64,000 nucleotides of DNA from Fusibacillus kribbianus (GTDB lineage: Bacteria; Bacillota; Clostridia; Lachnospirales; Lachnospiraceae), in the NCBI RefSeq assembly GCF_030053595.1, contig NZ_JASGBQ010000004.1:1-64000 (forward strand), given 5' to 3'. Each line of letters begins with the position of its first letter. The first letter of the stretch is position 1. Of this stretch, positions 1-64,000 are shown one piece after another. Both the position numbers and the translations under genes were made by a program. The notes beneath the pieces are model-generated. The model was given only the letters and a program-made list of their open reading frames with translations, did no database searches and was not told where the DNA came from.

Positions 1-118
1 TTTAAGGGCAGCTGAGAATGTGGTGCAGTTGGCAGACTTTCAGTGCGCCTTCCGGGCGCAAGCAGGCAACAGCCCCTTATAGGGGCAGAACAAGCCACCG
101 GCTAAGCCGGTGGTCTTG
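1..118 (+). mobile_element. possible right end of an IS200/IS605-type (tnpB) element
   Basis: Two hairpins stand next to each other: 72-86 (CCCC/GGGG stem) and 95-113 (8-bp stem CCACCGGC/GCCGGTGG, TAA loop), the second bounded by CAAG and TCTTG. A short open frame runs in from the left edge and stops at 80-82. This layout resembles the structured right end and guide-RNA region downstream of tnpB, but the rest of the element lies outside the window. The 95-113 hairpin may also end transcription of the arsenic operon from the other strand. The resemblance is from memory of the family. Confidence 0.38.
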
Positions 119-120
119 AC

Positions 121-501
121 TTACAGATTATGAATATGGGTTTCGATCTCTCTTATTATCTCAATAAATACTTCATCGCTTTGACCCGTTGGATCCTGAA
201 GGCCCCAGTTCTCATCAAAAGCTCTACCGATATATGGACAGCCGACATCACACCCCATTGATACTGCAATATCCGGAACCGGAATTTTATCAATCGTTTT
301 GCTGTACTGTGTCTGCTCCATATCAATGCCGTACAGCTGTTTCATCAATCGAACCGCATCCTGATTGATCTGCGGCTTGGTTTCCGTCCCGGCAGAGTAA
401 AAATCAAAGTCATTTCCTCTCAAATGCCTTCCGAGGGCTTCCGCAATCTGACTGCGGCAGGAATTATGGACACAGATAAAGGCAATCTTTTTCTTAGCCA
501 T
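121..501 (-). CDS. arsC: arsenate reductase, low-molecular-weight phosphatase type
   Basis: Reduces arsenate to arsenite in the cytoplasm, using a cysteine relay re-reduced by thioredoxin. The 126 residues match the family's usual length. The P-loop CX5R is visible as C10-VHNSC-R16, and C84 and C88 (SMGCDVGC) are the expected relay cysteines seen in the thioredoxin-coupled class. The start has AAAGGA about 10 nt upstream. It is the last gene of a four-gene operon with arsR, a permease and a thioredoxin-like protein, 42 bp after the latter. A general tyrosine phosphatase is possible, but the relay cysteines and neighbours favour arsenate. Confidence 0.9.
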   Translation of the reverse strand: MAKKKIAFICVHNSCRSQIAEALGRHLRGNDFDFYSAGTETKPQINQDAVRLMKQLYGIDMEQTQYSKTIDKIPVPDIAVSMGCDVGCPYIGRAFDENWGLQDPTGQSDEVFIEIIREIETHIHNL

Positions 502-543
502 TGTTGAACCATCCTTTCGTTCTGTTTGCCACCTTTCCAGGAT

Positions 544-921
544 TCAGAAGCCTAATTTACGCAGCAGTTTTTCTACCTCAGAAGCTTTCAGCACTTTACC
601 CATAGACACAACTTTTTCATTGACTACAAGGGCCGGCATACTCATAACACCATATTCCATAACCTTTTGCATATCTGTGATGTATTCCACTTCCACCGAC
701 AACCCCATTGTATTTACAGCTTCTTTTGCATACTCATACTGCTCGTGACAGGACTTGCACCCTGCACCTAACACCTTGATACAGCAAATACCGTCTTTTG
801 CTTCAGAGCAGCAATCACTTGTAATTTCGCTGACTTCACCTGAAGGGCAGCCGCAATTGCAGGCACAGGCAGGGGCTTTTTTTTCTTCTTCCTTCTTCTT
901 ACCAAAATGAAATAATGACAT
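544..921 (-). CDS. small thioredoxin-like redox protein with Cys-rich N-terminus
   Basis: A 125-residue thioredoxin-fold protein of the small redox-active disulfide family that is often found beside DUF318 permeases. The active-site pair is C55-KSC58, followed by a fold ending in a cis-Pro-like MPALVVN stretch. The first 50 residues form a charged, cysteine-rich extension (C19, C21, C23, C25, C37, C38, C46, C47) that could bind a soft metal or arsenite. It lies between the permease (17 bp gap) and arsC, so it may reduce ArsC or pass metalloid to the permease. Start chosen by AAAGGAGG. The function in this operon is inferred. Confidence 0.8.
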   Translation of the reverse strand: MSLFHFGKKKEEEKKAPACACNCGCPSGEVSEITSDCCSEAKDGICCIKVLGAGCKSCHEQYEYAKEAVNTMGLSVEVEYITDMQKVMEYGVMSMPALVVNEKVVSMGKVLKASEVEKLLRKLGF

Positions 922-938
922 TGATTAATCCTCCTTTT

Positions 939-1952
939 TTATATAATCATTGGCTGGATCAGATTAAATAAGTATCCTATAATGATAATTCCTATTGTGC
1001 AGATTGCAATGAAGATGCCGAGCAGCTTTGGTTTTACCGCTTTGCGCAGCATAATCATCGATGGCAGAGACAGAGTCGTTACGCCCATCATAAAAGATAG
1101 AACCACGCCAAGCAATGCACCTTTTGCAAGCAAAGCTTCCGCAATCGGAATCGTGCCGAATATATCCGCGTACATAGGAATACCTGCAGCAGTCGCCAGA
1201 ATCACACCAAACGGATTGTTATCGCCAAGTACGCTGACAATAAAATCTTCGGGAATCCAGTTGTGGATAATTGCTCCGATCCCTACACCGATCAAAACAT
1301 ACGGAGCGACCTTTTTTGCAGTTGAAACCACCTGCTCCCACGCATAGTGCAAGCGGTCTTTGAAATGCAGTTCATCCTGCAAAACATCCATGGACCGCCC
1401 ATGACGGATATATTCTTCCACCTGATTTTCAAGGTGCAGGTTCTCAATGAGCGTACCGCCGGCAACGGCAATGACAAGGCCAAGCACAACATAGATAACC
1501 GCTACCTTCCACCCGAAAATGCTCATTAACAGAACGAGACTTCCAAGGTCAACCATCGGTGAGGAAATAAGAAATGAGAAGGTTACTCCAAGAGGAAGTC
1601 CTGCGCTTGTAAATCCAATAAACAACGGAATCGATGAGCAGGAACAAAACGGGGTTATGGTTCCAAGGAGGGCAGCAAGTATATTTGCCCATAACCCGTG
1701 AAATCTGCCAAGTATCTTTTTTGTTCTCTCTGGTGGAAAGTAGCTTTGAATATATGAGATAATCAAAATCAAAACACCCAGGAGAACCATGATTTTAATA
1801 GTGTCATAGATAAAAAACTGAATGCTGCCGCCAATCCTGCCTGTTGTGTCTAAGCCGCAGGCATTTAGCCCCGTACTTATAAGCCGGTTCAGCCACCCCA
1901 TGCCGAGGATTTCATTTTGAAAGAATTCCCATGCTGTTTTTATTACTTCCAT
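939..1952 (-). CDS. DUF318/ArsP-family permease
   Basis: A polytopic membrane protein of 337 residues with about eight hydrophobic segments and the family motif TPFCSCSSIP near residue 100. A charged cytoplasmic loop around residues 165-205 separates two halves; the second half repeats the glycine-rich GIPMYAD type region. The family (PF03773) includes ArsP, which exports trivalent organoarsenicals, and uncharacterised permeases of the YraQ type. Its place between arsR and the thioredoxin-like and arsC genes supports arsenic or another soft metalloid as cargo. The start has GAGGGG upstream, and a 26-bp palindrome lies just before the gene. Confidence 0.85.
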   Translation of the reverse strand: MEVIKTAWEFFQNEILGMGWLNRLISTGLNACGLDTTGRIGGSIQFFIYDTIKIMVLLGVLILIISYIQSYFPPERTKKILGRFHGLWANILAALLGTITPFCSCSSIPLFIGFTSAGLPLGVTFSFLISSPMVDLGSLVLLMSIFGWKVAVIYVVLGLVIAVAGGTLIENLHLENQVEEYIRHGRSMDVLQDELHFKDRLHYAWEQVVSTAKKVAPYVLIGVGIGAIIHNWIPEDFIVSVLGDNNPFGVILATAAGIPMYADIFGTIPIAEALLAKGALLGVVLSFMMGVTTLSLPSMIMLRKAVKPKLLGIFIAICTIGIIIIGYLFNLIQPMII

Positions 1953-1966
1953 AAAAGCCCCTCTTT

Positions 1967-1992
1967 TATAGATATATTTAAATATATCTATA
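1967..1992. promoter_or_regulatory. 26-bp perfect palindrome upstream of the permease gene
   Basis: The two 13-nt arms (TATAGATATATTT and its complement) match without a mismatch. It sits 14 bp before the permease start and after the arsR stop. Its ATAGATAT core resembles the TATCTATG arms at the arsR promoter, so it is probably a second ArsR operator controlling the downstream part of the operon. Confidence 0.55.
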
Positions 1993-2035
1993 TTATGTTT
2001 TTGGAAAAAGTCGTGCGGAAAAGTTTTGATTTCCC

Positions 2036-2344
2036 TTACTTTTCACAACACGACTTGTTTTCCTCTTTCCACTCGACAGTCGTCAGTTCTTTTAAACAAA
2101 TCACCGCAGCCTCTGCTCCCCTGGCTGAAATCGAATAGTGCATCCATTTTCCTTCCTTGCGGCCGACCACAATGCCGGAATCACAAAGAATCTTCATATG
2201 GTGGGACAGAGTAGGCTGTGTTACATTCAATTCTTCCAGAAGTCTGCAGGCACACTTCTCTCCGCTTCGAAGCATTTTTATGATACGGATACGATTTTCA
2301 TCACAAAAGGCTTTGAAGATCAACGCTGTTTTATTTTCATCCAT
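2036..2344 (-). CDS. arsR: ArsR-family metalloid-sensing repressor
   Basis: A winged-helix repressor of 102 residues from the chosen ATG, which has GGGAGG seven bases upstream (an earlier ATG at 2359 overlaps that site). The helix-turn-helix is the stretch NVTQPTLSHHMKIL, and the CxC pair in EKCACRLL sits where ArsR proteins carry their arsenite or antimonite site. Two more cysteines close the protein (SCCEK). It is the first gene of the arsenic operon and is preceded by a consensus promoter overlapped by an inverted repeat, so it is very likely autoregulated. Confidence 0.9.
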   Translation of the reverse strand: MDENKTALIFKAFCDENRIRIIKMLRSGEKCACRLLEELNVTQPTLSHHMKILCDSGIVVGRKEGKWMHYSISARGAEAAVICLKELTTVEWKEENKSCCEK

Positions 2345-2366
2345 CTGCCCGCCTCCCATAGACGTT

Positions 2367-2407
2367 TATCTATGTATCATTATATGCAACACATAGATAT
2401 TTGTCAA
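2367..2407 (-). promoter_or_regulatory. consensus sigma-A promoter and operator of the arsR operon
   Basis: On the minus strand TTGACA (2402-2407) and TATAAT (2379-2384) are separated by exactly 17 bp. An inverted repeat with 9-nt arms, TATCTATGT at 2367-2375 and its complement at 2391-2399, covers the spacer and the start point, as expected for an ArsR operator. The whole element lies inside the last codons of the upstream lipoprotein gene. Confidence 0.85.
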
Positions 2408-3035
2408 TAGGTTTTATTTGATACTTCGGTCGGTCGGCCGTTTCCTTTAAAAGATCGATGAGGGTAATAAATCTTGGATCGTTGGTATTTCTGTATTCCA
2501 CGCGCCGTTCCTTTCCCTCCTCCTCCCAGGTCAGGGCAAAGGAAAAGCTGTCCCCTCCATCCAGCATAATGATATCCGAAACCTCTGAAAGTTTCGATAC
2601 TCCGGAAGTAGCTTCCTCAAGGACCGGCAGAAACTCCGATACCGTTCTTTCCAGTTCTTTCCACTGCGCCTCTTCCAGAGGCTCCTGTTCCAGTAACACA
2701 TAATCCATCTGCTCTTCAGAGAAGAATCTGGCGGAAACGATCTGCTGCGGCGTCACGTCAATAGAAAAATCACAGCCGTAAGCAGTGCCGGAGCTTACTG
2801 CATATTTGATCCGTATCAGCTTTCCGGGAGCCGCCTCAGTTGCGGTAATTTCCGTCCCGGAGGTTTCTGTCCCGGAATTTTCCGCCCCGGCAGTCTCTTT
2901 CCCGAAGGTTTCGTTTCCGGTAGCTTCCGTCTTTTCCACCGTCTCCTTCATAGGCTTCTCCTTTCCGCCGCACCCGGATAAGGCAGCGCAGCCAACCAGC
3001 AATATGACAAAAATCAGCCTTTTCCAATAATCCAT
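2370..3035 (-). CDS. predicted lipoprotein of unknown function
   Basis: A secreted lipoprotein of 221 residues. The N-terminus has a signal peptide ending in the lipobox LSGC, then a threonine/glutamate-rich linker of about 45 residues, then a compact domain of about 150 residues with no motif I recognise. Start chosen at ATG 3035, with GGGGGAG upstream (a GTG lies two codons earlier). The last twelve codons overlap the arsR promoter and operator, so its present C-terminus (KYLCVAYNDT) is encoded by regulatory DNA; the original 3' end may have been replaced when the arsenic operon arrived. Confidence 0.7.
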   Translation of the reverse strand: MDYWKRLIFVILLVGCAALSGCGGKEKPMKETVEKTEATGNETFGKETAGAENSGTETSGTEITATEAAPGKLIRIKYAVSSGTAYGCDFSIDVTPQQIVSARFFSEEQMDYVLLEQEPLEEAQWKELERTVSEFLPVLEEATSGVSKLSEVSDIIMLDGGDSFSFALTWEEEGKERRVEYRNTNDPRFITLIDLLKETADRPKYQIKPIDKYLCVAYNDT

Positions 3036-3114
3036 CCTCACTCCCCCGCTTTCTTCTTTCCGGTACTGGCGCAGGACCCCTTAAAACCAGTAAAAGGATT
3101 TTTTCAACATGTCT

Positions 3115-3816
3115 CTAACCAAAGGCTCTGGTCATAAAACAGAACGGCGTCTCCTCAACCAGGAACGGATGCATCATGCCTTCGTCAAGTCCCTGATAAA
3201 TCAAAAGCTCCATTCCGGTTTCGTCGATATAGATCGGAAACTGATTGGCGACCCGCTCCCCGTCTTCGGTGCAAAGCTCCAGACACAGATGGGTTAAGTC
3301 TTCCTCCGCTTCCAGATACCACCAGCCCTGATAGTATTCCTGCGATCCATCCTCGTACAGACAGGAAAAATTGGCCTCCCCATCATAGTAGTAGTAAGTG
3401 CCGTCATACAGATCCAGGAAATATTCTGCACCGGTTCCGTCCGCCCTATAGCCCTTCGTACACCAGCAGCTATCCTTCAGATCTTCCGCAGCGGGCCGGT
3501 CATATTCCATGGAATCGACGTTGAGAAGTCCTGTGGATTCATTCGAATAACAGGTAAAATCTAGGGCAAGCATCTCTCCCGCTTCAATTTCACGGCCATC
3601 CGCATCCTCTTCTGTGATCAACTGGCTCACAGTTATTTTCGCGTTTTTATCCTGCGGAACGATACAGTAAAAATCTCACAGATTCCCGACGGTCTGTTCC
3701 GTCCGGATCTCCTTCAGGAAAGAATAGGTTTCCGGAAGCTGCGGAAACAGATCTCCGATCCAGGCAGTCAGATCTGTTTCCGATTCTCCCACATACCCCA
3801 GATATGCCACCGCAAA
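3115..3816 (-). pseudogene. broken gene of unknown function with an in-frame stop
   Basis: An open stretch of about 170 codons ends at 3115. Its frame continues upstream without a start codon of note to a TGA at 3676-3678, then stays open for at least another 45 codons with similar composition (MPPGRKSIFLNERF and onward). Read through the TGA, the two parts make a continuous acidic protein. The N-terminus and signal peptide are missing. A GTG at 3628-3630 could in theory start a 171-residue product, but no ribosome binding site is seen there. I do not recognise the family; the tyrosine- and acid-rich DGTYYYYDGE stretch is the most distinctive part. Confidence 0.5.
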
Positions 3817-3838
3817 CCTTTCGTTAAGGAATATGCTT

Positions 3839-3874
3839 TTTCGGCCGGGCGGCATAAACGCCTCCCGGCCGAAA
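3839..3874. other. strong GC-rich hairpin
   Basis: TTTCGGCCGGG (3839-3849) pairs with CCCGGCCGAAA (3864-3874). It lies 33 bp downstream of the small lipoprotein gene and probably marks its transcript end, though the U-tract is on the wrong side for a canonical terminator. Confidence 0.5.
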
Positions 3875-3906
3875 CATACAGTTTTCCTATATCCTGTCTG
3901 TTATCC

Positions 3907-4245
3907 TTATTTCTTAGTCAGATTCTCATAATCTGCCGCCAGCTGGTCGGTTGCTGTAAGGTTCAAGCTTTTTCCAGAAATCGAGAAGTCATAAACCACT
4001 TCATTGTCCCAGAGTTCTAACTTGATGGTAACCTGTTCTCCGTCGATGGTATAGGTTCCTTCACCCTGGAAAAAATCGTTCTCCATCTCGCATTTGCCCT
4101 TTCCGTCAAACTTCCAGGTAACCGTTCCATAATCAGAATGGGTTCCGCTCCAGGTACCCTTTAAAGCATCGCCGCTTTCTCCTCCGCATGCGGCCAGGGT
4201 AAGAACCATAATGATACATAAAATTGCTGCTGTTAATTTTTTCAT
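3907..4245 (-). CDS. small lipoprotein, beta-sheet type
   Basis: A 112-residue predicted lipoprotein. The signal peptide runs to the lipobox LAAC (residues 17-20). The mature part begins ALKGTWSGTHSDYGTVTWKF and alternates short beta strands and turns, like the small lipocalin-like domains common in gut Firmicutes (for example the DUF5640 type). No catalytic motif is visible. AAGGAAGG lies before the ATG. It stands alone between decayed genes; its role is unknown. Confidence 0.75.
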   Translation of the reverse strand: MKKLTAAILCIIMVLTLAACGGESGDALKGTWSGTHSDYGTVTWKFDGKGKCEMENDFFQGEGTYTIDGEQVTIKLELWDNEVVYDFSISGKSLNLTATDQLAADYENLTKK

Positions 4246-4338
4246 AGTATTCCTTCCTTTCTTGTAAACCCTTTTATTTTACCGGAACTGCCGGAACGCC
4301 TCCGTCAGCTCCGAAGGATCCTGTAAAAACTCTGTCTT

Positions 4339-4392
4339 TTAGTTTGCAAGAGTTCCGCCCAGTGCACCGATTCCTGCTTTCCTAAGTCCCAT
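4339..4392 (-). pseudogene. 17-codon remnant of an SPFH-domain protein gene
   Basis: The short frame encodes MGLRKAGIGALGGTLAN and stops. This closely resembles the first residues of the SPFH/virion-core-like proteins of Firmicutes, which begin MGLIKAAxGAxGGTLADQW. The rest of the gene is missing; the frame reopens for about 18 codons and stops again. Confidence 0.35.
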
Positions 4393-4435
4393 AGCTGCTG
4401 CTTCTTTCTTGTTTTATTTTTCAAAAATGTTTTAT

Positions 4436-4735
4436 TTATTTTTCAAATACTCTGTATTTCTTTTTCAACCAGAGGACCATACACCCGCCGGCTGCGAGGA
4501 ACAGAAGCATCCAGAGAACAGGATTCGTATGATCTCCCGTTACCGGAATATTCGTGGATGTGGATTTTGACGGCTCTGCTGCCTTATTATAGCTGTTAAC
4601 AAACCGAAGCTCATTTAACGGGATCTGGGTGCTGATCCGGTAACCGCCCTCGGGATCTTCATCCGCGTCAAAGAAGCAAGTCTCTTCATATTCTTCCCCT
4701 TCTTGTAATTTGATTTTCCCTATGAGAATGAATAC
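4436..4735 (-). pseudogene. 3' remnant of an LPXTG-type cell-wall-anchored protein
   Basis: There is no start codon: the frame opens after a TGA at 4736-4738 and runs about 99 codons to TAA at 4436-4438. It ends in a complete sortase signal: the motif IPVTGD, a hydrophobic segment (VLWMLLFLAAGGCMVLWL) and a basic tail KKKYRVFEK. Before it lies a beta-rich stretch with EYEETCFFDADED and GGYRISTQIPLNELRFVN, typical of pilin or adhesin stalk domains. The 5' part has been lost, leaving it only about 70 bp after a cyclic-di-GMP riboswitch. Confidence 0.7.
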
Positions 4736-4813
4736 TCAGCTATCGAACAGGTTAAACAATACTCTGTACAAAAAAGACACTTGGATTTGTAACCGCGTGC
4801 CTTCAACTTACAT

Positions 4814-4890
4814 CCTGCAACTGGCTACCATACTGTATTTCAGGTCCTATAGCTTTGCGTCATACTCTTTCGGGTATTTTGCCCAATCTC
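4814..4890 (-). ncRNA. cyclic-di-GMP-I (GEMM-I) riboswitch aptamer
   Basis: On the minus strand the segment carries the conserved GEMM-I features in order: GGGCAAAA, a short stem closed by a CGAAAG loop (4868-4875 region), GACGCAAAGC, AGGACCTGAAA as tetraloop receptor, and a second stem closing with GGTAGCC. GCTA (upstream) pairs with GTAGC (downstream). The order and spacing match the family well. A promoter stands about 80 bp upstream. A weak stem (GGATGTAA with TTACAAATCC, around 4783-4815) followed by CTTTTTT could be the expression platform. Its target is now only the LPXTG remnant. Confidence 0.88.
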
Positions 4891-4967
4891 ATTTTTCATC
4901 TTTCATTAATACGAAATCATGGCCAGCTCACTGCAAAAAGCAGGCCATGTACAAGGTCCCATATTAT

Positions 4968-4995
4968 ATTATATCACCTACCCACAAAAAATCAA
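4968..4995 (-). promoter_or_regulatory. promoter of the riboswitch transcript
   Basis: TTGATT (4990-4995) and TATAAT (4968-4973) on the minus strand, 16-bp spacing, about 80 bp before the GEMM-I aptamer. Apart from these sites I see nothing in 4900-5076. Confidence 0.65.
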
Positions 4996-5076
4996 GCTAT
5001 GAACAATAATTAATGTCTGCCGATTAACAGAAATAATCTGAAAATACTGAGCTTCTGTTCCCTGTAGAGCAAACAA

Positions 5077-5102
5077 TATGACCGACATTTCTGCCGGCCA
5101 TT
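5077..5102 (-). repeat. 26-bp copy of the hairpin segment found at 7158-7183
   Basis: It matches 7158-7183 at 24 of 26 bases, ending CTGCCGGCCAT. It lies just downstream of the decayed ATPase copy, as the full hairpin lies downstream of the intact operon, and so marks the duplicated 3' flank. Confidence 0.6.
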
Positions 5103-5118
5103 CTTGTAACCCAATCCT

Positions 5119-5755
5119 TCAAATTTCCAGCACCGACGATATCAGAAGCTTTGTATAATCATTTTCAGGATTATGAAGCACGTCGCCGCTTTTCCCTTCT
5201 TCAACGATCACGCCGTCATGCATGACCATGATCCTGTCACAAAGCCCCTGTACCAGCGCCAGATCATGGGAAATGAACAGGACAGACAGGTCCATTTCTT
5301 CTTTCAGTTCCTGTAAAAGCTCCACGATCTGAGACTGAACGCTCACGTCCAGCGCGCTGGTGGGTTCGTCCGCAAGATCAGAGATATTTCTTTTCCCCGC
5401 AGACGGCGCATTTCCTCTTCAGAAAGCTTCAAAAGCTCCCTGTCCTCATAATGGATGCTTCCACCTGTTACGCGGCCGCCTTTTCCGAGGATTCCGAGGG
5501 AGGCATAAATCGTCGTACTCTTTCCGCTGCCCGACTCGCCCACGATTCCGAGAATTTCCCCTTTATCCACCGACATGGAGCCCCCCGTAAAACGGGGGAG
5601 TCTCCGTAACAGACATCCATATTTTCGATAGTGAATAATTCCTTCATTGTTTATCAAACTTCCAAAGAATAAAGTTATTGGCATTGTCGCTGCCGAACAT
5701 GGGAGTGATACCTGTAATTCCCTTGCGGACTACATTGTATCTCTGGATATGAAAT
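5119..5755 (-). pseudogene. chimeric remnant of the ABC importer genes (SBP end, DppD start, DppF end)
   Basis: This stretch is a near-identical but rearranged copy of 8149-9995. Reading the minus strand: the last ~33 codons of the substrate-binding protein gene, the first ~90 codons of the first ATPase (Walker A GESGSGKST intact), a short ADEPTSALD Walker B piece of that same ATPase, then the last ~75 codons of the second ATPase (VSVQSQIVELL onward). One base is missing from the run near 5586 and the Walker junction shifts frame, so no full ATPase can be made. The central deletion joins the two paralogous genes within their similar Walker B/D-loop DNA. The methyltransferase that follows the intact ATPases is absent here. 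Confidence 0.9.
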
Positions 5756-5895
5756 GACCGTTTTCATGTGTAGCAGTTATGGTGCCGTTCCCTGATACCA
5801 TATCCAGGGCATAGGGATATAAATAAAGAACAAAACAGGGAAAACCCTGAGAAACCACACAAAAATATTATGAAAAAAATATCCCGGGGGGCGGC

Positions 5896-5924
5896 TTGCA
5901 GACTCCGGAAACCTTCGTTAGAAT
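5896..5924 (+). promoter_or_regulatory. promoter of the DJ-1-like / His-rich gene pair
   Basis: TTGCAG (5896-5901) and TAGAAT (5919-5924) with a 17-bp spacer. Transcription would start near 5931, giving a leader of about 100 nt before the ATG at 6034. From 5756 to 5895 I see only a small CAGGG/CCCTG hairpin. Confidence 0.55.
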
Positions 5925-5962
5925 TACTATGAACATTAATATTTCTCCAATCGATGAATCAG

Positions 5963-6004
5963 AAAATCCGAAAGCATCGGCGTCAGGTGTTTTCGGATTT
6001 TTCG
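5963..6004 (+). terminator. intrinsic terminator inside the leader (possible attenuator)
   Basis: AAATCCGAAA (from 5964) pairs with TTTCGGATTT (5991-6000), followed by further T residues. It lies between the predicted promoter (5896-5924) and the first gene (6034), so it would stop most transcripts unless an alternative structure forms or an upstream minus-strand transcript is its real client. Confidence 0.6.
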
Positions 6005-6033
6005 CCAAAGAAGGATGGACAGGAGGAAGCAGT

Positions 6034-6609
6034 ATGTATGTGAATCTGATCTTATACGATGATTTTGAGGAAATGGATGCCTTTGTACCGGTCAGCATTT
6101 TCGGATGCCTTCGGGATGAATTTTCTATCCGGTATCTGTCTATGACAGGAGATGTGGTGAATGGCAGCCAGGGGGCTAAAATATGGACAGATTATCTTAT
6201 TCCGGAGGAAATCAGTGGGATCGTGCTGATACCGGGCGGGAAAGGCGCCAGACGCCTGCTTGCCAGGGATCAGAGATTTCTGGAATGCCTGAAACGTACC
6301 ATGGAGAAAGCGGAAACCTGTCTGATGGTGGGGAACAGTTCCACACTCCTTGCACAGACGGGGCTGCTTTATCGGAGGCTGGTTGCAGAGTGCCCTCTGG
6401 ACGAAAACTGGAAACGGATGTTCACGGCAGAAGTCCGGTGGATACAAAAGGTGCCCTGGATTTCTGACGGGAAATACTACTCCTGCGCTTCCAGTGCGTC
6501 AGCGGTGAAGATGACCCTTGGGTATATCGCAGATACGCTGGATGTGGATCTGGCGGAGATGGCGGCGAAAAAGCTGGGATTTTTCTGGAATCCGGAAGAA
6601 GGAGAATAA
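6034..6609 (+). CDS. DJ-1/PfpI-family protein lacking the usual nucleophile cysteine
   Basis: A class I glutamine-amidotransferase-like protein of 191 residues. It begins MYVNLILYDDFEEMDAFVP, as DJ-1/PfpI domains do, and carries GIVLIPGGKGAR (oxyanion region) and LGYIADTLDVDLAEMAA near the C-terminus. At the nucleophile elbow, where the family has VC(T/A)G, this protein reads MVGNSSTLLAQTGLL, so the catalytic cysteine appears replaced by glycine. AGGAGG stands eight bases before the ATG; an in-frame upstream reading through the leader terminator is less likely. It is co-transcribed with the histidine-rich gene 22 bp downstream. A non-catalytic or binding role is inferred. Confidence 0.8.
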   Translation: MYVNLILYDDFEEMDAFVPVSIFGCLRDEFSIRYLSMTGDVVNGSQGAKIWTDYLIPEEISGIVLIPGGKGARRLLARDQRFLECLKRTMEKAETCLMVGNSSTLLAQTGLLYRRLVAECPLDENWKRMFTAEVRWIQKVPWISDGKYYSCASSASAVKMTLGYIADTLDVDLAEMAAKKLGFFWNPEEGE

Positions 6610-6631
6610 AATACAGAAAGGAGCATGTAAT

Positions 6632-6955
6632 ATGCATATGGTAACAGACGAACACGGAAATGTGATCCATGGACATCATGATCACGATGGACATGGACAC
6701 ACTCATACCCACGAACACGCTCATGAACATTCTCATGGAGAAGGGGACGCTGTGGAAGAGACGAGGGCCCTGGTAGGTTATATGGCGGATCACAACAAGC
6801 ATCATGCCATGGAACTGGCGGAACTGGCCGGGAAACTGAAGGAGCTTGGAAAAAATGAGGCGGCAGAGCTTCTGGAAAAGAGTGTTGCGGAGTTTGACAA
6901 AGGGAACCGGTATTTAGAGGCAGCATTGGCAGTACTGCCAGGAAAAAAATTATAG
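6632..6955 (+). CDS. histidine-rich putative metal-binding protein
   Basis: A cytoplasmic protein of 107 residues. Residues 1-37 contain about fifteen histidines in HGH, HDHDGHGH and HTHEHAHEHSH patterns, as in nickel- or zinc-storage proteins such as Hpn and HypB extensions. Residues 40-107 are a predicted helical hairpin with a conserved-looking MADHNKHHAMELAELA start, so a folded domain follows the metal tail. AAAGGAG precedes the ATG by ten bases; a second ATG is two codons later. The pair with a DJ-1-like gene, opposite a Nik/Opp-type importer, suggests nickel, cobalt or zinc handling. Metal identity cannot be read from the sequence. Confidence 0.75.
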   Translation: MHMVTDEHGNVIHGHHDHDGHGHTHTHEHAHEHSHGEGDAVEETRALVGYMADHNKHHAMELAELAGKLKELGKNEAAELLEKSVAEFDKGNRYLEAALAVLPGKKL

Positions 6956-6970
6956 AAAGCTTCTGGGTAC

Positions 6971-7017
6971 AAAAAATAGCGATAGCCTCGTTGAAAAATG
7001 AGCTGTCGTTATTTTTT
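6971..7017 (+). terminator. terminator of the DJ-1-like / His-rich pair
   Basis: A 16-bp stem with two wobble pairs, 6971-6986 with 7002-7017, ends in TTTTTT. It lies 16 bp after the stop codon. Confidence 0.8.
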
Positions 7018-7150
7018 ACACTCTGGGTTATGAAAAGTGTGACAACCGTTCCGGAATGACAGTGAAGGTTTTTACCGGCAATTGAAAGCTTATTCAGATA
7101 AATATATGGGATTGCCCTCCTTTGCATGATGGAGTCAAACCTGATAAGTA

Positions 7151-7192
7151 TCAAAGCATATGACCGGCATTCCTGCCGGCCATATGCTTTGA
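7151..7192 (-). other. long hairpin at the 3' side of the methyltransferase/ABC operon
   Basis: TCAAAGCATATG (7151-7162) pairs with CATATGCTTTGA (7181-7192), and CCGGC inside pairs with GCCGG. No clear U-tract follows on the minus strand. A partial copy is at 5077-5102. It probably protects or ends the operon transcript. Confidence 0.5.
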
Positions 7193-7264
7193 TGTAGTAT
7201 TTTATTTTTAAGGTTATATAATGGGCTTCTCTTGATGACATAAGACTATCAGTTTTTTGAGAGG

Positions 7265-7293
7265 TCCACAAGCCTCCCCCAAGGTTATTTTTT
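7265..7293. repeat. 29-bp direct repeat, left copy
   Basis: Identical to 16246-16274 except for two adjacent bases; sequence starts TCCACAAGCCTCCCC and ends AGGTTATTTTTT. It lies 42 bp downstream of the last operon gene. Both copies have the same orientation, and short similarity (ATGCCCCGG) continues about 70 bp further in both flanks. Confidence 0.75.
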
Positions 7294-7335
7294 CAAAAAA
7301 AATACAATCTGTTTCTCCGGGGATTTTCTGCTGAA

Positions 7336-8130
7336 TTATCTTCCCTCAATCCCCATGCCCCGGATTGATTTCGGTTTTTCCGCCCGGATCATAAACATGG
7401 GAGTATTACCGTAAAGAAGGATTTCTTTCTCATCCCACATTTCTTCGATAATGCTCCTTTCAGCGCTTATATTCCAGTAACCCAATCCCTCCAGAAGCCC
7501 CATATCCCAGTCAGGGCGGCGCTTGTCCCCCAAAACATGGCTGCCTTCCATATCCTGCTTTCTTCTTTCCTTTTTATTCTTTGTCTTTTTATCAAAGGCA
7601 TCTCCATAACGCTCCACACATTCGCGGTAACGCCGCATACTGTCTTCCCGCAGGGCCTCGTCCACCTTTACCAGGTGCCAGTTTGCATCAAAAATCAAAA
7701 GGACGCCGCCGGGTTTCAATACCCTGAGCCATTCCCCGTATACTGTTTTATGCTCTCTCAGCGTATGGGTCACATTGCGGCTGACTACCAGATCAAAGGT
7801 GTTGTCAGGAAAATCCAGATGATGACAGTCCATGTTTAGGAACACAGGCTTTACTCCGAAACATTCCGCTTTCTCTATTGCTTCGCTGAGCATTGCCTCT
7901 GCTCCATCCACGCCGACGACCTCATGTCCTTCGGCGGATAAGAGAATGGAGAAAAATCCGGGCCCGCAGCCAGCGTCCAGAATTTTCAGCTGCCCTCCCG
8001 CCGGCGCATTTTTCAGGATTTTTTCCCGCCATCTGTCCGGCCGGAAGCTTTTAAGCTCCTGATTGATAATATCACTGTAATTTTCCGCTCTTTCCGACCA
8101 GCGCTCGTTAATTTCTTTTTGTGTAGCCAT
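7336..8130 (-). CDS. class I SAM-dependent methyltransferase
   Basis: A Rossmann-fold methyltransferase of 264 residues. Motif I is ILDAGCGPGFF (residues ~49-59), the acidic residue ending beta-2 is in VVGVDGAE, and motif IV/post-motif regions are FDLVVSRNV and LKPGGVLLIFDANWH. The N-terminus (WSERAENYSDIINQELKSF) and the C-terminal RPDWDMGLL region match the first half of the double methyltransferase at 13285, so the two are paralogues. GGAAGAGGAAGAG precedes the ATG. It is the last gene of the operon, 17 bp after the second ATPase, implying that its substrate is linked to what the importer carries. Substrate unknown. Confidence 0.85.
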   Translation of the reverse strand: MATQKEINERWSERAENYSDIINQELKSFRPDRWREKILKNAPAGGQLKILDAGCGPGFFSILLSAEGHEVVGVDGAEAMLSEAIEKAECFGVKPVFLNMDCHHLDFPDNTFDLVVSRNVTHTLREHKTVYGEWLRVLKPGGVLLIFDANWHLVKVDEALREDSMRRYRECVERYGDAFDKKTKNKKERRKQDMEGSHVLGDKRRPDWDMGLLEGLGYWNISAERSIIEEMWDEKEILLYGNTPMFMIRAEKPKSIRGMGIEGR

Positions 8131-8147
8131 CTCTTCCTCTTCCTTCT

Positions 8148-8903
8148 TTAAATCTCCAGCACCGACGATATCAGAAGCTTCGTATAATCATTCTGAGGAT
8201 TATGAAGCACGTCGCCGCTTTTCCCTTCTTCAACGATCACGCCGTCGTGCATGACCAGAATCCGGTCACAAAGCCCCTGTACCAGCGCCAGATCATGGGA
8301 AATGAACAGGACAGACAGGCCCATTTCTTCTTTCAGTTCCTGTAAAAGCTCCACGATCTGAGCCTGAACGCTCACGTCCAGCGCGCTGGTAATTTCATCA
8401 CAGATCAGGATCTTCGGCTGCACTGCGATGGCTCTTGCAATAGCCGCCCGTTGACATTCTCCGCCACTCATCTGATGAGGATATTTTTTTACAAATTCTC
8501 TGCCAAGCCCGGTTCTTTCCAGATACTGTACCGTCTTTTCCCGGGCCTGATCCCTGTTTCCTCCAAAATTCACCTGAATGTCGGTGATACAGCTTCCGAT
8601 GGTCCTTCTGGGGTCAAAGGAATCCCGAGGCATCTGGAAGATCATCTGTACCGTTTTATAGATCTGCCTGGAAAACGGATAGGAATATTCTTTTCCATCA
8701 TACAGAATCTGTCCTCCATCCGGTTTTATGAGGCCGGACAGAATCCGGGCAATGGTACTTTTCCCGCAGCCGCTCTCTCCGACCAGACCGAGAAATTCCC
8801 CCTCTTCCAGATAAAAGGAAACGTCATTCACTGCATGGACGATTCTTTCTGCCTTTCCCGAAAAAAAACTGATATCCAGGTTTTTTGCTTCCATCAGCCT
8901 CAC
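8148..8903 (-). CDS. ABC transporter ATPase, DppF/OppF/NikE type
   Basis: Second ATPase of an Opp/Nik-type importer. Walker A is GESGCGKST, the Q-loop lies in QMIFQMPRDSF, the signature is MSGGECQRAAIA, and Walker B is ILICDEITSALD. I chose the GTG at 8903, preceded by GGAGGAG with a seven-base gap; an ATG three codons later is also possible. The product is about 251 residues, slightly shorter than usual because it lacks the C-terminal Cys-rich tail its partner has. It lies between the first ATPase and the methyltransferase in one operon. A damaged 3' copy is at 5119. Confidence 0.88.
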   Translation of the reverse strand: MRLMEAKNLDISFFSGKAERIVHAVNDVSFYLEEGEFLGLVGESGCGKSTIARILSGLIKPDGGQILYDGKEYSYPFSRQIYKTVQMIFQMPRDSFDPRRTIGSCITDIQVNFGGNRDQAREKTVQYLERTGLGREFVKKYPHQMSGGECQRAAIARAIAVQPKILICDEITSALDVSVQAQIVELLQELKEEMGLSVLFISHDLALVQGLCDRILVMHDGVIVEEGKSGDVLHNPQNDYTKLLISSVLEI

Positions 8904-8950
8904 CGTTATACTCCTCCAGTTAAATATAATACCAAACACTTCCAAAGCAA

Positions 8951-9886
8951 TCAGACAAAAAAGCAGCGGACAAAATGCCCCGGTTCCGCTTCTTGCAGCC
9001 CCGGCATCAGTTCTTCACACTGTTCTTTTTTGCAGGAACATCCATTCCGGTAAGGACAGCCGGGCGCGCTTCTGTCGCAGGCCGCAGAGAGCACTCCCTT
9101 CGGCGCCGGTTTATCCATGGAAGGAACTGCCTGGATCAGATTCTTCGTATAGGGATGAAGGGCATTTCGGATCACCAGATCCTTTTTTCCATACTCCAGA
9201 ACCATTCCCCCATACATGACTGCCACCGTGTCTGCCATATGAGAGATAACTCCCATATTATGGGAAACAAGGAAGACCGCTGTTCCAAAATCCTCACGGA
9301 GCTTTAAAAGCTCGCCGACTACCTGCTTCTGGACCGTCACATCCAGCGCACTGGTGGGTTCGTCTGCAAACAGCAGCATGGGAGAAAGCACCATGGCCAT
9401 GGCAATGGAAACTCTCTGACACATTCCTCCGCTCATTTCAAAGGCATAACTGTTAAGGATCCGTTTTCCGTCCTTCAGATTGATCTTTTCCATGATGGCA
9501 AGCATCTGTTCCTCTGCTTCCTGAAAGGACAGTCCTCCGTGACATTTGATCAGTTCCTTTAACTGACTTCTGATTTTCCGGATCGGATGGAAGGATTCCA
9601 CCGGGTTCTGGGCGATCAGAGATATCTCTTTTCCCCGCAGACGGCGCATTTCCTCTTCGGAAAGCTTCAAAAGCTCCCTGTCCTCATAACGGATGCTTCC
9701 GCCTGTTACGCGGCCGCCTTTTCCGAGGATTCCGAGGGAGGCATAAATTGTCGTACTCTTTCCGCTACCCGACTCGCCCACGATTCCGAGAATTTCCCCT
9801 TTATCCACCGACATGGAGACCCCCCGTAAAACGGGGGAGTCTCCGTAACAGACATCCATATTTTCGATACTGAATAATTTTTTCAT
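8951..9886 (-). CDS. ABC transporter ATPase, DppD/OppD/NikD type
   Basis: First ATPase of the importer, 311 residues. Walker A GESGSGKST, signature MSGGMCQRVSIA, Walker B MLLFADEPTSALD. The C-terminal OppD tail is present with the cysteine set C-DRSAPGC-PYRNGC-SC-KKEQC typical of this family. The start ATG overlaps the stop of the substrate-binding gene by four bases (ATGA), so the two are translationally coupled. Downstream DNA and the first third of this gene recur in the remnant at 5119-5755. Confidence 0.9.
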   Translation of the reverse strand: MKKLFSIENMDVCYGDSPVLRGVSMSVDKGEILGIVGESGSGKSTTIYASLGILGKGGRVTGGSIRYEDRELLKLSEEEMRRLRGKEISLIAQNPVESFHPIRKIRSQLKELIKCHGGLSFQEAEEQMLAIMEKINLKDGKRILNSYAFEMSGGMCQRVSIAMAMVLSPMLLFADEPTSALDVTVQKQVVGELLKLREDFGTAVFLVSHNMGVISHMADTVAVMYGGMVLEYGKKDLVIRNALHPYTKNLIQAVPSMDKPAPKGVLSAACDRSAPGCPYRNGCSCKKEQCEELMPGLQEAEPGHFVRCFFV

Positions 9887-11436
9887 TGTTTATCAAACTT
9901 CCAAAAAATAAAGTTATTGGCATTGTCGCTGCCGAACATGGGAGTGATACCTGTAATTCCCTTGCGGACTACATTGTATCTCTGGATATGAAGCAGGAAC
10001 AGATGCTGATCCGCTTCATAGACCTTTTCCTGGATCTTTTTTGCCAGCTCCGCCCTCTTTGCCGTATCGGATGTTACCTTCATCTCATCCAGCATCGCGT
10101 CGACCTCCGGATCCGAGAAACCGGTAAAGTTGGAGGTTCCATCTGTATGGAATACGGGATTCAGATAATTGTAGCAGTCACCAAGGGTCAACGTGTTATA
10201 GGCATAGGTTGCAATGTTATATTCCCCTTTATTCAGATCGTCGACAATGGCATCGGAAACAACAATATCCGATTCGATTCCGATCTCCTTTAACATGGAC
10301 TGAAGCACCTCGCTTAAAACGGGAAAACTGTTCCCGGAGTAGCAGGTGATATTCAAATGAACCTTCTCGCCATCCTTCTCAATAAAACCATCATTATCGG
10401 TATCTTCATAGCCGGCATCGGCAAGGATCTTCTTTGCCTGCTCCAGATTGTAACCCACCTGTCCCAGGCTGCTGTCATAAAATTCAGAGAAATCCGGGAA
10501 AATGGAAGTGGTGACGGTTCCCCGTCCGCCGTATACGCCCTGAAGGATCGCGTCGCGGTCAAAGGCACAGGTCAATGCCTCACGGACTGCCGGATCTTCC
10601 GTAAAGGTATAGCCGGGGTTCAGATACAGATAATACACACGTCCGGGATTATAGGTCAGCACCTCATAATCGGGATTATTTTCAAACAGAGGCAGATCGG
10701 AGGTCTGGATCCCCGCCCAGTCCAGTTCCCCGGACTGAAGCGCCAGGGTCTGGGCTGCCGCATCCAGATTTGCCTTCGTATGGATTTTTGCCGCCACAGG
10801 AGTTCCCTGCCAGTAATTGTCATTTCTTACAAGCTCGCAGTTGCCATCTCCATCTACGCTTTTCAGGATATAAGGGCCTGTGCCGATCACGCCGCCGCTG
10901 TAATCGTCGGAGGCCTCCGTATCAAAAATGATCGCGTTCACTTCTGTCAGAATTCTCGGCATGATTGCAACGATCCCGTTTGTCTTTAAGGTCAGGATCT
11001 GGCCGTCTGCCTCGATGGAAGCAATATCTGCCATGGTGCCGAGACGTGTATTGTTTGCAAAAATATATTCCAGCGCACTCTTGCAGGCTGCTGCATCCAG
11101 CGCTTTGCCGTTGCTGAAGGTCACGCCGTCGCGGATCGTAATGACCCAGGTCAGATCGTCAGTCTGTTCATATCCGGTCGCCAGATGAGGCTCCACCGCT
11201 TTTGTGTCATCGTTTAAGACAAACAGGGTTTCTGCGATTCCCGTGGTCACAGATTTCTGGCTCAGATAATCCACAGCCGGATCAAAGGAAAAACCGGAAG
11301 TCGTATTGCTGTTGCCAACACTCATGGTAAATTCAATATCCTTCCCGCCCTCTTCTTTTTTGCTTCCACAGCCCACCAAGGCACTGCACAGCATTGCCAT
11401 GCAAAGAAGGACTGCAAGCATTTTTTTTCTTTTCAT
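9883..11436 (-). CDS. ABC transporter substrate-binding lipoprotein, family 5 (Opp/Nik type)
   Basis: The extracytoplasmic binding protein of the importer, 517 residues, the usual length. A signal peptide ends in the lipobox-like LVGC (about residue 23). Family-5 features follow: AETLFVLNDDTKAVEPHLATGYEQ, WVITIRDGVTFSNGK, GTGPYILKS and DNYWQGTPVAAKI. These proteins bind peptides, nickel complexes or opines, and I cannot assign the ligand. Start has AAAGGAG. It lies 37 bp after the second permease gene; its last ~33 codons are duplicated near 5650-5755. Confidence 0.9.
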   Translation of the reverse strand: MKRKKMLAVLLCMAMLCSALVGCGSKKEEGGKDIEFTMSVGNSNTTSGFSFDPAVDYLSQKSVTTGIAETLFVLNDDTKAVEPHLATGYEQTDDLTWVITIRDGVTFSNGKALDAAACKSALEYIFANNTRLGTMADIASIEADGQILTLKTNGIVAIMPRILTEVNAIIFDTEASDDYSGGVIGTGPYILKSVDGDGNCELVRNDNYWQGTPVAAKIHTKANLDAAAQTLALQSGELDWAGIQTSDLPLFENNPDYEVLTYNPGRVYYLYLNPGYTFTEDPAVREALTCAFDRDAILQGVYGGRGTVTTSIFPDFSEFYDSSLGQVGYNLEQAKKILADAGYEDTDNDGFIEKDGEKVHLNITCYSGNSFPVLSEVLQSMLKEIGIESDIVVSDAIVDDLNKGEYNIATYAYNTLTLGDCYNYLNPVFHTDGTSNFTGFSDPEVDAMLDEMKVTSDTAKRAELAKKIQEKVYEADQHLFLLHIQRYNVVRKGITGITPMFGSDNANNFIFWKFDKQ

Positions 11437-11473
11437 TTTACGTTTCTCCTTTCCAGAGTCTTTATATCATATT

Positions 11474-12313
11474 TTATTGCTCTACATTTTTTTTCAGATT
11501 CAGAAGCTCATTGATACTGTCGCCGAACATTCCCATGATCATAACCACGATCAAAATGGCGAGACCCGGGAAAATAACGGTCCAGGGCGCCGTCTGAAGC
11601 GTCGCCTTTCCGTCATTCAGCATATTTCCCCATTCAGGGAATGGCGGAGCGGTTCCCAGTCCCAGAAAGGACAGGCCGGAAAACCCCAGGATCGCGCTTC
11701 CCACGTGCATACTGGCCGACACCACCAGAGGTGTCAGGCTATTGGGAAGAATCGTTTTAAACAGAATCGCGGTCCGGCTCATTCCCGATATCCTTGCGGC
11801 GCTTACAAAGGTCTTTTCCTTTAATGTCAGCACCTGGCTTCTTGCAAGTCTGGCATAGCCGGTCCATCCAACGGCTGTCATGGCAATAATACAGTTCAAA
11901 AGCCCGCTTCCCAGCATGGCCGCCACGGAGATGGTAAAGACCATGGATGGGAATGCCTGTACCGCATCCACAAAACGCATGACTACCGTATCGAAAGCGC
12001 CTCCGATATATCCGCAGAGGCAGCCGATGGCAGTCCCGATTACAAAGGTGATCGCTACCACCGCACAGGCGGCAAAAATGGATCTGGATGCGCCCTTCAC
12101 CAGACGACAGAAAATACACCTGCCGATATAATCGGTTCCCATGATATATTCCTTGCTGGGAGCCTTCGTCACCTGCAAAAGATTGACTTCCAGCGGATCA
12201 TGCCGGATAAACAGAGGAGCCGCCAGTGCAAACACGGCCAGAAGTCCCACGACCGCCAGCCAAAACAGAAATCTGGCCTTCGGCGTTCTAAAGAATCCTC
12301 TTCTTTTTGGCAT
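11474..12313 (-). CDS. ABC transporter permease, DppC/NikC type
   Basis: Inner-membrane permease of about 279 residues from the ATG at 12313, which has GGGGTGGA seven bases upstream. It has the N-terminal extension typical of DppC (HDPLEVNLL, MGTDYIGRCIFCRLV), about six membrane segments, and the coupling motif in the cytoplasmic loop (SAARISGMSRTAILFKTILPN). It overlaps the stop of the DppB-type gene by 26 bp and would pair with it to form the channel. Residues 60-68 lack the usual LGRDxxSRL exact form but keep GTDYIGR. Confidence 0.9.
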   Translation of the reverse strand: MPKRRGFFRTPKARFLFWLAVVGLLAVFALAAPLFIRHDPLEVNLLQVTKAPSKEYIMGTDYIGRCIFCRLVKGASRSIFAACAVVAITFVIGTAIGCLCGYIGGAFDTVVMRFVDAVQAFPSMVFTISVAAMLGSGLLNCIIAMTAVGWTGYARLARSQVLTLKEKTFVSAARISGMSRTAILFKTILPNSLTPLVVSASMHVGSAILGFSGLSFLGLGTAPPFPEWGNMLNDGKATLQTAPWTVIFPGLAILIVVMIMGMFGDSINELLNLKKNVEQ

Positions 12314-13271
12314 AACGCCGTCCACCCCCATTCTCCGCAATCAGCCTCTTTTTCACCCGCGGGTCCGCATAGGCATGTAAAATATCCACTGCCAGATTTA
12401 CAAGCACATAAATCCCTGCCATCAACAGAACAAACCCCTGCATTAAAGGATAATCCCGGTTGGTGATGGAGTTTACGGCCAGACGTCCCAGCCCCTGGTA
12501 GGTACATACGATTTCAATGATCGCAGTCCCTCCAAGCAAATGTCCCACATTCATACCGATAATCGTAAACAGGGACGGAAGCACGCTCTTTAAAGCTCCG
12601 TGATACAGGATCATCCGTTCCCGGATTCCCCTTGCTTTTGCCATCCGTATATAATTTTCTTCCAGTTCCTGGATAATAGCCGCACGGATCTGGCGGATAT
12701 AAGCAGGCGCCATGGTAAGAGTCAACGTCAGTGCCGGCATCCAGATTCCCTTTGCGGATCCGCTGCTTACCGTAGGGAGCCACCGGAGCTTTACTCCCAG
12801 GAAATAGATCAGCATCAGCGCCGCAAAAAAACCGGGAAGAGATCCGAAAAAGAAATTGATCACCCGGACGATGTTATCAAGGATCCCGTTTTCCCGTACT
12901 GCGCAGATAATTCCTAACGGAATAGAAAGAAGCAGGGTCATCACCGTCGCCAGCAGAGTCAGTCGGATTGTATTGGGAAAATATGCCGCAATTTCATGGG
13001 CGACCGCGTTTCCGGTGTAAATAGAAGTTCCAAGATCGCCATGGAACAGATTTACCAGCCAACGGCCGTATTGTACCCACATGGAATCATTAAGACCCAG
13101 TTCCTGTCTCAGATTGGCAACCGCCTCCGCGCTGGGAGCGTCCCCGCCCTGGGACAGATAGATCGTGGCCGGATCCCCCGGCGACAGATACATCAGAAAA
13201 AAGGCGATAAACGAAATCATAAGCATGACCGGTATCAGCCACAGCAGCCTTTTTGCAATATAACGTTTCAT
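12288..13271 (-). CDS. ABC transporter permease, DppB/NikB type
   Basis: Inner-membrane permease of about 327 residues starting MKRYIAKRLLWLIPVMLMISF. It has the family loop (MYLSPGDPATIYL, LGLNDSMWVQYGRWL) between the first two membrane segments and the coupling motif MAKARGIRERMILYHGALKSVLP. ATG at 13271 chosen over an earlier TTG because GAGTGA is well placed. It lies just after the double methyltransferase gene (14 bp) and overlaps the DppC-type gene. Confidence 0.9.
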   Translation of the reverse strand: MKRYIAKRLLWLIPVMLMISFIAFFLMYLSPGDPATIYLSQGGDAPSAEAVANLRQELGLNDSMWVQYGRWLVNLFHGDLGTSIYTGNAVAHEIAAYFPNTIRLTLLATVMTLLLSIPLGIICAVRENGILDNIVRVINFFFGSLPGFFAALMLIYFLGVKLRWLPTVSSGSAKGIWMPALTLTLTMAPAYIRQIRAAIIQELEENYIRMAKARGIRERMILYHGALKSVLPSLFTIIGMNVGHLLGGTAIIEIVCTYQGLGRLAVNSITNRDYPLMQGFVLLMAGIYVLVNLAVDILHAYADPRVKKRLIAENGGGRRYAKKKRIL

Positions 13272-13284
13272 AACTGACAATCAC

Positions 13285-14772
13285 TCATTTCACAGGTTTG
13301 CCGTTTCTGGCGGCAATAAAAAAGTTGGTATAGCTTCCTTCTATGATTCCGTATTTCAAAAGCACCTGAGGTCTTTCTATCTCCTCTGCAAAAATATCAA
13401 ATCCAAGCTTCGGAAGTACCCGTTCGTCCCATTCTCCCGGCCGGTTCATTTTTGACAGGGGCAGCTCCAGCGCCGTATTATCGCACAGGCTGTAGTCTAC
13501 AGGATCTGCATGTCCGTTTCCATGGGCACTCCCGGCCAGTTCTTCCAGCTTCTTTCGGTATCCTTCCGCTTCCTTGTCAAACAGATACAGATAATGGTTT
13601 CCATCCCAGTAAGCCAGAATCCCACCCGGCTTTAAGACCCGCTGCCACTGTAAAAGTACCGCCTCCGGATCAGGAAGGGCCCACAAAAGATTTCTGGAAA
13701 TCACCACGTCAAAGGTATTTTCCTCAAAGGGCAGCTCCCCCGCCGGCGTACAGACAAAGTCCACGGACAGTCCCAGTGCCTGTGTATTTTCTCTGGCCTT
13801 TTCGATCATATTGGAACAGAGATCGATTCCTGTCACCTCATGACCAAGAAGCGCCATGGCTGCAGCCACGACACCTGTTCCGGTCCCGGCATCCAGCACC
13901 TTATGGGTGCCCTCCGGCAGATATCGCCCCGCCTGTTCTCCCAGCTCCTTAAGGATCGATCCGTTTCTTCCGAATCCAAAGCTCCTGGCCCGTTCCTGCC
14001 AGTAGGTCTTCATATTCTGCTCTGCCTGACATTTTTCCGGCTTTACTGCACAGATCTCAAAAAGAGGCGATTCCCCGTAGAGTTCCTTTTCCCACTGTTC
14101 GTAAACCTCTTTTCCGACATCTTCATGAACAGTCACCTCCATACCGAGCCGGTCCCCAAGCACCTTCACATCCCAGTCCGGCCGGATGATTCTGGTGAGC
14201 GGTGCCGACGCAAAATACGCCAGATCACCGCCGGAAACGACCTCTCTCGTACCATACTTTTCCAGATGGCGCCGCTCCCTTTCCCGGACCCGCTTCATCC
14301 GCTCTGGATCATAAAAATGCAGATGCCAGTTGGCGTCATAGATTAACAGCATTCCCTGCGGCTTTAATATCCGTTTTAATTCCGTATAAACCATCTCCGG
14401 ATGCTCCAGCGTCCAGGTTACGTTTCTTGTAACAATAACGTCAAAGGTATCGTCTGCAAACTCCAGATTTCCGATATCCATTTTCAGGAAATCCGGCGAA
14501 ACTCCCAGCCGCCCGGCATTTTCTGCCGCATGGCCGAGCATTCCCTCCGAGCTGTCAATGGCTGTCACATGATGGCCTTCCTCCGACAGAATGCAGGCAA
14601 AAAATCCGGGGCCGGTTCCCAGATCCAGGATCTCAAGTCCGGTGCGCCCCTTAAAATGGCTGCAGATCTGTTTTTTCCAGGCGTCCTTCCGAAAGGACGA
14701 AAGCTCCTTTGTGATATAGCTGTTGTAGCTGTCCCCATTTGCCCAGCGTTTTTCCCGTTCTTCTTTCTTCAT
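13285..14772 (-). CDS. fused double SAM-dependent methyltransferase
   Basis: Two class I methyltransferase domains in one chain of 495 residues. Domain 1 (about 1-245) has ILDLGTGPGFF as motif I, VTAIDSSE, FDVIVTRNVTWTL and LKPQGMLLIYDANWH; domain 2 (about 255-490) has VLDAGTGTGVVAAA, VTGIDLCSNM, FDVVISRNLLWAL and LKPGGILAYWDGNHY. Both keep the SAM-binding glycines and acidic residue, so both may be active. Domain 1 is the closer paralogue of the single methyltransferase at 7336. The ATG overlaps the MATE gene stop (ATGA). Two methylations, or methylation plus a binding domain, on one compound are inferred; the substrate is unknown. Confidence 0.85.
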   Translation of the reverse strand: MKKEEREKRWANGDSYNSYITKELSSFRKDAWKKQICSHFKGRTGLEILDLGTGPGFFACILSEEGHHVTAIDSSEGMLGHAAENAGRLGVSPDFLKMDIGNLEFADDTFDVIVTRNVTWTLEHPEMVYTELKRILKPQGMLLIYDANWHLHFYDPERMKRVRERERRHLEKYGTREVVSGGDLAYFASAPLTRIIRPDWDVKVLGDRLGMEVTVHEDVGKEVYEQWEKELYGESPLFEICAVKPEKCQAEQNMKTYWQERARSFGFGRNGSILKELGEQAGRYLPEGTHKVLDAGTGTGVVAAAMALLGHEVTGIDLCSNMIEKARENTQALGLSVDFVCTPAGELPFEENTFDVVISRNLLWALPDPEAVLLQWQRVLKPGGILAYWDGNHYLYLFDKEAEGYRKKLEELAGSAHGNGHADPVDYSLCDNTALELPLSKMNRPGEWDERVLPKLGFDIFAEEIERPQVLLKYGIIEGSYTNFFIAARNGKPVK

Positions 14773-16121
14773 CTTTCCTGTTTCTCCTCTTTTCTCAGTT
14801 TCCTATGGAATTTCATATAGTATACGGTCATACAGACTGCTGTCAGCGCCCAGGTGATCGGATAAGTAACGGCTACTCCTCGTACATTCCTCACCCGGGG
14901 TGCAATGAGAAACAAAAGGCAGGTCCGGATCATGCAGATGTTGACCATAATAATATACATGGGCTGTTTCACCTTCCCGGCTCCTCGCAGGCTGTCTCCC
15001 AGTATCTGCAGAATGGAATAAATAAAATAAAAAGGAAAGGTAATTCCGATGATCCGGCAGCCGGTTTCAATGACCGACGCTTCTTTATTGAAAATACGGA
15101 ACAGCTGCGGACCAAACAAGAGTGCCAATACGCTGGTCACGGCAGCCAGAGCCATACTCATCGCCAGGCAGATCCACGTTCCCTCTCGCATTCTTCTGTA
15201 ATTTTTTGCCCCCATATTCTGGCCGGAAAAAGCCATGATGGCCTGTCCGAAGGCCACGATGGGCAGATAGATGATCAGTTCCACCTTGAAATAAGCCGTG
15301 AAAGCGGCAATTGCATCTTCCCCGAAGGAATTGATATGATACTGGGCCATCACATTGGACAGGGTAATGACAAGAGATTGGGTACCAGCGGGAATACCGA
15401 TCCGGATAACTTCTTTTAAAACAGGCCTGTCAAAGGCAACTTTTCGAAGCTTCAGGGAATAGGCCGGATCCAGTCTCATCAAATGATAAAGCGTAAAACC
15501 GGCGGCCACGGTCTGAGAAACAACCGTCGCCCAGGCAACGCCATCGACCCCGTTTTCAAACAGCCGGATAAACAGATAATCCATGATCACGTTCGCCAGT
15601 CCGCCTGCGGCCTGGGCATACAAAGGCGATCTGGAATCTCCCAGTGCCCGCAGCACACCGGAGCCAAGATTGTAAAGGAACATGGAAATCAGAGAAAGAA
15701 AATAGATTCTCAGATAGCTGACCGCACTGACCTTAAGCTCTGCCGGTGTATTTACCAGCCGCAGATATACCGGAGCAAAAAAGTACCCGATCACAAGAAG
15801 CAGGATTCCGCCTGCAATGCTTAAGGCTGCCGTATTATGTACGGCCCTGCTTAATTTTTCTTTTTCTTTTGCTCCGAAAATATGGGAGATCACCACACCG
15901 GAGCCCACACTCATTCCACCGAAAAATCCCACCAGGCAGGTGATCAGAAGACTGCTGGCCCCGATGGCCGCCGACGCGGATTTATTGATCATATTTCCCA
16001 CAAAGATCAGATCCACGGTATTGTAAAGCTGCTGTACCAGGCTGGAAAGAAGCAGCGGAATCGCAAAAAACAAAAGTCGTTTCCATATGGTTCCTGTTGT
16101 CAGGTCAGTCGTCCTTGCCAT
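14769..16121 (-). CDS. MATE-family multidrug/small-molecule exporter
   Basis: A 12-helix cation-coupled antiporter of 450 residues, typical length. It begins with the TTGTIWKRLLFFAIPLLLSSL helix and NTVDLIFVGN motif of MatE domain 1; domain 2 starts around residue 240 with IGIPAGTQSLVITLSN and GQNMGAKNYRRMREG. GGATGAAGGA precedes the ATG. It is the first gene of the methyltransferase/importer operon and is translationally coupled to the double methyltransferase, which suggests that it exports the methylated product. General drug export cannot be excluded. Confidence 0.88.
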   Translation of the reverse strand: MARTTDLTTGTIWKRLLFFAIPLLLSSLVQQLYNTVDLIFVGNMINKSASAAIGASSLLITCLVGFFGGMSVGSGVVISHIFGAKEKEKLSRAVHNTAALSIAGGILLLVIGYFFAPVYLRLVNTPAELKVSAVSYLRIYFLSLISMFLYNLGSGVLRALGDSRSPLYAQAAGGLANVIMDYLFIRLFENGVDGVAWATVVSQTVAAGFTLYHLMRLDPAYSLKLRKVAFDRPVLKEVIRIGIPAGTQSLVITLSNVMAQYHINSFGEDAIAAFTAYFKVELIIYLPIVAFGQAIMAFSGQNMGAKNYRRMREGTWICLAMSMALAAVTSVLALLFGPQLFRIFNKEASVIETGCRIIGITFPFYFIYSILQILGDSLRGAGKVKQPMYIIMVNICMIRTCLLFLIAPRVRNVRGVAVTYPITWALTAVCMTVYYMKFHRKLRKEEKQER

Positions 16122-16223
16122 AATTATCCTTCATCCTCCGCAGTCCTTTAATTTCCTGTCATTTTCCTGCTTTTATGCCGTCAGGAAAACCGATATCCAA
16201 GGGCCGCTTATTTCATGGCTATT

Positions 16224-16252
16224 ATCATAATAAAAGTCAAATTCCTCCACAA
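16224..16252 (-). promoter_or_regulatory. promoter of the MATE/methyltransferase/ABC operon
   Basis: On the minus strand TTGTGG (16247-16252) and TATGAT (16224-16229) are 17 bp apart. The -35 box falls inside the 29-bp direct repeat 16246-16274, directly next to its CCTC-AGGG-GAGG inverted motif, so the repeat may hold an operator. Confidence 0.55.
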
Positions 16253-16274
16253 GCCTCCCCTGAGGTTATTTTTT
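16246..16274. repeat. 29-bp direct repeat, right copy
   Basis: Matches 7265-7293 at 27 of 29 positions in the same orientation, 8,981 bp apart. Together the two copies bracket the operon exactly. The right copy includes the operon's -35 box. Confidence 0.75.
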
Positions 16275-16371
16275 TTCTTTATTTTTCCACCGTTTTTCCG
16301 CCGTTTTCCACCCTCGTGAGCGAAGGAATATCCCTATGCCCCGGTTATTTATTCGTATTCTTCCCCAAAAG

Positions 16372-16404
16372 CAAAAAATCGGCAAAGCTTTCACACTCTG
16401 CCGA
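16372..16404 (-). terminator. terminator of the nitrilase-family gene
   Basis: CGGCAGAG pairs with CTTTGCCG (16380-16387 with 16396-16403) and is followed on the minus strand by six T residues. Confidence 0.8.
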
Positions 16405-16468
16405 ATCCTGTTTCATCTAATTTCCTGTTTTATTTTGAACTCCTATGACCCAGACAGCACCGGGGCCA

Positions 16469-17272
16469 TCAATAAAGCTCCGGTCTTCTGTGTTTCAGAA
16501 GAGGAAGCTGTTCCCGCACCTCAGCCACCTGGGAAAGGTCCAGTTCCTCTGTAAGAATCGTTTCCTGTTCTCCTGCCTGGGAAAGGATTTCTCCCCAGGG
16601 GGAAACAATAATGGAATGTCCATAAGAAATGTAGGAAGCCGTTTCATCCGCCGCCGGTGCTGCCCCTACCATGAAGATCTGATTATCCACAGCCCGGCTC
16701 CGGAAGAGAAGCTCCCAGTGTTTAGGTCCGGTAGTCCTGTTGAAAGCCGCCGGGCAGAATACGACAAGAGCCCCCTGATCCACCATGACTCGGAAAAGCT
16801 CCGGAAAACGAATGTCATAGCAGATGCAAAGGCCCATCGGTCCAAATTCTGTGGGAAACACCGTGGCAGAATCTCCGGCTGTCAGAACAGCCGATTCTTT
16901 AAAAAACTGGCCGCCTTTGATATCAATATCAAAAAGATGAGCCTTCCGGTGTCTGGCGAGAAGCCCGCCATCTCTTCCGAACAAAAAGGAGGTATTATAA
17001 ATTCTCCCTTCCTTATCGCACTCCGGAATGCTTCCTCCCACAAGATAGATCTGATGCTTCTTCGCTGCAGCCGAAAGTCTTAAAACGCTCTCCCCATCCT
17101 CCGCCTCGGCATAAAGGGGAAACCCGGAGGTCTCATAAGGACAGGCGAACATTTCCGGAAGGACTGCAAAATCTGCTCCTGCATCCGCAGCCTGCCTGAT
17201 TCCGTTCTCCGCCGCAAGCAGGCTTTCCTCCTTCGTTTTCTGTACCTTCATCTGGATCAGCGAAACCTTCAT
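16469..17272 (-). CDS. carbon-nitrogen hydrolase (nitrilase superfamily, omega-amidase-like)
   Basis: A 267-residue amidase that probably hydrolyses a small amide such as a 2-oxo-dicarboxylic acid monoamide. The catalytic triad is visible: Glu in AVLPEMF, Lys in HRKAHLFDIDI, Cys in LCICYDIRFPE. The HLFD-ID pattern and FPELFR are typical of the Nit2/omega-amidase branch. ATG at 17272 chosen, with AAAGGAG upstream; the reading frame extends further back without a ribosome site. It is monocistronic, divergent from the EIIC gene, and ends at its own terminator. Exact substrate not certain. Confidence 0.85.
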   Translation of the reverse strand: MKVSLIQMKVQKTKEESLLAAENGIRQAADAGADFAVLPEMFACPYETSGFPLYAEAEDGESVLRLSAAAKKHQIYLVGGSIPECDKEGRIYNTSFLFGRDGGLLARHRKAHLFDIDIKGGQFFKESAVLTAGDSATVFPTEFGPMGLCICYDIRFPELFRVMVDQGALVVFCPAAFNRTTGPKHWELLFRSRAVDNQIFMVGAAPAADETASYISYGHSIIVSPWGEILSQAGEQETILTEELDLSQVAEVREQLPLLKHRRPELY

Positions 17273-17297
17273 TCCCTTATGCTCCTTTATTTTCACG

Positions 17298-17326
17298 TTG
17301 AAAACCCTCACAAACAATGTTATAAT
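17298..17326 (+). promoter_or_regulatory. promoter of the PTS EIIC gene
   Basis: TTGAAA (17298-17303) and TATAAT (17321-17326), 17-bp spacing, 32 bp before the start codon. Confidence 0.75.
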
Positions 17327-17358
17327 CGCCTTGACTTTCAGACAGGAGAGATTGATTC

Positions 17359-18468
17359 ATGAAAAATCAGACGAAAAAAAACATCATTACCGTTGTCATT
17401 GATCATATTTCCAGCTGCATGGCTCCTATCATTCCCATCGTCATTGCAGGCGGGCTGGTGAAGCTCATTGTTGTCATTCTGACCATGACCGGCCTTCTTA
17501 CCGAAGGAACCACCACAGAGGCCGTCCTCTCGCTCATCGGAGACGCACCTCTTTATTTCCTTCCGTTTTTCCTGGCGTATACAGCCTCCGTTCACTTTAA
17601 GGTCAATACGATTCTGGCCATCGGCGCCGTGGGTGCCATGATGAGTCCTTCCTTTGTGGAGCTTTCAGGCTCCGCGGACCAGCTGTTCTTTGCCGGAATC
17701 CCGCTCATTAAGGCCACTTATTCCTACAGCACCATTCCCGTTATCCTGCTGATCGCGGCCATGGTATGGATTGAAAAGGCTGTACATAAAATCATGCCAA
17801 AGGCCATTGACGATATCCTGTCTCCGCTGGTGATCCTGCTGGTATCGTCTCTCGTCGGCCTCCTTGCTGTGGGCCCTCTGGGCACCCTCATCGGGAATGC
17901 TCTTTCCGGCTCCATTGCCTGGCTTCAGATCCATGCCCCCTCAGCTGCCTGGACCGTCTTTGCCGCTACGACACCGCTTCAGATCATCACCGGGACCCAT
18001 TGGGTCTTTGTGGCGACAGCTATCAACCAGCTGGGAAGCGTCGGAGTCGAAAACGGCATCATGGCCGGTTATTTTATCCTGGCCATTGCTCTGGGAGGAG
18101 TGGCCTTCGCAGCCTTCATCAAGGCAAAAACTCCGGAATTAAAGAAGCTTTCCTTAAGCTGCGGTCTTACGGTTCTCCTGGCCGGTGTCTCGGAGCCGAC
18201 TATTTTCGGAATCTGTCTCCGCTACAAAAGGCCTCTGGTCACTGCCATCCTTGGCTGTGCCATTGCAGGCCTGTATCAGGGAATCGTGACGGTAAACTGC
18301 TATGTCTATGCCTTTCCGGCGATTCCGTCCTGCCTGATGTTTGCCAATGGGTCTGAGCCCGGCAATCTGGCAAAGGCACTGATTGCCGGAGCTATTGCCT
18401 TTGCCGCTTCCTTCCTTCTGACCATGCTTTTCGGAGGACGGTTCGACGCCGATGAAAAAGCGGCTTAA
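17359..18468 (+). CDS. PTS system EIIC component (glucose/beta-glucoside family), standalone
   Basis: A membrane sugar transporter domain of 369 residues with about ten hydrophobic segments. The beta-glucoside-family EIIC features are present: PLYFLPFFLAYTASVHF near residue 70 and GVSEPTIFGI near residue 270, the conserved sugar-site loop. Most relatives carry fused EIIB and EIIA domains; here there is neither, before or after. AGGAGA precedes the ATG. Its stop codon shares bases with the stop of the convergent LUD pseudogene. It must borrow EIIB/EIIA from elsewhere, or transport without phosphorylation; both are inference. Confidence 0.82.
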   Translation: MKNQTKKNIITVVIDHISSCMAPIIPIVIAGGLVKLIVVILTMTGLLTEGTTTEAVLSLIGDAPLYFLPFFLAYTASVHFKVNTILAIGAVGAMMSPSFVELSGSADQLFFAGIPLIKATYSYSTIPVILLIAAMVWIEKAVHKIMPKAIDDILSPLVILLVSSLVGLLAVGPLGTLIGNALSGSIAWLQIHAPSAAWTVFAATTPLQIITGTHWVFVATAINQLGSVGVENGIMAGYFILAIALGGVAFAAFIKAKTPELKKLSLSCGLTVLLAGVSEPTIFGICLRYKRPLVTAILGCAIAGLYQGIVTVNCYVYAFPAIPSCLMFANGSEPGNLAKALIAGAIAFAASFLLTMLFGGRFDADEKAA

Positions 18469-19100
18469 TAGCCCAGGCTCTCCCCCACCAGAATCACCTT
18501 GATCCTTCCTGCAGGCCTGCAGTTTCTTGTGGTAAGGATCTGATTGCAGATACAATCCGGAGACTTGCAGTCTCCGCATACGCCGGTGACCGTGCAGGGA
18601 GTCTTTCCTTTGAATCTCTGCTGATTGAAGGGTGCGGCAACTGTCCGCGCCCGCACAAGGGCATCCTCTGCCGTCCTGACCACCTTGTTCATTCCCGCAA
18701 CTACGATCACATATTTTGGTCCGAATACAATGGCTGCCACCCGGTTGCCGTTTCCGTCCACATTGACCAGCTATCCGTCCTCGCTGACTGCATTGGCACT
18801 GGTCAGGAAGTAATCGGCATGAAGCGCATCCATGGCTGCCTGTCTCTTCTCCTCCTGATTTTCCGCTTTATCCCGGTCGATCACCTTGAACTCCCCATCA
18901 CTGACCGCCTTTGTAAGTCCGATATCCCGGATCGTCATGGAGCCTCCCCAGGATACAACTGTTCCCTTCTCCATCCACTCCAGAGCCTTTTCTCTTGCTT
19001 CGTCCCCAGTCCTGCAGTAGCATGCGTCAAAGCCACGGCTTTTCAGGTTTTCAACAACCGTGTTCCCTCTCTTCTCGTCAAACAGTTCTTTTGGTGTCAT
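18465..19100 (-). pseudogene. LUD-domain protein (LutC/YkgG-like) interrupted by one nonsense codon
   Basis: The gene begins MTPKELFDEKRGNTVVENL behind GAGGAGG and encodes a complete LUD domain of about 211 codons, but codon TAG at 18768-18770 splits it after SANAVSEDG. The frame resumes at once with LVNVDGNGNR, exactly where the family reads EDGELVNVDGNG, so a GAG-to-TAG change is the likely cause. The second half carries GPKYVIVVAGMNKVV and a cysteine group (CTVTGVCGDCKSPDCICNQ). Such proteins are linked to lactate oxidation or related roles. It lies 1 bp after the radical SAM gene. Sequencing error is possible. Confidence 0.75.
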
Positions 19101-19101
19101 A

Positions 19102-20061
19102 TTATGCTTCCTCCTCATGATAATCTTTTCCCTGCCAGAGCTCCTGCTCTTTCATATCCCTGTGAAGCCGGTTAAATACCTGCTTTTTATCTCCGCTCCA
19201 GAGCGGCGCAAGCAAAAGCTTCTTTGGCCCGTCGCCGGTGATGCGGTGTACCACCGTTTCCGGTCTGAGGCGGGCCAGCGCCGCAAACAGAAGCGATTCG
19301 TACTCTTCAAAGGAAAGTCCCCGGACTTCCCCCTTTTCATAAAGCTCCGTAAGTCCTGTTTCCTTCAGAATATGCAAAAGCTGCAGCTTGATGCCCTCCA
19401 GCTTTTGTCTGTTGATATAATCAATGGTCTCCAGAAGTTCTCCTTTCCCCTCTCCGGGAAGGCCAATGATTACATGGGCAATGACCGGAATACCGGCTCT
19501 TTCCAGCCTTTTTCTCGCTTCCGTAAAACAGGAAAGCCCGTAGCCCCGCCGGATCAGACGGGCCGTCTCCTCCTTCGCTGTCTGTAGTCCCAGCTCCACC
19601 CACACCGGCTTTTTCCGGTTGAGCTCCGAAAGAAGAGCGACGACCTTTTCCGGAAGACAGTCAGGTCTGGTGGCAATGGAAAGTACCTCCACCTCCTCGT
19701 CCTCCATCGCTTCTGTGAACAGACTTCGGAGATATTCCACCGGACCGTATGTGTTTGTGTATGCCTGAAAATAGGCAATATAACCATAAGGTATATTCTT
19801 CGGCAGCTTTCTTTCGATCCGTTTTCTGGCGTTTCTTAACTGTTCTGTCACAGAAAGGCGGCTTTCCTCGGCAAAATCTCCGGATCCCCCTTCGCTGCAG
19901 AAGATGCAGCCCCCGTAACCGATCGTACCGTCCCGGTTAGGACAGCTCATGCCGCCGTTTAAGGACAGTCGATACAGCTTTTTCCCAAAACAGTGTTTCA
20001 CTTCGTAATCCAGGGAATGATAGGGCTTCCCGTCCCAGTCCTTTTTTAAAGCACCGCTCAT
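19102..20061 (-). CDS. TIGR01212/YhcC-family radical SAM protein
   Basis: A radical SAM enzyme of 319 residues. The cluster cysteines sit in SCPNRDGTIGYGGCIFC, the family's characteristic spacing, followed by the GGSGDFAEES glycine motif. The later part contains VEVLSIATRPDCLP and VWVELGLQTA as in other members. The physiological reaction is not established to my knowledge. The ATG overlaps the stop of the HAD gene by four bases, so it is co-translated with it; the LUD gene follows. Confidence 0.88.
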   Translation of the reverse strand: MSGALKKDWDGKPYHSLDYEVKHCFGKKLYRLSLNGGMSCPNRDGTIGYGGCIFCSEGGSGDFAEESRLSVTEQLRNARKRIERKLPKNIPYGYIAYFQAYTNTYGPVEYLRSLFTEAMEDEEVEVLSIATRPDCLPEKVVALLSELNRKKPVWVELGLQTAKEETARLIRRGYGLSCFTEARKRLERAGIPVIAHVIIGLPGEGKGELLETIDYINRQKLEGIKLQLLHILKETGLTELYEKGEVRGLSFEEYESLLFAALARLRPETVVHRITGDGPKKLLLAPLWSGDKKQVFNRLHRDMKEQELWQGKDYHEEEA

Positions 20062-20717
20062 AGCTTCAAAAGAAGCTTTTCCAGCTCCTCAACGGAATCC
20101 ACGATCCTGTCGGCTCCTGCCCCGGACAGCTCGTCTAGGCCGCCGAAGCCATAGGTAACTCCTACGGAAACGATGCCTGCCTCCTGAGCCCCGAGAATGT
20201 CATGCTTCCTGTCTCCTACCATGACTGCCTGACTCGTTCTCTGTTCCCCGCCGACTCCAAACCGGTTCAGGGCTTCCTCAATGACCTCGCCCTTTTTCAC
20301 CCGTTCGCCGGAAAGCTCACTACCCACGATGTGTTCAAAATATCCGTCAATGTGAAAATGACGAAGGATCGGCACCGCAAATACCTCCGGTTTGGAGGTT
20401 GCCACGCCAAGCCTCTTGCCCGCAGCCCTGAGCCTTGCAAGCATACCGGCAATTCCGTCATAGATCTCGTTTTCATACATTCCCTTCGTGCGGAACCGTT
20501 CCCTGTATTTTTCTACAGCAAATGCTGCCTGTTCTCTGGTAAAACCGCAGTATTCCATGTACATATCAAGAAGCGGAGGTCCGATAAAAGGAACCAGCTT
20601 TTCCCGGTCCGGTTCATATATTCCCAGCGCCTCCATTCCGTACTGGACACATCGTGTGATCCCTTCCTTCGGATCCGTCAGCGTCCCGTCCAAATCAAAC
20701 AATAGTATCTCTGCCAT
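20058..20717 (-). CDS. HAD-family phosphatase, phosphoglycolate-phosphatase-like
   Basis: A cytoplasmic phosphatase of 219 residues. HAD motif I is LLFDLDGTLTD at the N-terminus, motif II is GVATSKPEV, the lysine lies in ERVKKGEVIEEAL, and motif IV is VMVGDRKHDILGA. The helical cap follows motif I, as in Gph and PpaX. It lies 1 bp after the alanyl-tRNA editing gene and is coupled to the radical SAM gene. The substrate could be phosphoglycolate, pyrophosphate or another small phosphate. Confidence 0.88.
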   Translation of the reverse strand: MAEILLFDLDGTLTDPKEGITRCVQYGMEALGIYEPDREKLVPFIGPPLLDMYMEYCGFTREQAAFAVEKYRERFRTKGMYENEIYDGIAGMLARLRAAGKRLGVATSKPEVFAVPILRHFHIDGYFEHIVGSELSGERVKKGEVIEEALNRFGVGGEQRTSQAVMVGDRKHDILGAQEAGIVSVGVTYGFGGLDELSGAGADRIVDSVEELEKLLLKL

Positions 20718-20718
20718 A

Positions 20719-21900
20719 TCACAGCTCCTGAACTTTTAAGGTTGAAAAGTACGCTTCGACGTCTACCCGCCGGGCTGTGACCATGCCCTGGGCCATTCTG
20801 GCAGTCCCTCCGCCGCGGCCTCCCACCGCCGCCAGGAACGCTTTGCTCTCCGTTCTCATATCGCCCTTCTGTCCCGCCATGACAAACTGATAGCTTCCCT
20901 CTGTGCCGTGAAAGCCGATACAAAGCCCTGTCCTTTTCCTGGCTGCCCCGTCAATCAGCTTCCGAAGCTCATCGCCGCTCAGCCGGTCCTCAAAAAAGCA
21001 CAGCGGATCTTCCCCCTCGGGAAGCGACAGAAGCTTTTCCCCGATAAGAGCCTGCTTCCATCCGGAGATCTCCTCCTTCAGCCCTTTGACCTCCTCCTTC
21101 ATATGGGCTACTGCTTCCGGCGTTTCCGCCTGCTTTGCGGAGAGAAGCGCTGAAATCCTTGCCACCGCCTCATAACGGCTTTCATAATCGAGAACTGCCC
21201 GCCGTCCGCACAGCATATGAACCCGCATTCCGCCCTTATAGCTGACAGCATCCAGGAATTTGATGATGCCGATCTCTCCGGTCGTCTTCACATGCGGGGC
21301 ACAGCAGGCGCAGCAGTCATAGCCCGGAATGGTCACGATCCGGACCTGTCCGGAAATCTCTGTTTTGCTCCGGTATTCCATAGTTGCCAGATGCTCCCTG
21401 TCGGGAAACTCCTCCAGCACAGGCAGATTCAAGAAGACCGCCTCATTGGCCATCTGCTCCACCTGATTCAGCTGTTCCCTGGTCAGAGGCCCGTCAAAAT
21501 CAATGGTCACATCCGTACTTCCCAGATGGAATCCCACGTTATTGTACTGAAACAGACGGTGAATGATGCCGGAGACCAGATGCTCCCCGGAATGATTCTG
21601 CATTTTGGAAAAGCGCTCGTTCCAGTCGATCTCACCACGAAGCTCCGTTCCCGGCTCCACAGGCTGATCTGTGGTATGATAAATGATCCCGTTTCGCTCA
21701 TGGACATCCAGTACGGAAACCGTTTCCTCCTCCGAAATATAAAAGACACCCGTATCGGCGCTCTGTCCTCCGCCCTCCGGGAAAAACACCGTCCCGGAAA
21801 GGACCACCTCAAATCCCTTCTTCCCCTCTTCGCAGGAAAGCACAGTGGCCGTCATTTCCGTCCGGTGGCTGTCTTCATAATAATACTTTCTCGTTTCCAT
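20719..21900 (-). CDS. alanyl-tRNA editing protein, AlaX long type
   Basis: Hydrolyses mischarged seryl- or glycyl-tRNA(Ala) in trans. The 393-residue product has the zinc-binding HxxxH in NHSGEHLVSGIIHRLF and the second metal site in CCACCAPHVKTTGEIG, plus the N-terminal FFPEGGGQSADTG strand shared with the AlaRS editing domain. The C-terminal part resembles the AlaRS C-Ala region (GGRGGGTARMAQG). ATG at 21900 chosen for GGGAGGTGAG upstream. It is the first gene of a four-gene run and divergent from the second MATE gene. Confidence 0.9.
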   Translation of the reverse strand: METRKYYYEDSHRTEMTATVLSCEEGKKGFEVVLSGTVFFPEGGGQSADTGVFYISEEETVSVLDVHERNGIIYHTTDQPVEPGTELRGEIDWNERFSKMQNHSGEHLVSGIIHRLFQYNNVGFHLGSTDVTIDFDGPLTREQLNQVEQMANEAVFLNLPVLEEFPDREHLATMEYRSKTEISGQVRIVTIPGYDCCACCAPHVKTTGEIGIIKFLDAVSYKGGMRVHMLCGRRAVLDYESRYEAVARISALLSAKQAETPEAVAHMKEEVKGLKEEISGWKQALIGEKLLSLPEGEDPLCFFEDRLSGDELRKLIDGAARKRTGLCIGFHGTEGSYQFVMAGQKGDMRTESKAFLAAVGGRGGGTARMAQGMVTARRVDVEAYFSTLKVQEL

Positions 21901-21953
21901 AGACTCACCTCCCTTAAAAAATACCATATTTTCTCCATTTCCACAATAAGCTA

Positions 21954-21982
21954 TTGCGGCTGAATTTATATTGTGTTATGCT
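21954..21982 (+). promoter_or_regulatory. promoter of the second MATE gene
   Basis: TTGCGG (21954-21959) and TATGCT (21977-21982) with a 17-bp spacer, 47 bp before the ATG. A weaker promoter for the divergent AlaX gene probably overlaps. Confidence 0.5.
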
Positions 21983-22029
21983 AGGTCCTGTCGTCTTATA
22001 GAACCTCTCTTAAGATTGGAGTATTGAGT

Positions 22030-23409
22030 ATGAAAGAAGAAACGATTACTGCAGGTTCGGCTGGTGAAAACAAAATGGGGGTTATGCCCGTCAATAAGCT
22101 GCTCATCAGTATGTCCTTACCCATCATGATCTCCATGCTGGTTCAGGCCATGTACAATGTGGTTGACAGCGTGTTTGTGGGAAGGCTTTCCGAGCATGCC
22201 CTCACCGCCGTTTCCATGGCATTTCCCATACAGAGTCTAATGATCGCTCTGGGAAGCGGTACTGCCGTCGGCATCAACGCATATCTCTCCAGAAGCCTCG
22301 GGGAGAAAAACTTTAAGCAGGCGGACGCTGCAGCCTTAAACGGTATTTTCCTGGCTCTGCTTTCCTATGGAGCCTTCGCCCTGTTCGGTCTCTTCGGAAG
22401 CCATCTGTATTTTTCCAGCCAGATCGATATCCCTGAAATCATTCATCACGGCACCGATTATCTTCGGATCTGCACCCTCGCGTCCATCGGCCTTTTTCTG
22501 CAGCTTACCCTGGAGCGGCTTTTGCAGTCCACCGGAAAAACCCTCTATACCATGATCACCCAGGGAACCGGCGCCATCATCAATATCATTCTGGATCCGA
22601 TCCTGATCTTCGGTCTTTTCGGCTTTCCCCGCATGGAAGTTGCGGGCGCAGCCGTGGCAACCGTTTTCGGACAATGCATGGCTGCCGTTATGGCGTTCTT
22701 CTTTAACCTGAAAAAGAATAAGGAGCTTCATTTTCATTTCCGCTCCTTCCGTCCTGACGGCCATATTATCGGTCAGATTTATAAAGTAGGTGTTCCTTCC
22801 ATCATCATGCAGTCCATTGTTTCGGTGATGACCTTCCTTTTGAATAAGATCCTTCTGATGTTTTCCTCCACAGCCGTCTCCGTTCTGGGGGTTTATTTCA
22901 AGCTGCAGAGCTTCATTTTTATGCCTGTGTTCGGTCTCAATAACGGAATGATCCCCATTGTGGCCTACAATTACGGAGCCCGGAAGAGAAAGAGGATCAC
23001 CGACACCATCAAATTAAGTGTTGTCATCGCAGTTGGAATCATGGCTGTGGGAATCCTCCTGTTCCAGCTGATTCCTGCGCCCCTGATTCGCATGTTCAAC
23101 GATTCACCGGAGCTTCTCTCCATGGGTGTTCCGGCCCTTCGAATTATCAGCTTAAGCTTCGTATTTGCCGGCATCTGCATCGTATGCTCTTCCGTCTTTC
23201 AGGCCCTGGGCAACGGTCTCTACAGCCTGATCATGTCGGTGATCCGGCAGATCGGCTTTATTGTGCCGGTGGCTTACCTGTTTGCCGTCACCCTCGGACT
23301 TCCCGCCGTATGGTTTTCCTTTCCCATTGCGGAGATCTCCTCCATTCTGATGGCTCTGTTCTTCTTAAAAAAGACCTACGACAAGCAGCTGAAAGATCTG
23401 CCGGAATAA
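22030..23409 (+). CDS. MATE-family efflux transporter
   Basis: A 12-helix exporter of about 459 residues. It has MatE domain 1 with NVVDSVFVGRLSEHALTAVSMAFP and domain 2 with VGVPSIIMQSIVSVMTFLLN and NNGMIPIVAYNYGARKRKRI. ATG at 22030 is preferred over a TTG two codons earlier because the GGAG is eight bases from the ATG. It is monocistronic, followed by a terminator, and is not a close copy of the MATE gene at 14769. Substrate unknown. Confidence 0.9.
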   Translation: MKEETITAGSAGENKMGVMPVNKLLISMSLPIMISMLVQAMYNVVDSVFVGRLSEHALTAVSMAFPIQSLMIALGSGTAVGINAYLSRSLGEKNFKQADAAALNGIFLALLSYGAFALFGLFGSHLYFSSQIDIPEIIHHGTDYLRICTLASIGLFLQLTLERLLQSTGKTLYTMITQGTGAIINIILDPILIFGLFGFPRMEVAGAAVATVFGQCMAAVMAFFFNLKKNKELHFHFRSFRPDGHIIGQIYKVGVPSIIMQSIVSVMTFLLNKILLMFSSTAVSVLGVYFKLQSFIFMPVFGLNNGMIPIVAYNYGARKRKRITDTIKLSVVIAVGIMAVGILLFQLIPAPLIRMFNDSPELLSMGVPALRIISLSFVFAGICIVCSSVFQALGNGLYSLIMSVIRQIGFIVPVAYLFAVTLGLPAVWFSFPIAEISSILMALFFLKKTYDKQLKDLPE

Positions 23410-23431
23410 CAGTTATATATTACAGTACAAA

Positions 23432-23472
23432 GGCGGCACAGCCCTTTACGGGACGATGCCGCCTGTTTTTTT
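23432..23472 (+). terminator. terminator shared by the MATE gene and gpsA
   Basis: GGCGGCA (23432-23438) pairs with TGCCGCC (23457-23463), followed by eight T residues; usable in both directions between convergent genes. Confidence 0.85.
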
Positions 23473-23480
23473 TAGTTTCT

Positions 23481-24491
23481 TTATTTTTCCCACGGAATGT
23501 TGGGATGCTCGATGCTCTTATCCCGAAGCATCAGATTTTCCACTGCTTCCGATGCAGCCATTCCTTCAAAAAGCACTTTGTTGATCTCCTTGGTGATCGG
23601 CATCTGAACCTCATATTTATCGGCAAGAGCCGCCGCTGCCTTGGCGGAATACACACCTTCCACCACCATCTGCACTTCCTTCATGGCCTCCTCCATGGAC
23701 TTTCCCTGACCAATAAGGATACCTGCCCGGCGATTCCGGCTGTGCATGCTGGCACAGGTCACAATGAGATCGCCGACACCACTTAATCCGTACATGGTTT
23801 CCACGTGAGCCCCCATCTTAAGTGCCAGTCTCGTGATCTCCGCCATTCCTCTGGTAATGAGCGCCGCCTTGGTATTGTCCCCGTAGCCCAGTCCGTCCGC
23901 CACCCCGGCTGCCAGAGCAATGACATTCTTTAAGGAGCCTCCCAGCTCAATGCCCATAATATCGGGGCTGGTGTACACACGGAACACCCTGCACATAAAA
24001 ATATTCTGGATGTATTCTGCCGTCTTTCTGTCCCTGGCACCGACCACACAGGTGGTGGGGATTCCGCGCCCTACCTCCTCCGCATGACTGGGACCGGAAA
24101 GAACAGCCACATTGGCCTGAGGAATTTCCTCCTCGATCTGCTCAGACAGAGTCATAAGAGTCGTCTCCTCAATTCCCTTTGCCACATTGACGATGATCTG
24201 TCCCTCGGCCACGTAAGGCTTCATCTTTCTCGCCGTCTGTCTGGTAAACACCGAAGGTACCGACAAAACCATAAGATCAGCGCTTTTTACACAATCCTCC
24301 AGATCCCCCGTGATCTCCATATCCTCAGGAATGGGGACGCCCGGCAGATTCTTGTGCTCCCGCTTCTCCCGAAGCATGGCAACCTCCTCCGGAATCGCCG
24401 ACCACACCTTTACCGTATGCCCTTTTTTGTATAAGAGAAGAGAAAGAGCCATTCCCCAGGTACCGGAACCGATAATACTGATATTCGCCAT
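23481..24491 (-). CDS. gpsA: glycerol-3-phosphate dehydrogenase [NAD(P)+]
   Basis: Makes sn-glycerol 3-phosphate from dihydroxyacetone phosphate for phospholipid synthesis. 336 residues, usual length. The Rossmann motif is IGSGTWGMALS at the N-terminus, the catalytic lysine is in IELGGSLKNVIALAAG, and AKGIEE and GLSGVGDLIVTC are conserved. AAGGAGA precedes the ATG. It follows plsY (30 bp), so two successive steps of phospholipid formation are encoded together, behind der. Confidence 0.96.
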   Translation of the reverse strand: MANISIIGSGTWGMALSLLLYKKGHTVKVWSAIPEEVAMLREKREHKNLPGVPIPEDMEITGDLEDCVKSADLMVLSVPSVFTRQTARKMKPYVAEGQIIVNVAKGIEETTLMTLSEQIEEEIPQANVAVLSGPSHAEEVGRGIPTTCVVGARDRKTAEYIQNIFMCRVFRVYTSPDIMGIELGGSLKNVIALAAGVADGLGYGDNTKAALITRGMAEITRLALKMGAHVETMYGLSGVGDLIVTCASMHSRNRRAGILIGQGKSMEEAMKEVQMVVEGVYSAKAAAALADKYEVQMPITKEINKVLFEGMAASEAVENLMLRDKSIEHPNIPWEK

Positions 24492-24521
24492 AACATTCTC
24501 CTTCAGAACCTCTTTGAGGTT

Positions 24522-25160
24522 CTATTTATTTTTGGAACCGAATCTGTTTTCCGTTCCATTGATAAGCCTTTTTATGTTAGCCCGATGCCGCCAGTAGGCA
24601 AGAGCCGTGAACACAAGCACCACGACAAAGGACTCCGTCAGATAGGGACCGGAAAGTGGCAGAAGTCCTGCCAGTCCCAGGCCGATCCACATACCGAGAA
24701 AGACCGTCACCACAAGCAGGGAACCGATGGATACGATCCTGGTAATCGCTACGCTGATCACAAATGCGGCCAGACATACAAGTGTGATTCTCCAGTCCAT
24801 GGTGATGATCACGCCGGAGGTAGCTGCAATCCCCTTTCCGCCCTTGAATTTCAGATAAAAGGGATAATTATGCCCGAGCACCACGCCAAGGCCTCCGTAC
24901 AGCATAAGAAGAGGAGCCATTTCCGGCATGGTCTTTCCGTAAAGGAATTTCACCAGCAGGCACAGAATGACCGCCTTCAGAAAATCCCCCAGAAACACAA
25001 TGACTCCTGCTTTTTTTCCCAGTACCCGCAGTGCGTTTGTCGTTCCGGAATTGCCGCTTCCATACTGCCGGATATCCTTATGAATGATCTTTCCGTAAAT
25101 GTATCCCGTTTGTATCAGTCCAAACACATAGCCGGTCAAAAGACAGATGATCCGTTCCAT
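24522..25160 (-). CDS. plsY: acyl-phosphate:glycerol-3-phosphate acyltransferase
   Basis: A membrane enzyme of 212 residues that acylates glycerol 3-phosphate using acyl phosphate. The family motifs are visible: GSGNSGTTNALRVLG, LGHNYPFYLKFKGGKGIAATSG and a hydrophobic five-helix layout. Start ATG lies 2 bp from the der stop, so the two genes are probably co-translated. The gene downstream, gpsA, supplies its acceptor. Confidence 0.95.
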   Translation of the reverse strand: MERIICLLTGYVFGLIQTGYIYGKIIHKDIRQYGSGNSGTTNALRVLGKKAGVIVFLGDFLKAVILCLLVKFLYGKTMPEMAPLLMLYGGLGVVLGHNYPFYLKFKGGKGIAATSGVIITMDWRITLVCLAAFVISVAITRIVSIGSLLVVTVFLGMWIGLGLAGLLPLSGPYLTESFVVVLVFTALAYWRHRANIKRLINGTENRFGSKNK

Positions 25161-25162
25161 GA

Positions 25163-26488
25163 TTATTCCTTTTCCTTTCTTTCTCTGGTGATAAACCGGA
25201 GAGATGTTCCGCCAAAGCCAAAGGCATCACGGATCTTGTTTTCCAGATATCTGGTGTATGAAAAATGCATCAGCTCCTTGTCGTTGACAAAGAGAACGAA
25301 GGTGGGCGGTTTTACTGAAACCTGGGTCATATAATAGATCTTCAGACGGTGGCCCTTGTCAGAAGGCGGCTGCTGCATGGCAACGGCTTCCATGAGTATC
25401 TCATTGAGCACACCGGTGGAGATCCGCAGGTTCTGATTCTCAATGACCACATCAATGTGATCAAACAGCTTCGGAAGCCGCTGTCCGGAAAGCGCTGAGA
25501 TATAAAGGATCTCCGCATAGGGCATAAAGGAAAGGATCTCCCGGATCTTGGAAGAAAACTTATTGACCGTATTCGTATTCTTCTCAATGGCATCCCATTT
25601 GTTGACGGCAATGATGATGCCTTTTCCGCGCTCATGAGCGATCCCGGCGATTTTGGCATCCTGCTCGGTAACCCCCTCTGTGGCATCGATGACAAGCACC
25701 ACCACATCGGCCCGCTCCACTGCAGTCACCGTCCGGATAATACTGAACCGTTCCAGCTCTTCCTTGATCTTGCTCTTTCGGCGAAGGCCTGCCGTGTCAA
25801 TGAACACATATTCCTTTCCGTTGCGCTTGATGACCGTATCAATGGCATCTCTGGTGGTCCCGGCAATATCCGAAACAATGACCCGGTTTTCGCCGAGAAG
25901 CCTGTTGATGATCGAGGATTTTCCTACATTGGGTTTCCCGACAATGGCGATTCTCGGACGATCATCCTCTTCCTCCTCACCTGTCCCTTCCGGAAAATGC
26001 TTTACGACCTCATCAAGAAGATCGCCGATGCCCAGTCTGGAAGAAGCCGAGACAGGAACCGGGTCGCCGATCCCCAGATTATAGAATTCATAGACATCCG
26101 CCATAAATTTGGCAAAGCTGTCCACCTTATTGACAGCCAGAATCACCGGCTTTCCGGAACGGCGGAGCATGTCCGCCACCTTGGAATCGGCGTCCTGAAG
26201 CCCCTGACGCACATCTGTGATAAATATGATCACATCTGCCGTATCAATGGCGATCTGTGCCTGCTCCCGCATCTGAGACAGGATAATATCACTGGAATCC
26301 GGTTCAATGCCCCCGGTATCGATCAGGGTAAAATGATGATTCAGCCAGGTACAGTCCGCGTATATCCTGTCACGGGTAACACCGGGCGTATCCTTCACAA
26401 TGGAAATCTTTTCCCCGGCCAGCACATTGAACAGGGTGGATTTTCCTACATTTGGGCGGCCGACGATGGCCACGATCGGTTTACTCAT
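25163..26488 (-). CDS. der: ribosome biogenesis GTPase Der (EngA)
   Basis: A double GTPase needed for 50S subunit assembly, 441 residues. The first G domain begins [13 protein letters not shown] with DTPG and NKVD; the second has [17 protein letters not shown] and NKWD. A KH-like C-terminal domain follows ([15 protein letters not shown] region). AAAGGAGTG precedes the ATG. It follows the DUF512 gene by 3 bp. Confidence 0.97.
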
Positions 26489-26491
26489 GGT

Positions 26492-27883
26492 TCACTCCTT
26501 TAGCTCATACGGCCGGTATCTGTCCGGCCCGCCGGTAAGTCCGGCGCCTGTCAGGGCGTTTACAAATTCCCGCCCGCTTGATTTTACAATATCCGTTTTT
26601 ATTTGTAAAGCGGATTGTACTTCTGCGAGAGTCACATCATCGAGAAATACTTCTTCTCCGCTTTTGAACATATTGACAGGGAGAAGCAGCCGTTCTCCCA
26701 GCTCCTTTCCCTGAAGCTGGCTTACAAGATCCTGTCCGGTGATCAGTCCCGACACGGTGATGAGTTCTCCGAAATATCTGTTCTGAATGGCATATACCGT
26801 GACCTTCAAACCCGGATATTCCTTTTGGACTCTGGATGCCAGTTCTTTTATAAAAGGGGCCGCCAGACACCCGGTGGCTATGGAAACACTCCGCTCCCGC
26901 TTATCCTCGGCAGGTCCTTCTTCGGCGGATCGGGCCTCTCTGTCCTCCTCCAGCGCTTCCATAACCTCATCCTCCAGAAGCCGAAGCATTCCGACGCCGT
27001 TTTCCAGCTGCAAATACCCGTCATAGCGTTCCGCCTCCGGGAGGCTGCGTCCGCACATCAGATAAAATTCATCGCTGGCATGGATGAAATGAACACCATA
27101 CCGCTCAAAAAAGATCTGCTGGAACCGTTCGATCCGTGCCAGAGCATCTTCCATATCCTCTTTCGTGAGAGGTTCAAGGGGATAAAGACCATCCCGGAAT
27201 TTTGTAAGCCCTACCGGTACCACGGAAACACTCCTCATATGGGGAAGGAATTCTCCCAACGCTTCGATAGTATGCTCCAGCTCCTCCCTGTCATTGATCC
27301 CCCTGCACAACACGATCTGCCCGTTCATCTCGATTCCCGCTTCATAAAAGCGTCTGATTTTTTGAAGCGCATCGCCGGCGAACCGGTTATGAAGCATCTT
27401 GCAGCGAAGCTTCGGATTCATCGTATGAACAGAAATATTGATGGGAGCCAGATGGTACGCAATGATTCTGTCAATATCATGATCACTCATATTGGTCAGA
27501 GTAATATAATTTCCCTGAAGGAAGGAAAGGCGGCTGTCGTCATCCTTGAAATATAGGGTATCCCGCATCCCGGGCGGCATCTGATCAATGAAACAGAAAA
27601 TACATTTATTCCGGCAGGAACGGTATTCGTCCATAAGACCGTTTTCAAAAATGACTCCCAGGTCTTCGTCCTCATCCTTCTCCACCTCCAGAAGCCACTC
27701 CTCGCCGTCCGGCTTTTTCACAAGCAGCTCCACATAGGTATCTTCCATATAGTATTGATAATCGAAAATATCTTCCAGTCTGTGTCCGTTGATCTCAAGG
27801 AGGATATCACCAGGCTCAAGCTCCAGCTCCTCCGCCATGGATCCCGGCTTCACACAGGTAACGACATGCTCATTTTTTTTCAT
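26492..27883 (-). CDS. DUF512 / TIGR03279-family PDZ-radical SAM-like protein
   Basis: About 463 residues from ATG 27883 (TGGAGAG upstream); an ATG at 27931 is also possible. The N-terminus is a PDZ-like domain (CVKPGSMAEELELEPGDILLEING), then a CRNKCIFCFIDQMPPGMR cysteine cluster of radical SAM type, a TIM-barrel-like middle, and the C-terminal DUF512 region (ATGCLAAPFIKELASR). The family is conserved in Clostridia and usually lies beside der, as here. Its reaction is unknown to me. Confidence 0.85.
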   Translation of the reverse strand: MKKNEHVVTCVKPGSMAEELELEPGDILLEINGHRLEDIFDYQYYMEDTYVELLVKKPDGEEWLLEVEKDEDEDLGVIFENGLMDEYRSCRNKCIFCFIDQMPPGMRDTLYFKDDDSRLSFLQGNYITLTNMSDHDIDRIIAYHLAPINISVHTMNPKLRCKMLHNRFAGDALQKIRRFYEAGIEMNGQIVLCRGINDREELEHTIEALGEFLPHMRSVSVVPVGLTKFRDGLYPLEPLTKEDMEDALARIERFQQIFFERYGVHFIHASDEFYLMCGRSLPEAERYDGYLQLENGVGMLRLLEDEVMEALEEDREARSAEEGPAEDKRERSVSIATGCLAAPFIKELASRVQKEYPGLKVTVYAIQNRYFGELITVSGLITGQDLVSQLQGKELGERLLLPVNMFKSGEEVFLDDVTLAEVQSALQIKTDIVKSSGREFVNALTGAGLTGGPDRYRPYELKE

Positions 27884-28010
27884 AAACAGGTTCTCTCCAT
27901 CGTGGCAAAAATCCGGCACTTTACTTATCATACCAACATTTCCCCCATTTGTAAAGGTTTGTGCATTTTGCACGGTCTTTTGTACTTGCGAAATATGTCA
28001 GGAAATGTTA

Positions 28011-28016
28011 TATAAT
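28011..28016 (+). promoter_or_regulatory. -10 element upstream of prs
   Basis: TATAAT at 28011-28016 with a weak TTGCGA at 27986-27991 (19-bp spacing). The ~95-nt leader then contains a hairpin whose arms ACAGAGA and TCTCTGT pair (about 28043-28073) without a U-tract. The rest of 27884-28112 shows nothing else. Confidence 0.45.
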
Positions 28017-28112
28017 TTATGTATGAAAAATCTATAATGTCGGTGTACAGAGAGTAACACGGTCTCTGTTAACCGATACTACTTTTACGAGAGAATAAAC
28101 TGGAGGATTCCC

Positions 28113-29333
28113 ATGTCCAACGATTATGCGTTTAAAAACACGATTCCGGTGGCACCTTTAAAAATCTGTGCCCTGGAAAGCTGCAGAACTTTTGCGGAGA
28201 AGGTCAACAAGCACATCGTCACCTTCCGAAAGAATGATACGGAGGAGCTTCTTCGCCGTCAGGCAAGCGTGGAATACCGCGGATATGACTGCGATTCCTA
28301 CCTGATCAATGCTTCCTGCCCCCGTTTCGGTACCGGCGAAGGTAAAGGAGTTGTAAATGAATCTGTCCGTGGCACGGATCTTTTCATCATGGTCGACGTG
28401 GTCAATTACAGCCTCACCTACACCGTATGCGGCCATCAGAATTTCATGTCCCCCGACGATCATTATCAGGATCTGAAGAGGATCATCGGTGCAACAGTTG
28501 CCAATGCCCACCGGGTCAACGTGATCATGCCCTTCCTTTATGAGGGCCGGCAGCATAAACGGACCAAGAGAGAATCCCTGGACTGTGCCTATGCACTGGA
28601 AGAGATCTCCAATATGGGCGTTTCCAACATCATTACCTTCGACGCCCATGATCCAAGAGTCCAGAATGCTATTCCTCTTCACGGCTTTGACAATTTCATG
28701 CCGCCCTATCAGTTTATCAAGGCGATCTTCAAGAAAGATCATGACCTGATCATCGACAAGGAGCATCTGATGATCATCAGCCCGGATGAAGGAGCCATGG
28801 GACGTGCCGTTTACTTTGCCAACAATCTGGGTGTCAATATGGGTATGTTCTACAAGCGCCGTGATTACTCTACGGTTATCAACGGACGGAATCCCATTGT
28901 TGCCCATGAATTCCTCGGCACCGACGTAGCCGGAAAAACGGTCATTATCATCGACGATATGATCTCCTCCGGTGAAAGCATGCTGGATACGGCCAAGGCT
29001 TTGAAGGATCGGCATGCTGACAAGGTAATCATCTGCTGTACCTTCGGACTCTTCACCGACGGCTTCGACAAATTTGATGATTTCCACAACCGCGGCTACT
29101 TCGATTACGTGGTTACCACCAATCTGAACTATCGCCCGGCTGAGCTTCTCGCCCGCGACTGGTACCTGGAAGCTGACATGTCCAAATTCACAGCGGCAAT
29201 CATCAATACCATCAACCATGATCATACGCTGACAGACATCATTGATCCCACCAGCAAGATTCAGAAGCTGATCGCCAAATATAATAAAAAACGGGAAAAT
29301 CAGTTCAAACAGCTGGAGCTGGAATTCAAATAA
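28113..29333 (+). CDS. prs: ribose-phosphate pyrophosphokinase, long clostridial type
   Basis: Makes PRPP from ribose 5-phosphate and ATP. At 406 residues it is longer than the classical ~315 and belongs to the extended form seen in Clostridia. The PRPP-binding loop is VIIIDDMISSGESML, and a flexible-loop equivalent lies in FYKRRDYSTVINGR. GFDNFMPPYQFIKA and ISPDEGAMGRAVYFA match the family core. ACTGGAGG precedes the ATG. It is monocistronic, ending at a hairpin terminator. Confidence 0.92.
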   Translation: MSNDYAFKNTIPVAPLKICALESCRTFAEKVNKHIVTFRKNDTEELLRRQASVEYRGYDCDSYLINASCPRFGTGEGKGVVNESVRGTDLFIMVDVVNYSLTYTVCGHQNFMSPDDHYQDLKRIIGATVANAHRVNVIMPFLYEGRQHKRTKRESLDCAYALEEISNMGVSNIITFDAHDPRVQNAIPLHGFDNFMPPYQFIKAIFKKDHDLIIDKEHLMIISPDEGAMGRAVYFANNLGVNMGMFYKRRDYSTVINGRNPIVAHEFLGTDVAGKTVIIIDDMISSGESMLDTAKALKDRHADKVIICCTFGLFTDGFDKFDDFHNRGYFDYVVTTNLNYRPAELLARDWYLEADMSKFTAAIINTINHDHTLTDIIDPTSKIQKLIAKYNKKRENQFKQLELEFK

Positions 29334-29345
29334 ATCACATATGCT

Positions 29346-29387
29346 GCGCGGTATACCGTTCTTTGGATACCGCGCATATTTATTTCT
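29346..29387 (+). terminator. terminator between prs and the metallohydrolase gene
   Basis: GCGCGGTAT (29346-29354) pairs with ATACCGCGC (29367-29375), followed by an AT-rich tail; serves convergent genes. Confidence 0.7.
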
Positions 29388-30087
29388 CTATTTTCACGAT
29401 TCTTTCCCGATACGGTCTTGACACCTCATCTGCGATCAGCCGGTCGATTACGGAAAAATCGCCCCAGAAATGCATGGGATATACCTGATCCGTATCCGTA
29501 TTTCTCATAAAGTAGTCAAGCCCCCAGGAATACCGCTCCTCCTGTCTCGGATCCAGCGGGACAAAAGCCGCATCAAAGTGCCGGCCTTTTATTTTGGCGA
29601 TCTCTGACTGAAAGCGGCGTGTCATATCCTCATACTCCTCTTCCGTTTCCCCGATCCAGGTCCACCAGTTGAGATCCCCGGCATGGTACAGGCATTTTCC
29701 CTCATATTGCAGAATAAATGCCACCCCTTCGTCGGTGGAGGTCAGCGTTTCCACCTTGAGCGGCTCTCCTCCTGCCATAAGCGCAAGCTCTGCATTCTTC
29801 CCTATGTATGTGATCCGTGATGCTGTCTCATCCGGGATTCCCATCCGTTTTCTGTAATTCTCACTCATCCGGATATCCTTAGACAGAATATACCGAACAG
29901 AAGGATACTTGTCCGCCAGGTCAAAAATGATCCGGTCAAAATGGTCATGATGCCTGTGGCTGGCAAAGACGATCATGTCCTTATCCCGGGGGAACTCAGG
30001 AAGCTCCCCCTCAAAATAATCAAACAAAAATACGGCCTTCTCAAACTCCACCGAAAAGCTGCTGTGATGGATATACTGAATTTTCAT
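29380..30087 (-). CDS. metallo-beta-lactamase-fold hydrolase
   Basis: A 235-residue hydrolase of the UlaG/YtkL-like branch. The metal-binding motif is SHRHHDHFDR, followed by YHAGDLNWWTW and PMHFWGDF, which supply the later metal ligands. ATG at 30087 chosen (AGGAGA upstream) over a TTG two codons earlier. It lies 12 bp after the carboxypeptidase gene. The substrate is not evident. Confidence 0.85.
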   Translation of the reverse strand: MKIQYIHHSSFSVEFEKAVFLFDYFEGELPEFPRDKDMIVFASHRHHDHFDRIIFDLADKYPSVRYILSKDIRMSENYRKRMGIPDETASRITYIGKNAELALMAGGEPLKVETLTSTDEGVAFILQYEGKCLYHAGDLNWWTWIGETEEEYEDMTRRFQSEIAKIKGRHFDAAFVPLDPRQEERYSWGLDYFMRNTDTDQVYPMHFWGDFSVIDRLIADEVSRPYRERIVKIEK

Positions 30088-30099
30088 ATGCAATCTCTC

Positions 30100-31599
30100 C
30101 TATCCGTAGATCGTTTCAAATTTTTCTCTCAGATACCTTGTGTAGTAAACCGGATTCAGCTCTTCTCCGGTGAGCTCCTGACAAAGCTCCTCCATATTTT
30201 TCGATGCTCCGTACCGATGAATATGCTCCCGCAGATACCCGGTAACAGGAGCAAGCTCTCCCTTTTCCAAAAGCTCCTCCACATTCATTTCCTGATTCAT
30301 ATGGGCGTAAATCTGGGCCGCCATGGCATTTCCAAGGGCATAGGACGGAAAATACCCAAACTCTCCCATGGCCCAATGGATGTCCTGAAGAACCCCCTCT
30401 CCGTCTGTTTCCGGACTAACACCCAGATATTCCTCATAAAGCTTCTTCCATTCCTTCGGAAGTTCCTTCACAGAAAGAGTTCCCTCCAGAAGCTGCTTTT
30501 CCAGCTCGTAGCGCACAATGATATGGAGGCAGTACGAAAGCTCATCGGACTCGGTTCTTAATAGCCCCGGTTCCGAACGGTTGATGGCTCGGACAAACTC
30601 ATCCAGGGAAATATTCGATAACTGCTCCGGAAATGTCTTTGTCAGCTTTCCGTAGACCGGTTTCCAGAAGGCACGGCTTCTGCCCAGCATGTTCTCATAA
30701 AAACGGGACTGGGATTCATGAACCCCGCAGGAACCGCCTCCGATGGGAGTCTGCGTCACAGCCTCGTCATTTCCCTGCTCAAACAGTCCATGTCCGGTTT
30801 CATGTATCGTTGAAAAGATTGCACTTTCCAGATTGTTTGCGTAATAATGGGTGGTGATCCGCACATCATCCCGATGTAAGGCTGTGGTAAAAGGATGCTC
30901 GCTTTCCGCCAGGACGCCTCTGGAAAAATCGAAGCCAAGACAGGCGGCGAGCCATCGGCTGAACCGCTTTTGTTTTTCTATATCGTAATTCTGAAATAAG
31001 AAGGCAGAGGTAATCGGTTTCTTTCGATTCTGCTCTCTGACCCATTGCACCAACGGAACGATTTCCCTTTTCAGTTTTCCGAAAAAATCATCCAGCTTTT
31101 CGGTCGTAAACCCTTCCTCATAATCGGAAAGCAGGACATCATAGAGCGGTTCCCCCTCCTTCGCCCGATAGGCAGCAAATTTTTTTCGCATTTCCAGGAT
31201 TTCCGAAAGAACCGGTGCAAAGGACGCAAAATCATTGTTTTTCTTCGCCTGACTCCATTTTCCCACCGACACGGCTGTCAGCTCCGAAAAGCGGCGGTAT
31301 TCCTCTTCCGGAATCACAAGAAGCCTTTCCCGCTCCTTTTCCACCTGCCGCACGATGGCAGCCTGCAGCTTTGTCAGTTCATCGCATTCCTTTACCTGTT
31401 TTAACAGCTTTCCCGTATTTTCGCAGATGAGAAGCTCCTGATAGGAGGAGGACAGCACTCCTACCGCCCGCGATGTCCGTTCTGACGCCTCTGCCGGTGC
31501 CAGAGTCTCATTGTCCCAGTCAAACAGCGTAAGCGCTGTTCGAAGGGCATTTTCCTCTTCTAAAAAAGCACTGAAGGCTTTCCAGGCTTTTTGTTCCAT
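30100..31599 (-). CDS. carboxypeptidase Taq-type metallopeptidase (M32)
   Basis: A cytoplasmic zinc carboxypeptidase of about 499 residues, normal for family M32. The zinc motif HETGHGLFEQG is present, with the conserved ESQSRFYENMLGRS and GYFPSYALGNAMAAQ segments that complete the active site. ATG at 31599 chosen for GGGAGGT six bases upstream. It probably shares a transcript with the metallohydrolase downstream. Confidence 0.93.
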   Translation of the reverse strand: MEQKAWKAFSAFLEEENALRTALTLFDWDNETLAPAEASERTSRAVGVLSSSYQELLICENTGKLLKQVKECDELTKLQAAIVRQVEKERERLLVIPEEEYRRFSELTAVSVGKWSQAKKNNDFASFAPVLSEILEMRKKFAAYRAKEGEPLYDVLLSDYEEGFTTEKLDDFFGKLKREIVPLVQWVREQNRKKPITSAFLFQNYDIEKQKRFSRWLAACLGFDFSRGVLAESEHPFTTALHRDDVRITTHYYANNLESAIFSTIHETGHGLFEQGNDEAVTQTPIGGGSCGVHESQSRFYENMLGRSRAFWKPVYGKLTKTFPEQLSNISLDEFVRAINRSEPGLLRTESDELSYCLHIIVRYELEKQLLEGTLSVKELPKEWKKLYEEYLGVSPETDGEGVLQDIHWAMGEFGYFPSYALGNAMAAQIYAHMNQEMNVEELLEKGELAPVTGYLREHIHRYGASKNMEELCQELTGEELNPVYYTRYLREKFETIYG

Positions 31600-31623
31600 T
31601 ATCGTACCTCCCATATAAGAATA

Positions 31624-31648
31624 AAGAGGATACCTTCCGTACCCTCTT
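31624..31648 (-). terminator. terminator after the NUDIX gene
   Basis: GAGGGTAC pairs with GTATCCTC on the minus strand and is followed by TTTATT. Confidence 0.5.
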
Positions 31649-31670
31649 CCCTATTGTTGCCTGTTTTTCT

Positions 31671-32120
31671 TTAATCATTCCTGCTGTTCCAGAGGCTTTT
31701 CTTTTTTAATTCCAGATATTCATGATACGCCTTCTCCATGATCTGCTTTTCATTCTGAAATTTCAGCAGATGGTAAGCTTCATAAAATTTATAATATCCG
31801 GAATCAAGAAAATATTCCTCCCGCTGTGGTTTGCTGTAATAGCTGTCGGCCATCATCAGATACCAGTGGACATCCTTCTCCACGGTATCCTGGGGAATAT
31901 TGAAGGAATACTGGCTTTTTCCAATGTATTTGACAATGGAAGCCTGAACGCCCGTCTCTTCTCTCACTTCACGAAGGGCCGTCTCCTCATAAGACTCTCC
32001 TGCTTCTACAGTTCCTTTTGGCAAAACCCAGCCCTCATATTTATTCTTATAATTTTTATAAAGGACGAGAATTTTGCCTCGAAATATAACCACACCGCCA
32101 CAGCTCGTTGCTTCAATCAT
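31671..32120 (-). CDS. NUDIX hydrolase
   Basis: A 149-residue pyrophosphatase with a complete NUDIX box, GTVEAGESYEETALREVREETGV (GX5EX7REUXEEXGU; residues ~33-55). The preceding CGGVVIFRGKILVLYKN strand is typical of bacterial members that act on nucleoside diphosphate derivatives or diadenosine polyphosphates. ATG at 32120 chosen for AGGAGGG six bases upstream. It stands alone between the PBP gene and the carboxypeptidase gene. Confidence 0.88.
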   Translation of the reverse strand: MIEATSCGGVVIFRGKILVLYKNYKNKYEGWVLPKGTVEAGESYEETALREVREETGVQASIVKYIGKSQYSFNIPQDTVEKDVHWYLMMADSYYSKPQREEYFLDSGYYKFYEAYHLLKFQNEKQIMEKAYHEYLELKKKSLWNSRND

Positions 32121-32217
32121 TGCAATCCCTCCTGCTCCTGGTGTGTATCTTTGATTACCTCTAGTATAGCTTATTTTGAAAGTCAGTGCAAGTGGCATAT
32201 CCCATCAGCAGAAAATC

Positions 32218-32243
32218 AAAAAAAGCCTCCAACCAGCGGCACG
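32218..32243 (-). terminator. weak terminator after the PBP gene
   Basis: A short GCC/GGC-closed hairpin is followed on the minus strand by seven T residues directly after the stop codon. Confidence 0.45.
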
Positions 32244-33803
32244 TTATCTGGAAAAATAACCTTCGAAAATCTTTTTGGCGCCTTTGGTCGCCACGGAGCC
32301 GCCCGTACCGCCATTCTCATAAATAATGCTGACCACGATCTCCGGATTCTCAGCAGGGGCAAAACCCACGAACCATGCATGGCTCTCTTCCTTGTTGGAG
32401 CTGAATTCTGCAGAACCGGTCTTGCCGGCCACCTGATACGAATCTGACTGAAGGGACGGGCTGGTACCTTCATTGACCACGGCAACCATGAAATTCGTCA
32501 GGGTCGCTGCTTCATCTGCTGTCATAAGCTTCCCGGCAGACTGGGGCATAAACTGCTTGACCACCTTTCCGTCAGGACTTTCCACCCGCTCGACCAGATA
32601 AGGAGACATCATGGTCCCTCCATTGGCGATGGTCGCCGTGATCAGCGCATTGTGCAGAGGAGAGATCATCGTCCGTCCCTGGCCGATGGCCGTCTGTACC
32701 CGCTCGGAAAGACCGGAGGAACCATCCAGCACAAAGGAACTCTTTTTATATTCCATACCTTCCGGTACCGGAAGCTCTTTGTTAAACAGAAAGCTTTCAC
32801 AAAGGGAATGGAAGCTGTCCAGATTCAGAGTCTGTCCAATGGTGGCAAAGGAAGTATTGCAGGAATTTGCCAAAGACAAACGCAGATCCAGAAGGCCATG
32901 AACATGGTTGTTGTAGCAGCTCATGACGGAATCTCCGTATGTCATGGAACCTTCACACTCATACTGATAATTTTCCCAGGTTCCGGGGTTTTCCCGAATG
33001 TATTCCAGAGTCGTCAGAAGCTTGAAGGTGGAACCGGGCGGATAAAGTCCCTGGGCTGCCCGGTTTAACAGATTGGCATCTGTATTTTCCTCGGAAATCA
33101 GCCATTCCCAATCCGCAGAAACCGTATTGGGATTGAAATCCGGTTTGGAAACCATGGCAAGGATCTTTCCGGTACCGGGCTCCATGATCACACAGGCGCC
33201 ATTGTATTCTCCCAGCGCATCATAAGCCAGCTGCTGCAGATACGGATCCAGCGTAGTCACCACATTGTCACCGGGGTTTTTCACCTCTTCCATCTCGTTA
33301 TTGACCTGATCCAGCAGGTTTAAATGGGTCGTCAGCAGATACTGACCGGCCGCTGCCTCCAGCCCCGTGATTCCGGAATCGGAATATCCAACCGCATGGG
33401 CAAAGAGATTTTCATAAGGATACTCCCGTACTTCATTTCCTTCTGAATCCTCCACCGTCCGCGCCAGTACCTCTCCGTTTTTTCCCCGGATCTCTCCCCG
33501 GACTACCTTTTCAGAGAAGGTATTCAGTCTGGCATTGTAGGAGCTGTTGATGGTATCCTTGCTTTTTACAACCAGATACCAGGAAAAATAGGCTATGGTT
33601 GCAAGAAACATCACCACAAAAAATGCTCCTGCGATCCGAATCTCCCGGTTAACCTTTTTTGTTCGTTCCTCTACCTGAAGGATTTCCTCTTCTTCCTTCT
33701 CCTGACTGACGAGGGCCCGCCGGACCTTTTCCATATCTTTGCGCGTATAAGGCCTGTCTTCTCCGTTCAAGCTGCCGTTCTTTTTCAATTCTATCAACCT
33801 CAT
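32244..33803 (-). CDS. class B penicillin-binding protein (PbpA-like transpeptidase)
   Basis: A membrane-anchored peptidoglycan transpeptidase. Active-site motifs are STFK in YPPGSTFKLL, SCN in LANSCNTSF and KTG in VAGKTGSAEF. One membrane segment (FFVVMFLATIAYFSWYLVV) lies at residues 61-79 of the longest reading, preceded by 60 charged residues. The start is uncertain: ATG 33803 overlaps the RodA/FtsW gene by 155 bp and lacks a good ribosome site; GTG 33617, with GGAG eight bases upstream, would begin at the membrane segment and end the overlap. It partners the RodA/FtsW glycosyltransferase encoded upstream. Confidence 0.88.
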   Translation of the reverse strand: MRLIELKKNGSLNGEDRPYTRKDMEKVRRALVSQEKEEEEILQVEERTKKVNREIRIAGAFFVVMFLATIAYFSWYLVVKSKDTINSSYNARLNTFSEKVVRGEIRGKNGEVLARTVEDSEGNEVREYPYENLFAHAVGYSDSGITGLEAAAGQYLLTTHLNLLDQVNNEMEEVKNPGDNVVTTLDPYLQQLAYDALGEYNGACVIMEPGTGKILAMVSKPDFNPNTVSADWEWLISEENTDANLLNRAAQGLYPPGSTFKLLTTLEYIRENPGTWENYQYECEGSMTYGDSVMSCYNNHVHGLLDLRLSLANSCNTSFATIGQTLNLDSFHSLCESFLFNKELPVPEGMEYKKSSFVLDGSSGLSERVQTAIGQGRTMISPLHNALITATIANGGTMMSPYLVERVESPDGKVVKQFMPQSAGKLMTADEAATLTNFMVAVVNEGTSPSLQSDSYQVAGKTGSAEFSSNKEESHAWFVGFAPAENPEIVVSIIYENGGTGGSVATKGAKKIFEGYFSR

Positions 33804-35100
33804 CCTGTTTTAATATATAGAGTCCCTGAATAATTCCAAACATGATAAAAGTACTCATGATGGAGCTTCCTCCGTGGCTGACAAAAGGAAGCGTAATACC
33901 TGTGGAGGGAATAAATTTGATCACACCACCGATATTTAAAAATACCTGGGCGCCGTAAATCGCAGCCAGTCCGAAGGCAATGATCTTATAGAACATTCCG
34001 TCCATCCAGGTGGAGATCCATAAAAACTGCAGAAGACAGCTTAAACAGATCAGGATCAGTGCAATGGCAAAGATCCCGCCGAATTCCTCGGAAATTCCCG
34101 CAAAAATGAAATCCGACCGGACTACCGGCACCTTCTCCGGCATCCCCTGATAAAGTCCTGCGCCCAGCCATCCGCCGCTTCCAATGGCAAACAGCGACTG
34201 AAGGATCTGCCATCCATCTCCGTTGGCGTCCATCCACGGATCCTTCCATACCTGCACCCGGACACGGACATGGGAAAAGACCTTATAGGCGAGCACCGAC
34301 GCAATGCTGCCGGCCGCCGCCCCTCCAAACAGATAAAGATAGCTTTTCGTTGCCACAAAAAGCATTAAAAGATACGCGATAAAGTAAATCAGCGCTGCCC
34401 CCAGATCCTTGGAAGCCACCAGGATCAGTACATGGGTAGCCGCCGCCACTGTGGTGACAACGACCCGCTTAAAGCTGATGCTTGTCTGGAACATGGAAGC
34501 GACGAAAAATACAAAGGTGATCTTCACAAATTCCGACGGCTGCAAAGAGAACAGATTTCCGATATCAAAGGAAAGGTAGGCACCGTGCTTTACGGTACTG
34601 AATGCAAAGATCGCACCGAGGGCGACAATGCCGATCGCAGCGTACAGCCAGCCAAACCGCCACAGATATCGCATACGTTTAACGATCACCGGCACCACCA
34701 TGGCAACGGCCGCAGCCGCAGCAGTCACGATAAAATGGCGGATCGCCCGCTCCGGTCCCAGCCTTGTCAGCATGATAAAGCTGACAGCCAGGAGCATACA
34801 GGTATTGTTAATGAGAAGTCTGGATGCTTTTTTATAAAACACCCGAAAAAGCACCAGATACAACGTAAAGAATACCACCTGAGCCAGGTAAAAATAAAAC
34901 ATAGTATGGTCGCCCGTATAGAGAATGATAGCCAGATACCCGGTCAGATGCAGCGCATACATGCAGAAAAGCTGCATGCCACAGGCCCGGTTCCTTCCCT
35001 TATGAGTTTTTAATGTCAGATAGCGATAGGTGGCCAGGGTATACAGAAGGATCAGAACCAGCATGATATACTTTGTCACCTGAATTACAATATTTGTCAC
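33649..35100 (-). CDS. RodA/FtsW/SpoVE-family peptidoglycan polymerase
   Basis: A SEDS glycosyltransferase of 483 residues. The first ~100 residues add about four membrane helices to the usual core, as in actinobacterial and clostridial members paired with PbpA. The core signatures SLQPSEFVKITFVFF, the ASKDLGAALIYF and the terminal ITLPFVSHGGSSIMSTF are intact. The basic C-terminal tail (about 50 residues, rich in R, G and Q) overlaps the start of the PBP gene in another frame. It lies 8 bp after the U32 gene. Confidence 0.92.
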   Translation of the reverse strand: MTNIVIQVTKYIMLVLILLYTLATYRYLTLKTHKGRNRACGMQLFCMYALHLTGYLAIILYTGDHTMFYFYLAQVVFFTLYLVLFRVFYKKASRLLINNTCMLLAVSFIMLTRLGPERAIRHFIVTAAAAAVAMVVPVIVKRMRYLWRFGWLYAAIGIVALGAIFAFSTVKHGAYLSFDIGNLFSLQPSEFVKITFVFFVASMFQTSISFKRVVVTTVAAATHVLILVASKDLGAALIYFIAYLLMLFVATKSYLYLFGGAAAGSIASVLAYKVFSHVRVRVQVWKDPWMDANGDGWQILQSLFAIGSGGWLGAGLYQGMPEKVPVVRSDFIFAGISEEFGGIFAIALILICLSCLLQFLWISTWMDGMFYKIIAFGLAAIYGAQVFLNIGGVIKFIPSTGITLPFVSHGGSSIMSTFIMFGIIQGLYILKQDEVDRIEKERQLERRRQALYAQRYGKGPAGPRQSGEGRRGNPSGRGTNKKG

Positions 35101-35108
35101 AATTTCAC

Positions 35109-37310
35109 CTACTCCACTCCCCGCCTGTAATGTCCTCTTGTACGGCTTTCGGGTTTATAAAGATCCGGGCCTTTCTCCCCCTTGAGGAACGCCTCATATG
35201 TCCGGATCACCTTTGTGACCTCTCCCGCATCCTCCACGGTAAACTGAAGCCGGAGCATAGGCGCCTTTAAGGAGCGCACAGAAGGAATCTCATCGGCAAG
35301 CCACAGGGGTGCACTGTTATAAATCACATTGTAACAGAACCGGCAGTAATTTTTCACCGGAAACTCCATATGCTTTCTGTCACTGAGGATAAGAAAGTCC
35401 GTATGTTTTCCACAGGCCGGATCCCCGGTGGTCCTGCGGATGCACTGGGCGGAAACCATCATGGGAAGACGGCCATAGACCACCAGCTCACTGTTATCCA
35501 TTCCCCTCTCCTTCAGCTCCTTTTCATTTAATTCAAGGGGCGCCGTATCCATGGAAATGCCCCGGTCAAACAATGTCTGCCTGGCGTCCCGGTTAAAGGT
35601 ATAGAGAGAATAATCCGCCACATAAGAATACTGTTTTCCAAACCGTTCAATAAACGGAAGCTCATCTATGATCCGAAGAAGGAATCCATCCACCTGAGGA
35701 ATGCGAAAGAACGATTCCCTGGCATAAAGCTCCTTTTCTGCCCGGTCTCTGCATATCTGGGGAAGGGCCAGATAAAACTCCTTTCCCGCCGCTTTTGTCA
35801 TGTCTGCAAGCTTCGGGATCCGGTCCCACTCCACCTGATTGACTGACAGATAAATTCTCTTTACTGCCTGCTCCCTGATGGCAGCGAGCGCCTGACCTTC
35901 CTCCTCGACAAGCACAGATAACACCGGATTTCCTGCTTGATTTACAGAAAGTTCCGTTGTTTTTTTCTCTCTGCCGCGGGTCGCTTGCCTCCTGTACTTT
36001 TTCAACAGTTCTTCCGTAAGCTTCTCAACTGCGCTTCTTCGAAGCTCATTGAGTGCCCGGACCGGGAGAAAGCAGCCGGGAGCAAGATCGATCTCCAGAT
36101 TTTCAAAAACAAACGGAGTCCCACCCAGCTTTTTCATCTGTTTTTCCAGATCTGATCCGGAAAGAGGACTTTTTTTGGCTTCCAGTACCGTTTCTCCTGA
36201 CACACTGACCGACGTCTCACCCATGCTTAAAGACAGTGTAGCAGGTAAATCTTGAGCAATCCTTAAGTTTCCCTTGATTTTTTCTTTTATTTCTGATTCC
36301 ACATACTGCCTGTCGAGATTTTCAAAAAGAGCCGCATCTACCTGACGGTAAGAAGGTTTTTCCGGGAGCGCCACCATATGACGGCCGTTTTTATCATGAA
36401 AATATCCGTTGGAAAATCCGCCCCTGTCAAAGAGCTCCAGCAAAAACTCTTTATCCTCTTTTGCCGTTTTCCAGCCTTTACTCCCCACTTTTTTATAATA
36501 ATCTACATATTTTCGATATACGCTCACCACTCCGGCCGTATAACGGGGGCTTTTCATCCTGCCTTCGATTTTCAGTGAGCAGACGCCGGCATCCAGAAGC
36601 TCTCCCAGCAGATCCAATCCGCAGAGATCTTTCAGATTCATCACATGAAGTCCCTCCGGGCGGTTCCTTTTTTTCTTTCCGTCCCATACCTCATAAGGAA
36701 GCCGGCAGGGCTGGGCACATCTTCCCCTGTTTCCGCTGCGCCCTCCCACAAGGCTGCTGTAAAGGCACTGTCCCGAATAACAGTAACAGAGAGCGCCGTG
36801 TACAAATGCCTCTATCTCCACATCCACGTGATCGTGAATGGCCTTTATCTCCGGAATGGAAAGCTCTCTGGCTGTGACGATTCTGGCTGCTCCGGCTTTT
36901 TTTGCCTCCATCGCCCCATTCACCCCGGTAATCGTCATCTGGGTACTGGCATGAAGAGGCAGATCCGGAAACCAGCTGCGAACTGCCCGCCACACTCCCA
37001 TATCCTGGACGATCAGAGCATCCACACCGGCCTCATAGACGGGGACGAGAAAATCATAAAGCTCCTCCTCCAGTTCCCTTTCCTTGACAAGGGTATTCAC
37101 GGTCAGATACAGCTTTCTTCCGTGAAGATGGACATAATCGATGGCCTCCAGCAATCTGTTCTTTTCCGGATTTTCCGCATAGGCTCTCGCGCCGAATCTG
37201 GTTCCTCCCATATAGACGGCATCTGCGCCTGCATTCACAGCTGCCTTCATGCTTTCAAAGGAGCCGGCCGGGGCCAGCACCTCAATCACCTGTTCTTTCC
37301 CTCTATCCAT
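35109..37310 (-). CDS. peptidase U32-family protein, long type with DUF3656
   Basis: A 733-residue cytoplasmic protein. The N-terminal U32 domain begins VLAPAGSFESMKAAVNAGADAVYMGG and carries the signature EAFVHGALCYCYSGQC and the cysteines of RGRCAQPCRLPY. The C-terminal half is the DUF3656 region with a cysteine group (DPACGKH, NYCRFCYNVIYN). U32 members such as RlhA and TrhP hydroxylate RNA rather than cut protein, so an RNA-modifying role is likely. It is separated from zapA by a terminator. Confidence 0.9.
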   Translation of the reverse strand: MDRGKEQVIEVLAPAGSFESMKAAVNAGADAVYMGGTRFGARAYAENPEKNRLLEAIDYVHLHGRKLYLTVNTLVKERELEEELYDFLVPVYEAGVDALIVQDMGVWRAVRSWFPDLPLHASTQMTITGVNGAMEAKKAGAARIVTARELSIPEIKAIHDHVDVEIEAFVHGALCYCYSGQCLYSSLVGGRSGNRGRCAQPCRLPYEVWDGKKKRNRPEGLHVMNLKDLCGLDLLGELLDAGVCSLKIEGRMKSPRYTAGVVSVYRKYVDYYKKVGSKGWKTAKEDKEFLLELFDRGGFSNGYFHDKNGRHMVALPEKPSYRQVDAALFENLDRQYVESEIKEKIKGNLRIAQDLPATLSLSMGETSVSVSGETVLEAKKSPLSGSDLEKQMKKLGGTPFVFENLEIDLAPGCFLPVRALNELRRSAVEKLTEELLKKYRRQATRGREKKTTELSVNQAGNPVLSVLVEEEGQALAAIREQAVKRIYLSVNQVEWDRIPKLADMTKAAGKEFYLALPQICRDRAEKELYARESFFRIPQVDGFLLRIIDELPFIERFGKQYSYVADYSLYTFNRDARQTLFDRGISMDTAPLELNEKELKERGMDNSELVVYGRLPMMVSAQCIRRTTGDPACGKHTDFLILSDRKHMEFPVKNYCRFCYNVIYNSAPLWLADEIPSVRSLKAPMLRLQFTVEDAGEVTKVIRTYEAFLKGEKGPDLYKPESRTRGHYRRGVE

Positions 37311-37326
37311 ATCAAAAGCCTTCCAT

Positions 37327-37365
37327 AAAAATCGGGGGCCTGCTTCTCCTGCGCTGCCCCCGCCT
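37327..37365 (-). terminator. terminator after zapA
   Basis: GGGGGC pairs with GCCCCC on the minus strand and is followed by GATTTTTA, between zapA and the U32 gene. Confidence 0.6.
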
Positions 37366-37369
37366 GTTT

Positions 37370-37729
37370 CTAAACTTCCTGTTCCTTCTTCTGCCAGTGT
37401 TCCAGTTCCCGCTTCATCTCCTCAAGCTTGAGCTGAACAGTCACAAGCTGATGCTTCAGACTGTAGATCTCATTGGCCTGAGTCTCCGCCTGCTCCTCCA
37501 GTTCCTCCAGGCGTCCCACGGCCTTGAAATAATCGTCTGCCACATTAAGCTGAAGCAATATGTTCTGATAATCCGGTGTCTGTCTGAGAAATCCATCCAT
37601 CTTCCGAAGCTCGCTGTTCTTCCCGTTGAGATAAGCAGCCACCTTCTGGAGATACTCTTCACTCTCATAGCCACCTAATGTATAAACCTTTCCGGCAATA
37701 ATCACATCCGTGTAATTTCTGGAATTCAT
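37370..37729 (-). CDS. zapA: cell division protein ZapA
   Basis: A 119-residue FtsZ-ring stabiliser. The N-terminal globular head (VIIAGKVYTLGGYESEEYLQKVAAYLN) matches the ZapA domain, and the C-terminal ~60 residues form a long glutamate-rich coiled coil with LEELEEQAETQ repeats. It sits between the U32 gene and ruvB, a common clostridial arrangement. Confidence 0.9.
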   Translation of the reverse strand: MNSRNYTDVIIAGKVYTLGGYESEEYLQKVAAYLNGKNSELRKMDGFLRQTPDYQNILLQLNVADDYFKAVGRLEELEEQAETQANEIYSLKHQLVTVQLKLEEMKRELEHWQKKEQEV

Positions 37730-37842
37730 TCCATTTCTCCTTATGTACCTGTTCCGGCAGTCTTTTCTCTATTATAAAGGCAATCCCAGTAAAAAACAAC
37801 TAGAAATATGAAACTTTGAAAAAAAGGCACAAGATATAGTAT

Positions 37843-38868
37843 TTATCGACTGTTTTCGACATCAGAACCATAAGGGCAGGGAATCCCCAGGTGATGATAG
37901 GCCCTTTCTGTAGCCATCCTTCCTCTGGGTGTCCTGTTGATAAAACCATTTTTCAGAAGATAGGGTTCGTATACATCCTCCAGTGTCCCCACATCCTCCG
38001 AAAGAGCTGCCGCCAGGGTCTCAAGACCCACCGGACCTCCCCCGAACTTCTCCATCAGTGTAAGGAGTATGCGGCGGTCCGTATGATCCAGTCCCAATCG
38101 GTCCACATCAAGAAGATCCAGCGCATCGGAGGCAACCTGCTTTGTGATCACACCGTCGTAACGCACCTGCGCAAAATCCCGGACCCGTTTCAGGAAACGG
38201 TTGGCAAGCCGTGGTGTTCCCCGGGAACGGGAGGCGATTTGTCTGGCTCCTTCCTCTTCGATTTCTACCCGGAGGACTCTGGCAGACCGCATGATAATGG
38301 CGAGAAGCTCATCCTCTGTATAAAACTCCAGATGGTGGACCACGCCGAAACGATCCCTTAAAGGAGCAGTCAAAAGTCCTGCTCTGGTGGTCGCGCCCAC
38401 CAGGGTAAAATGAGGCAGATCCAGACGGATCGAACGGGCAGAGGCCCCTTTTCCAATTACAATATCAATGGCATAATCTTCCATGGCGGGATAGAGAACC
38501 TCCTCCACCTGACGGTTCAGTCGATGGATCTCATCCACGAAAAGAATATCCCCGTCATTGAGATTGTTGAGGATCGCAGCCATCTCTCCGGGCTTTTCAA
38601 TGGCCGGACCTGCCGTGATCTTAAGCTCCGATCCCATCTCATTGGCCAGGATCCCGGCCAGAGTCGTTTTTCCCAGACCGGGCGGTCCATAGAACAGCAC
38701 ATGATCCAGGGACTCCCCGCGGGATTTGGCCGCGTCAATATATACCCGAAGCATATCCTTCGCTTTCTGTTGTCCAATATATTCATCGAGGCTCCTCGGG
38801 CGCAGATGATTCTCAATGCCCTGATCCTCTCTGGTAAATTCTGTATTGATAATCCGCTTTTTTTCCAT
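37843..38868 (-). CDS. ruvB: Holliday junction branch migration ATPase
   Basis: Hexameric motor of the RuvABC complex, 341 residues. Walker [12 protein letters not shown], Walker [11 protein letters not shown], sensor 1 LVGATTRAG and the winged-helix C-terminus ([17 protein letters not shown]) are all present. It follows ruvA by 43 bp; no ruvC is nearby, as usual in Firmicutes, where RecU is used. Confidence 0.97.
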
Positions 38869-38911
38869 CAGCAGATGCTTCCTTTCCTGTCCGCGTCAGT
38901 ATCCGCTTCCA

Positions 38912-39535
38912 TTAAAACAATGTCATCTTTCTGAGAGCTGCTTTTAAAATGGCCTCCACCGAAAGCTCTTCGGCTCCCGACACCTGATTCACCGCCTTCA
39001 TGGCTTCCGCTGCACTGTAGCCAAGGGCCGTCAGGGCCTGTACCGCCTCACCCTTTCTGTCCTGGATAGAAGTACCGGAAGCTTCATCTTCTCCGGACGC
39101 CACATGGCCCTTCTTAATCTCAAAGGCATCCTCCAGCTTAAACTTGTCCTTAAGCTCCAGAATCAGCTTTTTGGCAGTCTTGATACCGATCCCAGGCGCT
39201 CTGGCAATGGTCTTTGCGTCCTCTGAGAGAACGGCAAACCGCAGATCATCAGGTGATATGACAGAAAGTACCCCAAGCGCTCCTTTGGGACCGATACCGC
39301 TGACCCCGATGAGGAGCTTAAACACCTCCAGATCCTCCCGACAGGAAAAGCCATAAAGGCGAAGCGAGGAATCCTGTCCCATATGAAGATAAGTATAGAC
39401 CTGTATTTCACTGCCGACGGAAACCTCCGACAGCATGGAAAGCGGAACCTGGATCTGATAACCGATGCCTCCGGTCTCCACGATCAGCGCTTCCTCATAT
39501 AATTCCAAAAGCCTGCCTTTTATAAAAGAAATCAT
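38912..39535 (-). CDS. ruvA: Holliday junction DNA helicase subunit
   Basis: Tetrameric junction-binding subunit of RuvAB, 207 residues from ATG 39535 (AAAAGGGG upstream). The N-terminal OB fold starts MISFIKGRLLELYEEALIVE; two helix-hairpin-helix units are GVSGIGPKGALGVLS and APGIGIKTAKKLILELK; the C-terminal domain III that contacts RuvB ends at AALRKMTLF. It is divergent from the RNase H-like gene with an intergenic region of 127 bp. Confidence 0.96.
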   Translation of the reverse strand: MISFIKGRLLELYEEALIVETGGIGYQIQVPLSMLSEVSVGSEIQVYTYLHMGQDSSLRLYGFSCREDLEVFKLLIGVSGIGPKGALGVLSVISPDDLRFAVLSEDAKTIARAPGIGIKTAKKLILELKDKFKLEDAFEIKKGHVASGEDEASGTSIQDRKGEAVQALTALGYSAAEAMKAVNQVSGAEELSVEAILKAALRKMTLF

Positions 39536-39627
39536 TCCGAATCCCCTTTTCCCTTTTCTCCAAAAACAGTTTATCACAGTTCCCTCTGTCTGGCAAGAGT
39601 TTTTCGCACAGGTGTTCTATTTTTGCC

Positions 39628-39656
39628 TTGACACCGGAAAAGACGGCTTTTATAAT
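39628..39656 (+). promoter_or_regulatory. perfect sigma-A promoter placed for a leaderless transcript
   Basis: TTGACA (39628-39633), 17-bp spacer, TATAAT (39651-39656). The ATG of the next gene begins only seven bases after the -10 box (39663), where transcription should itself start. Confidence 0.8.
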
Positions 39657-39662
39657 AAAAGT

Positions 39663-40757
39663 ATGAAAACGATAACGAAAGAATTTGAATTCAAAAGTAC
39701 ATATGATCTGGCACGTCTCGGCGATCCGGAAGATCTACTTTTTTTTGATATTGAAACCACAGGTCTCTCTTCCAAAAAAGATATGATTTACCTGATCGGT
39801 TGTGTTTACGTGAGAGACGGCCGCTGGCACATGAAACAGTGGTTTGCTGAATCCCCCGACGCAGAAGGCGAGATCCTTCTCCACTTCTTTCTGTTTGCCT
39901 CCCGGTTTTCAACCTTAGTGCATTTCAACGGCACCACCTTCGACCTTCCGTTTTTGAAGGAACGTGCCGCCCGTTACCATACACCCGTTTCCGGCAGAGA
40001 ACCGGAAAGCCTGGATATCTATCGAAAAGTAAAGCCTTTAAAGACCATCCTCGGTCTCCCTGACTGCCGTCAGAAAACGCTGGAGGCCTTTCTTGGCAAT
40101 GACAGGGAAGATCTCTATGACGGCGGGCAGCTCATAAACTTCTACTGGCAGTATCTGCGAACCGGCGAAGCTTCCTTATACGAGGCTCTCCTTCTTCACA
40201 ATGAGGAGGATGTGAAGGGCCTTCCCGCCCTGCTTTCACTGTTTTCCTATGAAGATTTCTTTTGCGGCGGCTTTCATGTTCAGGCTGAAGAGCTCTCCCA
40301 CTACAGAACTGCAGACGGGACGGAAGCCCGCGAGCTCTTTGTCACCTGCAAGTGTGACTGTTTTTCTCTGCCTGTCCCCTGTTCCTTCTCTGTCGGCGAC
40401 TGCAGGCTTGTCTGCCGCGGCGATATGCTGATCTTTCGTCTTCCTCTTTTCGAGGGAACGCTCAGGTATTTCTTCAGCAATTACTGCGATTACTATTATC
40501 TGCCCCTGGAAGACCGTGCCATTCACAAAAGTGTGGCCGCTTTTGTAGAGAAGACTCACAGGAGGAAGGCTACTGCCAAAACCTGTTATCAGAAACGAAC
40601 CGGCTGTTTTCTCCCCATACCGGAAGCTGCTGCCGGTGAACATCCTGTTTTTTACAGAGAATATAAACAAAAACCCTCCTATATTGAATACGAGGAAGGA
40701 CTTTTTAAAGATCCTGTCTTTTTACAGCAGTTTCTGCTTGCAACTCTCCCGAAATAA
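39663..40757 (+). CDS. ribonuclease H-like (YprB-type) DEDD exonuclease-domain protein
   Basis: A protein of 364 residues. The first acidic motif is FFDIETTGLS, then VHFNGTTFDLPFL as ExoII and HNEEDVKGLPALL as ExoIII, which together define the RNase H-like DnaQ/YprB domain (residues ~25-205). The C-terminal ~150 residues form a second, tyrosine- and cysteine-rich domain of unknown role. A perfect promoter ends six bases before the ATG and no ribosome site fits, so it is predicted to be leaderless. The nucleic acid substrate is unknown. Confidence 0.82.
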   Translation: MKTITKEFEFKSTYDLARLGDPEDLLFFDIETTGLSSKKDMIYLIGCVYVRDGRWHMKQWFAESPDAEGEILLHFFLFASRFSTLVHFNGTTFDLPFLKERAARYHTPVSGREPESLDIYRKVKPLKTILGLPDCRQKTLEAFLGNDREDLYDGGQLINFYWQYLRTGEASLYEALLLHNEEDVKGLPALLSLFSYEDFFCGGFHVQAEELSHYRTADGTEARELFVTCKCDCFSLPVPCSFSVGDCRLVCRGDMLIFRLPLFEGTLRYFFSNYCDYYYLPLEDRAIHKSVAAFVEKTHRRKATAKTCYQKRTGCFLPIPEAAAGEHPVFYREYKQKPSYIEYEEGLFKDPVFLQQFLLATLPK

Positions 40758-40835
40758 TGCTATGATTTTACCTGTTCGCTGTCGATATCTGTCGACTATT
40801 TGGTAAATTGTCTTTTTTCACTTCGGGAGTGTTTT

Positions 40836-41312
40836 ATGATAGATGCAAACAGCCTTTTCAAAAGGCTTTTGACTTATTATTCCAATGATTACGATGTGAT
40901 CCGCCCGTATCAGCTTGACGATACGATCTATGATGCTTATGCGGCGTACAGCCATTTTAATTGTTTTGAACACGCTTTTATTCGCAGTACCCTGACTCTT
41001 TCCAAACGGGACATTCTCCGCTTCCGTGATCAGGTTACCACGATCATCGAACCCTGGATGGTCTGTGCAGGAGAGTCTTCCCCACCCCAGAACCATATCT
41101 ATACCTATGTGACAGGGGTATTTATCAGCGAGAAGAGAATACGTGATGACGTTCGCCGTATTATCCGGCGCTTCCGATATTACAGGGGCTACGGCTATTA
41201 TAAAAGCGGTTATTGCCAGGCCAGGATCGCTGCCTTTGACATGGAAACCGGTTCTCTGATCGTCAGCCCGGCAGCCAAAGAGCTGATGCTGGAATATCAA
41301 CGGGTTCTTTGA
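40836..41312 (+). CDS. conserved hypothetical protein, unrecognised
   Basis: A 158-residue protein I do not recognise. It is rich in tyrosine and arginine (RRFRYYRGYGYYKSGYC), lacks membrane segments and signal peptide, and looks mostly helical (FKRLLTYYSNDYDVIRPY; KRIRDDVRRIIRRF). GGGAGTG stands before the ATG. It follows the YprB-like gene by 78 bp in the same direction and ends at a terminator, so it may share its transcript. The acidic front and basic end would suit nucleic acid binding, but that is only a guess. Confidence 0.7.
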   Translation: MIDANSLFKRLLTYYSNDYDVIRPYQLDDTIYDAYAAYSHFNCFEHAFIRSTLTLSKRDILRFRDQVTTIIEPWMVCAGESSPPQNHIYTYVTGVFISEKRIRDDVRRIIRRFRYYRGYGYYKSGYCQARIAAFDMETGSLIVSPAAKELMLEYQRVL

Positions 41313-41351
41313 AAAGATCCCTTCCGATTTAAAACTGTTGTTTATCAGAAA

Positions 41352-41386
41352 AGGCACAGGACTAATCTTTGTCCTGTGCCTCTTTC
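41352..41386 (+). terminator. terminator between the hypothetical gene and rpsA
   Basis: AGGCACAGGAC (41352-41362) pairs perfectly with GTCCTGTGCCT (41371-41381), followed by CTTTC; works for both convergent genes. Confidence 0.75.
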
Positions 41387-41421
41387 ATTACTTATCCATG
41401 CTTACAAAAAACTGTTTTTAA

Positions 41422-42516
41422 TTACTCTTCGGTCTCCTCTGCAACAGGCTCTGCTGCTTCAGCAGGTGCTTCCAGAACCTTCATACTCAGGCTGATCTTC
41501 TTGTCCTCGCCGTTGAAATCAACAACCTTTGCTTCGATTTCCTGTCCGATGGAAAGAACATCAGCAGGCTTCTCCACATGCTGTCTGGAAATCTGAGATA
41601 CATGAAGAAGGGCATCAATACCGGGCTCCAGCTCAACGAATGCACCAAAGTCGGTCATTCTGGCCACACGGCCGGTTACGATATTTCCAACTGCATAATT
41701 CTCAGCAGCTCTTACCCAGGGATTCTCCTCAGGGAATTTAAGGCTCAGCGCGATCTTATCGCCGTTGATATCCTTAATGAATGCACGGATCTCCTCGCCA
41801 ACCTTGAACACCTTCTTGGGATTCTCAACACGGCCCCAGGACATCTCGGAAATGTGAAGCAGTCCGTCTGCACCGCCCAGATCAATGAATGCACCAAAAT
41901 CAGTGATATTCTTTACGATACCTTCTACTGTCTGTCCGACTTCGATTCTTGCAAAAAGCTCTTTCTGCATCTCAGCCTTCTTAGCTACCAGAAGCTGCTT
42001 GCGGTTGCCGATGATTCTTCTCTTTCTGGGATTGAACTCGGTAATAACAAACTCGATCTCCTGATCTGCGTACTTCTCCAGATTCTTCTCATAGGAATCG
42101 GAAACAAGGCTTGCAGGGATGAATACTCTGGCGCCTTCCACGTTTACGCTTAAACCGCCATCCAGAACCTGAACAACCTTTGCAGTGAGAACCTCACCAT
42201 TGTTGAAAGCTTCTTCCAGACGCTTGTTGCCGCGGTCAACAGCCAGTCTCTTGTAAGACAGAAGTACCTGTCCCTCACCGTCATTCACCTTGAGGACCTT
42301 AGCCTCCATCTCGTCGCCAACGTGAACGGTTTCCATCAGATTCAAAGAGGAGTCGTTTGTATATTCACTCTTGCTGATGATGCCGTCTGACTTGTAACCT
42401 ATATTTAAGATGATCTCATCTTCCTTAACACCGATAACAGTGCCAGTGACTACCTCTCCTGTTCTGATTGTTTTTAATGATTCTTCAAGCAATTGTTCAA
42501 AACTTAATTCTGACAT
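41422..42516 (-). CDS. rpsA: S1-domain RNA-binding protein (ribosomal protein S1 homologue)
   Basis: A 364-residue protein with four S1 repeats starting near residues 17, 104, 191 and 276 (GEVVTGTVIG, GEVLTAKVVQ, GQTVEGIVKN, GNIVTGRVAR). The third and fourth have the best RNA-binding surface, TDFGAF. The tail is alanine/glutamate-rich. Four-repeat S1 homologues of this size are normal in Clostridia. The start overlaps the ispH 3' end by 20 bp; in many relatives the two are fused in one protein, here they are separate. Confidence 0.93.
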   Translation of the reverse strand: MSELSFEQLLEESLKTIRTGEVVTGTVIGVKEDEIILNIGYKSDGIISKSEYTNDSSLNLMETVHVGDEMEAKVLKVNDGEGQVLLSYKRLAVDRGNKRLEEAFNNGEVLTAKVVQVLDGGLSVNVEGARVFIPASLVSDSYEKNLEKYADQEIEFVITEFNPRKRRIIGNRKQLLVAKKAEMQKELFARIEVGQTVEGIVKNITDFGAFIDLGGADGLLHISEMSWGRVENPKKVFKVGEEIRAFIKDINGDKIALSLKFPEENPWVRAAENYAVGNIVTGRVARMTDFGAFVELEPGIDALLHVSQISRQHVEKPADVLSIGQEIEAKVVDFNGEDKKISLSMKVLEAPAEAAEPVAEETEE

Positions 42517-43354
42517 TTGTATGAACCTCCTCTATGATATGATTGGGGGTAGACGCCCCCGCCGTAATACCTACACTTCGTTTTCCGTCCAGCCACTCAG
42601 CTCTGAGATCGCGGACCGTCTGAATATAGTAAGTATTGTTGCATTCTTTTCTGCAGATTTCATATAGCTTCTGAGTATTCGAGCTGTTCTTCCCGCCGAT
42701 AACCAACATCACATCAACTTTGGAGGCTAACTGTCTTGCTTCAGCCTGGCGTTCATGGGTTGCACTGCAGATAGTGTTCACAACAATACTATCATAACTC
42801 TTTTTTAATATTATTTCAACAAGAACTTGAAATTTATTGTAATTAAATGTCGTCTGTGATACGATACAGAGCCTTGTTCCGTCAGGAAACTGTAATTTCT
42901 CCGCTTCCTCCGGTGTCTCCACCACAAAACCCCTGTCCTGACACCAGCCCCGTATGCCTTCCACCTCCGGATGACTTGCATTGCCCACAATGACGATGGT
43001 ACTGCCCTTTTCCGATTCTTCCCGGACGATCCGGTGGATCTTTTTCACAAAGGGGCAGGTGGCATCCACCACGCAAAATCCCCGGCTCTCCAAAAGCTCA
43101 TATACTCTCCGGCTGACACCGTGGGAACGGATAATGACCGTACCTCCGGAAATATCCTGAAGCTCCTCCTCGGAATCAATGACGCGGATATCCTTCTCTT
43201 CCAGATCCCGAACCACTTCTTCATTGTGAATAATGGGTCCATAGGTATAAATGGGCCGGACGGCATCTTCCTTCTCCGCCTGCTCATACACGGTATCCAC
43301 TGCCCGCTTCACGCCGAAACAGAAGCCCGCAGTCTTTGCTACCACTACTTTCAT
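42497..43354 (-). CDS. ispH: 4-hydroxy-3-methylbut-2-enyl diphosphate reductase
   Basis: Last enzyme of the MEP isoprenoid pathway, a [4Fe-4S] reductase of 285 residues. Cluster cysteines lie in GFCFGVKRAVD, DATCPFVKKIH and NTICSATHERQ; substrate-binding histidines are in GPIIHNEEV and IIRSHGVSRR. It follows cmk by 41 bp and overlaps rpsA, the conserved cmk-ispH-rpsA order of Clostridia. Confidence 0.97.
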   Translation of the reverse strand: MKVVVAKTAGFCFGVKRAVDTVYEQAEKEDAVRPIYTYGPIIHNEEVVRDLEEKDIRVIDSEEELQDISGGTVIIRSHGVSRRVYELLESRGFCVVDATCPFVKKIHRIVREESEKGSTIVIVGNASHPEVEGIRGWCQDRGFVVETPEEAEKLQFPDGTRLCIVSQTTFNYNKFQVLVEIILKKSYDSIVVNTICSATHERQAEARQLASKVDVMLVIGGKNSSNTQKLYEICRKECNNTYYIQTVRDLRAEWLDGKRSVGITAGASTPNHIIEEVHTNVRIKF

Positions 43355-43395
43355 GACTGTTCCAGTTCCTTTTTCGTTTTACTGCGAAGATCCGA

Positions 43396-44070
43396 TTATC
43401 TTCCTGCTGTACGTTCCTTCAGTCTGTTTATGATGGCATCAGCCACCTCTTCGATTCCCATAAAAGAGGAATCCAGGAAAACGGCGTCCTCCGCTTGTTT
43501 CAAAGGCGAATTTTCCCGGTGCATATCCCGGTAATCTCTCTCCTCAATATCTTTTTCGATTTCTTTTATATTACAGGGAATCCCCTTATCTGTCAATTCC
43601 AGAAATCGTCTTTTTGCTCTTGTTTCCACACTTGCCGTCAGATAAATCTTCAAATCGGCATTGGGAAGAACAACAGTACCGATATCTCTGCCATCCATGA
43701 CCACATTTTCACTGGCAGCCAGCTTCTTCTGAAGCTCCACCAGCTTTTCCCTTACCTTCCCGTAGCCGGAAACAGCAGAAGCCATATTGCCTGCTTTCTC
43801 CGTGCGAAGATGTTCGGTCACATTTTCTCCGTTCAAAAGTACCTGCTGTTCTCCTCCCTGATATACGATGGAAATATCTGCATGTTCACAGGCCTCATTG
43901 ATGGAAGCTTCATCATCGGAAGAGATCCCCTGCCTTACAAAATACAGTCCCATGGCCCGGTACATGGCTCCGGTATCCACATAAATATAATCAAGCCGCT
44001 TCGCCACCAGCTTTGCAATGGTGCTCTTTCCGGCTCCTGCCGGTCCGTCAATGGCAATATTAATGCTCAT
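43396..44070 (-). CDS. cmk: cytidylate kinase
   Basis: Phosphorylates CMP and dCMP, 224 residues from ATG 44070, which has AAGGAGA upstream. P-loop IDGPAGAGKSTIAK, the DTGAMYRA nucleotide-binding strand and GRDIGTVVLPNADLKIYLTA are diagnostic. The ATG overlaps the end of the flavoprotein gene by 11 bp, implying co-translation. Confidence 0.97.
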   Translation of the reverse strand: MSINIAIDGPAGAGKSTIAKLVAKRLDYIYVDTGAMYRAMGLYFVRQGISSDDEASINEACEHADISIVYQGGEQQVLLNGENVTEHLRTEKAGNMASAVSGYGKVREKLVELQKKLAASENVVMDGRDIGTVVLPNADLKIYLTASVETRAKRRFLELTDKGIPCNIKEIEKDIEERDYRDMHRENSPLKQAEDAVFLDSSFMGIEEVADAIINRLKERTAGR

Positions 44071-45322
44071 ATTCTGTCTCCTTCTTTCTGCCCGCATCAG
44101 TTCCCGCCGCATATCCGGTGGACCAGGCGATCTGCAGATTGTAGCCGCCGGTAACAGCGTCCAGATCGAGAACCTCCCCGGCAAAATAAAGTCCATTCAC
44201 CAGTCTGGATTCCATGGTGGCCGGATTGATCTCCTTCACCTGAACACCGCCCTGAGTAATGATTGCTTCTTTATAATCTCTGAGTCCCGTCAGTGTTACC
44301 GTAAAATTCTTAGTAAGGGAAACAAGCCGCTCCCTCTCCTCCCTGGAGATCTCATTGACCCGTTTCTCCGGCGGAATACCGCTTCGTTTTATTATAACAG
44401 GTATCAGCTTCGAAGGGTAGAGGCCTCCGATGGAATTCTGAAACTGCCTGTTTTTTCCTTCGTCAAAATCCCTCAAAATTCTGCTGTCCAGCTGCTCCTT
44501 GCTGAGAGCAGGCTTTAAATCCACAGAAAGCATAAGGGGCCCTTTTTTTATTTTCTTTGCTGCAATGCTGCTGGCACTTAAGATGGCTGGCCCGCTGACT
44601 CCAAAATGAGTAAACAGCATCTCGCCAAATTCGCTGTACAGCTTCTTTTTTCCGTCAAAAACCGTCACCGCCACATTTCGAAGGGAAAGTCCCATAAGAT
44701 CCCTGACCCAGTCCTCTTCCGCTTCAAAGGGAACCAGAGCCGGGGAAAGCTCCGTCACCCGATGGCCGGCCTCTCTGGCAAATCGATAACCGTCTCCGGT
44801 GGAACCGGTAGAGGGGTAAGAAAGCCCCCCGGTGGCAACGATCACTGCATCCGCCTCATAAAAGGAACCATCCCCGGTATACACCCCCCTGATCCCGGCA
44901 GGTTCTCCTACCGTCACCAGTCTGATTGCCTCCGTATGAAGCTTCACCTCCACCCCTGCCTCCGAAAGACCTCTGGATAAACAGGAGATCACATCCGAGG
45001 AATGGTCGGAAACAGGAAATACCCGGTTTCCTCTCTCCGTTTTAAGCCTAAGGCCCCGTTTCTCCAGAAATGCCTTCATATCCCGGCTGGAAAAGCCATA
45101 AAAAGCACTGTACAGAAACTTTCTGTTGGTAACCACATGGGACAGAAGCTCCTCCACCTCACAATCATTGGTCACATTACAGCGTCCCTTTCCGGTGATA
45201 AAAAGCTTTTTCCCCAGCTTTTCGTTTTTTTCAAGAAGCGTAACCTTCGTATCCGGCCCTGACGCCGCCAGGGCTGCCATCATCCCTGCAGCGCCGCCTC
45301 CCACAATCACAATTCGTCTCAT
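44060..45322 (-). CDS. NAD(P)/FAD-dependent oxidoreductase, HI0933/BaiN-like
   Basis: A flavoprotein of about 420 residues of the HI0933 family (PF03486). FAD-binding GGGAAGMMAALAA at the N-terminus, KKLFITGKGRCNVTND and the C-terminal LYFAGEVLDLDAVTGGYNLQIAWSTGYAAG are characteristic. Start ATG 45322 chosen with GGAAGAGGAAG upstream. It is widely conserved upstream of cmk in Clostridia. Relatives include a bile-acid reductase candidate, but the reaction here is unknown. Confidence 0.9.
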   Translation of the reverse strand: MRRIVIVGGGAAGMMAALAASGPDTKVTLLEKNEKLGKKLFITGKGRCNVTNDCEVEELLSHVVTNRKFLYSAFYGFSSRDMKAFLEKRGLRLKTERGNRVFPVSDHSSDVISCLSRGLSEAGVEVKLHTEAIRLVTVGEPAGIRGVYTGDGSFYEADAVIVATGGLSYPSTGSTGDGYRFAREAGHRVTELSPALVPFEAEEDWVRDLMGLSLRNVAVTVFDGKKKLYSEFGEMLFTHFGVSGPAILSASSIAAKKIKKGPLMLSVDLKPALSKEQLDSRILRDFDEGKNRQFQNSIGGLYPSKLIPVIIKRSGIPPEKRVNEISREERERLVSLTKNFTVTLTGLRDYKEAIITQGGVQVKEINPATMESRLVNGLYFAGEVLDLDAVTGGYNLQIAWSTGYAAGTDAGRKKETEYEH

Positions 45323-45381
45323 CGGGTCTTCCTCTTCCATTACAGATGTTATTCATTATATGGCAAAACTGTCTCCCTGTC

Positions 45382-45418
45382 AAACAAAGACGGGAGATGC
45401 CCTCGGCACCTCCCGTCC
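45382..45418 (-). terminator. terminator of the hydrogenase operon
   Basis: GACGGGAGGTGCC pairs with GGCATCTCCCGTC and is followed on the minus strand by TTTGTTT. Confidence 0.85.
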
Positions 45419-45431
45419 TTATCAATATGTC

Positions 45432-47117
45432 TTATTCATGATTATGTAAAAGCTCATGGGCTTTGCCCTTGAAATATCCGTTGTAGAAGACATCCATCAG
45501 AGGATTCTCATTGGGTTTCCGGATAACCATGGAACCATCGGCATCATAGAGTCCCTTGGCTCTTGCTGCCTTGCTTCTGGGACCTGCAGGTATCGGCTGT
45601 CCGCCTCCCATGATGCAGCCCCGTCGACAGGCCATTACTTCGATCAGGTGATATTCCTTCTCTCCGCTCTTCACCTGCTCAAGGACCTTCCTTGCATTTG
45701 CAAGACCGCTGGCCACGCAGATCTTAACGTCGATTCCATTATACGGAACTACAGCCTCCTTGATTCCCTCCTCACCGCGGATTCCGCAGTTGGCAATGGC
45801 CTCAAGAGTCGCCGTATCATGACCTTCCGCCAGTCTTCTGAGAACTGCCTCGGTCACACCGCCGGTAACACCAAAGATCACACCGCCGCCGGAACCGATT
45901 CCGAACGGCATATCACATGCTTCCGGTTCAATCTTATCAAAGGCAATGCCGAAGTTTTTGATCATACGGATCAGCTCTGTGGTGGTGATCACGATGTCCG
46001 TATCCTTCTCGCCCTTGGTATAGCTGTTGGGACGGTTTGCCTCCATCTTCTTGGCTGTACAGGGCATAATGGAAACCACTACCGTCTTTTTCCCTTCCGC
46101 ATGGGCAGGATCCCGGTAATATTCCTTAATAACTGCCGAGAACATTCCCTGAGGAGAACGACAGGTAGATACATTTTCCTTAAATTCCGGGAACTGGGTA
46201 TCCACAAATTTCACCCATGCCGGACAGCAGGAGGTCAGAAGCGGCAGTTTTCCGCCGTTTGCAACTCTGTCCAGGAATTCCGCACTTTCCTCCATAATAG
46301 TAAGGTCGGCACTGTAACTGGTATCATAGACCTCATCAAAGCCCATTCTGTGAAGTGCTGCCACAATCTTGCCCATGGCATTCGTTCCCTTGGGGAGGCC
46401 GAAGGCATCTCCGGCTGCCACACGGACAGACGGTGCGATCTGTGCAACCACTCTGGTATCCTTGTCTGCCAGAGCCGCCCAGACCTCATCCATATTGGTA
46501 CGAATGGTAAGCACTCCTGTAGGGCAGAATACACGGCACTGACCGCAGCTCACACAGTCAGTCTCGGAAAGCTTTTTATCAAAGCCCGGCGTCACAACGG
46601 CGTCGGTACCGCGGTTGGCGAAGCCAAGCACTCCGATGCCCTGAAGCTCGCTGCAGACACGCACGCAGTTTCCGCACAAAATACATTTGTTGGGGTCGCG
46701 GATGATGGACGGGGAACTGTAATCCACAGGCATCACTTCTTTATGATTCTCGAAGCGGACCTTATAAACATTCATACGGTGAGCCAGATTCTGAAGCACG
46801 CATTCACCGCTCTTCACACAGGTGGTACAGTCTCTGCAGTGAGCAGCCAGCAAAAGCTCCACGATCAGCTTTCTGTATTTTCTGAGCCTGTCGGTATTGG
46901 TATAGATGACCATACCATCCCTGGGCTCCTCCGAGCAGGAAGCAAACAGTTTTCCTCTGTCATCCTCCACTGTACACAAACGGCATGCGCCGAAGGTAGA
47001 AAGCTCTGAATGATAGCACAGTGTGGGGATATCAATACCAGCTTTTCGGATAATGGTTAAAACATTTTTTTCATCGGTAAATTCCACTTTTTTACCGTTA
47101 ATTGTAATAAATCCCAT
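45432..47117 (-). CDS. hydA: [FeFe] hydrogenase catalytic subunit, NAD(H)-linked trimeric type
   Basis: H2-forming subunit, 561 residues. Order: [2Fe-2S] ferredoxin domain (PTLCYHSELSTFGACRLC), the His/Cys cluster region (CRDCTTCVKSGEC), two [4Fe-4S] sites (CILCGNCVRVC, CVSCGQCRVFC), then the H-cluster domain with TSCCPAW, MPCTAKK and MACRRGCIMGGGQP. All H-cluster cysteines are intact. It is last in the operon after the NuoF- and NuoE-like subunits, the organisation of electron-bifurcating HydABC/HndABCD enzymes; bifurcation itself is inferred. Confidence 0.95.
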   Translation of the reverse strand: MGFITINGKKVEFTDEKNVLTIIRKAGIDIPTLCYHSELSTFGACRLCTVEDDRGKLFASCSEEPRDGMVIYTNTDRLRKYRKLIVELLLAAHCRDCTTCVKSGECVLQNLAHRMNVYKVRFENHKEVMPVDYSSPSIIRDPNKCILCGNCVRVCSELQGIGVLGFANRGTDAVVTPGFDKKLSETDCVSCGQCRVFCPTGVLTIRTNMDEVWAALADKDTRVVAQIAPSVRVAAGDAFGLPKGTNAMGKIVAALHRMGFDEVYDTSYSADLTIMEESAEFLDRVANGGKLPLLTSCCPAWVKFVDTQFPEFKENVSTCRSPQGMFSAVIKEYYRDPAHAEGKKTVVVSIMPCTAKKMEANRPNSYTKGEKDTDIVITTTELIRMIKNFGIAFDKIEPEACDMPFGIGSGGGVIFGVTGGVTEAVLRRLAEGHDTATLEAIANCGIRGEEGIKEAVVPYNGIDVKICVASGLANARKVLEQVKSGEKEYHLIEVMACRRGCIMGGGQPIPAGPRSKAARAKGLYDADGSMVIRKPNENPLMDVFYNGYFKGKAHELLHNHE

Positions 47118-47128
47118 ATCTTCCCCTC

Positions 47129-49015
47129 CTATGCTTCAATATAGATCGCATCAAAGGCACAGTTCTCTTTGCAGGCACCGCACTTGATGCAGATGGTGCT
47201 GTCGATGGTAAACGGCGATTTCACCTTTCCGGAGATCGCATTTACAGGACAGTTCTTAGCACACTTGCTGCAGCCCTTGCAGAATTCCGGATTGATCACA
47301 TATCTCCGGAGAGCTGTACAGGTCTTGGCCGCGCACTTTTTATCCACAATATGTTCCACATATTCGTCGCGGAAGGTATTCAGGGTACTGATAACGGGGA
47401 GCGGTGCGCTCTTGCCCAGTCCGCAGAGAGCCATATTCCGAATCATGGTAGCAAGCTCCTCCAGACGGTCCAGATCCTCCAGTTCGCCCTGCCCGTTTAC
47501 AATTTTTTCCAGGATCTCCAGCATTCGCTTGGTGCCTTCGCGGCAGGGTACACATTTACCGCAGGATTCTCTCTGGGTAAAGCTCATAAAGAAACGTGCC
47601 ACCTCGACCATACAGGTGTTGGTATCCATAACAACCATACCGCCTGATCCGACGATTGCGTTGAATTTTTTAACAGAATCAAAATCAAGCGGTTCATCCA
47701 GATGCTTCTCCGTCAGACATCCGCCGGAGGGGCCGCCGATCTGAACGGCCTTAAACTCTGCACCCTCCTTCAGGCCGCCGCCGATGTCGAAAATAATCTG
47801 TCTCAAGGTGCTTCCCATGGGAACCTCGATCAGTCCTGTATTTTCAATGGCACCGGTCAGGGAGAAGGTCTTTGTTCCTGGACTGCCTGCAGTACCGATC
47901 GTTCTGTACCAGTCGGCTCCCTGCAGAATGATCTTCGGTACATTGGCATAGGTTTCTACATTGTTGAGTACGGTAGGCTTCTCCCAAAGACCTTTTTCAA
48001 CCGTACGAGGAGGCTTTACACGAGGCATACCGCGGTTGCCTTCGATCGATGCCGTAAGGGCAGAGCCCTCGCCGCATACAAATGCGCCTGCGCCTCTGTT
48101 AATATGTAAGTGGAAGCAGAAATCCGTTCCGAGAATGTTGTCGCCCAGAAGACCTCTTTCCTCCAGAAGGCCGATGGCATGACGAAGTCTTGCCACAGAC
48201 ATGGGATATTCTGCCCGGACGTAAATATATCCATCCCTGGCCTTTACCGCATAACCGGCAATCATCATACCTTCAATGAGTTTAAAGGGATCGCCCTCCA
48301 TTACGGAGCCGTCCATGAATGCACCGGGATCGCCCTCATCACCGTTGCAGACCACATAGCGGATCTCTTCCTTCTGCCTTGCCACCTGTTTCCATTTCTT
48401 TCCGCAGGGGAATCCGCCGCCGCCGCGTCCGCGAAGTCCGGATTTATCCACTTCTTCGATAACTTCCTCTCTCGTCATCTCGAACATGGCCTTCGTCAGT
48501 GCCTCGAAGCCGCCGGCCGCAATGTATTCGTCCAGAGACTCGGCATCAAATTTTCCGCAGTTTTCCAAAACGATTCTCGTCTGCTTTGCAATGAAAGGGA
48601 TTTCTTCGGGGTGGGTGTAATGGGTATCTCCCTTTGTATACAAAAGACGCTGAATCACGTTGTCACCTAATACCGTGTTTTCAAAGATCTCACGACAGTC
48701 ATCCGGCTGTACCTTTACATACTGGATCACTTCGCCGCCCTTCTGAATGCGAACCAGCGGTCCCAGCTCACAAAAGCCCTGGCAGCCTGTTTTCTTCACG
48801 CCGACCTTATCATGGGCTTCTTTATCATGAGGGGCAAATTCCAGAGTGATTCCCTCGATTCCTTCCGTCAGTTCCCTGAAAATCTCATAAATTTTTCCGG
48901 ATCCGGTTGCAATACAGCCGGTACCTGAGCAGACCAGGATACGACAGTCATAAGAAGCAAGCTCCGCCTGTGCTGCTTTTCTTATCTCTAACAAATCCTC
49001 TCTATTTTTAATCAT
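47129..49015 (-). CDS. hydB: hydrogenase NuoF-like subunit (NADH/FMN-binding)
   Basis: Diaphorase subunit of 628 residues. An N-terminal thioredoxin-like [2Fe-2S] domain (CSGTGCIATGS, KKTGCQGFCELGP) is fused to the NuoF core: GRGGGGFPCGKKW for FMN, GDEGDPGAFMDGSVMEGDP for NAD, and CGKCVPCREGTKRM for the [4Fe-4S] cluster. Two more ferredoxin sites close it (CKGCSKCAKNC, CIKCGACKENC). The stop overlaps the start region of the next subunit by one base upstream and it lies 11 bp before hydA. Confidence 0.94.
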   Translation of the reverse strand: MIKNREDLLEIRKAAQAELASYDCRILVCSGTGCIATGSGKIYEIFRELTEGIEGITLEFAPHDKEAHDKVGVKKTGCQGFCELGPLVRIQKGGEVIQYVKVQPDDCREIFENTVLGDNVIQRLLYTKGDTHYTHPEEIPFIAKQTRIVLENCGKFDAESLDEYIAAGGFEALTKAMFEMTREEVIEEVDKSGLRGRGGGGFPCGKKWKQVARQKEEIRYVVCNGDEGDPGAFMDGSVMEGDPFKLIEGMMIAGYAVKARDGYIYVRAEYPMSVARLRHAIGLLEERGLLGDNILGTDFCFHLHINRGAGAFVCGEGSALTASIEGNRGMPRVKPPRTVEKGLWEKPTVLNNVETYANVPKIILQGADWYRTIGTAGSPGTKTFSLTGAIENTGLIEVPMGSTLRQIIFDIGGGLKEGAEFKAVQIGGPSGGCLTEKHLDEPLDFDSVKKFNAIVGSGGMVVMDTNTCMVEVARFFMSFTQRESCGKCVPCREGTKRMLEILEKIVNGQGELEDLDRLEELATMIRNMALCGLGKSAPLPVISTLNTFRDEYVEHIVDKKCAAKTCTALRRYVINPEFCKGCSKCAKNCPVNAISGKVKSPFTIDSTICIKCGACKENCAFDAIYIEA

Positions 49016-49491
49016 CAGCCCTTACCTCTCAATTCTTCAATAACCGCAAGTGCCTTCTCCGGAGTCATGGAAGGATGAACCTCCTCATTCACCATCATGG
49101 TCGGTGCCAGTCCACAGGCTCCCAGACAGGAAACTGTTTCAACAGTAAACATCATATCATCTGTTGTGTGTTTCTTCTTGCTCAAACCGAGTTCCTTCCA
49201 GAGGGCTTCCAGAACCGGGGTTGATTTCCGTACGTGACAGGCTGTTCCATCGCATACCTTTATGACGTATTTTCCTTTTGCCTCAAAGGAGAAATTCTCA
49301 TAGAAGGTAGCTACACTGTAAGCCTTTGTCTCTGTAATCCCGATTTCCTTCGCCACATAGGTGAGCAGTTCTCCCGGCAGATATCGGTATTCTGCCTGAA
49401 TGTCCTGCATGATTGGAATTAATGAACCGGCTTTTCGCCCATAATGCTCAATAATCTCGTCTGTCTTGTCGTAATAAGACTTATCCAGCAT
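49015..49491 (-). CDS. hydC: hydrogenase NuoE-like subunit
   Basis: A 158-residue thioredoxin-like [2Fe-2S] protein. Cluster cysteines lie in CDGTACHVRKS and CLGACGLAP. ATG 49491 is chosen for GGGAGG before it; the longer reading frame has no site. First gene of the trimeric hydrogenase operon. Confidence 0.93.
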   Translation of the reverse strand: MLDKSYYDKTDEIIEHYGRKAGSLIPIMQDIQAEYRYLPGELLTYVAKEIGITETKAYSVATFYENFSFEAKGKYVIKVCDGTACHVRKSTPVLEALWKELGLSKKKHTTDDMMFTVETVSCLGACGLAPTMMVNEEVHPSMTPEKALAVIEELRGKG

Positions 49492-49549
49492 GTTGGTTCC
49501 CTCCCTGTTTTTTATTTTTGTGCGAATTAACACATAACGCTATTCTAAT

Positions 49550-49578
49550 TATACTTTTTATATGCAAACTGCACAATA
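49550..49578 (-). promoter_or_regulatory. probable promoter of the hydrogenase operon
   Basis: TATTGT (49573-49578) and TATAAT (49550-49555) on the minus strand, 17-bp spacing. No clear Rex palindrome is seen nearby. The AT-rich stretch 49579-49713 shows nothing else. Confidence 0.5.
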
Positions 49579-49713
49579 CACGAAATACCCATATTTTTGT
49601 ATTTTCTTTTGGTTAAAATATACAGAAAATTCAGATAATTTTGTTATTATATTAACATACTATAGGATTCTTACCATTTCCCGGTTTTCTATCTGTACAA
49701 AGTATTTTTCTCT

Positions 49714-49761
49714 AATAAAAAAAGAGAATATCATAGTTGATACTTTTCCCATGATATTCTC
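49714..49761 (-). terminator. terminator of the M16 peptidase gene
   Basis: GAGAATATCAT pairs perfectly with ATGATATTCTC (49724-49734 with 49751-49761) and is followed on the minus strand by a long T-rich run. Confidence 0.85.
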
Positions 49762-49780
49762 TTGCTGAACATTCTGATCT

Positions 49781-51049
49781 CTATCCCAGTCTTTTCATCT
49801 GCTTTCTGATTTTCCGTTCCGGAATCAGTTTTTTATTTCCCTTGATCACTACCGTCAGGTTTTTTGTACGGAAGATTTCCCTGGCCATTTTTGCCATATC
49901 TTCCTCTGTAACCTCTTTAAATGCCTGTTTCTTCGCTTCCAGATCCGGATATGCCTCATCCAGAATATGGCAGTCATAGGCACGGTTCCAGTTGAAATCA
50001 TTATCATCATCCAGAGCCAGCTCCGCATTATCCAGGTAAATGGCCCGCACATATTCCAGTGTCCCGGTCTTTTTCTTTAGATCAAGAAAAATATCCATCG
50101 TCTTCTCAAAAGCTTTCAGAAGCTTTCCCGGTGCCACCTGATAACAAAGCTGCAGACTCCCGATGTTTTTGTATCGTTCAAACTGATCGTCGTAACTGTA
50201 AATATATCCGGTCTTTTCAGACAGCTCCTGATAAACAGGGCAGTAATCTCCAGTAAACAACATATCAAAAAACAGGCAGAGCATTGCATTGCTGTATCTT
50301 GACGTATCTACATCGAAAGAAATGGAAACCTCTGTCTCTTCTCCCTTTGCAATGACCGGAATTCCTGTTCTAATAAAAAATTGTTCCGGCCGAGGAGCCA
50401 GATTTTCCCGACGCGGGCTTCCGTTAAAAAGCGGATATTGTTCCAGTCTCTCAACAAAATAAGAAAGTCCATTCTCGTCACACTGTCCTGTCACATAAAA
50501 GAAGAGATTTTCTGCAGAAAGAAATTTTTCACGGAATGCAGCCAGCTTTTTCACTCCTATCCGATCCAGCTTTTTCTTACTGCCAGTAATGGGAAACTTC
50601 AATGAAGTTCCCTTCCATACTGCCTGTTCCGTTCTTGCTTCCAATGATTTTTTCTTGTCACACTCCCGGATTTCAGCCTTCACTCTCTTTCGTTCAATGG
50701 AAAGCTCCTCCTCCGACAGGCAGAGAGGCTCCATCAGCCTCAGAAAAATATCTACTGCTTCTTTCCAGTGCTTCACCGCCCCGCTTATGGAAAACTGTAC
50801 AAATTCCTTGTAGGTTGCTCCTCCCAGAGACAGACCAAGACGGTCAAGAAGCGGATACAGACCGCCATCCATCAATCGGTCCACATTGCGAATGACCGCA
50901 TGCTCAAAAAAATGGGTGATTCCATTCTCTTCCTCCGATTCATACATAGATCCGGCCTTTACATACATGCAAAGACTGAAACTGTGCAGATGGGGATTGG
51001 TATATGAATAGACCAGAGTTCCGTTTCTGGTACGCATACATTGTTCCAT
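49781..51049 (-). CDS. M16-family (insulinase-like) zinc peptidase
   Basis: A 422-residue processing-peptidase-like protein. The inverted zinc motif HFFEH is in GITHFFEHAVIRN, with the distal glutamate expected in the ERKRVKAEIRE helix. Two M16 half-domains are visible (about 1-190 and 200-420). Relatives of this size often act as YmxG-type peptidases near polysaccharide or bacteriocin genes. It is monocistronic with GGAGAATG upstream. Confidence 0.85.
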   Translation of the reverse strand: MEQCMRTRNGTLVYSYTNPHLHSFSLCMYVKAGSMYESEEENGITHFFEHAVIRNVDRLMDGGLYPLLDRLGLSLGGATYKEFVQFSISGAVKHWKEAVDIFLRLMEPLCLSEEELSIERKRVKAEIRECDKKKSLEARTEQAVWKGTSLKFPITGSKKKLDRIGVKKLAAFREKFLSAENLFFYVTGQCDENGLSYFVERLEQYPLFNGSPRRENLAPRPEQFFIRTGIPVIAKGEETEVSISFDVDTSRYSNAMLCLFFDMLFTGDYCPVYQELSEKTGYIYSYDDQFERYKNIGSLQLCYQVAPGKLLKAFEKTMDIFLDLKKKTGTLEYVRAIYLDNAELALDDDNDFNWNRAYDCHILDEAYPDLEAKKQAFKEVTEEDMAKMAREIFRTKNLTVVIKGNKKLIPERKIRKQMKRLG

Positions 51050-51111
51050 TTTTCATTCTCCAATGAAAAGAGCCCGGCGTCTCTCGTCAGGCCCTTTGAA
51101 ACTATTCTATT

Positions 51112-51320
51112 CTCGCCATGCCACACCTCAAAAGCCTTCGGCTTTTTCGTTGTACGGCAGTCGCCGTATACAAATGCCGTCTGACTGTCTTTTCTGCAAA
51201 CAGCCTTCCTTGATGCATGGCCTTACTCGCCATGCTACACCTCAAAAGCCTTCGGCTTTTTCGTTGTACGGCAGTCGCCGTATGAAGCCCTCAATGGTCA
51301 GCGGAGTCTGCAAACAGCCT
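51112..51320. repeat. two-copy tandem repeat, 114-bp period, with terminator hairpins
   Basis: Blocks 51112-51169 and 51226-51283 differ at one base in 58; blocks 51193-51206 and 51307-51320 match exactly. The 23-bp middle segments (51170-51192, 51284-51306) are unrelated. Each long block holds AAAAGCC-TTC-GGCTTTTT, a terminator-like hairpin usable by the decarboxylase operon, and TACGGCAGTCGCCGTA. The rest of 51050-51354 shows nothing else. Confidence 0.8.
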
Positions 51321-51354
51321 CCCCGCCCCTTGAGGACTTCGCATGGCTCGTTGC

Positions 51355-52767
51355 TTAGACAGGGTATGCTTTGCTGGCGGTGTCTGCTACAGTGGGGTCC
51401 ACCTTGGTTTTCTGTGCTTCTCTGTATTTGAAGAAGTCTACAGCAACCTGAGGGAACAGTGCGTAGGACAGCACATCCTCATCCTGCTCCTTCCACTGAG
51501 CCATCTCATTCTCATACTGAGCAAGCTTGGGCTCCAGGAGATCTGCAGGACGGCAGGTGATTCTCTTCTCATCGCCGATGCATTTCTTAATAACATCAGG
51601 GTTCATGGGCTTAACAGTTTGACCGAACTCTCCGCGAAGGAGCTTTTTGGACTCCTGTGTCACCATCTTGTAACGCTCACCCATCAGTACGTTGAATACT
51701 GCCTGAGTACCAACGATCTGGCTGGAAGGAGTAACAAGCGGAGGCTCACCAAAGTCTTTTCTTACTCTCGGAACTTCCTCCAGTACAGCCTGGAACTTAT
51801 CCTCTGCGCCCTGCTCTTTTAACTGAGACAGCAGATTGGAAAGCATACCGCCGGGTACCTGATACTGAAGTGTCTTGATATTTACGCCCAGCACCTTGGG
51901 ATTCAGAAGGCCGCTCTTCAGAGCCTCCTCGCGAATCGGTGTGAAGTACTCAGCGATCTCAACCAGCTTGTTCAGATCAAGGCCGGTATCATAAGGAGTA
52001 TCCTTGAATGCCTGTACCATAACCTCAGTTGCAGGCTGGCTGGTACCAAGAGCCAGAGGAGACATAGCAGTATCGATGATATCGCAGCCTGCCTCTACAG
52101 CCTTCATATAAGTCATGGAAGCTACACCGGAGGTGTAGTGGGTATGCAGATCGATCGGCAGAGTAGTTGCAGACTTCAGTGCAGTTACCAGCTCGGTAGC
52201 AGCCTTGGGAACAAGGAGACCGGCCATATCCTTGATACACAGGGAATCAGCACCCATATCCTCGATTCTCTTTGCAATATCCATCCAGTAATCCATGGTA
52301 TAAGCATCGCCCAGAGTATAAGAAAGAGCGATCTGTGCATGGCCGCCCTCTTTCTTGGTCGCCTTCACTGCACATTCCAGATTGCGGATATCATTTAAGC
52401 AGTCAAAAATACGAATGATATCAATACCGTTTGCGATGGATTTCTGTACAAAATACTCAACCACATCATCGGGATAATGATTGTAGCCCAGAATGTTCTG
52501 TCCGCGGAACAGCATCTGAAGCTTGGTGTTCTTGAAGCCTGCACGAAGCTTTCTCAGTCTCTCCCAGGGATCTTCCTTCAGGAATCGAAGGCAGGAATCG
52601 AAGGTGGCTCCGCCCCAGCACTCTACGGCATGATAACCAACCTGATCCATCTTCTCCACGATGGGCAGCATCTGCTCCGTGGTCATTCTTGTTGCGATCA
52701 GGCTCTGATGAGCGTCACGCAGTATTGTCTCGGTAATTTTTACCGGTTTTTTTGCAACTTCTGACAT
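51355..52767 (-). CDS. oxaloacetate decarboxylase alpha / pyruvate carboxylase B-type carboxyltransferase
   Basis: A 470-residue carboxyltransferase that moves CO2 between biotin and oxaloacetate or pyruvate. It begins with VKITETILRDAHQSLIATRM, has the metal-binding LHTHYTSG and GCDIIDTAMSPL, and the conserved carboxylysine region ADSLCIKDMAGL. It ends before a biotin domain, which is encoded separately at 53983. It lies last in the sodium-pump operon, 25 bp after the beta subunit gene. Confidence 0.92.
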   Translation of the reverse strand: MSEVAKKPVKITETILRDAHQSLIATRMTTEQMLPIVEKMDQVGYHAVECWGGATFDSCLRFLKEDPWERLRKLRAGFKNTKLQMLFRGQNILGYNHYPDDVVEYFVQKSIANGIDIIRIFDCLNDIRNLECAVKATKKEGGHAQIALSYTLGDAYTMDYWMDIAKRIEDMGADSLCIKDMAGLLVPKAATELVTALKSATTLPIDLHTHYTSGVASMTYMKAVEAGCDIIDTAMSPLALGTSQPATEVMVQAFKDTPYDTGLDLNKLVEIAEYFTPIREEALKSGLLNPKVLGVNIKTLQYQVPGGMLSNLLSQLKEQGAEDKFQAVLEEVPRVRKDFGEPPLVTPSSQIVGTQAVFNVLMGERYKMVTQESKKLLRGEFGQTVKPMNPDVIKKCIGDEKRITCRPADLLEPKLAQYENEMAQWKEQDEDVLSYALFPQVAVDFFKYREAQKTKVDPTVADTASKAYPV

Positions 52768-52792
52768 GTTAGTTCCTCCTGTCCTCTCTAAA

Positions 52793-53917
52793 TTATCTCA
52801 CGCCGTATACGGCCATGAAGGTACCGGCCGCTACAGCCGTACCGATAACACCTGCTACATTGGGGCCCATGGCATGCATAAGCAGGAAGTTGGTGGGGTC
52901 TGCCTCTGCGCCAACCTTCTGAGATACACGGGCAGCCATCGGAACTGCAGATACACCGGCAGAACCGATAAGCGGATTGATCTTGCCGCCGGAAAGCTTG
53001 CTCATTATCTTACCAAACAGTACGCCGACTGCGGTACCGAAGGCGAAGGCTACAAGACCAAGGACAACGATCTTGATGGTAGCCACATTCAGGAATGCCT
53101 CTGCACTGGTGGTCGCACCAACGGAGGTACCAAGAAGAATAACTACGATATACATCATTGCATTGGATGCAGTTTCAGTCAGCTGTCTAACCACACCGGA
53201 CTCCTTGAACAGGTTGCCGAGCATCAGCATACCAACCAGAGGTGCTGTGGAAGGCAGGATCATACATACAACGATGGTTACGATAACAGGGAACAGGATC
53301 TTCTCCAGCTTGGATACGGGACGAAGCTGCTCCATCTTGATCTTGCGCTCTTTTTCTGTGGTCAGAGCCTTCATGATAGGCGGCTGAATGATCGGAACAA
53401 GAGACATATAGGAATATGCAGCAACGGCAATAGGTCCGAGGATCTGCTGCTGACCCAGCTTGTTAGCCAGGAAAATGGAGGTCGGGCCGTCAGCACCGCC
53501 GATGATGGCGATAGCTGCAGATTCCTTGCCATTGAAGCCCAGAAGCATGGCACCGATATAAGCTGCATAAATACCGAACTGTGCGGCAGCACCGAGCAGG
53601 AAGCTCTTGGGGTTGGCAATCAGCGGACCGAAGTCTGTCTGAGCACCTACACCCATGAAGATCAGGCAGGGCAGGATAGCCCATTCATCCAGCTTGAAGA
53701 AGTACCAGAGCACACCGCCCTCTTCCATGATCGGCGGATAAATGTTTACAAGCAGCATACCAAAGGCGATCGGAGTCAGCAGAAGCGGCTCAAAGCCCTT
53801 GGCGATTGCCAGATAGAGGAACACGCAGGCAACTACGATCATCAGATAGTTTCCCCAGGTGAGGCTGAAGAACGCAGTCTGCTCAAGCAGGTTCCCCAAT
53901 GTTTCTAAAATATTCAT
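52793..53917 (-). CDS. sodium-pumping decarboxylase beta subunit
   Basis: The membrane subunit that decarboxylates carboxybiotin and pumps sodium, about 374 residues. Family features: GVGAQTDFGPLIANP, IGGADGPTSIFLANKL near the middle, GTSVGATTSAEAFLN, and SAVPMAARVSQKVG. About nine to eleven membrane segments. ATG 53917 chosen for GGGAGGT upstream. Equivalent to OadB/MmdB/GcdB. It lies 65 bp after the biotin carrier gene. Confidence 0.94.
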   Translation of the reverse strand: MNILETLGNLLEQTAFFSLTWGNYLMIVVACVFLYLAIAKGFEPLLLTPIAFGMLLVNIYPPIMEEGGVLWYFFKLDEWAILPCLIFMGVGAQTDFGPLIANPKSFLLGAAAQFGIYAAYIGAMLLGFNGKESAAIAIIGGADGPTSIFLANKLGQQQILGPIAVAAYSYMSLVPIIQPPIMKALTTEKERKIKMEQLRPVSKLEKILFPVIVTIVVCMILPSTAPLVGMLMLGNLFKESGVVRQLTETASNAMMYIVVILLGTSVGATTSAEAFLNVATIKIVVLGLVAFAFGTAVGVLFGKIMSKLSGGKINPLIGSAGVSAVPMAARVSQKVGAEADPTNFLLMHAMGPNVAGVIGTAVAAGTFMAVYGVR

Positions 53918-53982
53918 TGCACTACCTCCCATTTCGCATTGTGAGTGAATTCAGTTTCCGATATAAACAATGGAAATGAGTT

Positions 53983-54351
53983 TTAGTTCAGAGTTGCAAG
54001 AACCTCGCCGGCAGCGATATCCTGACCTACAGTCACATCAATGCTTGCAACGGTTCCATCCTCAGGAGCAACAACAGGGATTTCCATCTTCATGGCTTCG
54101 ATGATGACAACTGCATCGCCTGCCTTTACAGCCTGGCCAACGGAAGCCTCAATCTTGAATACCTTGCCTGCTGCACCGGCCTTAACCTGGATGCTGCCTG
54201 CACCTGCTGCGGGAGCTGCCTTTGCGGGAGCTACCTTGGGTGCTGCCTTAGGAGCGGCCTTGGGAGCCTGTGCAGGTGCACTGCCTGCACCAGCTTCCTC
54301 TACGGTTACGTCATATGCTACGCCATTTACTGTAATTGTATAATTTTTCAT
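53983..54351 (-). CDS. biotin carboxyl carrier protein of the decarboxylase
   Basis: A 122-residue biotin carrier. The biotinyl lysine is K88 in EAMKMEIPV, in the C-terminal lipoyl-like domain. An alanine/proline-rich swinging arm (APKAAPKVAPAKAAPAAG) joins it to a short N-terminal strand region. It would shuttle CO2 from either carboxyltransferase to the beta subunit. Confidence 0.94.
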   Translation of the reverse strand: MKNYTITVNGVAYDVTVEEAGAGSAPAQAPKAAPKAAPKVAPAKAAPAAGAGSIQVKAGAAGKVFKIEASVGQAVKAGDAVVIIEAMKMEIPVVAPEDGTVASIDVTVGQDIAAGEVLATLN

Positions 54352-54376
54352 TCTGATTTCCTCCTGAATTCTCTGT

Positions 54377-54700
54377 TTACCAATTTCTGTTCTTCGCTCT
54401 CTTAATGGAACGCACTACAAAACCATCTGTGGAAGTACCCATAGCTGCTGCCACTGCTGCAGTGATCACCGCAACCAGCTCCAGATCATCAGTCTCTTCC
54501 TCAACGACCGGTGCTGCCGGTGCAGGAGCCGGAGCTGCTGCCTCAGGTGCCTCCTTTTTCTTTCCTATTCCTTCAATCGCACGGACTACCTTGCTCATCA
54601 GTACAATTACCACGATAATGATAATCAGTACCACGAAAACCATGCCCATACCGAGGAGGGTGTTGGAAAGAGCATCCAAGAAAATATTACTTAAGCTCAT
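54377..54700 (-). CDS. decarboxylase small membrane subunit (OadG/MmdD type)
   Basis: A 107-residue anchoring subunit: one N-terminal membrane helix (LLGMGMVFVVLIIIIVVIVLM, trimmed here), a proline/alanine linker, and a C-terminal ELVAVITAAVAAAMGTS helix with the RSIKRAKNRNW end typical of the family. It links the carboxyltransferase to the beta subunit. Confidence 0.88.
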   Translation of the reverse strand: MSLSNIFLDALSNTLLGMGMVFVVLIIIIVVIVLMSKVVRAIEGIGKKKEAPEAAAPAPAPAAPVVEEETDDLELVAVITAAVAAAMGTSTDGFVVRSIKRAKNRNW

Positions 54701-54715
54701 ATGCTCACCTCATTA

Positions 54716-56170
54716 TTAAACTGTGCCGTGCTTCTTTGCCGGACGCTCTTCTCTCTTGGTGAAAAGCATCTCAAAGGCTCCGATCACATATTTTCTGGTA
54801 TCCTGTGCATCGATAATGTTATCCACATAGCCTCTTCTTGCAGCGGACAGTGCGCTGGACTGAAGCTCTGCGTATTCCTTTGCCTTTTCATTTACCAGAA
54901 CCGCACCGTTCTCAGCCTTCTCGATCTCATCAGCATAGATGATCTTCACAGCGCTCTTGGCATCCATCATACCAATGGAAGCATTCGGCCATGCAAATAC
55001 CACATCGGCACCGATGGATTTGCTGTTCATGGCAACGTAAGCGCTTCCGAAGGCGGAACCTACGATCACGTTTACCTTGGGTACTGTAGCATTTGCAAAT
55101 GCATAGGTCATCTCGGCCACTGCCTTTGCAATCTTTCTCTCCTGATGCATATTTGCCTTGTAGCCCTTGACATTGGTAAGGGTCAGTACAGGAATATTGA
55201 AGGCATCGCAGAACTCTACAAACTCGGCAGCCTTTCTGCAGCCGGCGCTGGTCAGAACGCCGTCAAAGGTCTCTGTCACATTGCCTTCCTCATCGCATAC
55301 CTCGGAACGGTTTGCAACTGCACCGACTGTATTTCCGTTTAGACGGATAAAGCCGGTCACCATCTCCTTCGCGTATGCTCTCTTTGTCTCAAAGAAGAAA
55401 TTATCATCTGAAATCATGGACAGGGCGATGGAGGTATCTCCTGCGCAGTTTTCAAGTCCGTCACATACACGGTTCAGATCGTCTGTACACTCGTCAAAGG
55501 ACATATCATCCTCATTGTTTGCAGGTAAAACAGAAATCAGAGTTCTGATCTCCTCAAAAATTTCAGCCTCGGAAGCTGCCACATCCACAGAACCGATGGT
55601 CTCGCTCTGATATGCTGCAGATGCCGTATCGCATTTGGAAACAATATTTCCATCCAGTGCGTTGGGAGCATTGACAAACAGCTTTGCGTTATCCTTCTCC
55701 ATAAAGGTGAAGTCCGTCAGTGCGGGAACAACACCCATGCCGCCGCCGCAGGTACCGAATACAGCTGTGATCTGCGGAATCACACCGGAAGCATCCGTCT
55801 GATTCTTATAAAGCTCACCGAAAGCCTGAAGAGCATCGGTACCCTCCTGAAGTCTCAGACCGGCACAGTCAACCAGACCGATCACGGGAGCGCCCATCTT
55901 CATGGCAAGGGCATACACATTGGAAATTTTCTTTGCGTGCATCTCACCCATGGAGCCGCCAAGTACGGAAGCATCCTGGCTGTATACATACACCAGATTA
56001 CCGTCAATTGTGCCGTATCCGGTGATAACGCCATCTGCCGGAGTTTCTTTTTCCGCCAGATTGAAATCAGTGCTTCGTGCGGTTACATAGCTGCCGATTT
56101 CCACAAAGCTCTGAGCGTCAAGTAAGCCAGCGATTCTCTCGCTTGCTTTTCCTGTAGATAAATTACTCAT
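54716..56170 (-). CDS. carboxyltransferase, methylmalonyl-CoA decarboxylase alpha-like
   Basis: An acyl-CoA carboxyltransferase of about 484 residues (PF01039). N-terminal half: DGVITGYGTIDGNLVYVYSQD and GGSMGEMHAKKI; middle: AVFGTCGGGMGVVPALTDF; C-terminal half: GSAFGSAYVAMNSK and VFAWPNASIGMM. Of the MmdA type in organisation; the substrate could be methylmalonyl-CoA or another acyl-CoA. ATG 56170 chosen for GGAGG upstream. First gene of the operon, ahead of the small, biotin and beta subunits. Confidence 0.9.
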   Translation of the reverse strand: MSNLSTGKASERIAGLLDAQSFVEIGSYVTARSTDFNLAEKETPADGVITGYGTIDGNLVYVYSQDASVLGGSMGEMHAKKISNVYALAMKMGAPVIGLVDCAGLRLQEGTDALQAFGELYKNQTDASGVIPQITAVFGTCGGGMGVVPALTDFTFMEKDNAKLFVNAPNALDGNIVSKCDTASAAYQSETIGSVDVAASEAEIFEEIRTLISVLPANNEDDMSFDECTDDLNRVCDGLENCAGDTSIALSMISDDNFFFETKRAYAKEMVTGFIRLNGNTVGAVANRSEVCDEEGNVTETFDGVLTSAGCRKAAEFVEFCDAFNIPVLTLTNVKGYKANMHQERKIAKAVAEMTYAFANATVPKVNVIVGSAFGSAYVAMNSKSIGADVVFAWPNASIGMMDAKSAVKIIYADEIEKAENGAVLVNEKAKEYAELQSSALSAARRGYVDNIIDAQDTRKYVIGAFEMLFTKREERPAKKHGTV

Positions 56171-56225
56171 TTTGCAGTCCTCCATTTTCATTTATAAAAA
56201 GTAAAACCATTTTCTGCCGATTTTA

Positions 56226-56254
56226 ATTATAGCGTATAGACAATAATTTATCAA
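56226..56254 (-). promoter_or_regulatory. promoter of the sodium-pump decarboxylase operon
   Basis: TTGATA (56249-56254) and TATAAT (56226-56231) on the minus strand, exactly 17 bp apart. Confidence 0.8.
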
Positions 56255-56333
56255 GGTTTATTTAAGAGTTTTGACATATTTCGTTAAGATTTTTTATAAT
56301 CATCCAAAGTCTCTTATTTCTGCTTTTTTCCGT

Positions 56334-56358
56334 CAAAAAAGAGGCCCCTCGGGCCTCT
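56334..56358 (-). terminator. terminator of the small membrane protein gene
   Basis: AGAGGCC pairs with GGCCTCT (56340-56346 with 56352-56358), followed by six T residues on the minus strand. Confidence 0.85.
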
Positions 56359-56392
56359 CTTCCTTCCAATGTCAAAATCTGCCAGCCATAAG

Positions 56393-56533
56393 CTAACATC
56401 CGCAAAACAGATAATAACCTCCTGCGATGGAGGCCGCCATCAGGCAGACGGCAAAAAAGCCGTTCGGCAGCATAAGCTGTAACAGCATGCCGATTCCCAG
56501 ACAGAACAGGCATAATCCAATGAGCCGCTTCAC
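56393..56533 (-). CDS. small membrane protein, 46 residues
   Basis: Too short for ordinary gene finders but well supported: GGGAGG stands five bases before a GTG start, and a terminator lies 35 bp after the TAG stop. The product begins MKRLIGLCLFCLGIGMLL, has a short PNGFF turn and a second hydrophobic segment (VCLMAASIAGGYYLF), and ends CGC. It looks like a two-helix hairpin in the membrane. It is upstream of the decarboxylase operon and downstream of gerW. Similar short proteins occur in Lachnospiraceae; function unknown. Confidence 0.72.
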   Translation of the reverse strand: MKRLIGLCLFCLGIGMLLQLMLPNGFFAVCLMAASIAGGYYLFCGC

Positions 56534-56601
56534 ATTTTCCTCCCGCAAAGATCCTTCTGCTGTTATTCTATGCAGCGCTTCTTAAGAGGATTCCGGATTT
56601 T

Positions 56602-57003
56602 CTATTCCTTCGTCACCGAATCAAATACGTCCTCCGGAATGTCCGGCTCCTTCTCTTTCTTTCCCGACTTGGTAAACTTGCTGATGACATCCGGCACTAT
56701 ATCAAGGATCTTGGAAACGCTGTCCTGCCCCTTCACGCTGATCAGCTTGGAATGACCGTCCTGAATAACCAAAACTGCGCTGGGCGTGATCTTTCCGGTC
56801 ATACCGCCGCCGCTGTTATTCTTCCCTTCACCGCCGAAGGCTCCGGCGCCCATGCCGAAGGAAACATCCACCAGCGGAAGAATAATGGTTCCGTCCAGAT
56901 GAATGGCATCTCCCACTACAGTTTTCGTTGTGATAAAACCATCCATTCCCTTGAACAGGTTCTCCACAGTGTTTTCAAATGTATTTTTTTCTTTTTCTGC
57001 CAT
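56602..57003 (-). CDS. gerW: GerW/YtfJ-family sporulation protein
   Basis: A 133-residue protein of the GerW family. Signature: FKGMDGFITTKTVVGDAIHLDGTIILPLVDVSFGMGAGAFGG (split across two core strands), then a glycine-rich loop and TPSAVLVIQDGHSKLI. In Bacillus it is needed for germination of spores. ATG 57003 chosen for AAGGAGG. It overlaps nothing but follows the DUF2953 gene by 29 bp, the same order as ytfI-ytfJ. Confidence 0.9.
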   Translation of the reverse strand: MAEKEKNTFENTVENLFKGMDGFITTKTVVGDAIHLDGTIILPLVDVSFGMGAGAFGGEGKNNSGGGMTGKITPSAVLVIQDGHSKLISVKGQDSVSKILDIVPDVISKFTKSGKKEKEPDIPEDVFDSVTKE

Positions 57004-57032
57004 ATGCTTTCCTCCTTGCATCCGGCCGGGGG

Positions 57033-58091
57033 TCATGCCCGGCTTATACTTTCCTTAAGCTCTCTTCCTCGTCTGAGCATTGCCCTGAATTTTTTATCAA
57101 ACCAGATTCTCAACAATATTATGAGCAGAGAAAAAACTCTTATTCTGCCTTTGAAATAAAGATCTCCCTTCAGATACAGCCTGTTTTCGAAAACCGGCGT
57201 CACCTGCAGCCGCTCCTTTATGACCGGATACAGGATTCCCAGAACTGCCAGCGCCTGTCCGGTGGCGGCAGGATCCTCCAGCCCAAAGATTATGTTCCCC
57301 GAGAGCTTCCGGGGCAGAATGTGAAGAATAAGCTTCTTTCCTTCCCCTGCCACACGTCGGAATACCTCCCGGTTCTCCTCCGCTTTCAGAAACGCCCGGA
57401 TCTCTCCGGCCGAATCAGCCATTTTCCTTATTTTACCACAGATTTTTTCAAAGGTACAGCGGAGGTTTCCCGTAAATCCCAGAACCGCGCTCTTTATTTT
57501 CATAAAAAGTGCTTTAATTTTCCCGATAACATCCCTGAGCTTCTCAAAAAGTCTACGAAGAGCTCCCTTCTTTGTCTGTTCGTTACCGGAATCCAGAGAC
57601 TGGGCCGTCAGCATATCTCCCTCTGTTTCCGGTTCTTTCGAAGACAGCTCCGGTACAGACGATTTTATTTCCGGCGGCATCTCCGCCGACGTAACATCCG
57701 CCGCAATTTTTTCATCATGCTGTTCTTCAGGCTTCACGGAAGCTTCCAGTAAATCTTCCGCCTTCTGTTTCCCTGCTTTTTTCCGCTTTTTCTTTTCCTT
57801 CTTAGTTCCTCCGCTTCGGAGGAAGGGAATACCGAAAAGACGGGCACGCATCTTAAGTCCTTCTTTTCCTGCCCGAATACTGACGCAGACGATCCGAAGG
57901 AGCCAGGAGACCCGGGCCTTCACCAGGAAATCCGGCGACGATTCCTCCTCCTTCTCATAGCTTCCGTTACCTTTCAGCTCATAGCGCAGCGGAACAAACA
58001 GCACCAACAGAAAAATGGCAAGCAAAAGCCCCAGGATCACAAGCAGTATGATCCCGATGATCTTCAAAATGCTCCATATAATAGAAAGCAT
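57033..58091 (-). CDS. DUF2953-domain membrane protein (YtfI-like)
   Basis: A 352-residue protein. One or two N-terminal membrane helices (IIGIILLVILGLLLAIFLLVL region), then FVPLRYELKGNG typical of DUF2953, a charged, lysine-rich and low-complexity middle (residues ~95-180), and a C-terminal domain with a coiled stretch. It is encoded just before gerW. Probably linked to sporulation by this pairing; no enzymatic motif is seen. Confidence 0.85.
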   Translation of the reverse strand: MLSIIWSILKIIGIILLVILGLLLAIFLLVLFVPLRYELKGNGSYEKEEESSPDFLVKARVSWLLRIVCVSIRAGKEGLKMRARLFGIPFLRSGGTKKEKKKRKKAGKQKAEDLLEASVKPEEQHDEKIAADVTSAEMPPEIKSSVPELSSKEPETEGDMLTAQSLDSGNEQTKKGALRRLFEKLRDVIGKIKALFMKIKSAVLGFTGNLRCTFEKICGKIRKMADSAGEIRAFLKAEENREVFRRVAGEGKKLILHILPRKLSGNIIFGLEDPAATGQALAVLGILYPVIKERLQVTPVFENRLYLKGDLYFKGRIRVFSLLIILLRIWFDKKFRAMLRRGRELKESISRA

Positions 58092-58103
58092 CGCATCACA
58101 TCC

Positions 58104-58469
58104 TTACCATTCTCTGTATAACTTTTCTGAAGCAGGCTCCGGTTCCGGAAGGAAGTCGTCTCCCAGATAGGCAGCCACATCCGTTTTTCCGGTGGCCCCA
58201 TAGACCTCCGTGATAATTTTCCCTGCCAGCTCCATGGCCTCCTCCTTTGTCCATGCAGCTCCAACCACATAAAGAGGAAGCCGTTTGTAATGCTCCTGCA
58301 TAAGCACCGACTGAGGAAGAATATCCAGGAGATTCGCCTTATTGGATGGCAGCACAAGAAGATGCAGCCTCGAATGAAGGCCGCCCTGCAGCTTTTTCCA
58401 TATGTTCTTCTGCATTCCGGCCTTCTCGCCCAGATACAGACTCCGATACCACCTGATATTATTCTTCAT
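58104..58469 (-). CDS. conserved hypothetical protein
   Basis: A 121-residue cytoplasmic protein I cannot place. It begins MKNNIRWYRSLYLGEKAGM, has IWKKLQGGLHSRLHLLVLPSN and a later KEEAMELAGKIITEVY helix. No membrane segment or cysteine motif. It lies between cinA (10 bp) and the DUF2953 gene (12 bp) in the same direction, so it belongs to that transcript. Confidence 0.7.
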   Translation of the reverse strand: MKNNIRWYRSLYLGEKAGMQKNIWKKLQGGLHSRLHLLVLPSNKANLLDILPQSVLMQEHYKRLPLYVVGAAWTKEEAMELAGKIITEVYGATGKTDVAAYLGDDFLPEPEPASEKLYREW

Positions 58470-58479
58470 AGTTTACTTC

Positions 58480-59724
58480 TCATTTATACTGCTCGATAAT
58501 GCACCTTCGCAAAAGATCCAGAGCCTGAACGACTGCCTGTTCCCTGATCTTCATGCGGTTTCCGGTAAAATGAAATTCCTTCACAAATACCTTATCGTCA
58601 ATGTAGCAGGAAATGTAGGTGAGGCCCCTGGGCTCCTCCGGCGAATCCTCCGGACCGGCGAAACCGGTGACTGCCACACAGATGTCCGAATCGGCGGCAA
58701 AAATTCCTCCCTTGGCCATCTCCTTGGCCGTCTGCTCGCTGACTGCCCCGTATTTTTTCAGAGTCGCCTTGCTCACATCCAAAAACTTCCTCTTTGCCTT
58801 GTTGGAATAGGTAATAAAGCCTTCCTTAAAGCATTCGGAGGCACCGGCCACATTGACGATCCGGCCGGCCAGCAGGCCGCCTGTCATGGATTCCGCCGTT
58901 GTCACCGTCAGTCCGTACTTTCTCAGAAGACGGACAACCACATCCTCCAGGCTTTCCTCCTCATCTGTCGTGTAGATATTGATGCCAAACCGGTTCTTCA
59001 ACTCCTTTACCACCGGCTTCACGAGCTTCTTTCCCTGCTCCTCGCTTTCCGCCTTGGCCGTCACGCGAAGATGGACCTCTCCGGTTTTCGCATACGTGGC
59101 AATAGTCGGATTGGTCTGGGAATTGATCAGATCCAGGATCATGGTCTCCGCCCGGCTCTCACCGATCCCGCACACCTTCACCATCTGGGAATAGATCGTC
59201 TCCGGCTGGAGGCTCCGAAGATAAGGAGCCACCTGCTCCTCAAAAAGAGGCTTCAGCTCGTTGGGCGGTCCCGGCAGAAGGATCGCCGTCTTTCCGTCCT
59301 TTTCCAGAATCAGTCCCGGTGCAGTTCCGTTGCTGTTATCAAGGACCTTTGCCCCCACAGGGACCACTGCCTGCTTCCAGTTATTCTCTGTGATATTCTT
59401 ACGTCCCGAAATCTTGAAGTAACCAGCGATCCGCTCTTTTGTATGGGGATCCTCTGCCAGTTCGAATCCCATGACCTTCGCACAGACCTCTTTCGTCATA
59501 TCGTCCTCCGTAGGTCCGAGGCCGCCGGTAAGGATCACAATATCGGAACGGTCGAGGGCACGGCAGATGGCATCCGTCATCCTCGTCTCATTATCGCCCA
59601 CTACCGTATGATGGTATACAGAAAGCCCCAGATTCGCACATTTCTGTGACAGATACTGTGCGTTGGTGTTGGCAATATTACCCAGCAGAAGCTCTGTTCC
59701 GACTGCCAGAATTTCAACATCCAT
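58480..59724 (-). CDS. cinA: CinA-family nicotinamide mononucleotide deamidase/ADP-ribose pyrophosphatase
   Basis: Two-domain protein of 414 residues. The N-terminal MoaB/COG1058 domain has LAVGTELLLGNIANTNAQYLS and ILTGGLGPTEDD; the C-terminal CinA domain has TTAESMTGGLLAGRIVNVAGAS and AVTGFAGPEDSPEEPRG. In other bacteria it recycles NMN or acts on ADP-ribose. It follows pgsA by 2 bp, a common order with recA elsewhere. Confidence 0.95.
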   Translation of the reverse strand: MDVEILAVGTELLLGNIANTNAQYLSQKCANLGLSVYHHTVVGDNETRMTDAICRALDRSDIVILTGGLGPTEDDMTKEVCAKVMGFELAEDPHTKERIAGYFKISGRKNITENNWKQAVVPVGAKVLDNSNGTAPGLILEKDGKTAILLPGPPNELKPLFEEQVAPYLRSLQPETIYSQMVKVCGIGESRAETMILDLINSQTNPTIATYAKTGEVHLRVTAKAESEEQGKKLVKPVVKELKNRFGINIYTTDEEESLEDVVVRLLRKYGLTVTTAESMTGGLLAGRIVNVAGASECFKEGFITYSNKAKRKFLDVSKATLKKYGAVSEQTAKEMAKGGIFAADSDICVAVTGFAGPEDSPEEPRGLTYISCYIDDKVFVKEFHFTGNRMKIREQAVVQALDLLRRCIIEQYK

Positions 59725-59726
59725 AC

Positions 59727-60272
59727 TTATACCTCTCCTTCTTTCAGAACACGGATATTCTGTCGGATATATTCCTCCAGAGAAATCACGGTAAGCGCCA
59801 ACGCCAGATAAGTAAAGATATTTTTCAGCACGCAGAGAGCTTCCAGATCCAGAATAATCAGAATGATCATGATCATCTGGGAAACGGTTTTAAGCTTTCC
59901 CCACATATTAGCAGCAATGACCACACCGTTATCGGAGGCCACCAGACGAAATCCGCTGATAATAAATTCCCTGGCCATAATGATGATCACGATCCAGGCT
60001 GCCAGCTCTCCCTTTCCCACAAAACAGATCAGGGCCGAACAGACAAGAAGCTTATCAGCCAGCGGATCCATGAATTTTCCGAAATTGGTCACCAGATGAT
60101 ATTTTCTGGCAATAAAGCCATCCAGAAAATCCGTGAAGCTGGCCGCGCAGAACAAAACCAGTGCAGCTATCCTTCCCGGGTATCCGAAATCCACCAGCAT
60201 AAAGAACACAAAGAACGGTATCATCAGCACACGAAGTATTGTCAGCTTATTGGGCAGATTCATTTTCATCAC
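59727..60272 (-). CDS. pgsA: CDP-diacylglycerol-glycerol-3-phosphate 3-phosphatidyltransferase
   Basis: Makes phosphatidylglycerol phosphate in the membrane, 181 residues. CDP-alcohol phosphotransferase motif: D-FLDG-IAR-x9-GK-MDPLADK (from residue ~46). About five membrane segments. The start overlaps the rimO stop region by 26 bp. Confidence 0.95.
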   Translation of the reverse strand: MMKMNLPNKLTILRVLMIPFFVFFMLVDFGYPGRIAALVLFCAASFTDFLDGFIARKYHLVTNFGKFMDPLADKLLVCSALICFVGKGELAAWIVIIIMAREFIISGFRLVASDNGVVIAANMWGKLKTVSQMIMIILIILDLEALCVLKNIFTYLALALTVISLEEYIRQNIRVLKEGEV

Positions 60273-61590
60273 ACAGCTCTCCTATCAAATCATATTCTAA
60301 TGCGCCTGTCACCCTCACACGGACAAACATTCCGCTCATAAGCTCCAGATCCGTATTAACAAAAATGTAACCGTCAACACCGGGTGCATCCATGTAGGTA
60401 CGTCCCACATAGGCATTCTCATCAACTACCCGTCCTTCAATGAAAACCTCCAGTTCCCTTCCGACCATGTCCTCTCCGTGCTCCAGGGAAATATCCTGCT
60501 GAAGCTCCATGACCTGGCTGCGGCGCTCTGCCTTGATCTCTTCCGGGACCTGATCCTCCATGACGGCTGCCGGAGTATCCTCCTCCCTGGAATAGGGGAA
60601 TACCCCCAGACGCTCAAATTCCATCTCATCGACAAAATCCAGAAGCTCCTCCAGATCCTCCTCCGTCTCTCCGGGGAAGCCTGTGATCATGGTGGTACGG
60701 ATGGCAATATCCGGGATCTCCTCCCGAAGGCGCCGGATACGACCAGTGATCTCCTCCCGGTTCGTACGCCGCCCCATCCGCCTTAATATCCGGTCGCTGG
60801 CATGCTGGATGGGAATATCCATATAATGGCAGACCTTTTCTTCCGTTTTGATCGTTTCGATCAGTTCGTCGGTGATCTCCTCCGGATAACAATAAAGCAT
60901 CCGGATCCAGTGGATCCCCGGAATTTCAGCAAGCTCCTTAAGGAGCGCCGGAAGCCGTTTTTCCCCGTAAAGATCCATCCCGTAAAGGGTAGTCTCCTGT
61001 GCCACCAGGATCAGTTCCCGGACGCCGCCCTCCGCAAGCTCCCTCGCCTCCTTGACAAGCTCCTCCATGGGAACGCTCCGGTATTTGCCCCGGACACTGG
61101 GAATTACGCAGTAGGTACAGTGCTTGTCACAGCCCTCCGCGATCTTCAGATATGCATAATGACCTCCTGTGGTGACGATCCGTCCGCCGTCTCTGGCCTT
61201 CAGAAGATCAATGTTTTCAAATTCCTGTCCTTTTTTTCCTTTCAGAGTCTCCTCCACCACCTCCACGATCTTATCGCAGGAGGCGGTTCCCAGAATTCCA
61301 TCCACTTCGGGGATCTCCTTCAGGACCTCATCCTTATACCTCTGAGCCAGACAGCCGGAAACAATGAGTACTTTACATTTTCCGGTCTCCTTCTGAGCCG
61401 CCATCTCAAGGATCGTATTGATGCTTTCCTCCTTGGCGTCACCGATAAAGCAGCAGGTATTGACTACAATGACTTCCGCTTCGGTCTCATCATCGGTAAA
61501 CTCATAACCGGCCCTGGAAAGAAGCCCCAGCATCACCTCAGAATCCACCAGGTTTTTGTCACAGCCCAGGGATACAAACAATATTTTCAT
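60247..61590 (-). CDS. rimO: ribosomal protein S12 methylthiotransferase
   Basis: Radical SAM enzyme that methylthiolates Asp of S12, 447 residues. N-terminal UPF0004 cysteines in LGCDKNLVDSE and CCFIGDAKEES; radical SAM cluster CDKHCTYCVIP; C-terminal TRAM domain near residue 375 onwards. ATG 61590 chosen over an upstream ATG because AGGAA fits it. Upstream is rpoZ (57 bp). Confidence 0.96.
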   Translation of the reverse strand: MKILFVSLGCDKNLVDSEVMLGLLSRAGYEFTDDETEAEVIVVNTCCFIGDAKEESINTILEMAAQKETGKCKVLIVSGCLAQRYKDEVLKEIPEVDGILGTASCDKIVEVVEETLKGKKGQEFENIDLLKARDGGRIVTTGGHYAYLKIAEGCDKHCTYCVIPSVRGKYRSVPMEELVKEARELAEGGVRELILVAQETTLYGMDLYGEKRLPALLKELAEIPGIHWIRMLYCYPEEITDELIETIKTEEKVCHYMDIPIQHASDRILRRMGRRTNREEITGRIRRLREEIPDIAIRTTMITGFPGETEEDLEELLDFVDEMEFERLGVFPYSREEDTPAAVMEDQVPEEIKAERRSQVMELQQDISLEHGEDMVGRELEVFIEGRVVDENAYVGRTYMDAPGVDGYIFVNTDLELMSGMFVRVRVTGALEYDLIGELCDENESAQ

Positions 61591-61647
61591 ATGGTATTCA
61601 TTCCTTTTCAAGCAGACAAGGCAGGCGTACTGCGCCTGCCTGTATGA

Positions 61648-61905
61648 TCATTCCTCAATTTCATCCTCAGGGATATCGTCTTCGCCCACGACCTTGACCT
61701 TTCCCTGATGAAGCTCTTCAACAGCGGTGGACAGCGGTTTATGGGACGGTGAATCCACAAGGGATTCCTCACCGGCAATGAGCTGTCTCGCCCGTTTCGC
61801 CGCAGCGATAACGATGGAATAACGGCTCTGAATGATCGGCTGTTCGCCGGGCTCCACTTCACTGTTAACAACATTGATCAAATCTGAATAAGAGGGGTGT
61901 AACAT
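61648..61905 (-). CDS. rpoZ: DNA-directed RNA polymerase omega subunit
   Basis: 85 residues. Omega core: RYSIVIAAAKRARQLIAGEE, preceded by the N-terminal SYSDLINVVNSE. An acidic C-terminal tail EDDIPEDEIEE. Follows gmk by 3 bp, as usual in Firmicutes. Confidence 0.96.
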   Translation of the reverse strand: MLHPSYSDLINVVNSEVEPGEQPIIQSRYSIVIAAAKRARQLIAGEESLVDSPSHKPLSTAVEELHQGKVKVVGEDDIPEDEIEE

Positions 61906-61908
61906 ATA

Positions 61909-62541
61909 TCATTCTCCTTCCACAAAGCTTGCTAAGTCTCTTCTGATATGATCGATAAGCTCCTGATTAACGGCTGCCCTGCGGTGTTCACACTCCATGA
62001 TCTGATGAAGCTCTGTCACACAGGTTTCCAAATCGTCGTTGACCAGAAGATAATCATACTCTTCCATGCCCCGGGATTCCTCCACGGCCCGTTTGAGCCG
62101 TTCGGCAATGACCTCCTCAGTCTCCGTGCCGCGTCCTGTCAGCCGGTCCTTCAGGACCCTGGCGCTGGGCGGAACCACAAAAACAAGGATCGCCTCCGGG
62201 TACTTCTTTTTGATCTGGAGAGCGCCCTGGATCTCGATCTCCAGGATCATGTCCTTTCCTTCTTCCAGGCGTCCCATTACATAATCTCTGGGCGTACCGT
62301 AATGGTGTCCCACATAGCCGGCTCCCTCCAGAAGCCCGCCGTCTGCCTCCAAAGCAGCAAACTCTTCCTCGGTAATAAAGAAATACTCCCTTCCGTTTAC
62401 TTCTCCCTCTCTTGGTTTTCTGGTCGTAACCGAAACGGAAAGAGCATAATTATCGTATTTCTCCATGAGACGTCTGACCACAGTTCCTTTTCCCACGCCG
62501 GAAAATCCGGAAATCACGAGGATCAGTCCCTTTTTACTCAT
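61909..62541 (-). CDS. gmk: guanylate kinase
   Basis: Phosphorylates GMP, 210 residues from ATG 62541 (AAGGAGGG upstream). P-loop VISGFSGVGKGTVV, GMP-binding VTTRKPREGEVNGREYFF and SARVLKDRLTGRGTE lid. The start overlaps the remA stop by 8 bp. Confidence 0.97.
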   Translation of the reverse strand: MSKKGLILVISGFSGVGKGTVVRRLMEKYDNYALSVSVTTRKPREGEVNGREYFFITEEEFAALEADGGLLEGAGYVGHHYGTPRDYVMGRLEEGKDMILEIEIQGALQIKKKYPEAILVFVVPPSARVLKDRLTGRGTETEEVIAERLKRAVEESRGMEEYDYLLVNDDLETCVTELHQIMECEHRRAAVNQELIDHIRRDLASFVEGE

Positions 62542-62824
62542 CGTCTCCCTCCTTGTCCGAAGTCCGTTCCGGACTTCCTGATTCATTGAATCTGCCGGCA
62601 ATGGTCTCCGGCAGCAGTGCCGAAAGCACCACATATCCATTGTCCATGACAATGAGCCCCTTGGTTTTTCTGCCCTGGGTGGCGTCCACACTGCGTCCTT
62701 CGTCTCTGGCAGACTGAATGAGACGCTTTCCGGGTGCCGAATCGGGACTCACCACCGCCAGCACCTTGTCCGTATGAACCACATTGCCATATCCGATATT
62801 AATCAGTTTTCCCACTGTACTCAC
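62534..62824 (-). CDS. remA: RemA-family (DUF370) DNA-binding regulator
   Basis: A 96-residue protein of the RemA family. It begins TVGKLINIGYGNVVHTDKVLAVVSPDSAP and contains DATQGRKTKGLIVMDNGYVVLSAL. In Bacillus RemA activates matrix and osmoprotection genes by binding DNA as an oligomer. The order yicC-remA-gmk-rpoZ is conserved in Firmicutes. The tail after residue 80 is more variable. Confidence 0.95.
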   Translation of the reverse strand: MSTVGKLINIGYGNVVHTDKVLAVVSPDSAPGKRLIQSARDEGRSVDATQGRKTKGLIVMDNGYVVLSALLPETIAGRFNESGSPERTSDKEGDDE

Positions 62825-62830
62825 CGTTTT

Positions 62831-63709
62831 CTACTCAATATTCTGAATCTGCTCTCTGACCTTTTCGATTTCCGTCTTGAGTTCAATGGCCGTACCGGAA
62901 ATTTCCAGATCGTTGGCCTTGGAAAGGATCGTATTTGCCTCCCGGTTCATTTCCTGGGCAATAAAATCCAGCTTTCTTCCGACGGCACCGCCCTTTAAGA
63001 GCGCATCCTTCATGGTCCTTATGTGGCTTGTGAGACGCACCGTCTCCTCATCCACACAGATCTTGTCGGCGAAAAGAGTCACTTCAGCGGCGATCCGGTT
63101 CTCATCGATGCCGCTTCCCTCGAGAAGCTCCTTCACCTTGTCCTCCACCTTTGCCCGATATTCCTTCAGGATCTGAGGAGAACGAAGCTCGATGGCTGCA
63201 ACCCAGTCCAGCATGGCATCCAGCTTGCCAACGAGATCCCGGCAAAGATGCTCCCCTTCCTTTGTTCTCTGAGCCACAAACTTTTCCAGCGCGCCTGTCA
63301 GTGCTTCTTTAAGAAGGCTCCACAGCTCCTCCTCATCCTCTTCGTTCTGTCCGGTGACAATCACCTCCGGATAACGAGAAAGGGCAGAAACCTTCACATC
63401 ATTCTCAATGGAGAACTGCTCGCTCATTCTGGCAAAAATATCCATATACTCTCTGGCAAGCGCCTCGTTATAATTGAGGCTCACCGCCTTATCGGAAAAG
63501 GTCTCACAGGTGACATAAATGTCAACCTTTCCTCTCTGAATGCCGCTTTTCAGCAGATTTCTGATATCCGCCTCAAAGGCATTGAATTTCTTCGGCATCT
63601 TGATTCCCAGATCCAGATACCGGTGGTTCACCGATTTCATTTCCACGGATATTTTATAATCCTCATTGGAAACCTCACACCTGCCGAAGCCTGTCATGCT
63701 CTTAACCAT
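62831..63709 (-). CDS. yicC: YicC-family endoribonuclease
   Basis: 292 residues. N-terminal SMTGFGRCEV and SVEMKSVNHRYLD, and C-terminal DUF1732 with EGSGIDENRIAAEVTLFADK and GRKLDFIAQEMNREANTILSK. Recent work shows this family cuts RNA; substrate here unknown. First gene of the long operon behind the promoter at 63741. Confidence 0.95.
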   Translation of the reverse strand: MVKSMTGFGRCEVSNEDYKISVEMKSVNHRYLDLGIKMPKKFNAFEADIRNLLKSGIQRGKVDIYVTCETFSDKAVSLNYNEALAREYMDIFARMSEQFSIENDVKVSALSRYPEVIVTGQNEEDEEELWSLLKEALTGALEKFVAQRTKEGEHLCRDLVGKLDAMLDWVAAIELRSPQILKEYRAKVEDKVKELLEGSGIDENRIAAEVTLFADKICVDEETVRLTSHIRTMKDALLKGGAVGRKLDFIAQEMNREANTILSKANDLEISGTAIELKTEIEKVREQIQNIE

Positions 63710-63740
63710 TTTCTTTTTTTCCTTCCACGTAATCTAACTT

Positions 63741-63769
63741 ATTATAATTCATTCAAAGTTACAAGTCAA
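63741..63769 (-). promoter_or_regulatory. promoter of the yicC-remA-gmk-rpoZ operon
   Basis: TTGACT (63764-63769) and TATAAT (63741-63746) on the minus strand with 17-bp spacing, about 30 bp before the yicC start. Confidence 0.85.
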
Positions 63770-63837
63770 TGATTATGCCAATTTTCTGTGGCAGACAATC
63801 CTCACTTATGTTAGAATAGAGCCGGAGGTAATGAAAA

Positions 63838-64000
63838 ATGGCACTTGACGGAATTGTTATTGCCTGTATGGCAAAAGAAATGAAAGAGCGCATTGAGGGC
63901 GGGCGCATCGCAAAGATCGCACAGCCGGAAGCCGATGCCCTGATGCTCACCATAAAAAACCAGAAAGACACGTCCAGACTTTTTCTCTCGGCGGGAGCCA
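63838..64000 (+). CDS. rqcH: RqcH/NFACT-family ribosome quality control protein, N-terminal part
   Basis: The gene runs off the right edge; 54 codons are present. It begins MALDGIVIACMAKEMKERI then GGRIAKIAQPEADALMLTI, the start of the NFACT N-domain of RqcH (older name: fibronectin-binding protein FbpA). It recruits alanyl-tRNA to obstructed 50S subunits to add Ala tails. GGAGG stands before the ATG. A TAGAAT -10 at about 63812 with a weak -35 may drive it, divergent from yicC. Confidence 0.9.
   Translation, partial: MALDGIVIACMAKEMKERIEGGRIAKIAQPEADALMLTIKNQKDTSRLFLSAGA

Follow-up and report, generated by a model that had tools for sequence, protein, structure and literature searches.

Methyltransferases beside an Opp/Nik-type importer in Fusibacillus kribbianus: a candidate operon for nickel- or cobalt-chelate acquisition

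What do three methyltransferase domains do in one run with a MATE-family exporter and an Opp/Nik-type ABC importer? The question is posed by an operon in a 64,000-nucleotide stretch of Fusibacillus kribbianus DNA (the window; contig NZ_JASGBQ010000004.1, positions 1 to 64,000). The first-pass annotation read it as a system in which the cell methylates a compound, exports it, and recovers it, possibly bound to a metal. We assign a probability of about 0.6 to the reading that the operon acquires chelated nickel (possibly nickel/cobalt) for a CODH/ACS organism and that its methyltransferases act on the ligand rather than on the metal or a cofactor. To our knowledge, nickel supply for CODH/ACS and for the nickel-pincer cofactor is poorly mapped in gut acetogens and anaerobes. 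The operon offers a widespread nickel-uptake candidate with testable chemistry, the SAM-dependent change of a small chelator.

An eight-gene operon and its neighbours

The operon comprises eight genes, all on the minus strand (16121-7336). The annotation spoke of seven genes but listed eight, and all those named were confirmed. Pfam and NCBIfam matches upheld its MATE, methyltransferase, and importer families.

14769..16121, minus strand: 450-aa exporter of the MATE family, opening the run (TIGR00797, PF01554)
13285..14772, minus strand: fused double class I SAM methyltransferase (DMT), 495 aa, two PF08241 stretches; domain 1 at about residues 1-249 and domain 2 at about 249-495 by pairwise alignment, with a separate HMM for each
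12288..13271, minus strand: permease 1 (PERM1), NikB/OppB type (PF00528; best NCBIfam model Opp2B)
11474..12313, minus strand: permease 2 (PERM2), NikC/OppC type (PF00528; best NCBIfam model Opp2C)
9883..11436, minus strand: family-5 substrate-binding protein (SBP), 517 aa (PF00496, 246.6 bits)
8951..9886, minus strand: ABC ATPase 1 (ATP1), OppD/NikD type (PF00005, PF08352)
8148..8945, minus strand: ABC ATPase 2 (ATP2), OppF/NikE type (PF00005)
7336..8130, minus strand: single-domain methyltransferase MT1, 264 aa (PF08241)
6632..6955, plus strand: His-rich protein, 107 aa, convergent with the operon
6034..6609, plus strand: DJ-1/PfpI-family protein, directly upstream of the His-rich gene (PF01965, 58.4 bits)
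5117..5753, minus strand: decayed, internally deleted second copy of the ATP2, ATP1, and SBP ends (blastn)

The called ORFs of PERM1, PERM2, and the DJ-1/PfpI gene open at 13280, 12340, and 5896. On our reading, the likelier permease starts are the ATGs at 13271 and 12313; the DJ-1/PfpI start listed above and the lipoprotein-type N-terminus of SBP are also our readings. The two four-base ATGA overlaps noted earlier are exact, at 14769-14772 (MATE/DMT) and 9883-9886 (SBP/ATP1). With the called starts, PERM2 begins within the end of PERM1, and the gaps are 4 bases (DMT-PERM1), 37 (PERM2-SBP), 5 (ATP1-ATP2), and 17 (ATP2-MT1). The decayed copy, absent from the first-pass annotation, is 95.5% (5117-5361) and 97.1% (5376-5753) identical to the operon by blastn.

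A family-5 SBP, two BPD_transp_1 permeases, and two ATPases together constitute an Opp/Nik-type ABC importer. Both permeases fall short of their best NCBIfam models (PERM1 342.8 bits against a cut-off of 350 for Opp2B, PERM2 287.1 against 300 for Opp2C), and the oligo_HPY domain, at 48.2 bits in ATP1, drops to 22.2 in ATP2, under the cut-off of 27.1. The exporter passes TIGR00797 comfortably (238.7 bits, cut-off 147.4).

MT1 had been called a paralogue of the first DMT domain, which is borne out by 41% identity, compared with 28% between the DMT halves, and by a tree of 157 domains that places the two in a clade of 19 (support 0.94) without domain 2. The narrower clade of eight that holds MT1 also has members from the lar loci L083 and L092 and from the NikA locus L035. 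The AlphaFold2 model of MT1 has a pLDDT of 91.7. Fold and sequence searches with the methyltransferases returned generic small-molecule methyltransferases only, with the SpnF cyclase among the best folds; because these best folds are generic, the substrate cannot be named. MT1 exceeded the curated cut-off of no NCBIfam methyltransferase family among the 25 of 32 listed, and among 25 of 60 listed for DMT only UbiG was reached (105.8 against 102.95 bits, as a two-domain sum).

A binding protein close to nickel proteins, linked to methyltransferases

Family-5 importers mostly import peptides, and the operon could encode an ordinary peptide importer with the methyltransferases and a drug exporter as chance neighbours. 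Two observations are in keeping with this: the methyltransferases match no specific family, and the fold search separates nickel and peptide binders poorly. As the annotation had proposed, the structure of SBP was predicted. Foldseek ranked 3t66 first, followed by 4xkr, which is S. aureus NikA with Ni-(L-His)(2-methyl-thiazolidine dicarboxylate). The uncharacterised B. anthracis protein 5u4o came fourth and the peptide-binding AppA (1xoc) sixth, both with TM-scores similar to those of the nickel proteins. By sequence, the best PDB matches are again 3t66 (191.6 bits) and S. aureus NikA (134.5 bits), with 5u4o at 118.2 and AppA at 114.4 bits.

Identity to the solved nickel proteins (4xkr, 3t66) is only 26-29%, and SBP reaches no NCBIfam nickel or opine model (151.8 bits against a cut-off of 393 for nickel_nikA TIGR02294; 283.6 against 600 for NF045468). 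A relative, L035, encodes a binding protein that passes TIGR02294 (481.4 against 393 bits) together with MATE (52%) and MT1 (53%) homologues. Its 'RPFR' and 'WG.PYDPH' stretches align with those of E. coli NikA, whereas in the 'PSHA' stretch the His fails to align; we take these three stretches to be the ligand-residue regions of the E. coli protein. The earlier likening of the importer to metal-chelate importers agrees with both the sequence matches and the fold ranking, and, as judged from sequence, metal-chelate import is very probably its function.

Gene order was compared in other genomes, the check that the annotation had put first. Relatives came from a contig scan with one peptide pattern, and 80 of 294 were kept, so the spread of the family is at least that given here. 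Of 118 loci examined, four (L045, L080, L116, L150) had matched methyltransferase sequence in the searches but were dropped for having no ORF-called methyltransferase domain above 100 bits. The remaining 114 include three duplicates (L096, L124, L132), whose removal leaves 111 distinct loci; counts out of 114 retain them. Gene calls outside the window are uncurated longest-ORF calls.

An importer lies within 10 kb of the methyltransferase at 84 of the 111 distinct loci (87/114 with duplicates), in several phyla and in organisms including Citrobacter, Gilliamella, and Methanosarcina. At 71 of the 111 the two form an unbroken same-strand run. The other 27 have no importer within 10 kb, and in seven of them the methyltransferase is within 3 kb of a fetched end. 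Isolates that carry both include Acetobacterium tundrae (L089), Blautia sp. An249 (L097), Lacrimispora amygdalina (L072), and Propionispira raffinosivorans (L104). A 3.9-kb piece of the locus in the Citrobacter relative found no match when searched against E. coli genomes.

Linkage also tracks the closeness of the binding protein. Of the 31 homologues scoring at least 190 bits, the window included, 22 have a methyltransferase within 10 kb, compared with 8 of 14 at 150-190 bits and 0 of 28 below 150 bits. Independent occurrence of the parts, which the annotation had named as evidence against a common system, was therefore found in part: of the 31 close importer homologues, nine lack a methyltransferase inside the 10-kb range, although six of the nine lie in genomes that encode one elsewhere. 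Three of the nine loci are whole short contigs (L185, 7.1 kb; L189, 8.6 kb; L190, 3.7 kb), so a methyltransferase may lie beyond their ends. In L186 and L192, importer and MATE sit apart from the methyltransferases of the same genome. At 16 of the 114 methyltransferase loci, genes of the lar, CbiM, or CsoR type lie no more than 10 kb away. Given this linkage and the sequence closeness to nickel proteins, an ordinary peptide importer is improbable.

Importer and methyltransferases thus belong together, as the annotation held; its third partner, MATE, joins them less often (9/114 against 87/114 for the importer). MATE proteins commonly export drugs, and self-protection would assign the methyltransferases to inactivating a toxic compound and MATE to exporting the product, with the importer coincidental. 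The rarity of MATE and the metal-related neighbours make this highly improbable.

Nickel or cobalt, and the fate of the ligand

The metal is probably nickel and/or cobalt. The nickel side is represented by lar genes: L083 carries lar-type genes, methyltransferase, binding protein, permeases, and ATPases all in one direction, the lar trio is near the methyltransferase in L066, L092, and L113, and larBC-type genes adjoin two of the eight members of the MT1 clade (L083, L092). LarC in L113 and L083 was confirmed by PF01969; the proteins named LarE there have no Pfam match and were named by reading and by position beside LarB/LarC. The F. kribbianus genome encodes CODH, ACS, and larC/larB, plus a gene read as larE on weak PP-loop matches.

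Co-occurrence was counted in 200 genomes of 199 genera, this one included, ignoring relatedness. LarC is present in 30 of 31 genomes with the methyltransferase and in 87 of 169 without it (p 5e-7, uncorrected for kinship), and CODH exceeds its cut-off in 20 of 31 and 20 of 169, respectively (p 2e-9, likewise uncorrected). The flagellin control was not flat and ran in the opposite direction (11/31 vs 98/169, p 0.03).

The same system might instead carry cobalt, feeding the B12 synthesis that CODH/ACS organisms also need. CbiG, of the B12 pathway, is found in all 31 methyltransferase-bearing genomes and in 92 of the 169 others, and F. kribbianus itself has CbiG and two CbiM genes. In L046 a cobalamin riboswitch precedes a same-direction run of CbiK, two methyltransferases, importer, MATE, CbiM, CbiQ, and an ATPase, and in L061 a hemC-cbiK fusion directly follows the importer genes. 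Against cobalt stand the lar genes within the MT1 clade and the window itself, where an Rfam scan found no cobalamin riboswitch over its gathering score, the sole element above threshold being a c-di-GMP-I riboswitch. LarC enrichment persists among CbiG-positive genomes (30/31 vs 52/92), but the converse also holds among LarC-positive ones (CbiG in 30/30 vs 52/87).

The His-rich neighbour also counts against cobalt. It was located opposite the operon, as reported, and belongs to a family whose 24 places, the window copy counted, include 20 with a CODH gene no farther than 5 kb away. That copy adjoins the importer instead of CODH, and a paralogue in the same genome adjoins cooC-cooS. Comparison with the PDB and Pfam gave nothing convincing and no Pfam family over its cut-off. 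Gene association supports its assignment as a metal protein; of the metal sink postulated earlier, this association stands, while the holding of metal is only proposed. DJ-1/PfpI homologues follow the importer genes in L054 and stand beside a methyltransferase pair in L088, and both loci carry a CbiM homologue. A cobalt system is possible but doubtful, and nickel is the likely metal in this genome.

One methyltransferase family accompanies importers whether the context is nickel (lar) or cobalt (B12). Its members are therefore inferred to modify neither the metal nor a cofactor; their likely substrate is the ligand, a small organic molecule to which the metal is bound. In the acquisition operon favoured here, the methyltransferases would tailor a simple chelator in the cell, for example an amino-acid derivative, and MATE would export it. 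The binding protein would then capture the metal complex, the importer would bring it back, and the His-rich protein would hold nickel for CODH/ACS and the Lar system.

This methylate-export-recover cycle, as first annotated, is plausible, although just 14 of 114 loci have a linked MATE or ABC half-exporter and the methyltransferases could equally act on an imported ligand. The exporter count covers MATE (above 60 bits to that of the window) and ABC half-exporters within 6 kb, and it is a lower bound because other exporter families, such as the MFS protein near the methyltransferase in L113, were uncounted. Apart from the methyltransferases, no gene of the run looks biosynthetic. The opine dehydrogenase CntM (PF10100) was over its cut-off in 0 of 200 genomes, this one included; the single sub-threshold match was in genome G184 (18.8 bits), with none in F. 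kribbianus. Opine-type synthesis was accordingly rejected. No nicotianamine-synthase-like CntL appeared among the Pfam matches of ten window proteins.

A ready-made chelate might otherwise be scavenged and unloaded, with the methyltransferases, and in relatives a fused deacylase, methylating or cleaving its donor groups to free the metal and MATE expelling the spent ligand. The methyltransferases keep to the importer and rarely to a MATE or ABC half-exporter, opine dehydrogenase is missing over cut-off, and an AstE/AspA-type deacylase is fused between the two methyltransferases in L052 and present at 23 of 114 loci, all of which suit unloading. Methylation is not known to us as a means of metal release. 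Moreover, the exporter count is a minimum, and PMC7438024, in the part consulted, interprets methyltransferases encoded beside opine zincophore genes as tailoring enzymes. Unloading is conceivable but on the unlikely side, and making and recovering the ligand, rather than unloading it, has slightly better than even odds.

Should the ligand be made by the bacterium, it would represent a new metallophore class without opine enzymes; should it be scavenged, the unloading of a chelate by methylation or deacylation would be new. Speculatively, paired SAM-dependent enzymes of a methyltransferase-like family, fused around a deacylase in some lineages, could be the sole dedicated synthesis enzymes of a new class of nickel/cobalt metallophores. 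The pair would assemble a chelator out of a common metabolite for release by MATE or ABC exporters and recovery through Nik/Opp importers. Acetogens, methanogens, and other gut anaerobes would supply their nickel enzymes in this way.

Comparison with known systems

The operon is a variant of metal-chelate uptake that is real, with related sets in many other anaerobes, and apparently undescribed. Among the literature matches listed, judged by titles and abstract openings, none described methyltransferases with nickel importers outside opine clusters. We know of no methyltransferase in the staphylococcal NikA system and of neither a methyltransferase nor a MATE in the E. coli nik operon. The transporter architecture of E. 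coli NikABCDE is that of the window, and relative L035 passes the nickel_nikA cut-off, whereas the window SBP stays far below it.

The closest solved relatives of SBP, by sequence and fold rank, are S. aureus NikA (Opp5; 4xkr) and the B. halodurans nickel-binding protein (3t66). S. aureus NikA recognises Ni-His-thiazolidine, according to the portion of PMC12086673 consulted. Its family-5 ABC importer takes up nickel in chelated form, as is probable here. Unlike these proteins, the window importer is encoded in the same run as a MATE exporter and three methyltransferase domains.

In uniting synthesis or modification genes, an exporter, and an Opp-type importer, the operon resembles the opine metallophore (staphylopine/pseudopaline, Cnt) systems. 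Opine-type clusters also have extra methyltransferases nearby and, in fusobacteria, a MatE exporter, as outlined in the same part of PMC7438024. The window differs from Cnt in the result for opine dehydrogenase and in matching the Cnt NCBIfam models far under cut-off (CntA 114.5 vs 800, CntC 199.9 vs 440; for ATP1, CntF 244.3 vs 385 and CntD 242.1 vs 380).

The His-rich protein recalls CooJ, a small His-rich nickel protein encoded with the R. rubrum CODH genes (PMC6006190, in the part consulted). Its family is likewise small, His-rich, and CODH-linked, a likeness of traits. The His stretch is C-terminal in CooJ but near the N-terminus in the window protein, and CooJ is encoded within the CODH operon, whereas the window copy stands beside a candidate nickel-chelate importer.

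The operon and its surroundings

The window contains a run of eight minus-strand genes and a remnant of a second copy of part of it:

16121 to 7336, minus strand: MATE exporter, fused double methyltransferase (DMT), two permeases, family-5 binding protein (SBP), two ABC ATPases (ATP1 and ATP2), and single methyltransferase (MT1)
5117-5753: decayed duplicate of the SBP/ATP1/ATP2 part with internal deletions, 95-97% identical to the intact operon

The first-pass annotation described this run as a candidate seven-gene export-modify-import system. All of the members it listed are present on the minus strand, but its list, like the run itself, comprises eight genes. Because the run contains two ATGA overlaps and mostly short intergenic gaps, the eight genes likely form one transcription unit. 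A His-rich 107-residue protein and a DJ-1 family gene are encoded downstream of the operon, tail to tail with it, and stand between the intact operon and the decayed copy. Since the decayed copy is still nearly identical to the operon, it probably arose by a recent tandem duplication and was later lost. A c-di-GMP-I riboswitch (4813-4893, minus strand; 59.3 bits, Rfam) lies just past it. Further along, positions 121-2359 (minus strand) read by eye as an arsenic-type set of arsenate-reductase-like, thioredoxin-like, permease, and ArsR-like regulator genes.

Conservation of the methyltransferase-importer pairing

Of 200 genomes from the same family, 31 carry DMT homologues (E <= 1e-20). Neighbourhoods were fetched for 38 loci from these 31 genomes and for 80 loci from named genomes (80 of the 294 relatives listed). 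ORF calls contain a methyltransferase domain above 100 bits at 114 of the 118 loci, and removal of three duplicates leaves 111. An importer lies within 10 kb of the methyltransferase at 84 of the 111 loci, at 71 of them in an unbroken same-strand run. The other 27 have no importer in that range, although in 7 of them a methyltransferase lies less than 3 kb from a fetched end.

Viewed from the importer, a methyltransferase lies within 10 kb of 22/31 homologues of the window SBP scoring at least 190 bits (window included), 8/14 scoring 150-190 bits, and 0/28 scoring below 150 bits. None of the nine exceptions among the closest homologues has a linked methyltransferase in the fetched sequence, and three are short contigs. 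Six are in genomes with methyltransferases elsewhere, while three (genomes G021, G088, and G095) are in genomes without a match. At two loci, L186 and L192, a MATE homologue accompanies the importer with no methyltransferase. Independent occurrence of the components, which the first-pass annotation had set against its system, is thus seen in part. Importer, methyltransferases, and MATE exporter therefore make up a loose set rather than a fixed operon.

Many relatives pair the importer with two paralogous methyltransferases, and two or more domains occur at 49/114 loci; L125 has six domain matches around one importer. Some relatives carry the two methyltransferases as one protein with an AstE/AspA-type deacylase domain between them:

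L052, 8901-11423: methyltransferase-deacylase-methyltransferase triple fusion, 840 aa
L054, 803-3373: methyltransferase-deacylase-methyltransferase triple fusion, 856 aa

L037 encodes a deacylase-methyltransferase fusion. The deacylase domain occurs at 23/114 loci and a LysR gene at 14/114. The motifs RNxTW, FDANW, and RPxWD are common to most of the methyltransferases (alignments A1 and A5), which profiles and folds tie only to generic small-molecule methyltransferases.

Metal and ligand

Four lines point to nickel: linkage to lar (nickel-pincer cofactor) genes, a nickel-type binding protein at one related locus, the His-rich protein family, and gene co-occurrence. At L083, lar-type genes, methyltransferase, and importer all run in one direction. 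The lar trio is likewise found close to the methyltransferase at L066, L092, and L113 (a Gilliamella locus), and L105 has a LarC homologue. Pfam supports LarC and LarB in L113 and L083; LarE there is our reading. MT1 belongs to a clade of eight that includes L083, L092, and L035, although the members closest to MT1 (L038, L042, and L097) lack lar genes within the fetched stretches. At L035, MATE and MT1 homologues accompany a binding protein above the nickel_nikA cut-off.

The His-rich family occupies 24 places in 23/200 genomes, window copy counted, and a CO dehydrogenase (CODH) catalytic gene lies within 5 kb of 20 of them. In the CODH/acetyl-CoA synthase cluster of the window's own genome (L157, 5154-12801), a paralogue with 48.9% identity adjoins cooC-cooS. 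The CODH operon of R. rubrum includes the gene for CooJ, a His-rich protein that binds nickel (PMC6006190). Across the 200 genomes, LarC is found in 30/31 methyltransferase-positive vs 87/169 methyltransferase-negative genomes, and the corresponding figures for CODH above its cut-off are 20/31 and 20/169, whereas a flagellin control runs the opposite way (11/31 vs 98/169, p 0.03).

Other evidence speaks against nickel as the sole metal. CbiG, of the B12 pathway, occurs in 31/31 methyltransferase-positive vs 92/169 methyltransferase-negative genomes. Restricting the comparison to genomes with the other marker does not tell nickel and cobalt apart: among CbiG-positive genomes LarC occurs in 30/31 vs 52/92, and among LarC-positive genomes CbiG occurs in 30/30 vs 52/87. 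In L046, a cobalamin riboswitch precedes same-direction genes for CbiK, two methyltransferases, importer, MATE, CbiM, CbiQ, and an ATPase. The CbiK-like protein there (10814-12010), between riboswitch and methyltransferase pair, has by eye an apparent signal peptide at its start; L104 encodes a similar protein. L061 carries a porphobilinogen deaminase (HemC)-CbiK cobalt chelatase fusion after the set (16738-18465). An Rfam search that covered the window and 31 of the 118 loci finds cobalamin riboswitches in L104, L046, L090, and L098, directly before the set only in L046, and no NiCo riboswitch at gathering score. The methyltransferase family thus appears to be used for nickel as well as cobalt; in the window, nickel is the likelier of the two.

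The window binding protein scores under curated NCBIfam cut-offs and is therefore not classed as NikA. Its top solved relatives by sequence are nickel-binding 3t66 (191.6 bits) and S. aureus NikA (134.5 bits), followed by 5u4o (118.2 bits) and peptide-binding AppA (114.4 bits). A fold search with its model (pLDDT 88.8) places 3t66 and 4xkr at the top, the latter being the structure of S. aureus NikA bound to Ni-(L-His)(2-methyl-thiazolidine dicarboxylate). Recognition of Ni-His-thiazolidine by S. aureus NikA is also described in the literature (PMC12086673). Since 5u4o (rank 4) and AppA (rank 6) have TM-scores similar to those of the nickel proteins, the modelled fold by itself does not decide which ligand is bound.

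Fate of the ligand and relation to known systems

Since the methyltransferase family is found with importers in nickel as well as cobalt settings, the simplest reading is that these enzymes act on the ligand rather than a metal cofactor. In one version, the cell would tailor a simple chelator, the MATE protein would export it, and the importer would recover the metal complex. Alternatively, the imported ligand would be changed so that its metal is released, a version favoured by the deacylase fusions of relatives and the scarcity of linked exporters (14/114 loci, counting only MATE genes and ABC half-exporters; L113 has an MFS protein near its methyltransferase). Export and recovery is favoured by the place of MATE as first gene of the window run and by a precedent, since methyltransferases and MatE exporters have been reported near metallophore genes (PMC7438024). 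No fact is decisive, and we lean slightly toward export and recovery of a tailored chelator over metal release after import.

The window operon is not an opine system: the 200 genomes contain no opine dehydrogenase above the cut-off, and the window proteins do not reach the cut-offs of the Cnt models. Among the matches listed, from mostly open-access literature, none suggests a methyltransferase-importer association outside opine clusters; this is weak evidence, because most subscription journals lie outside the scope searched. Metal-chelate uptake is itself known, and we rate the methyltransferase-importer set as an apparently new addition to it.
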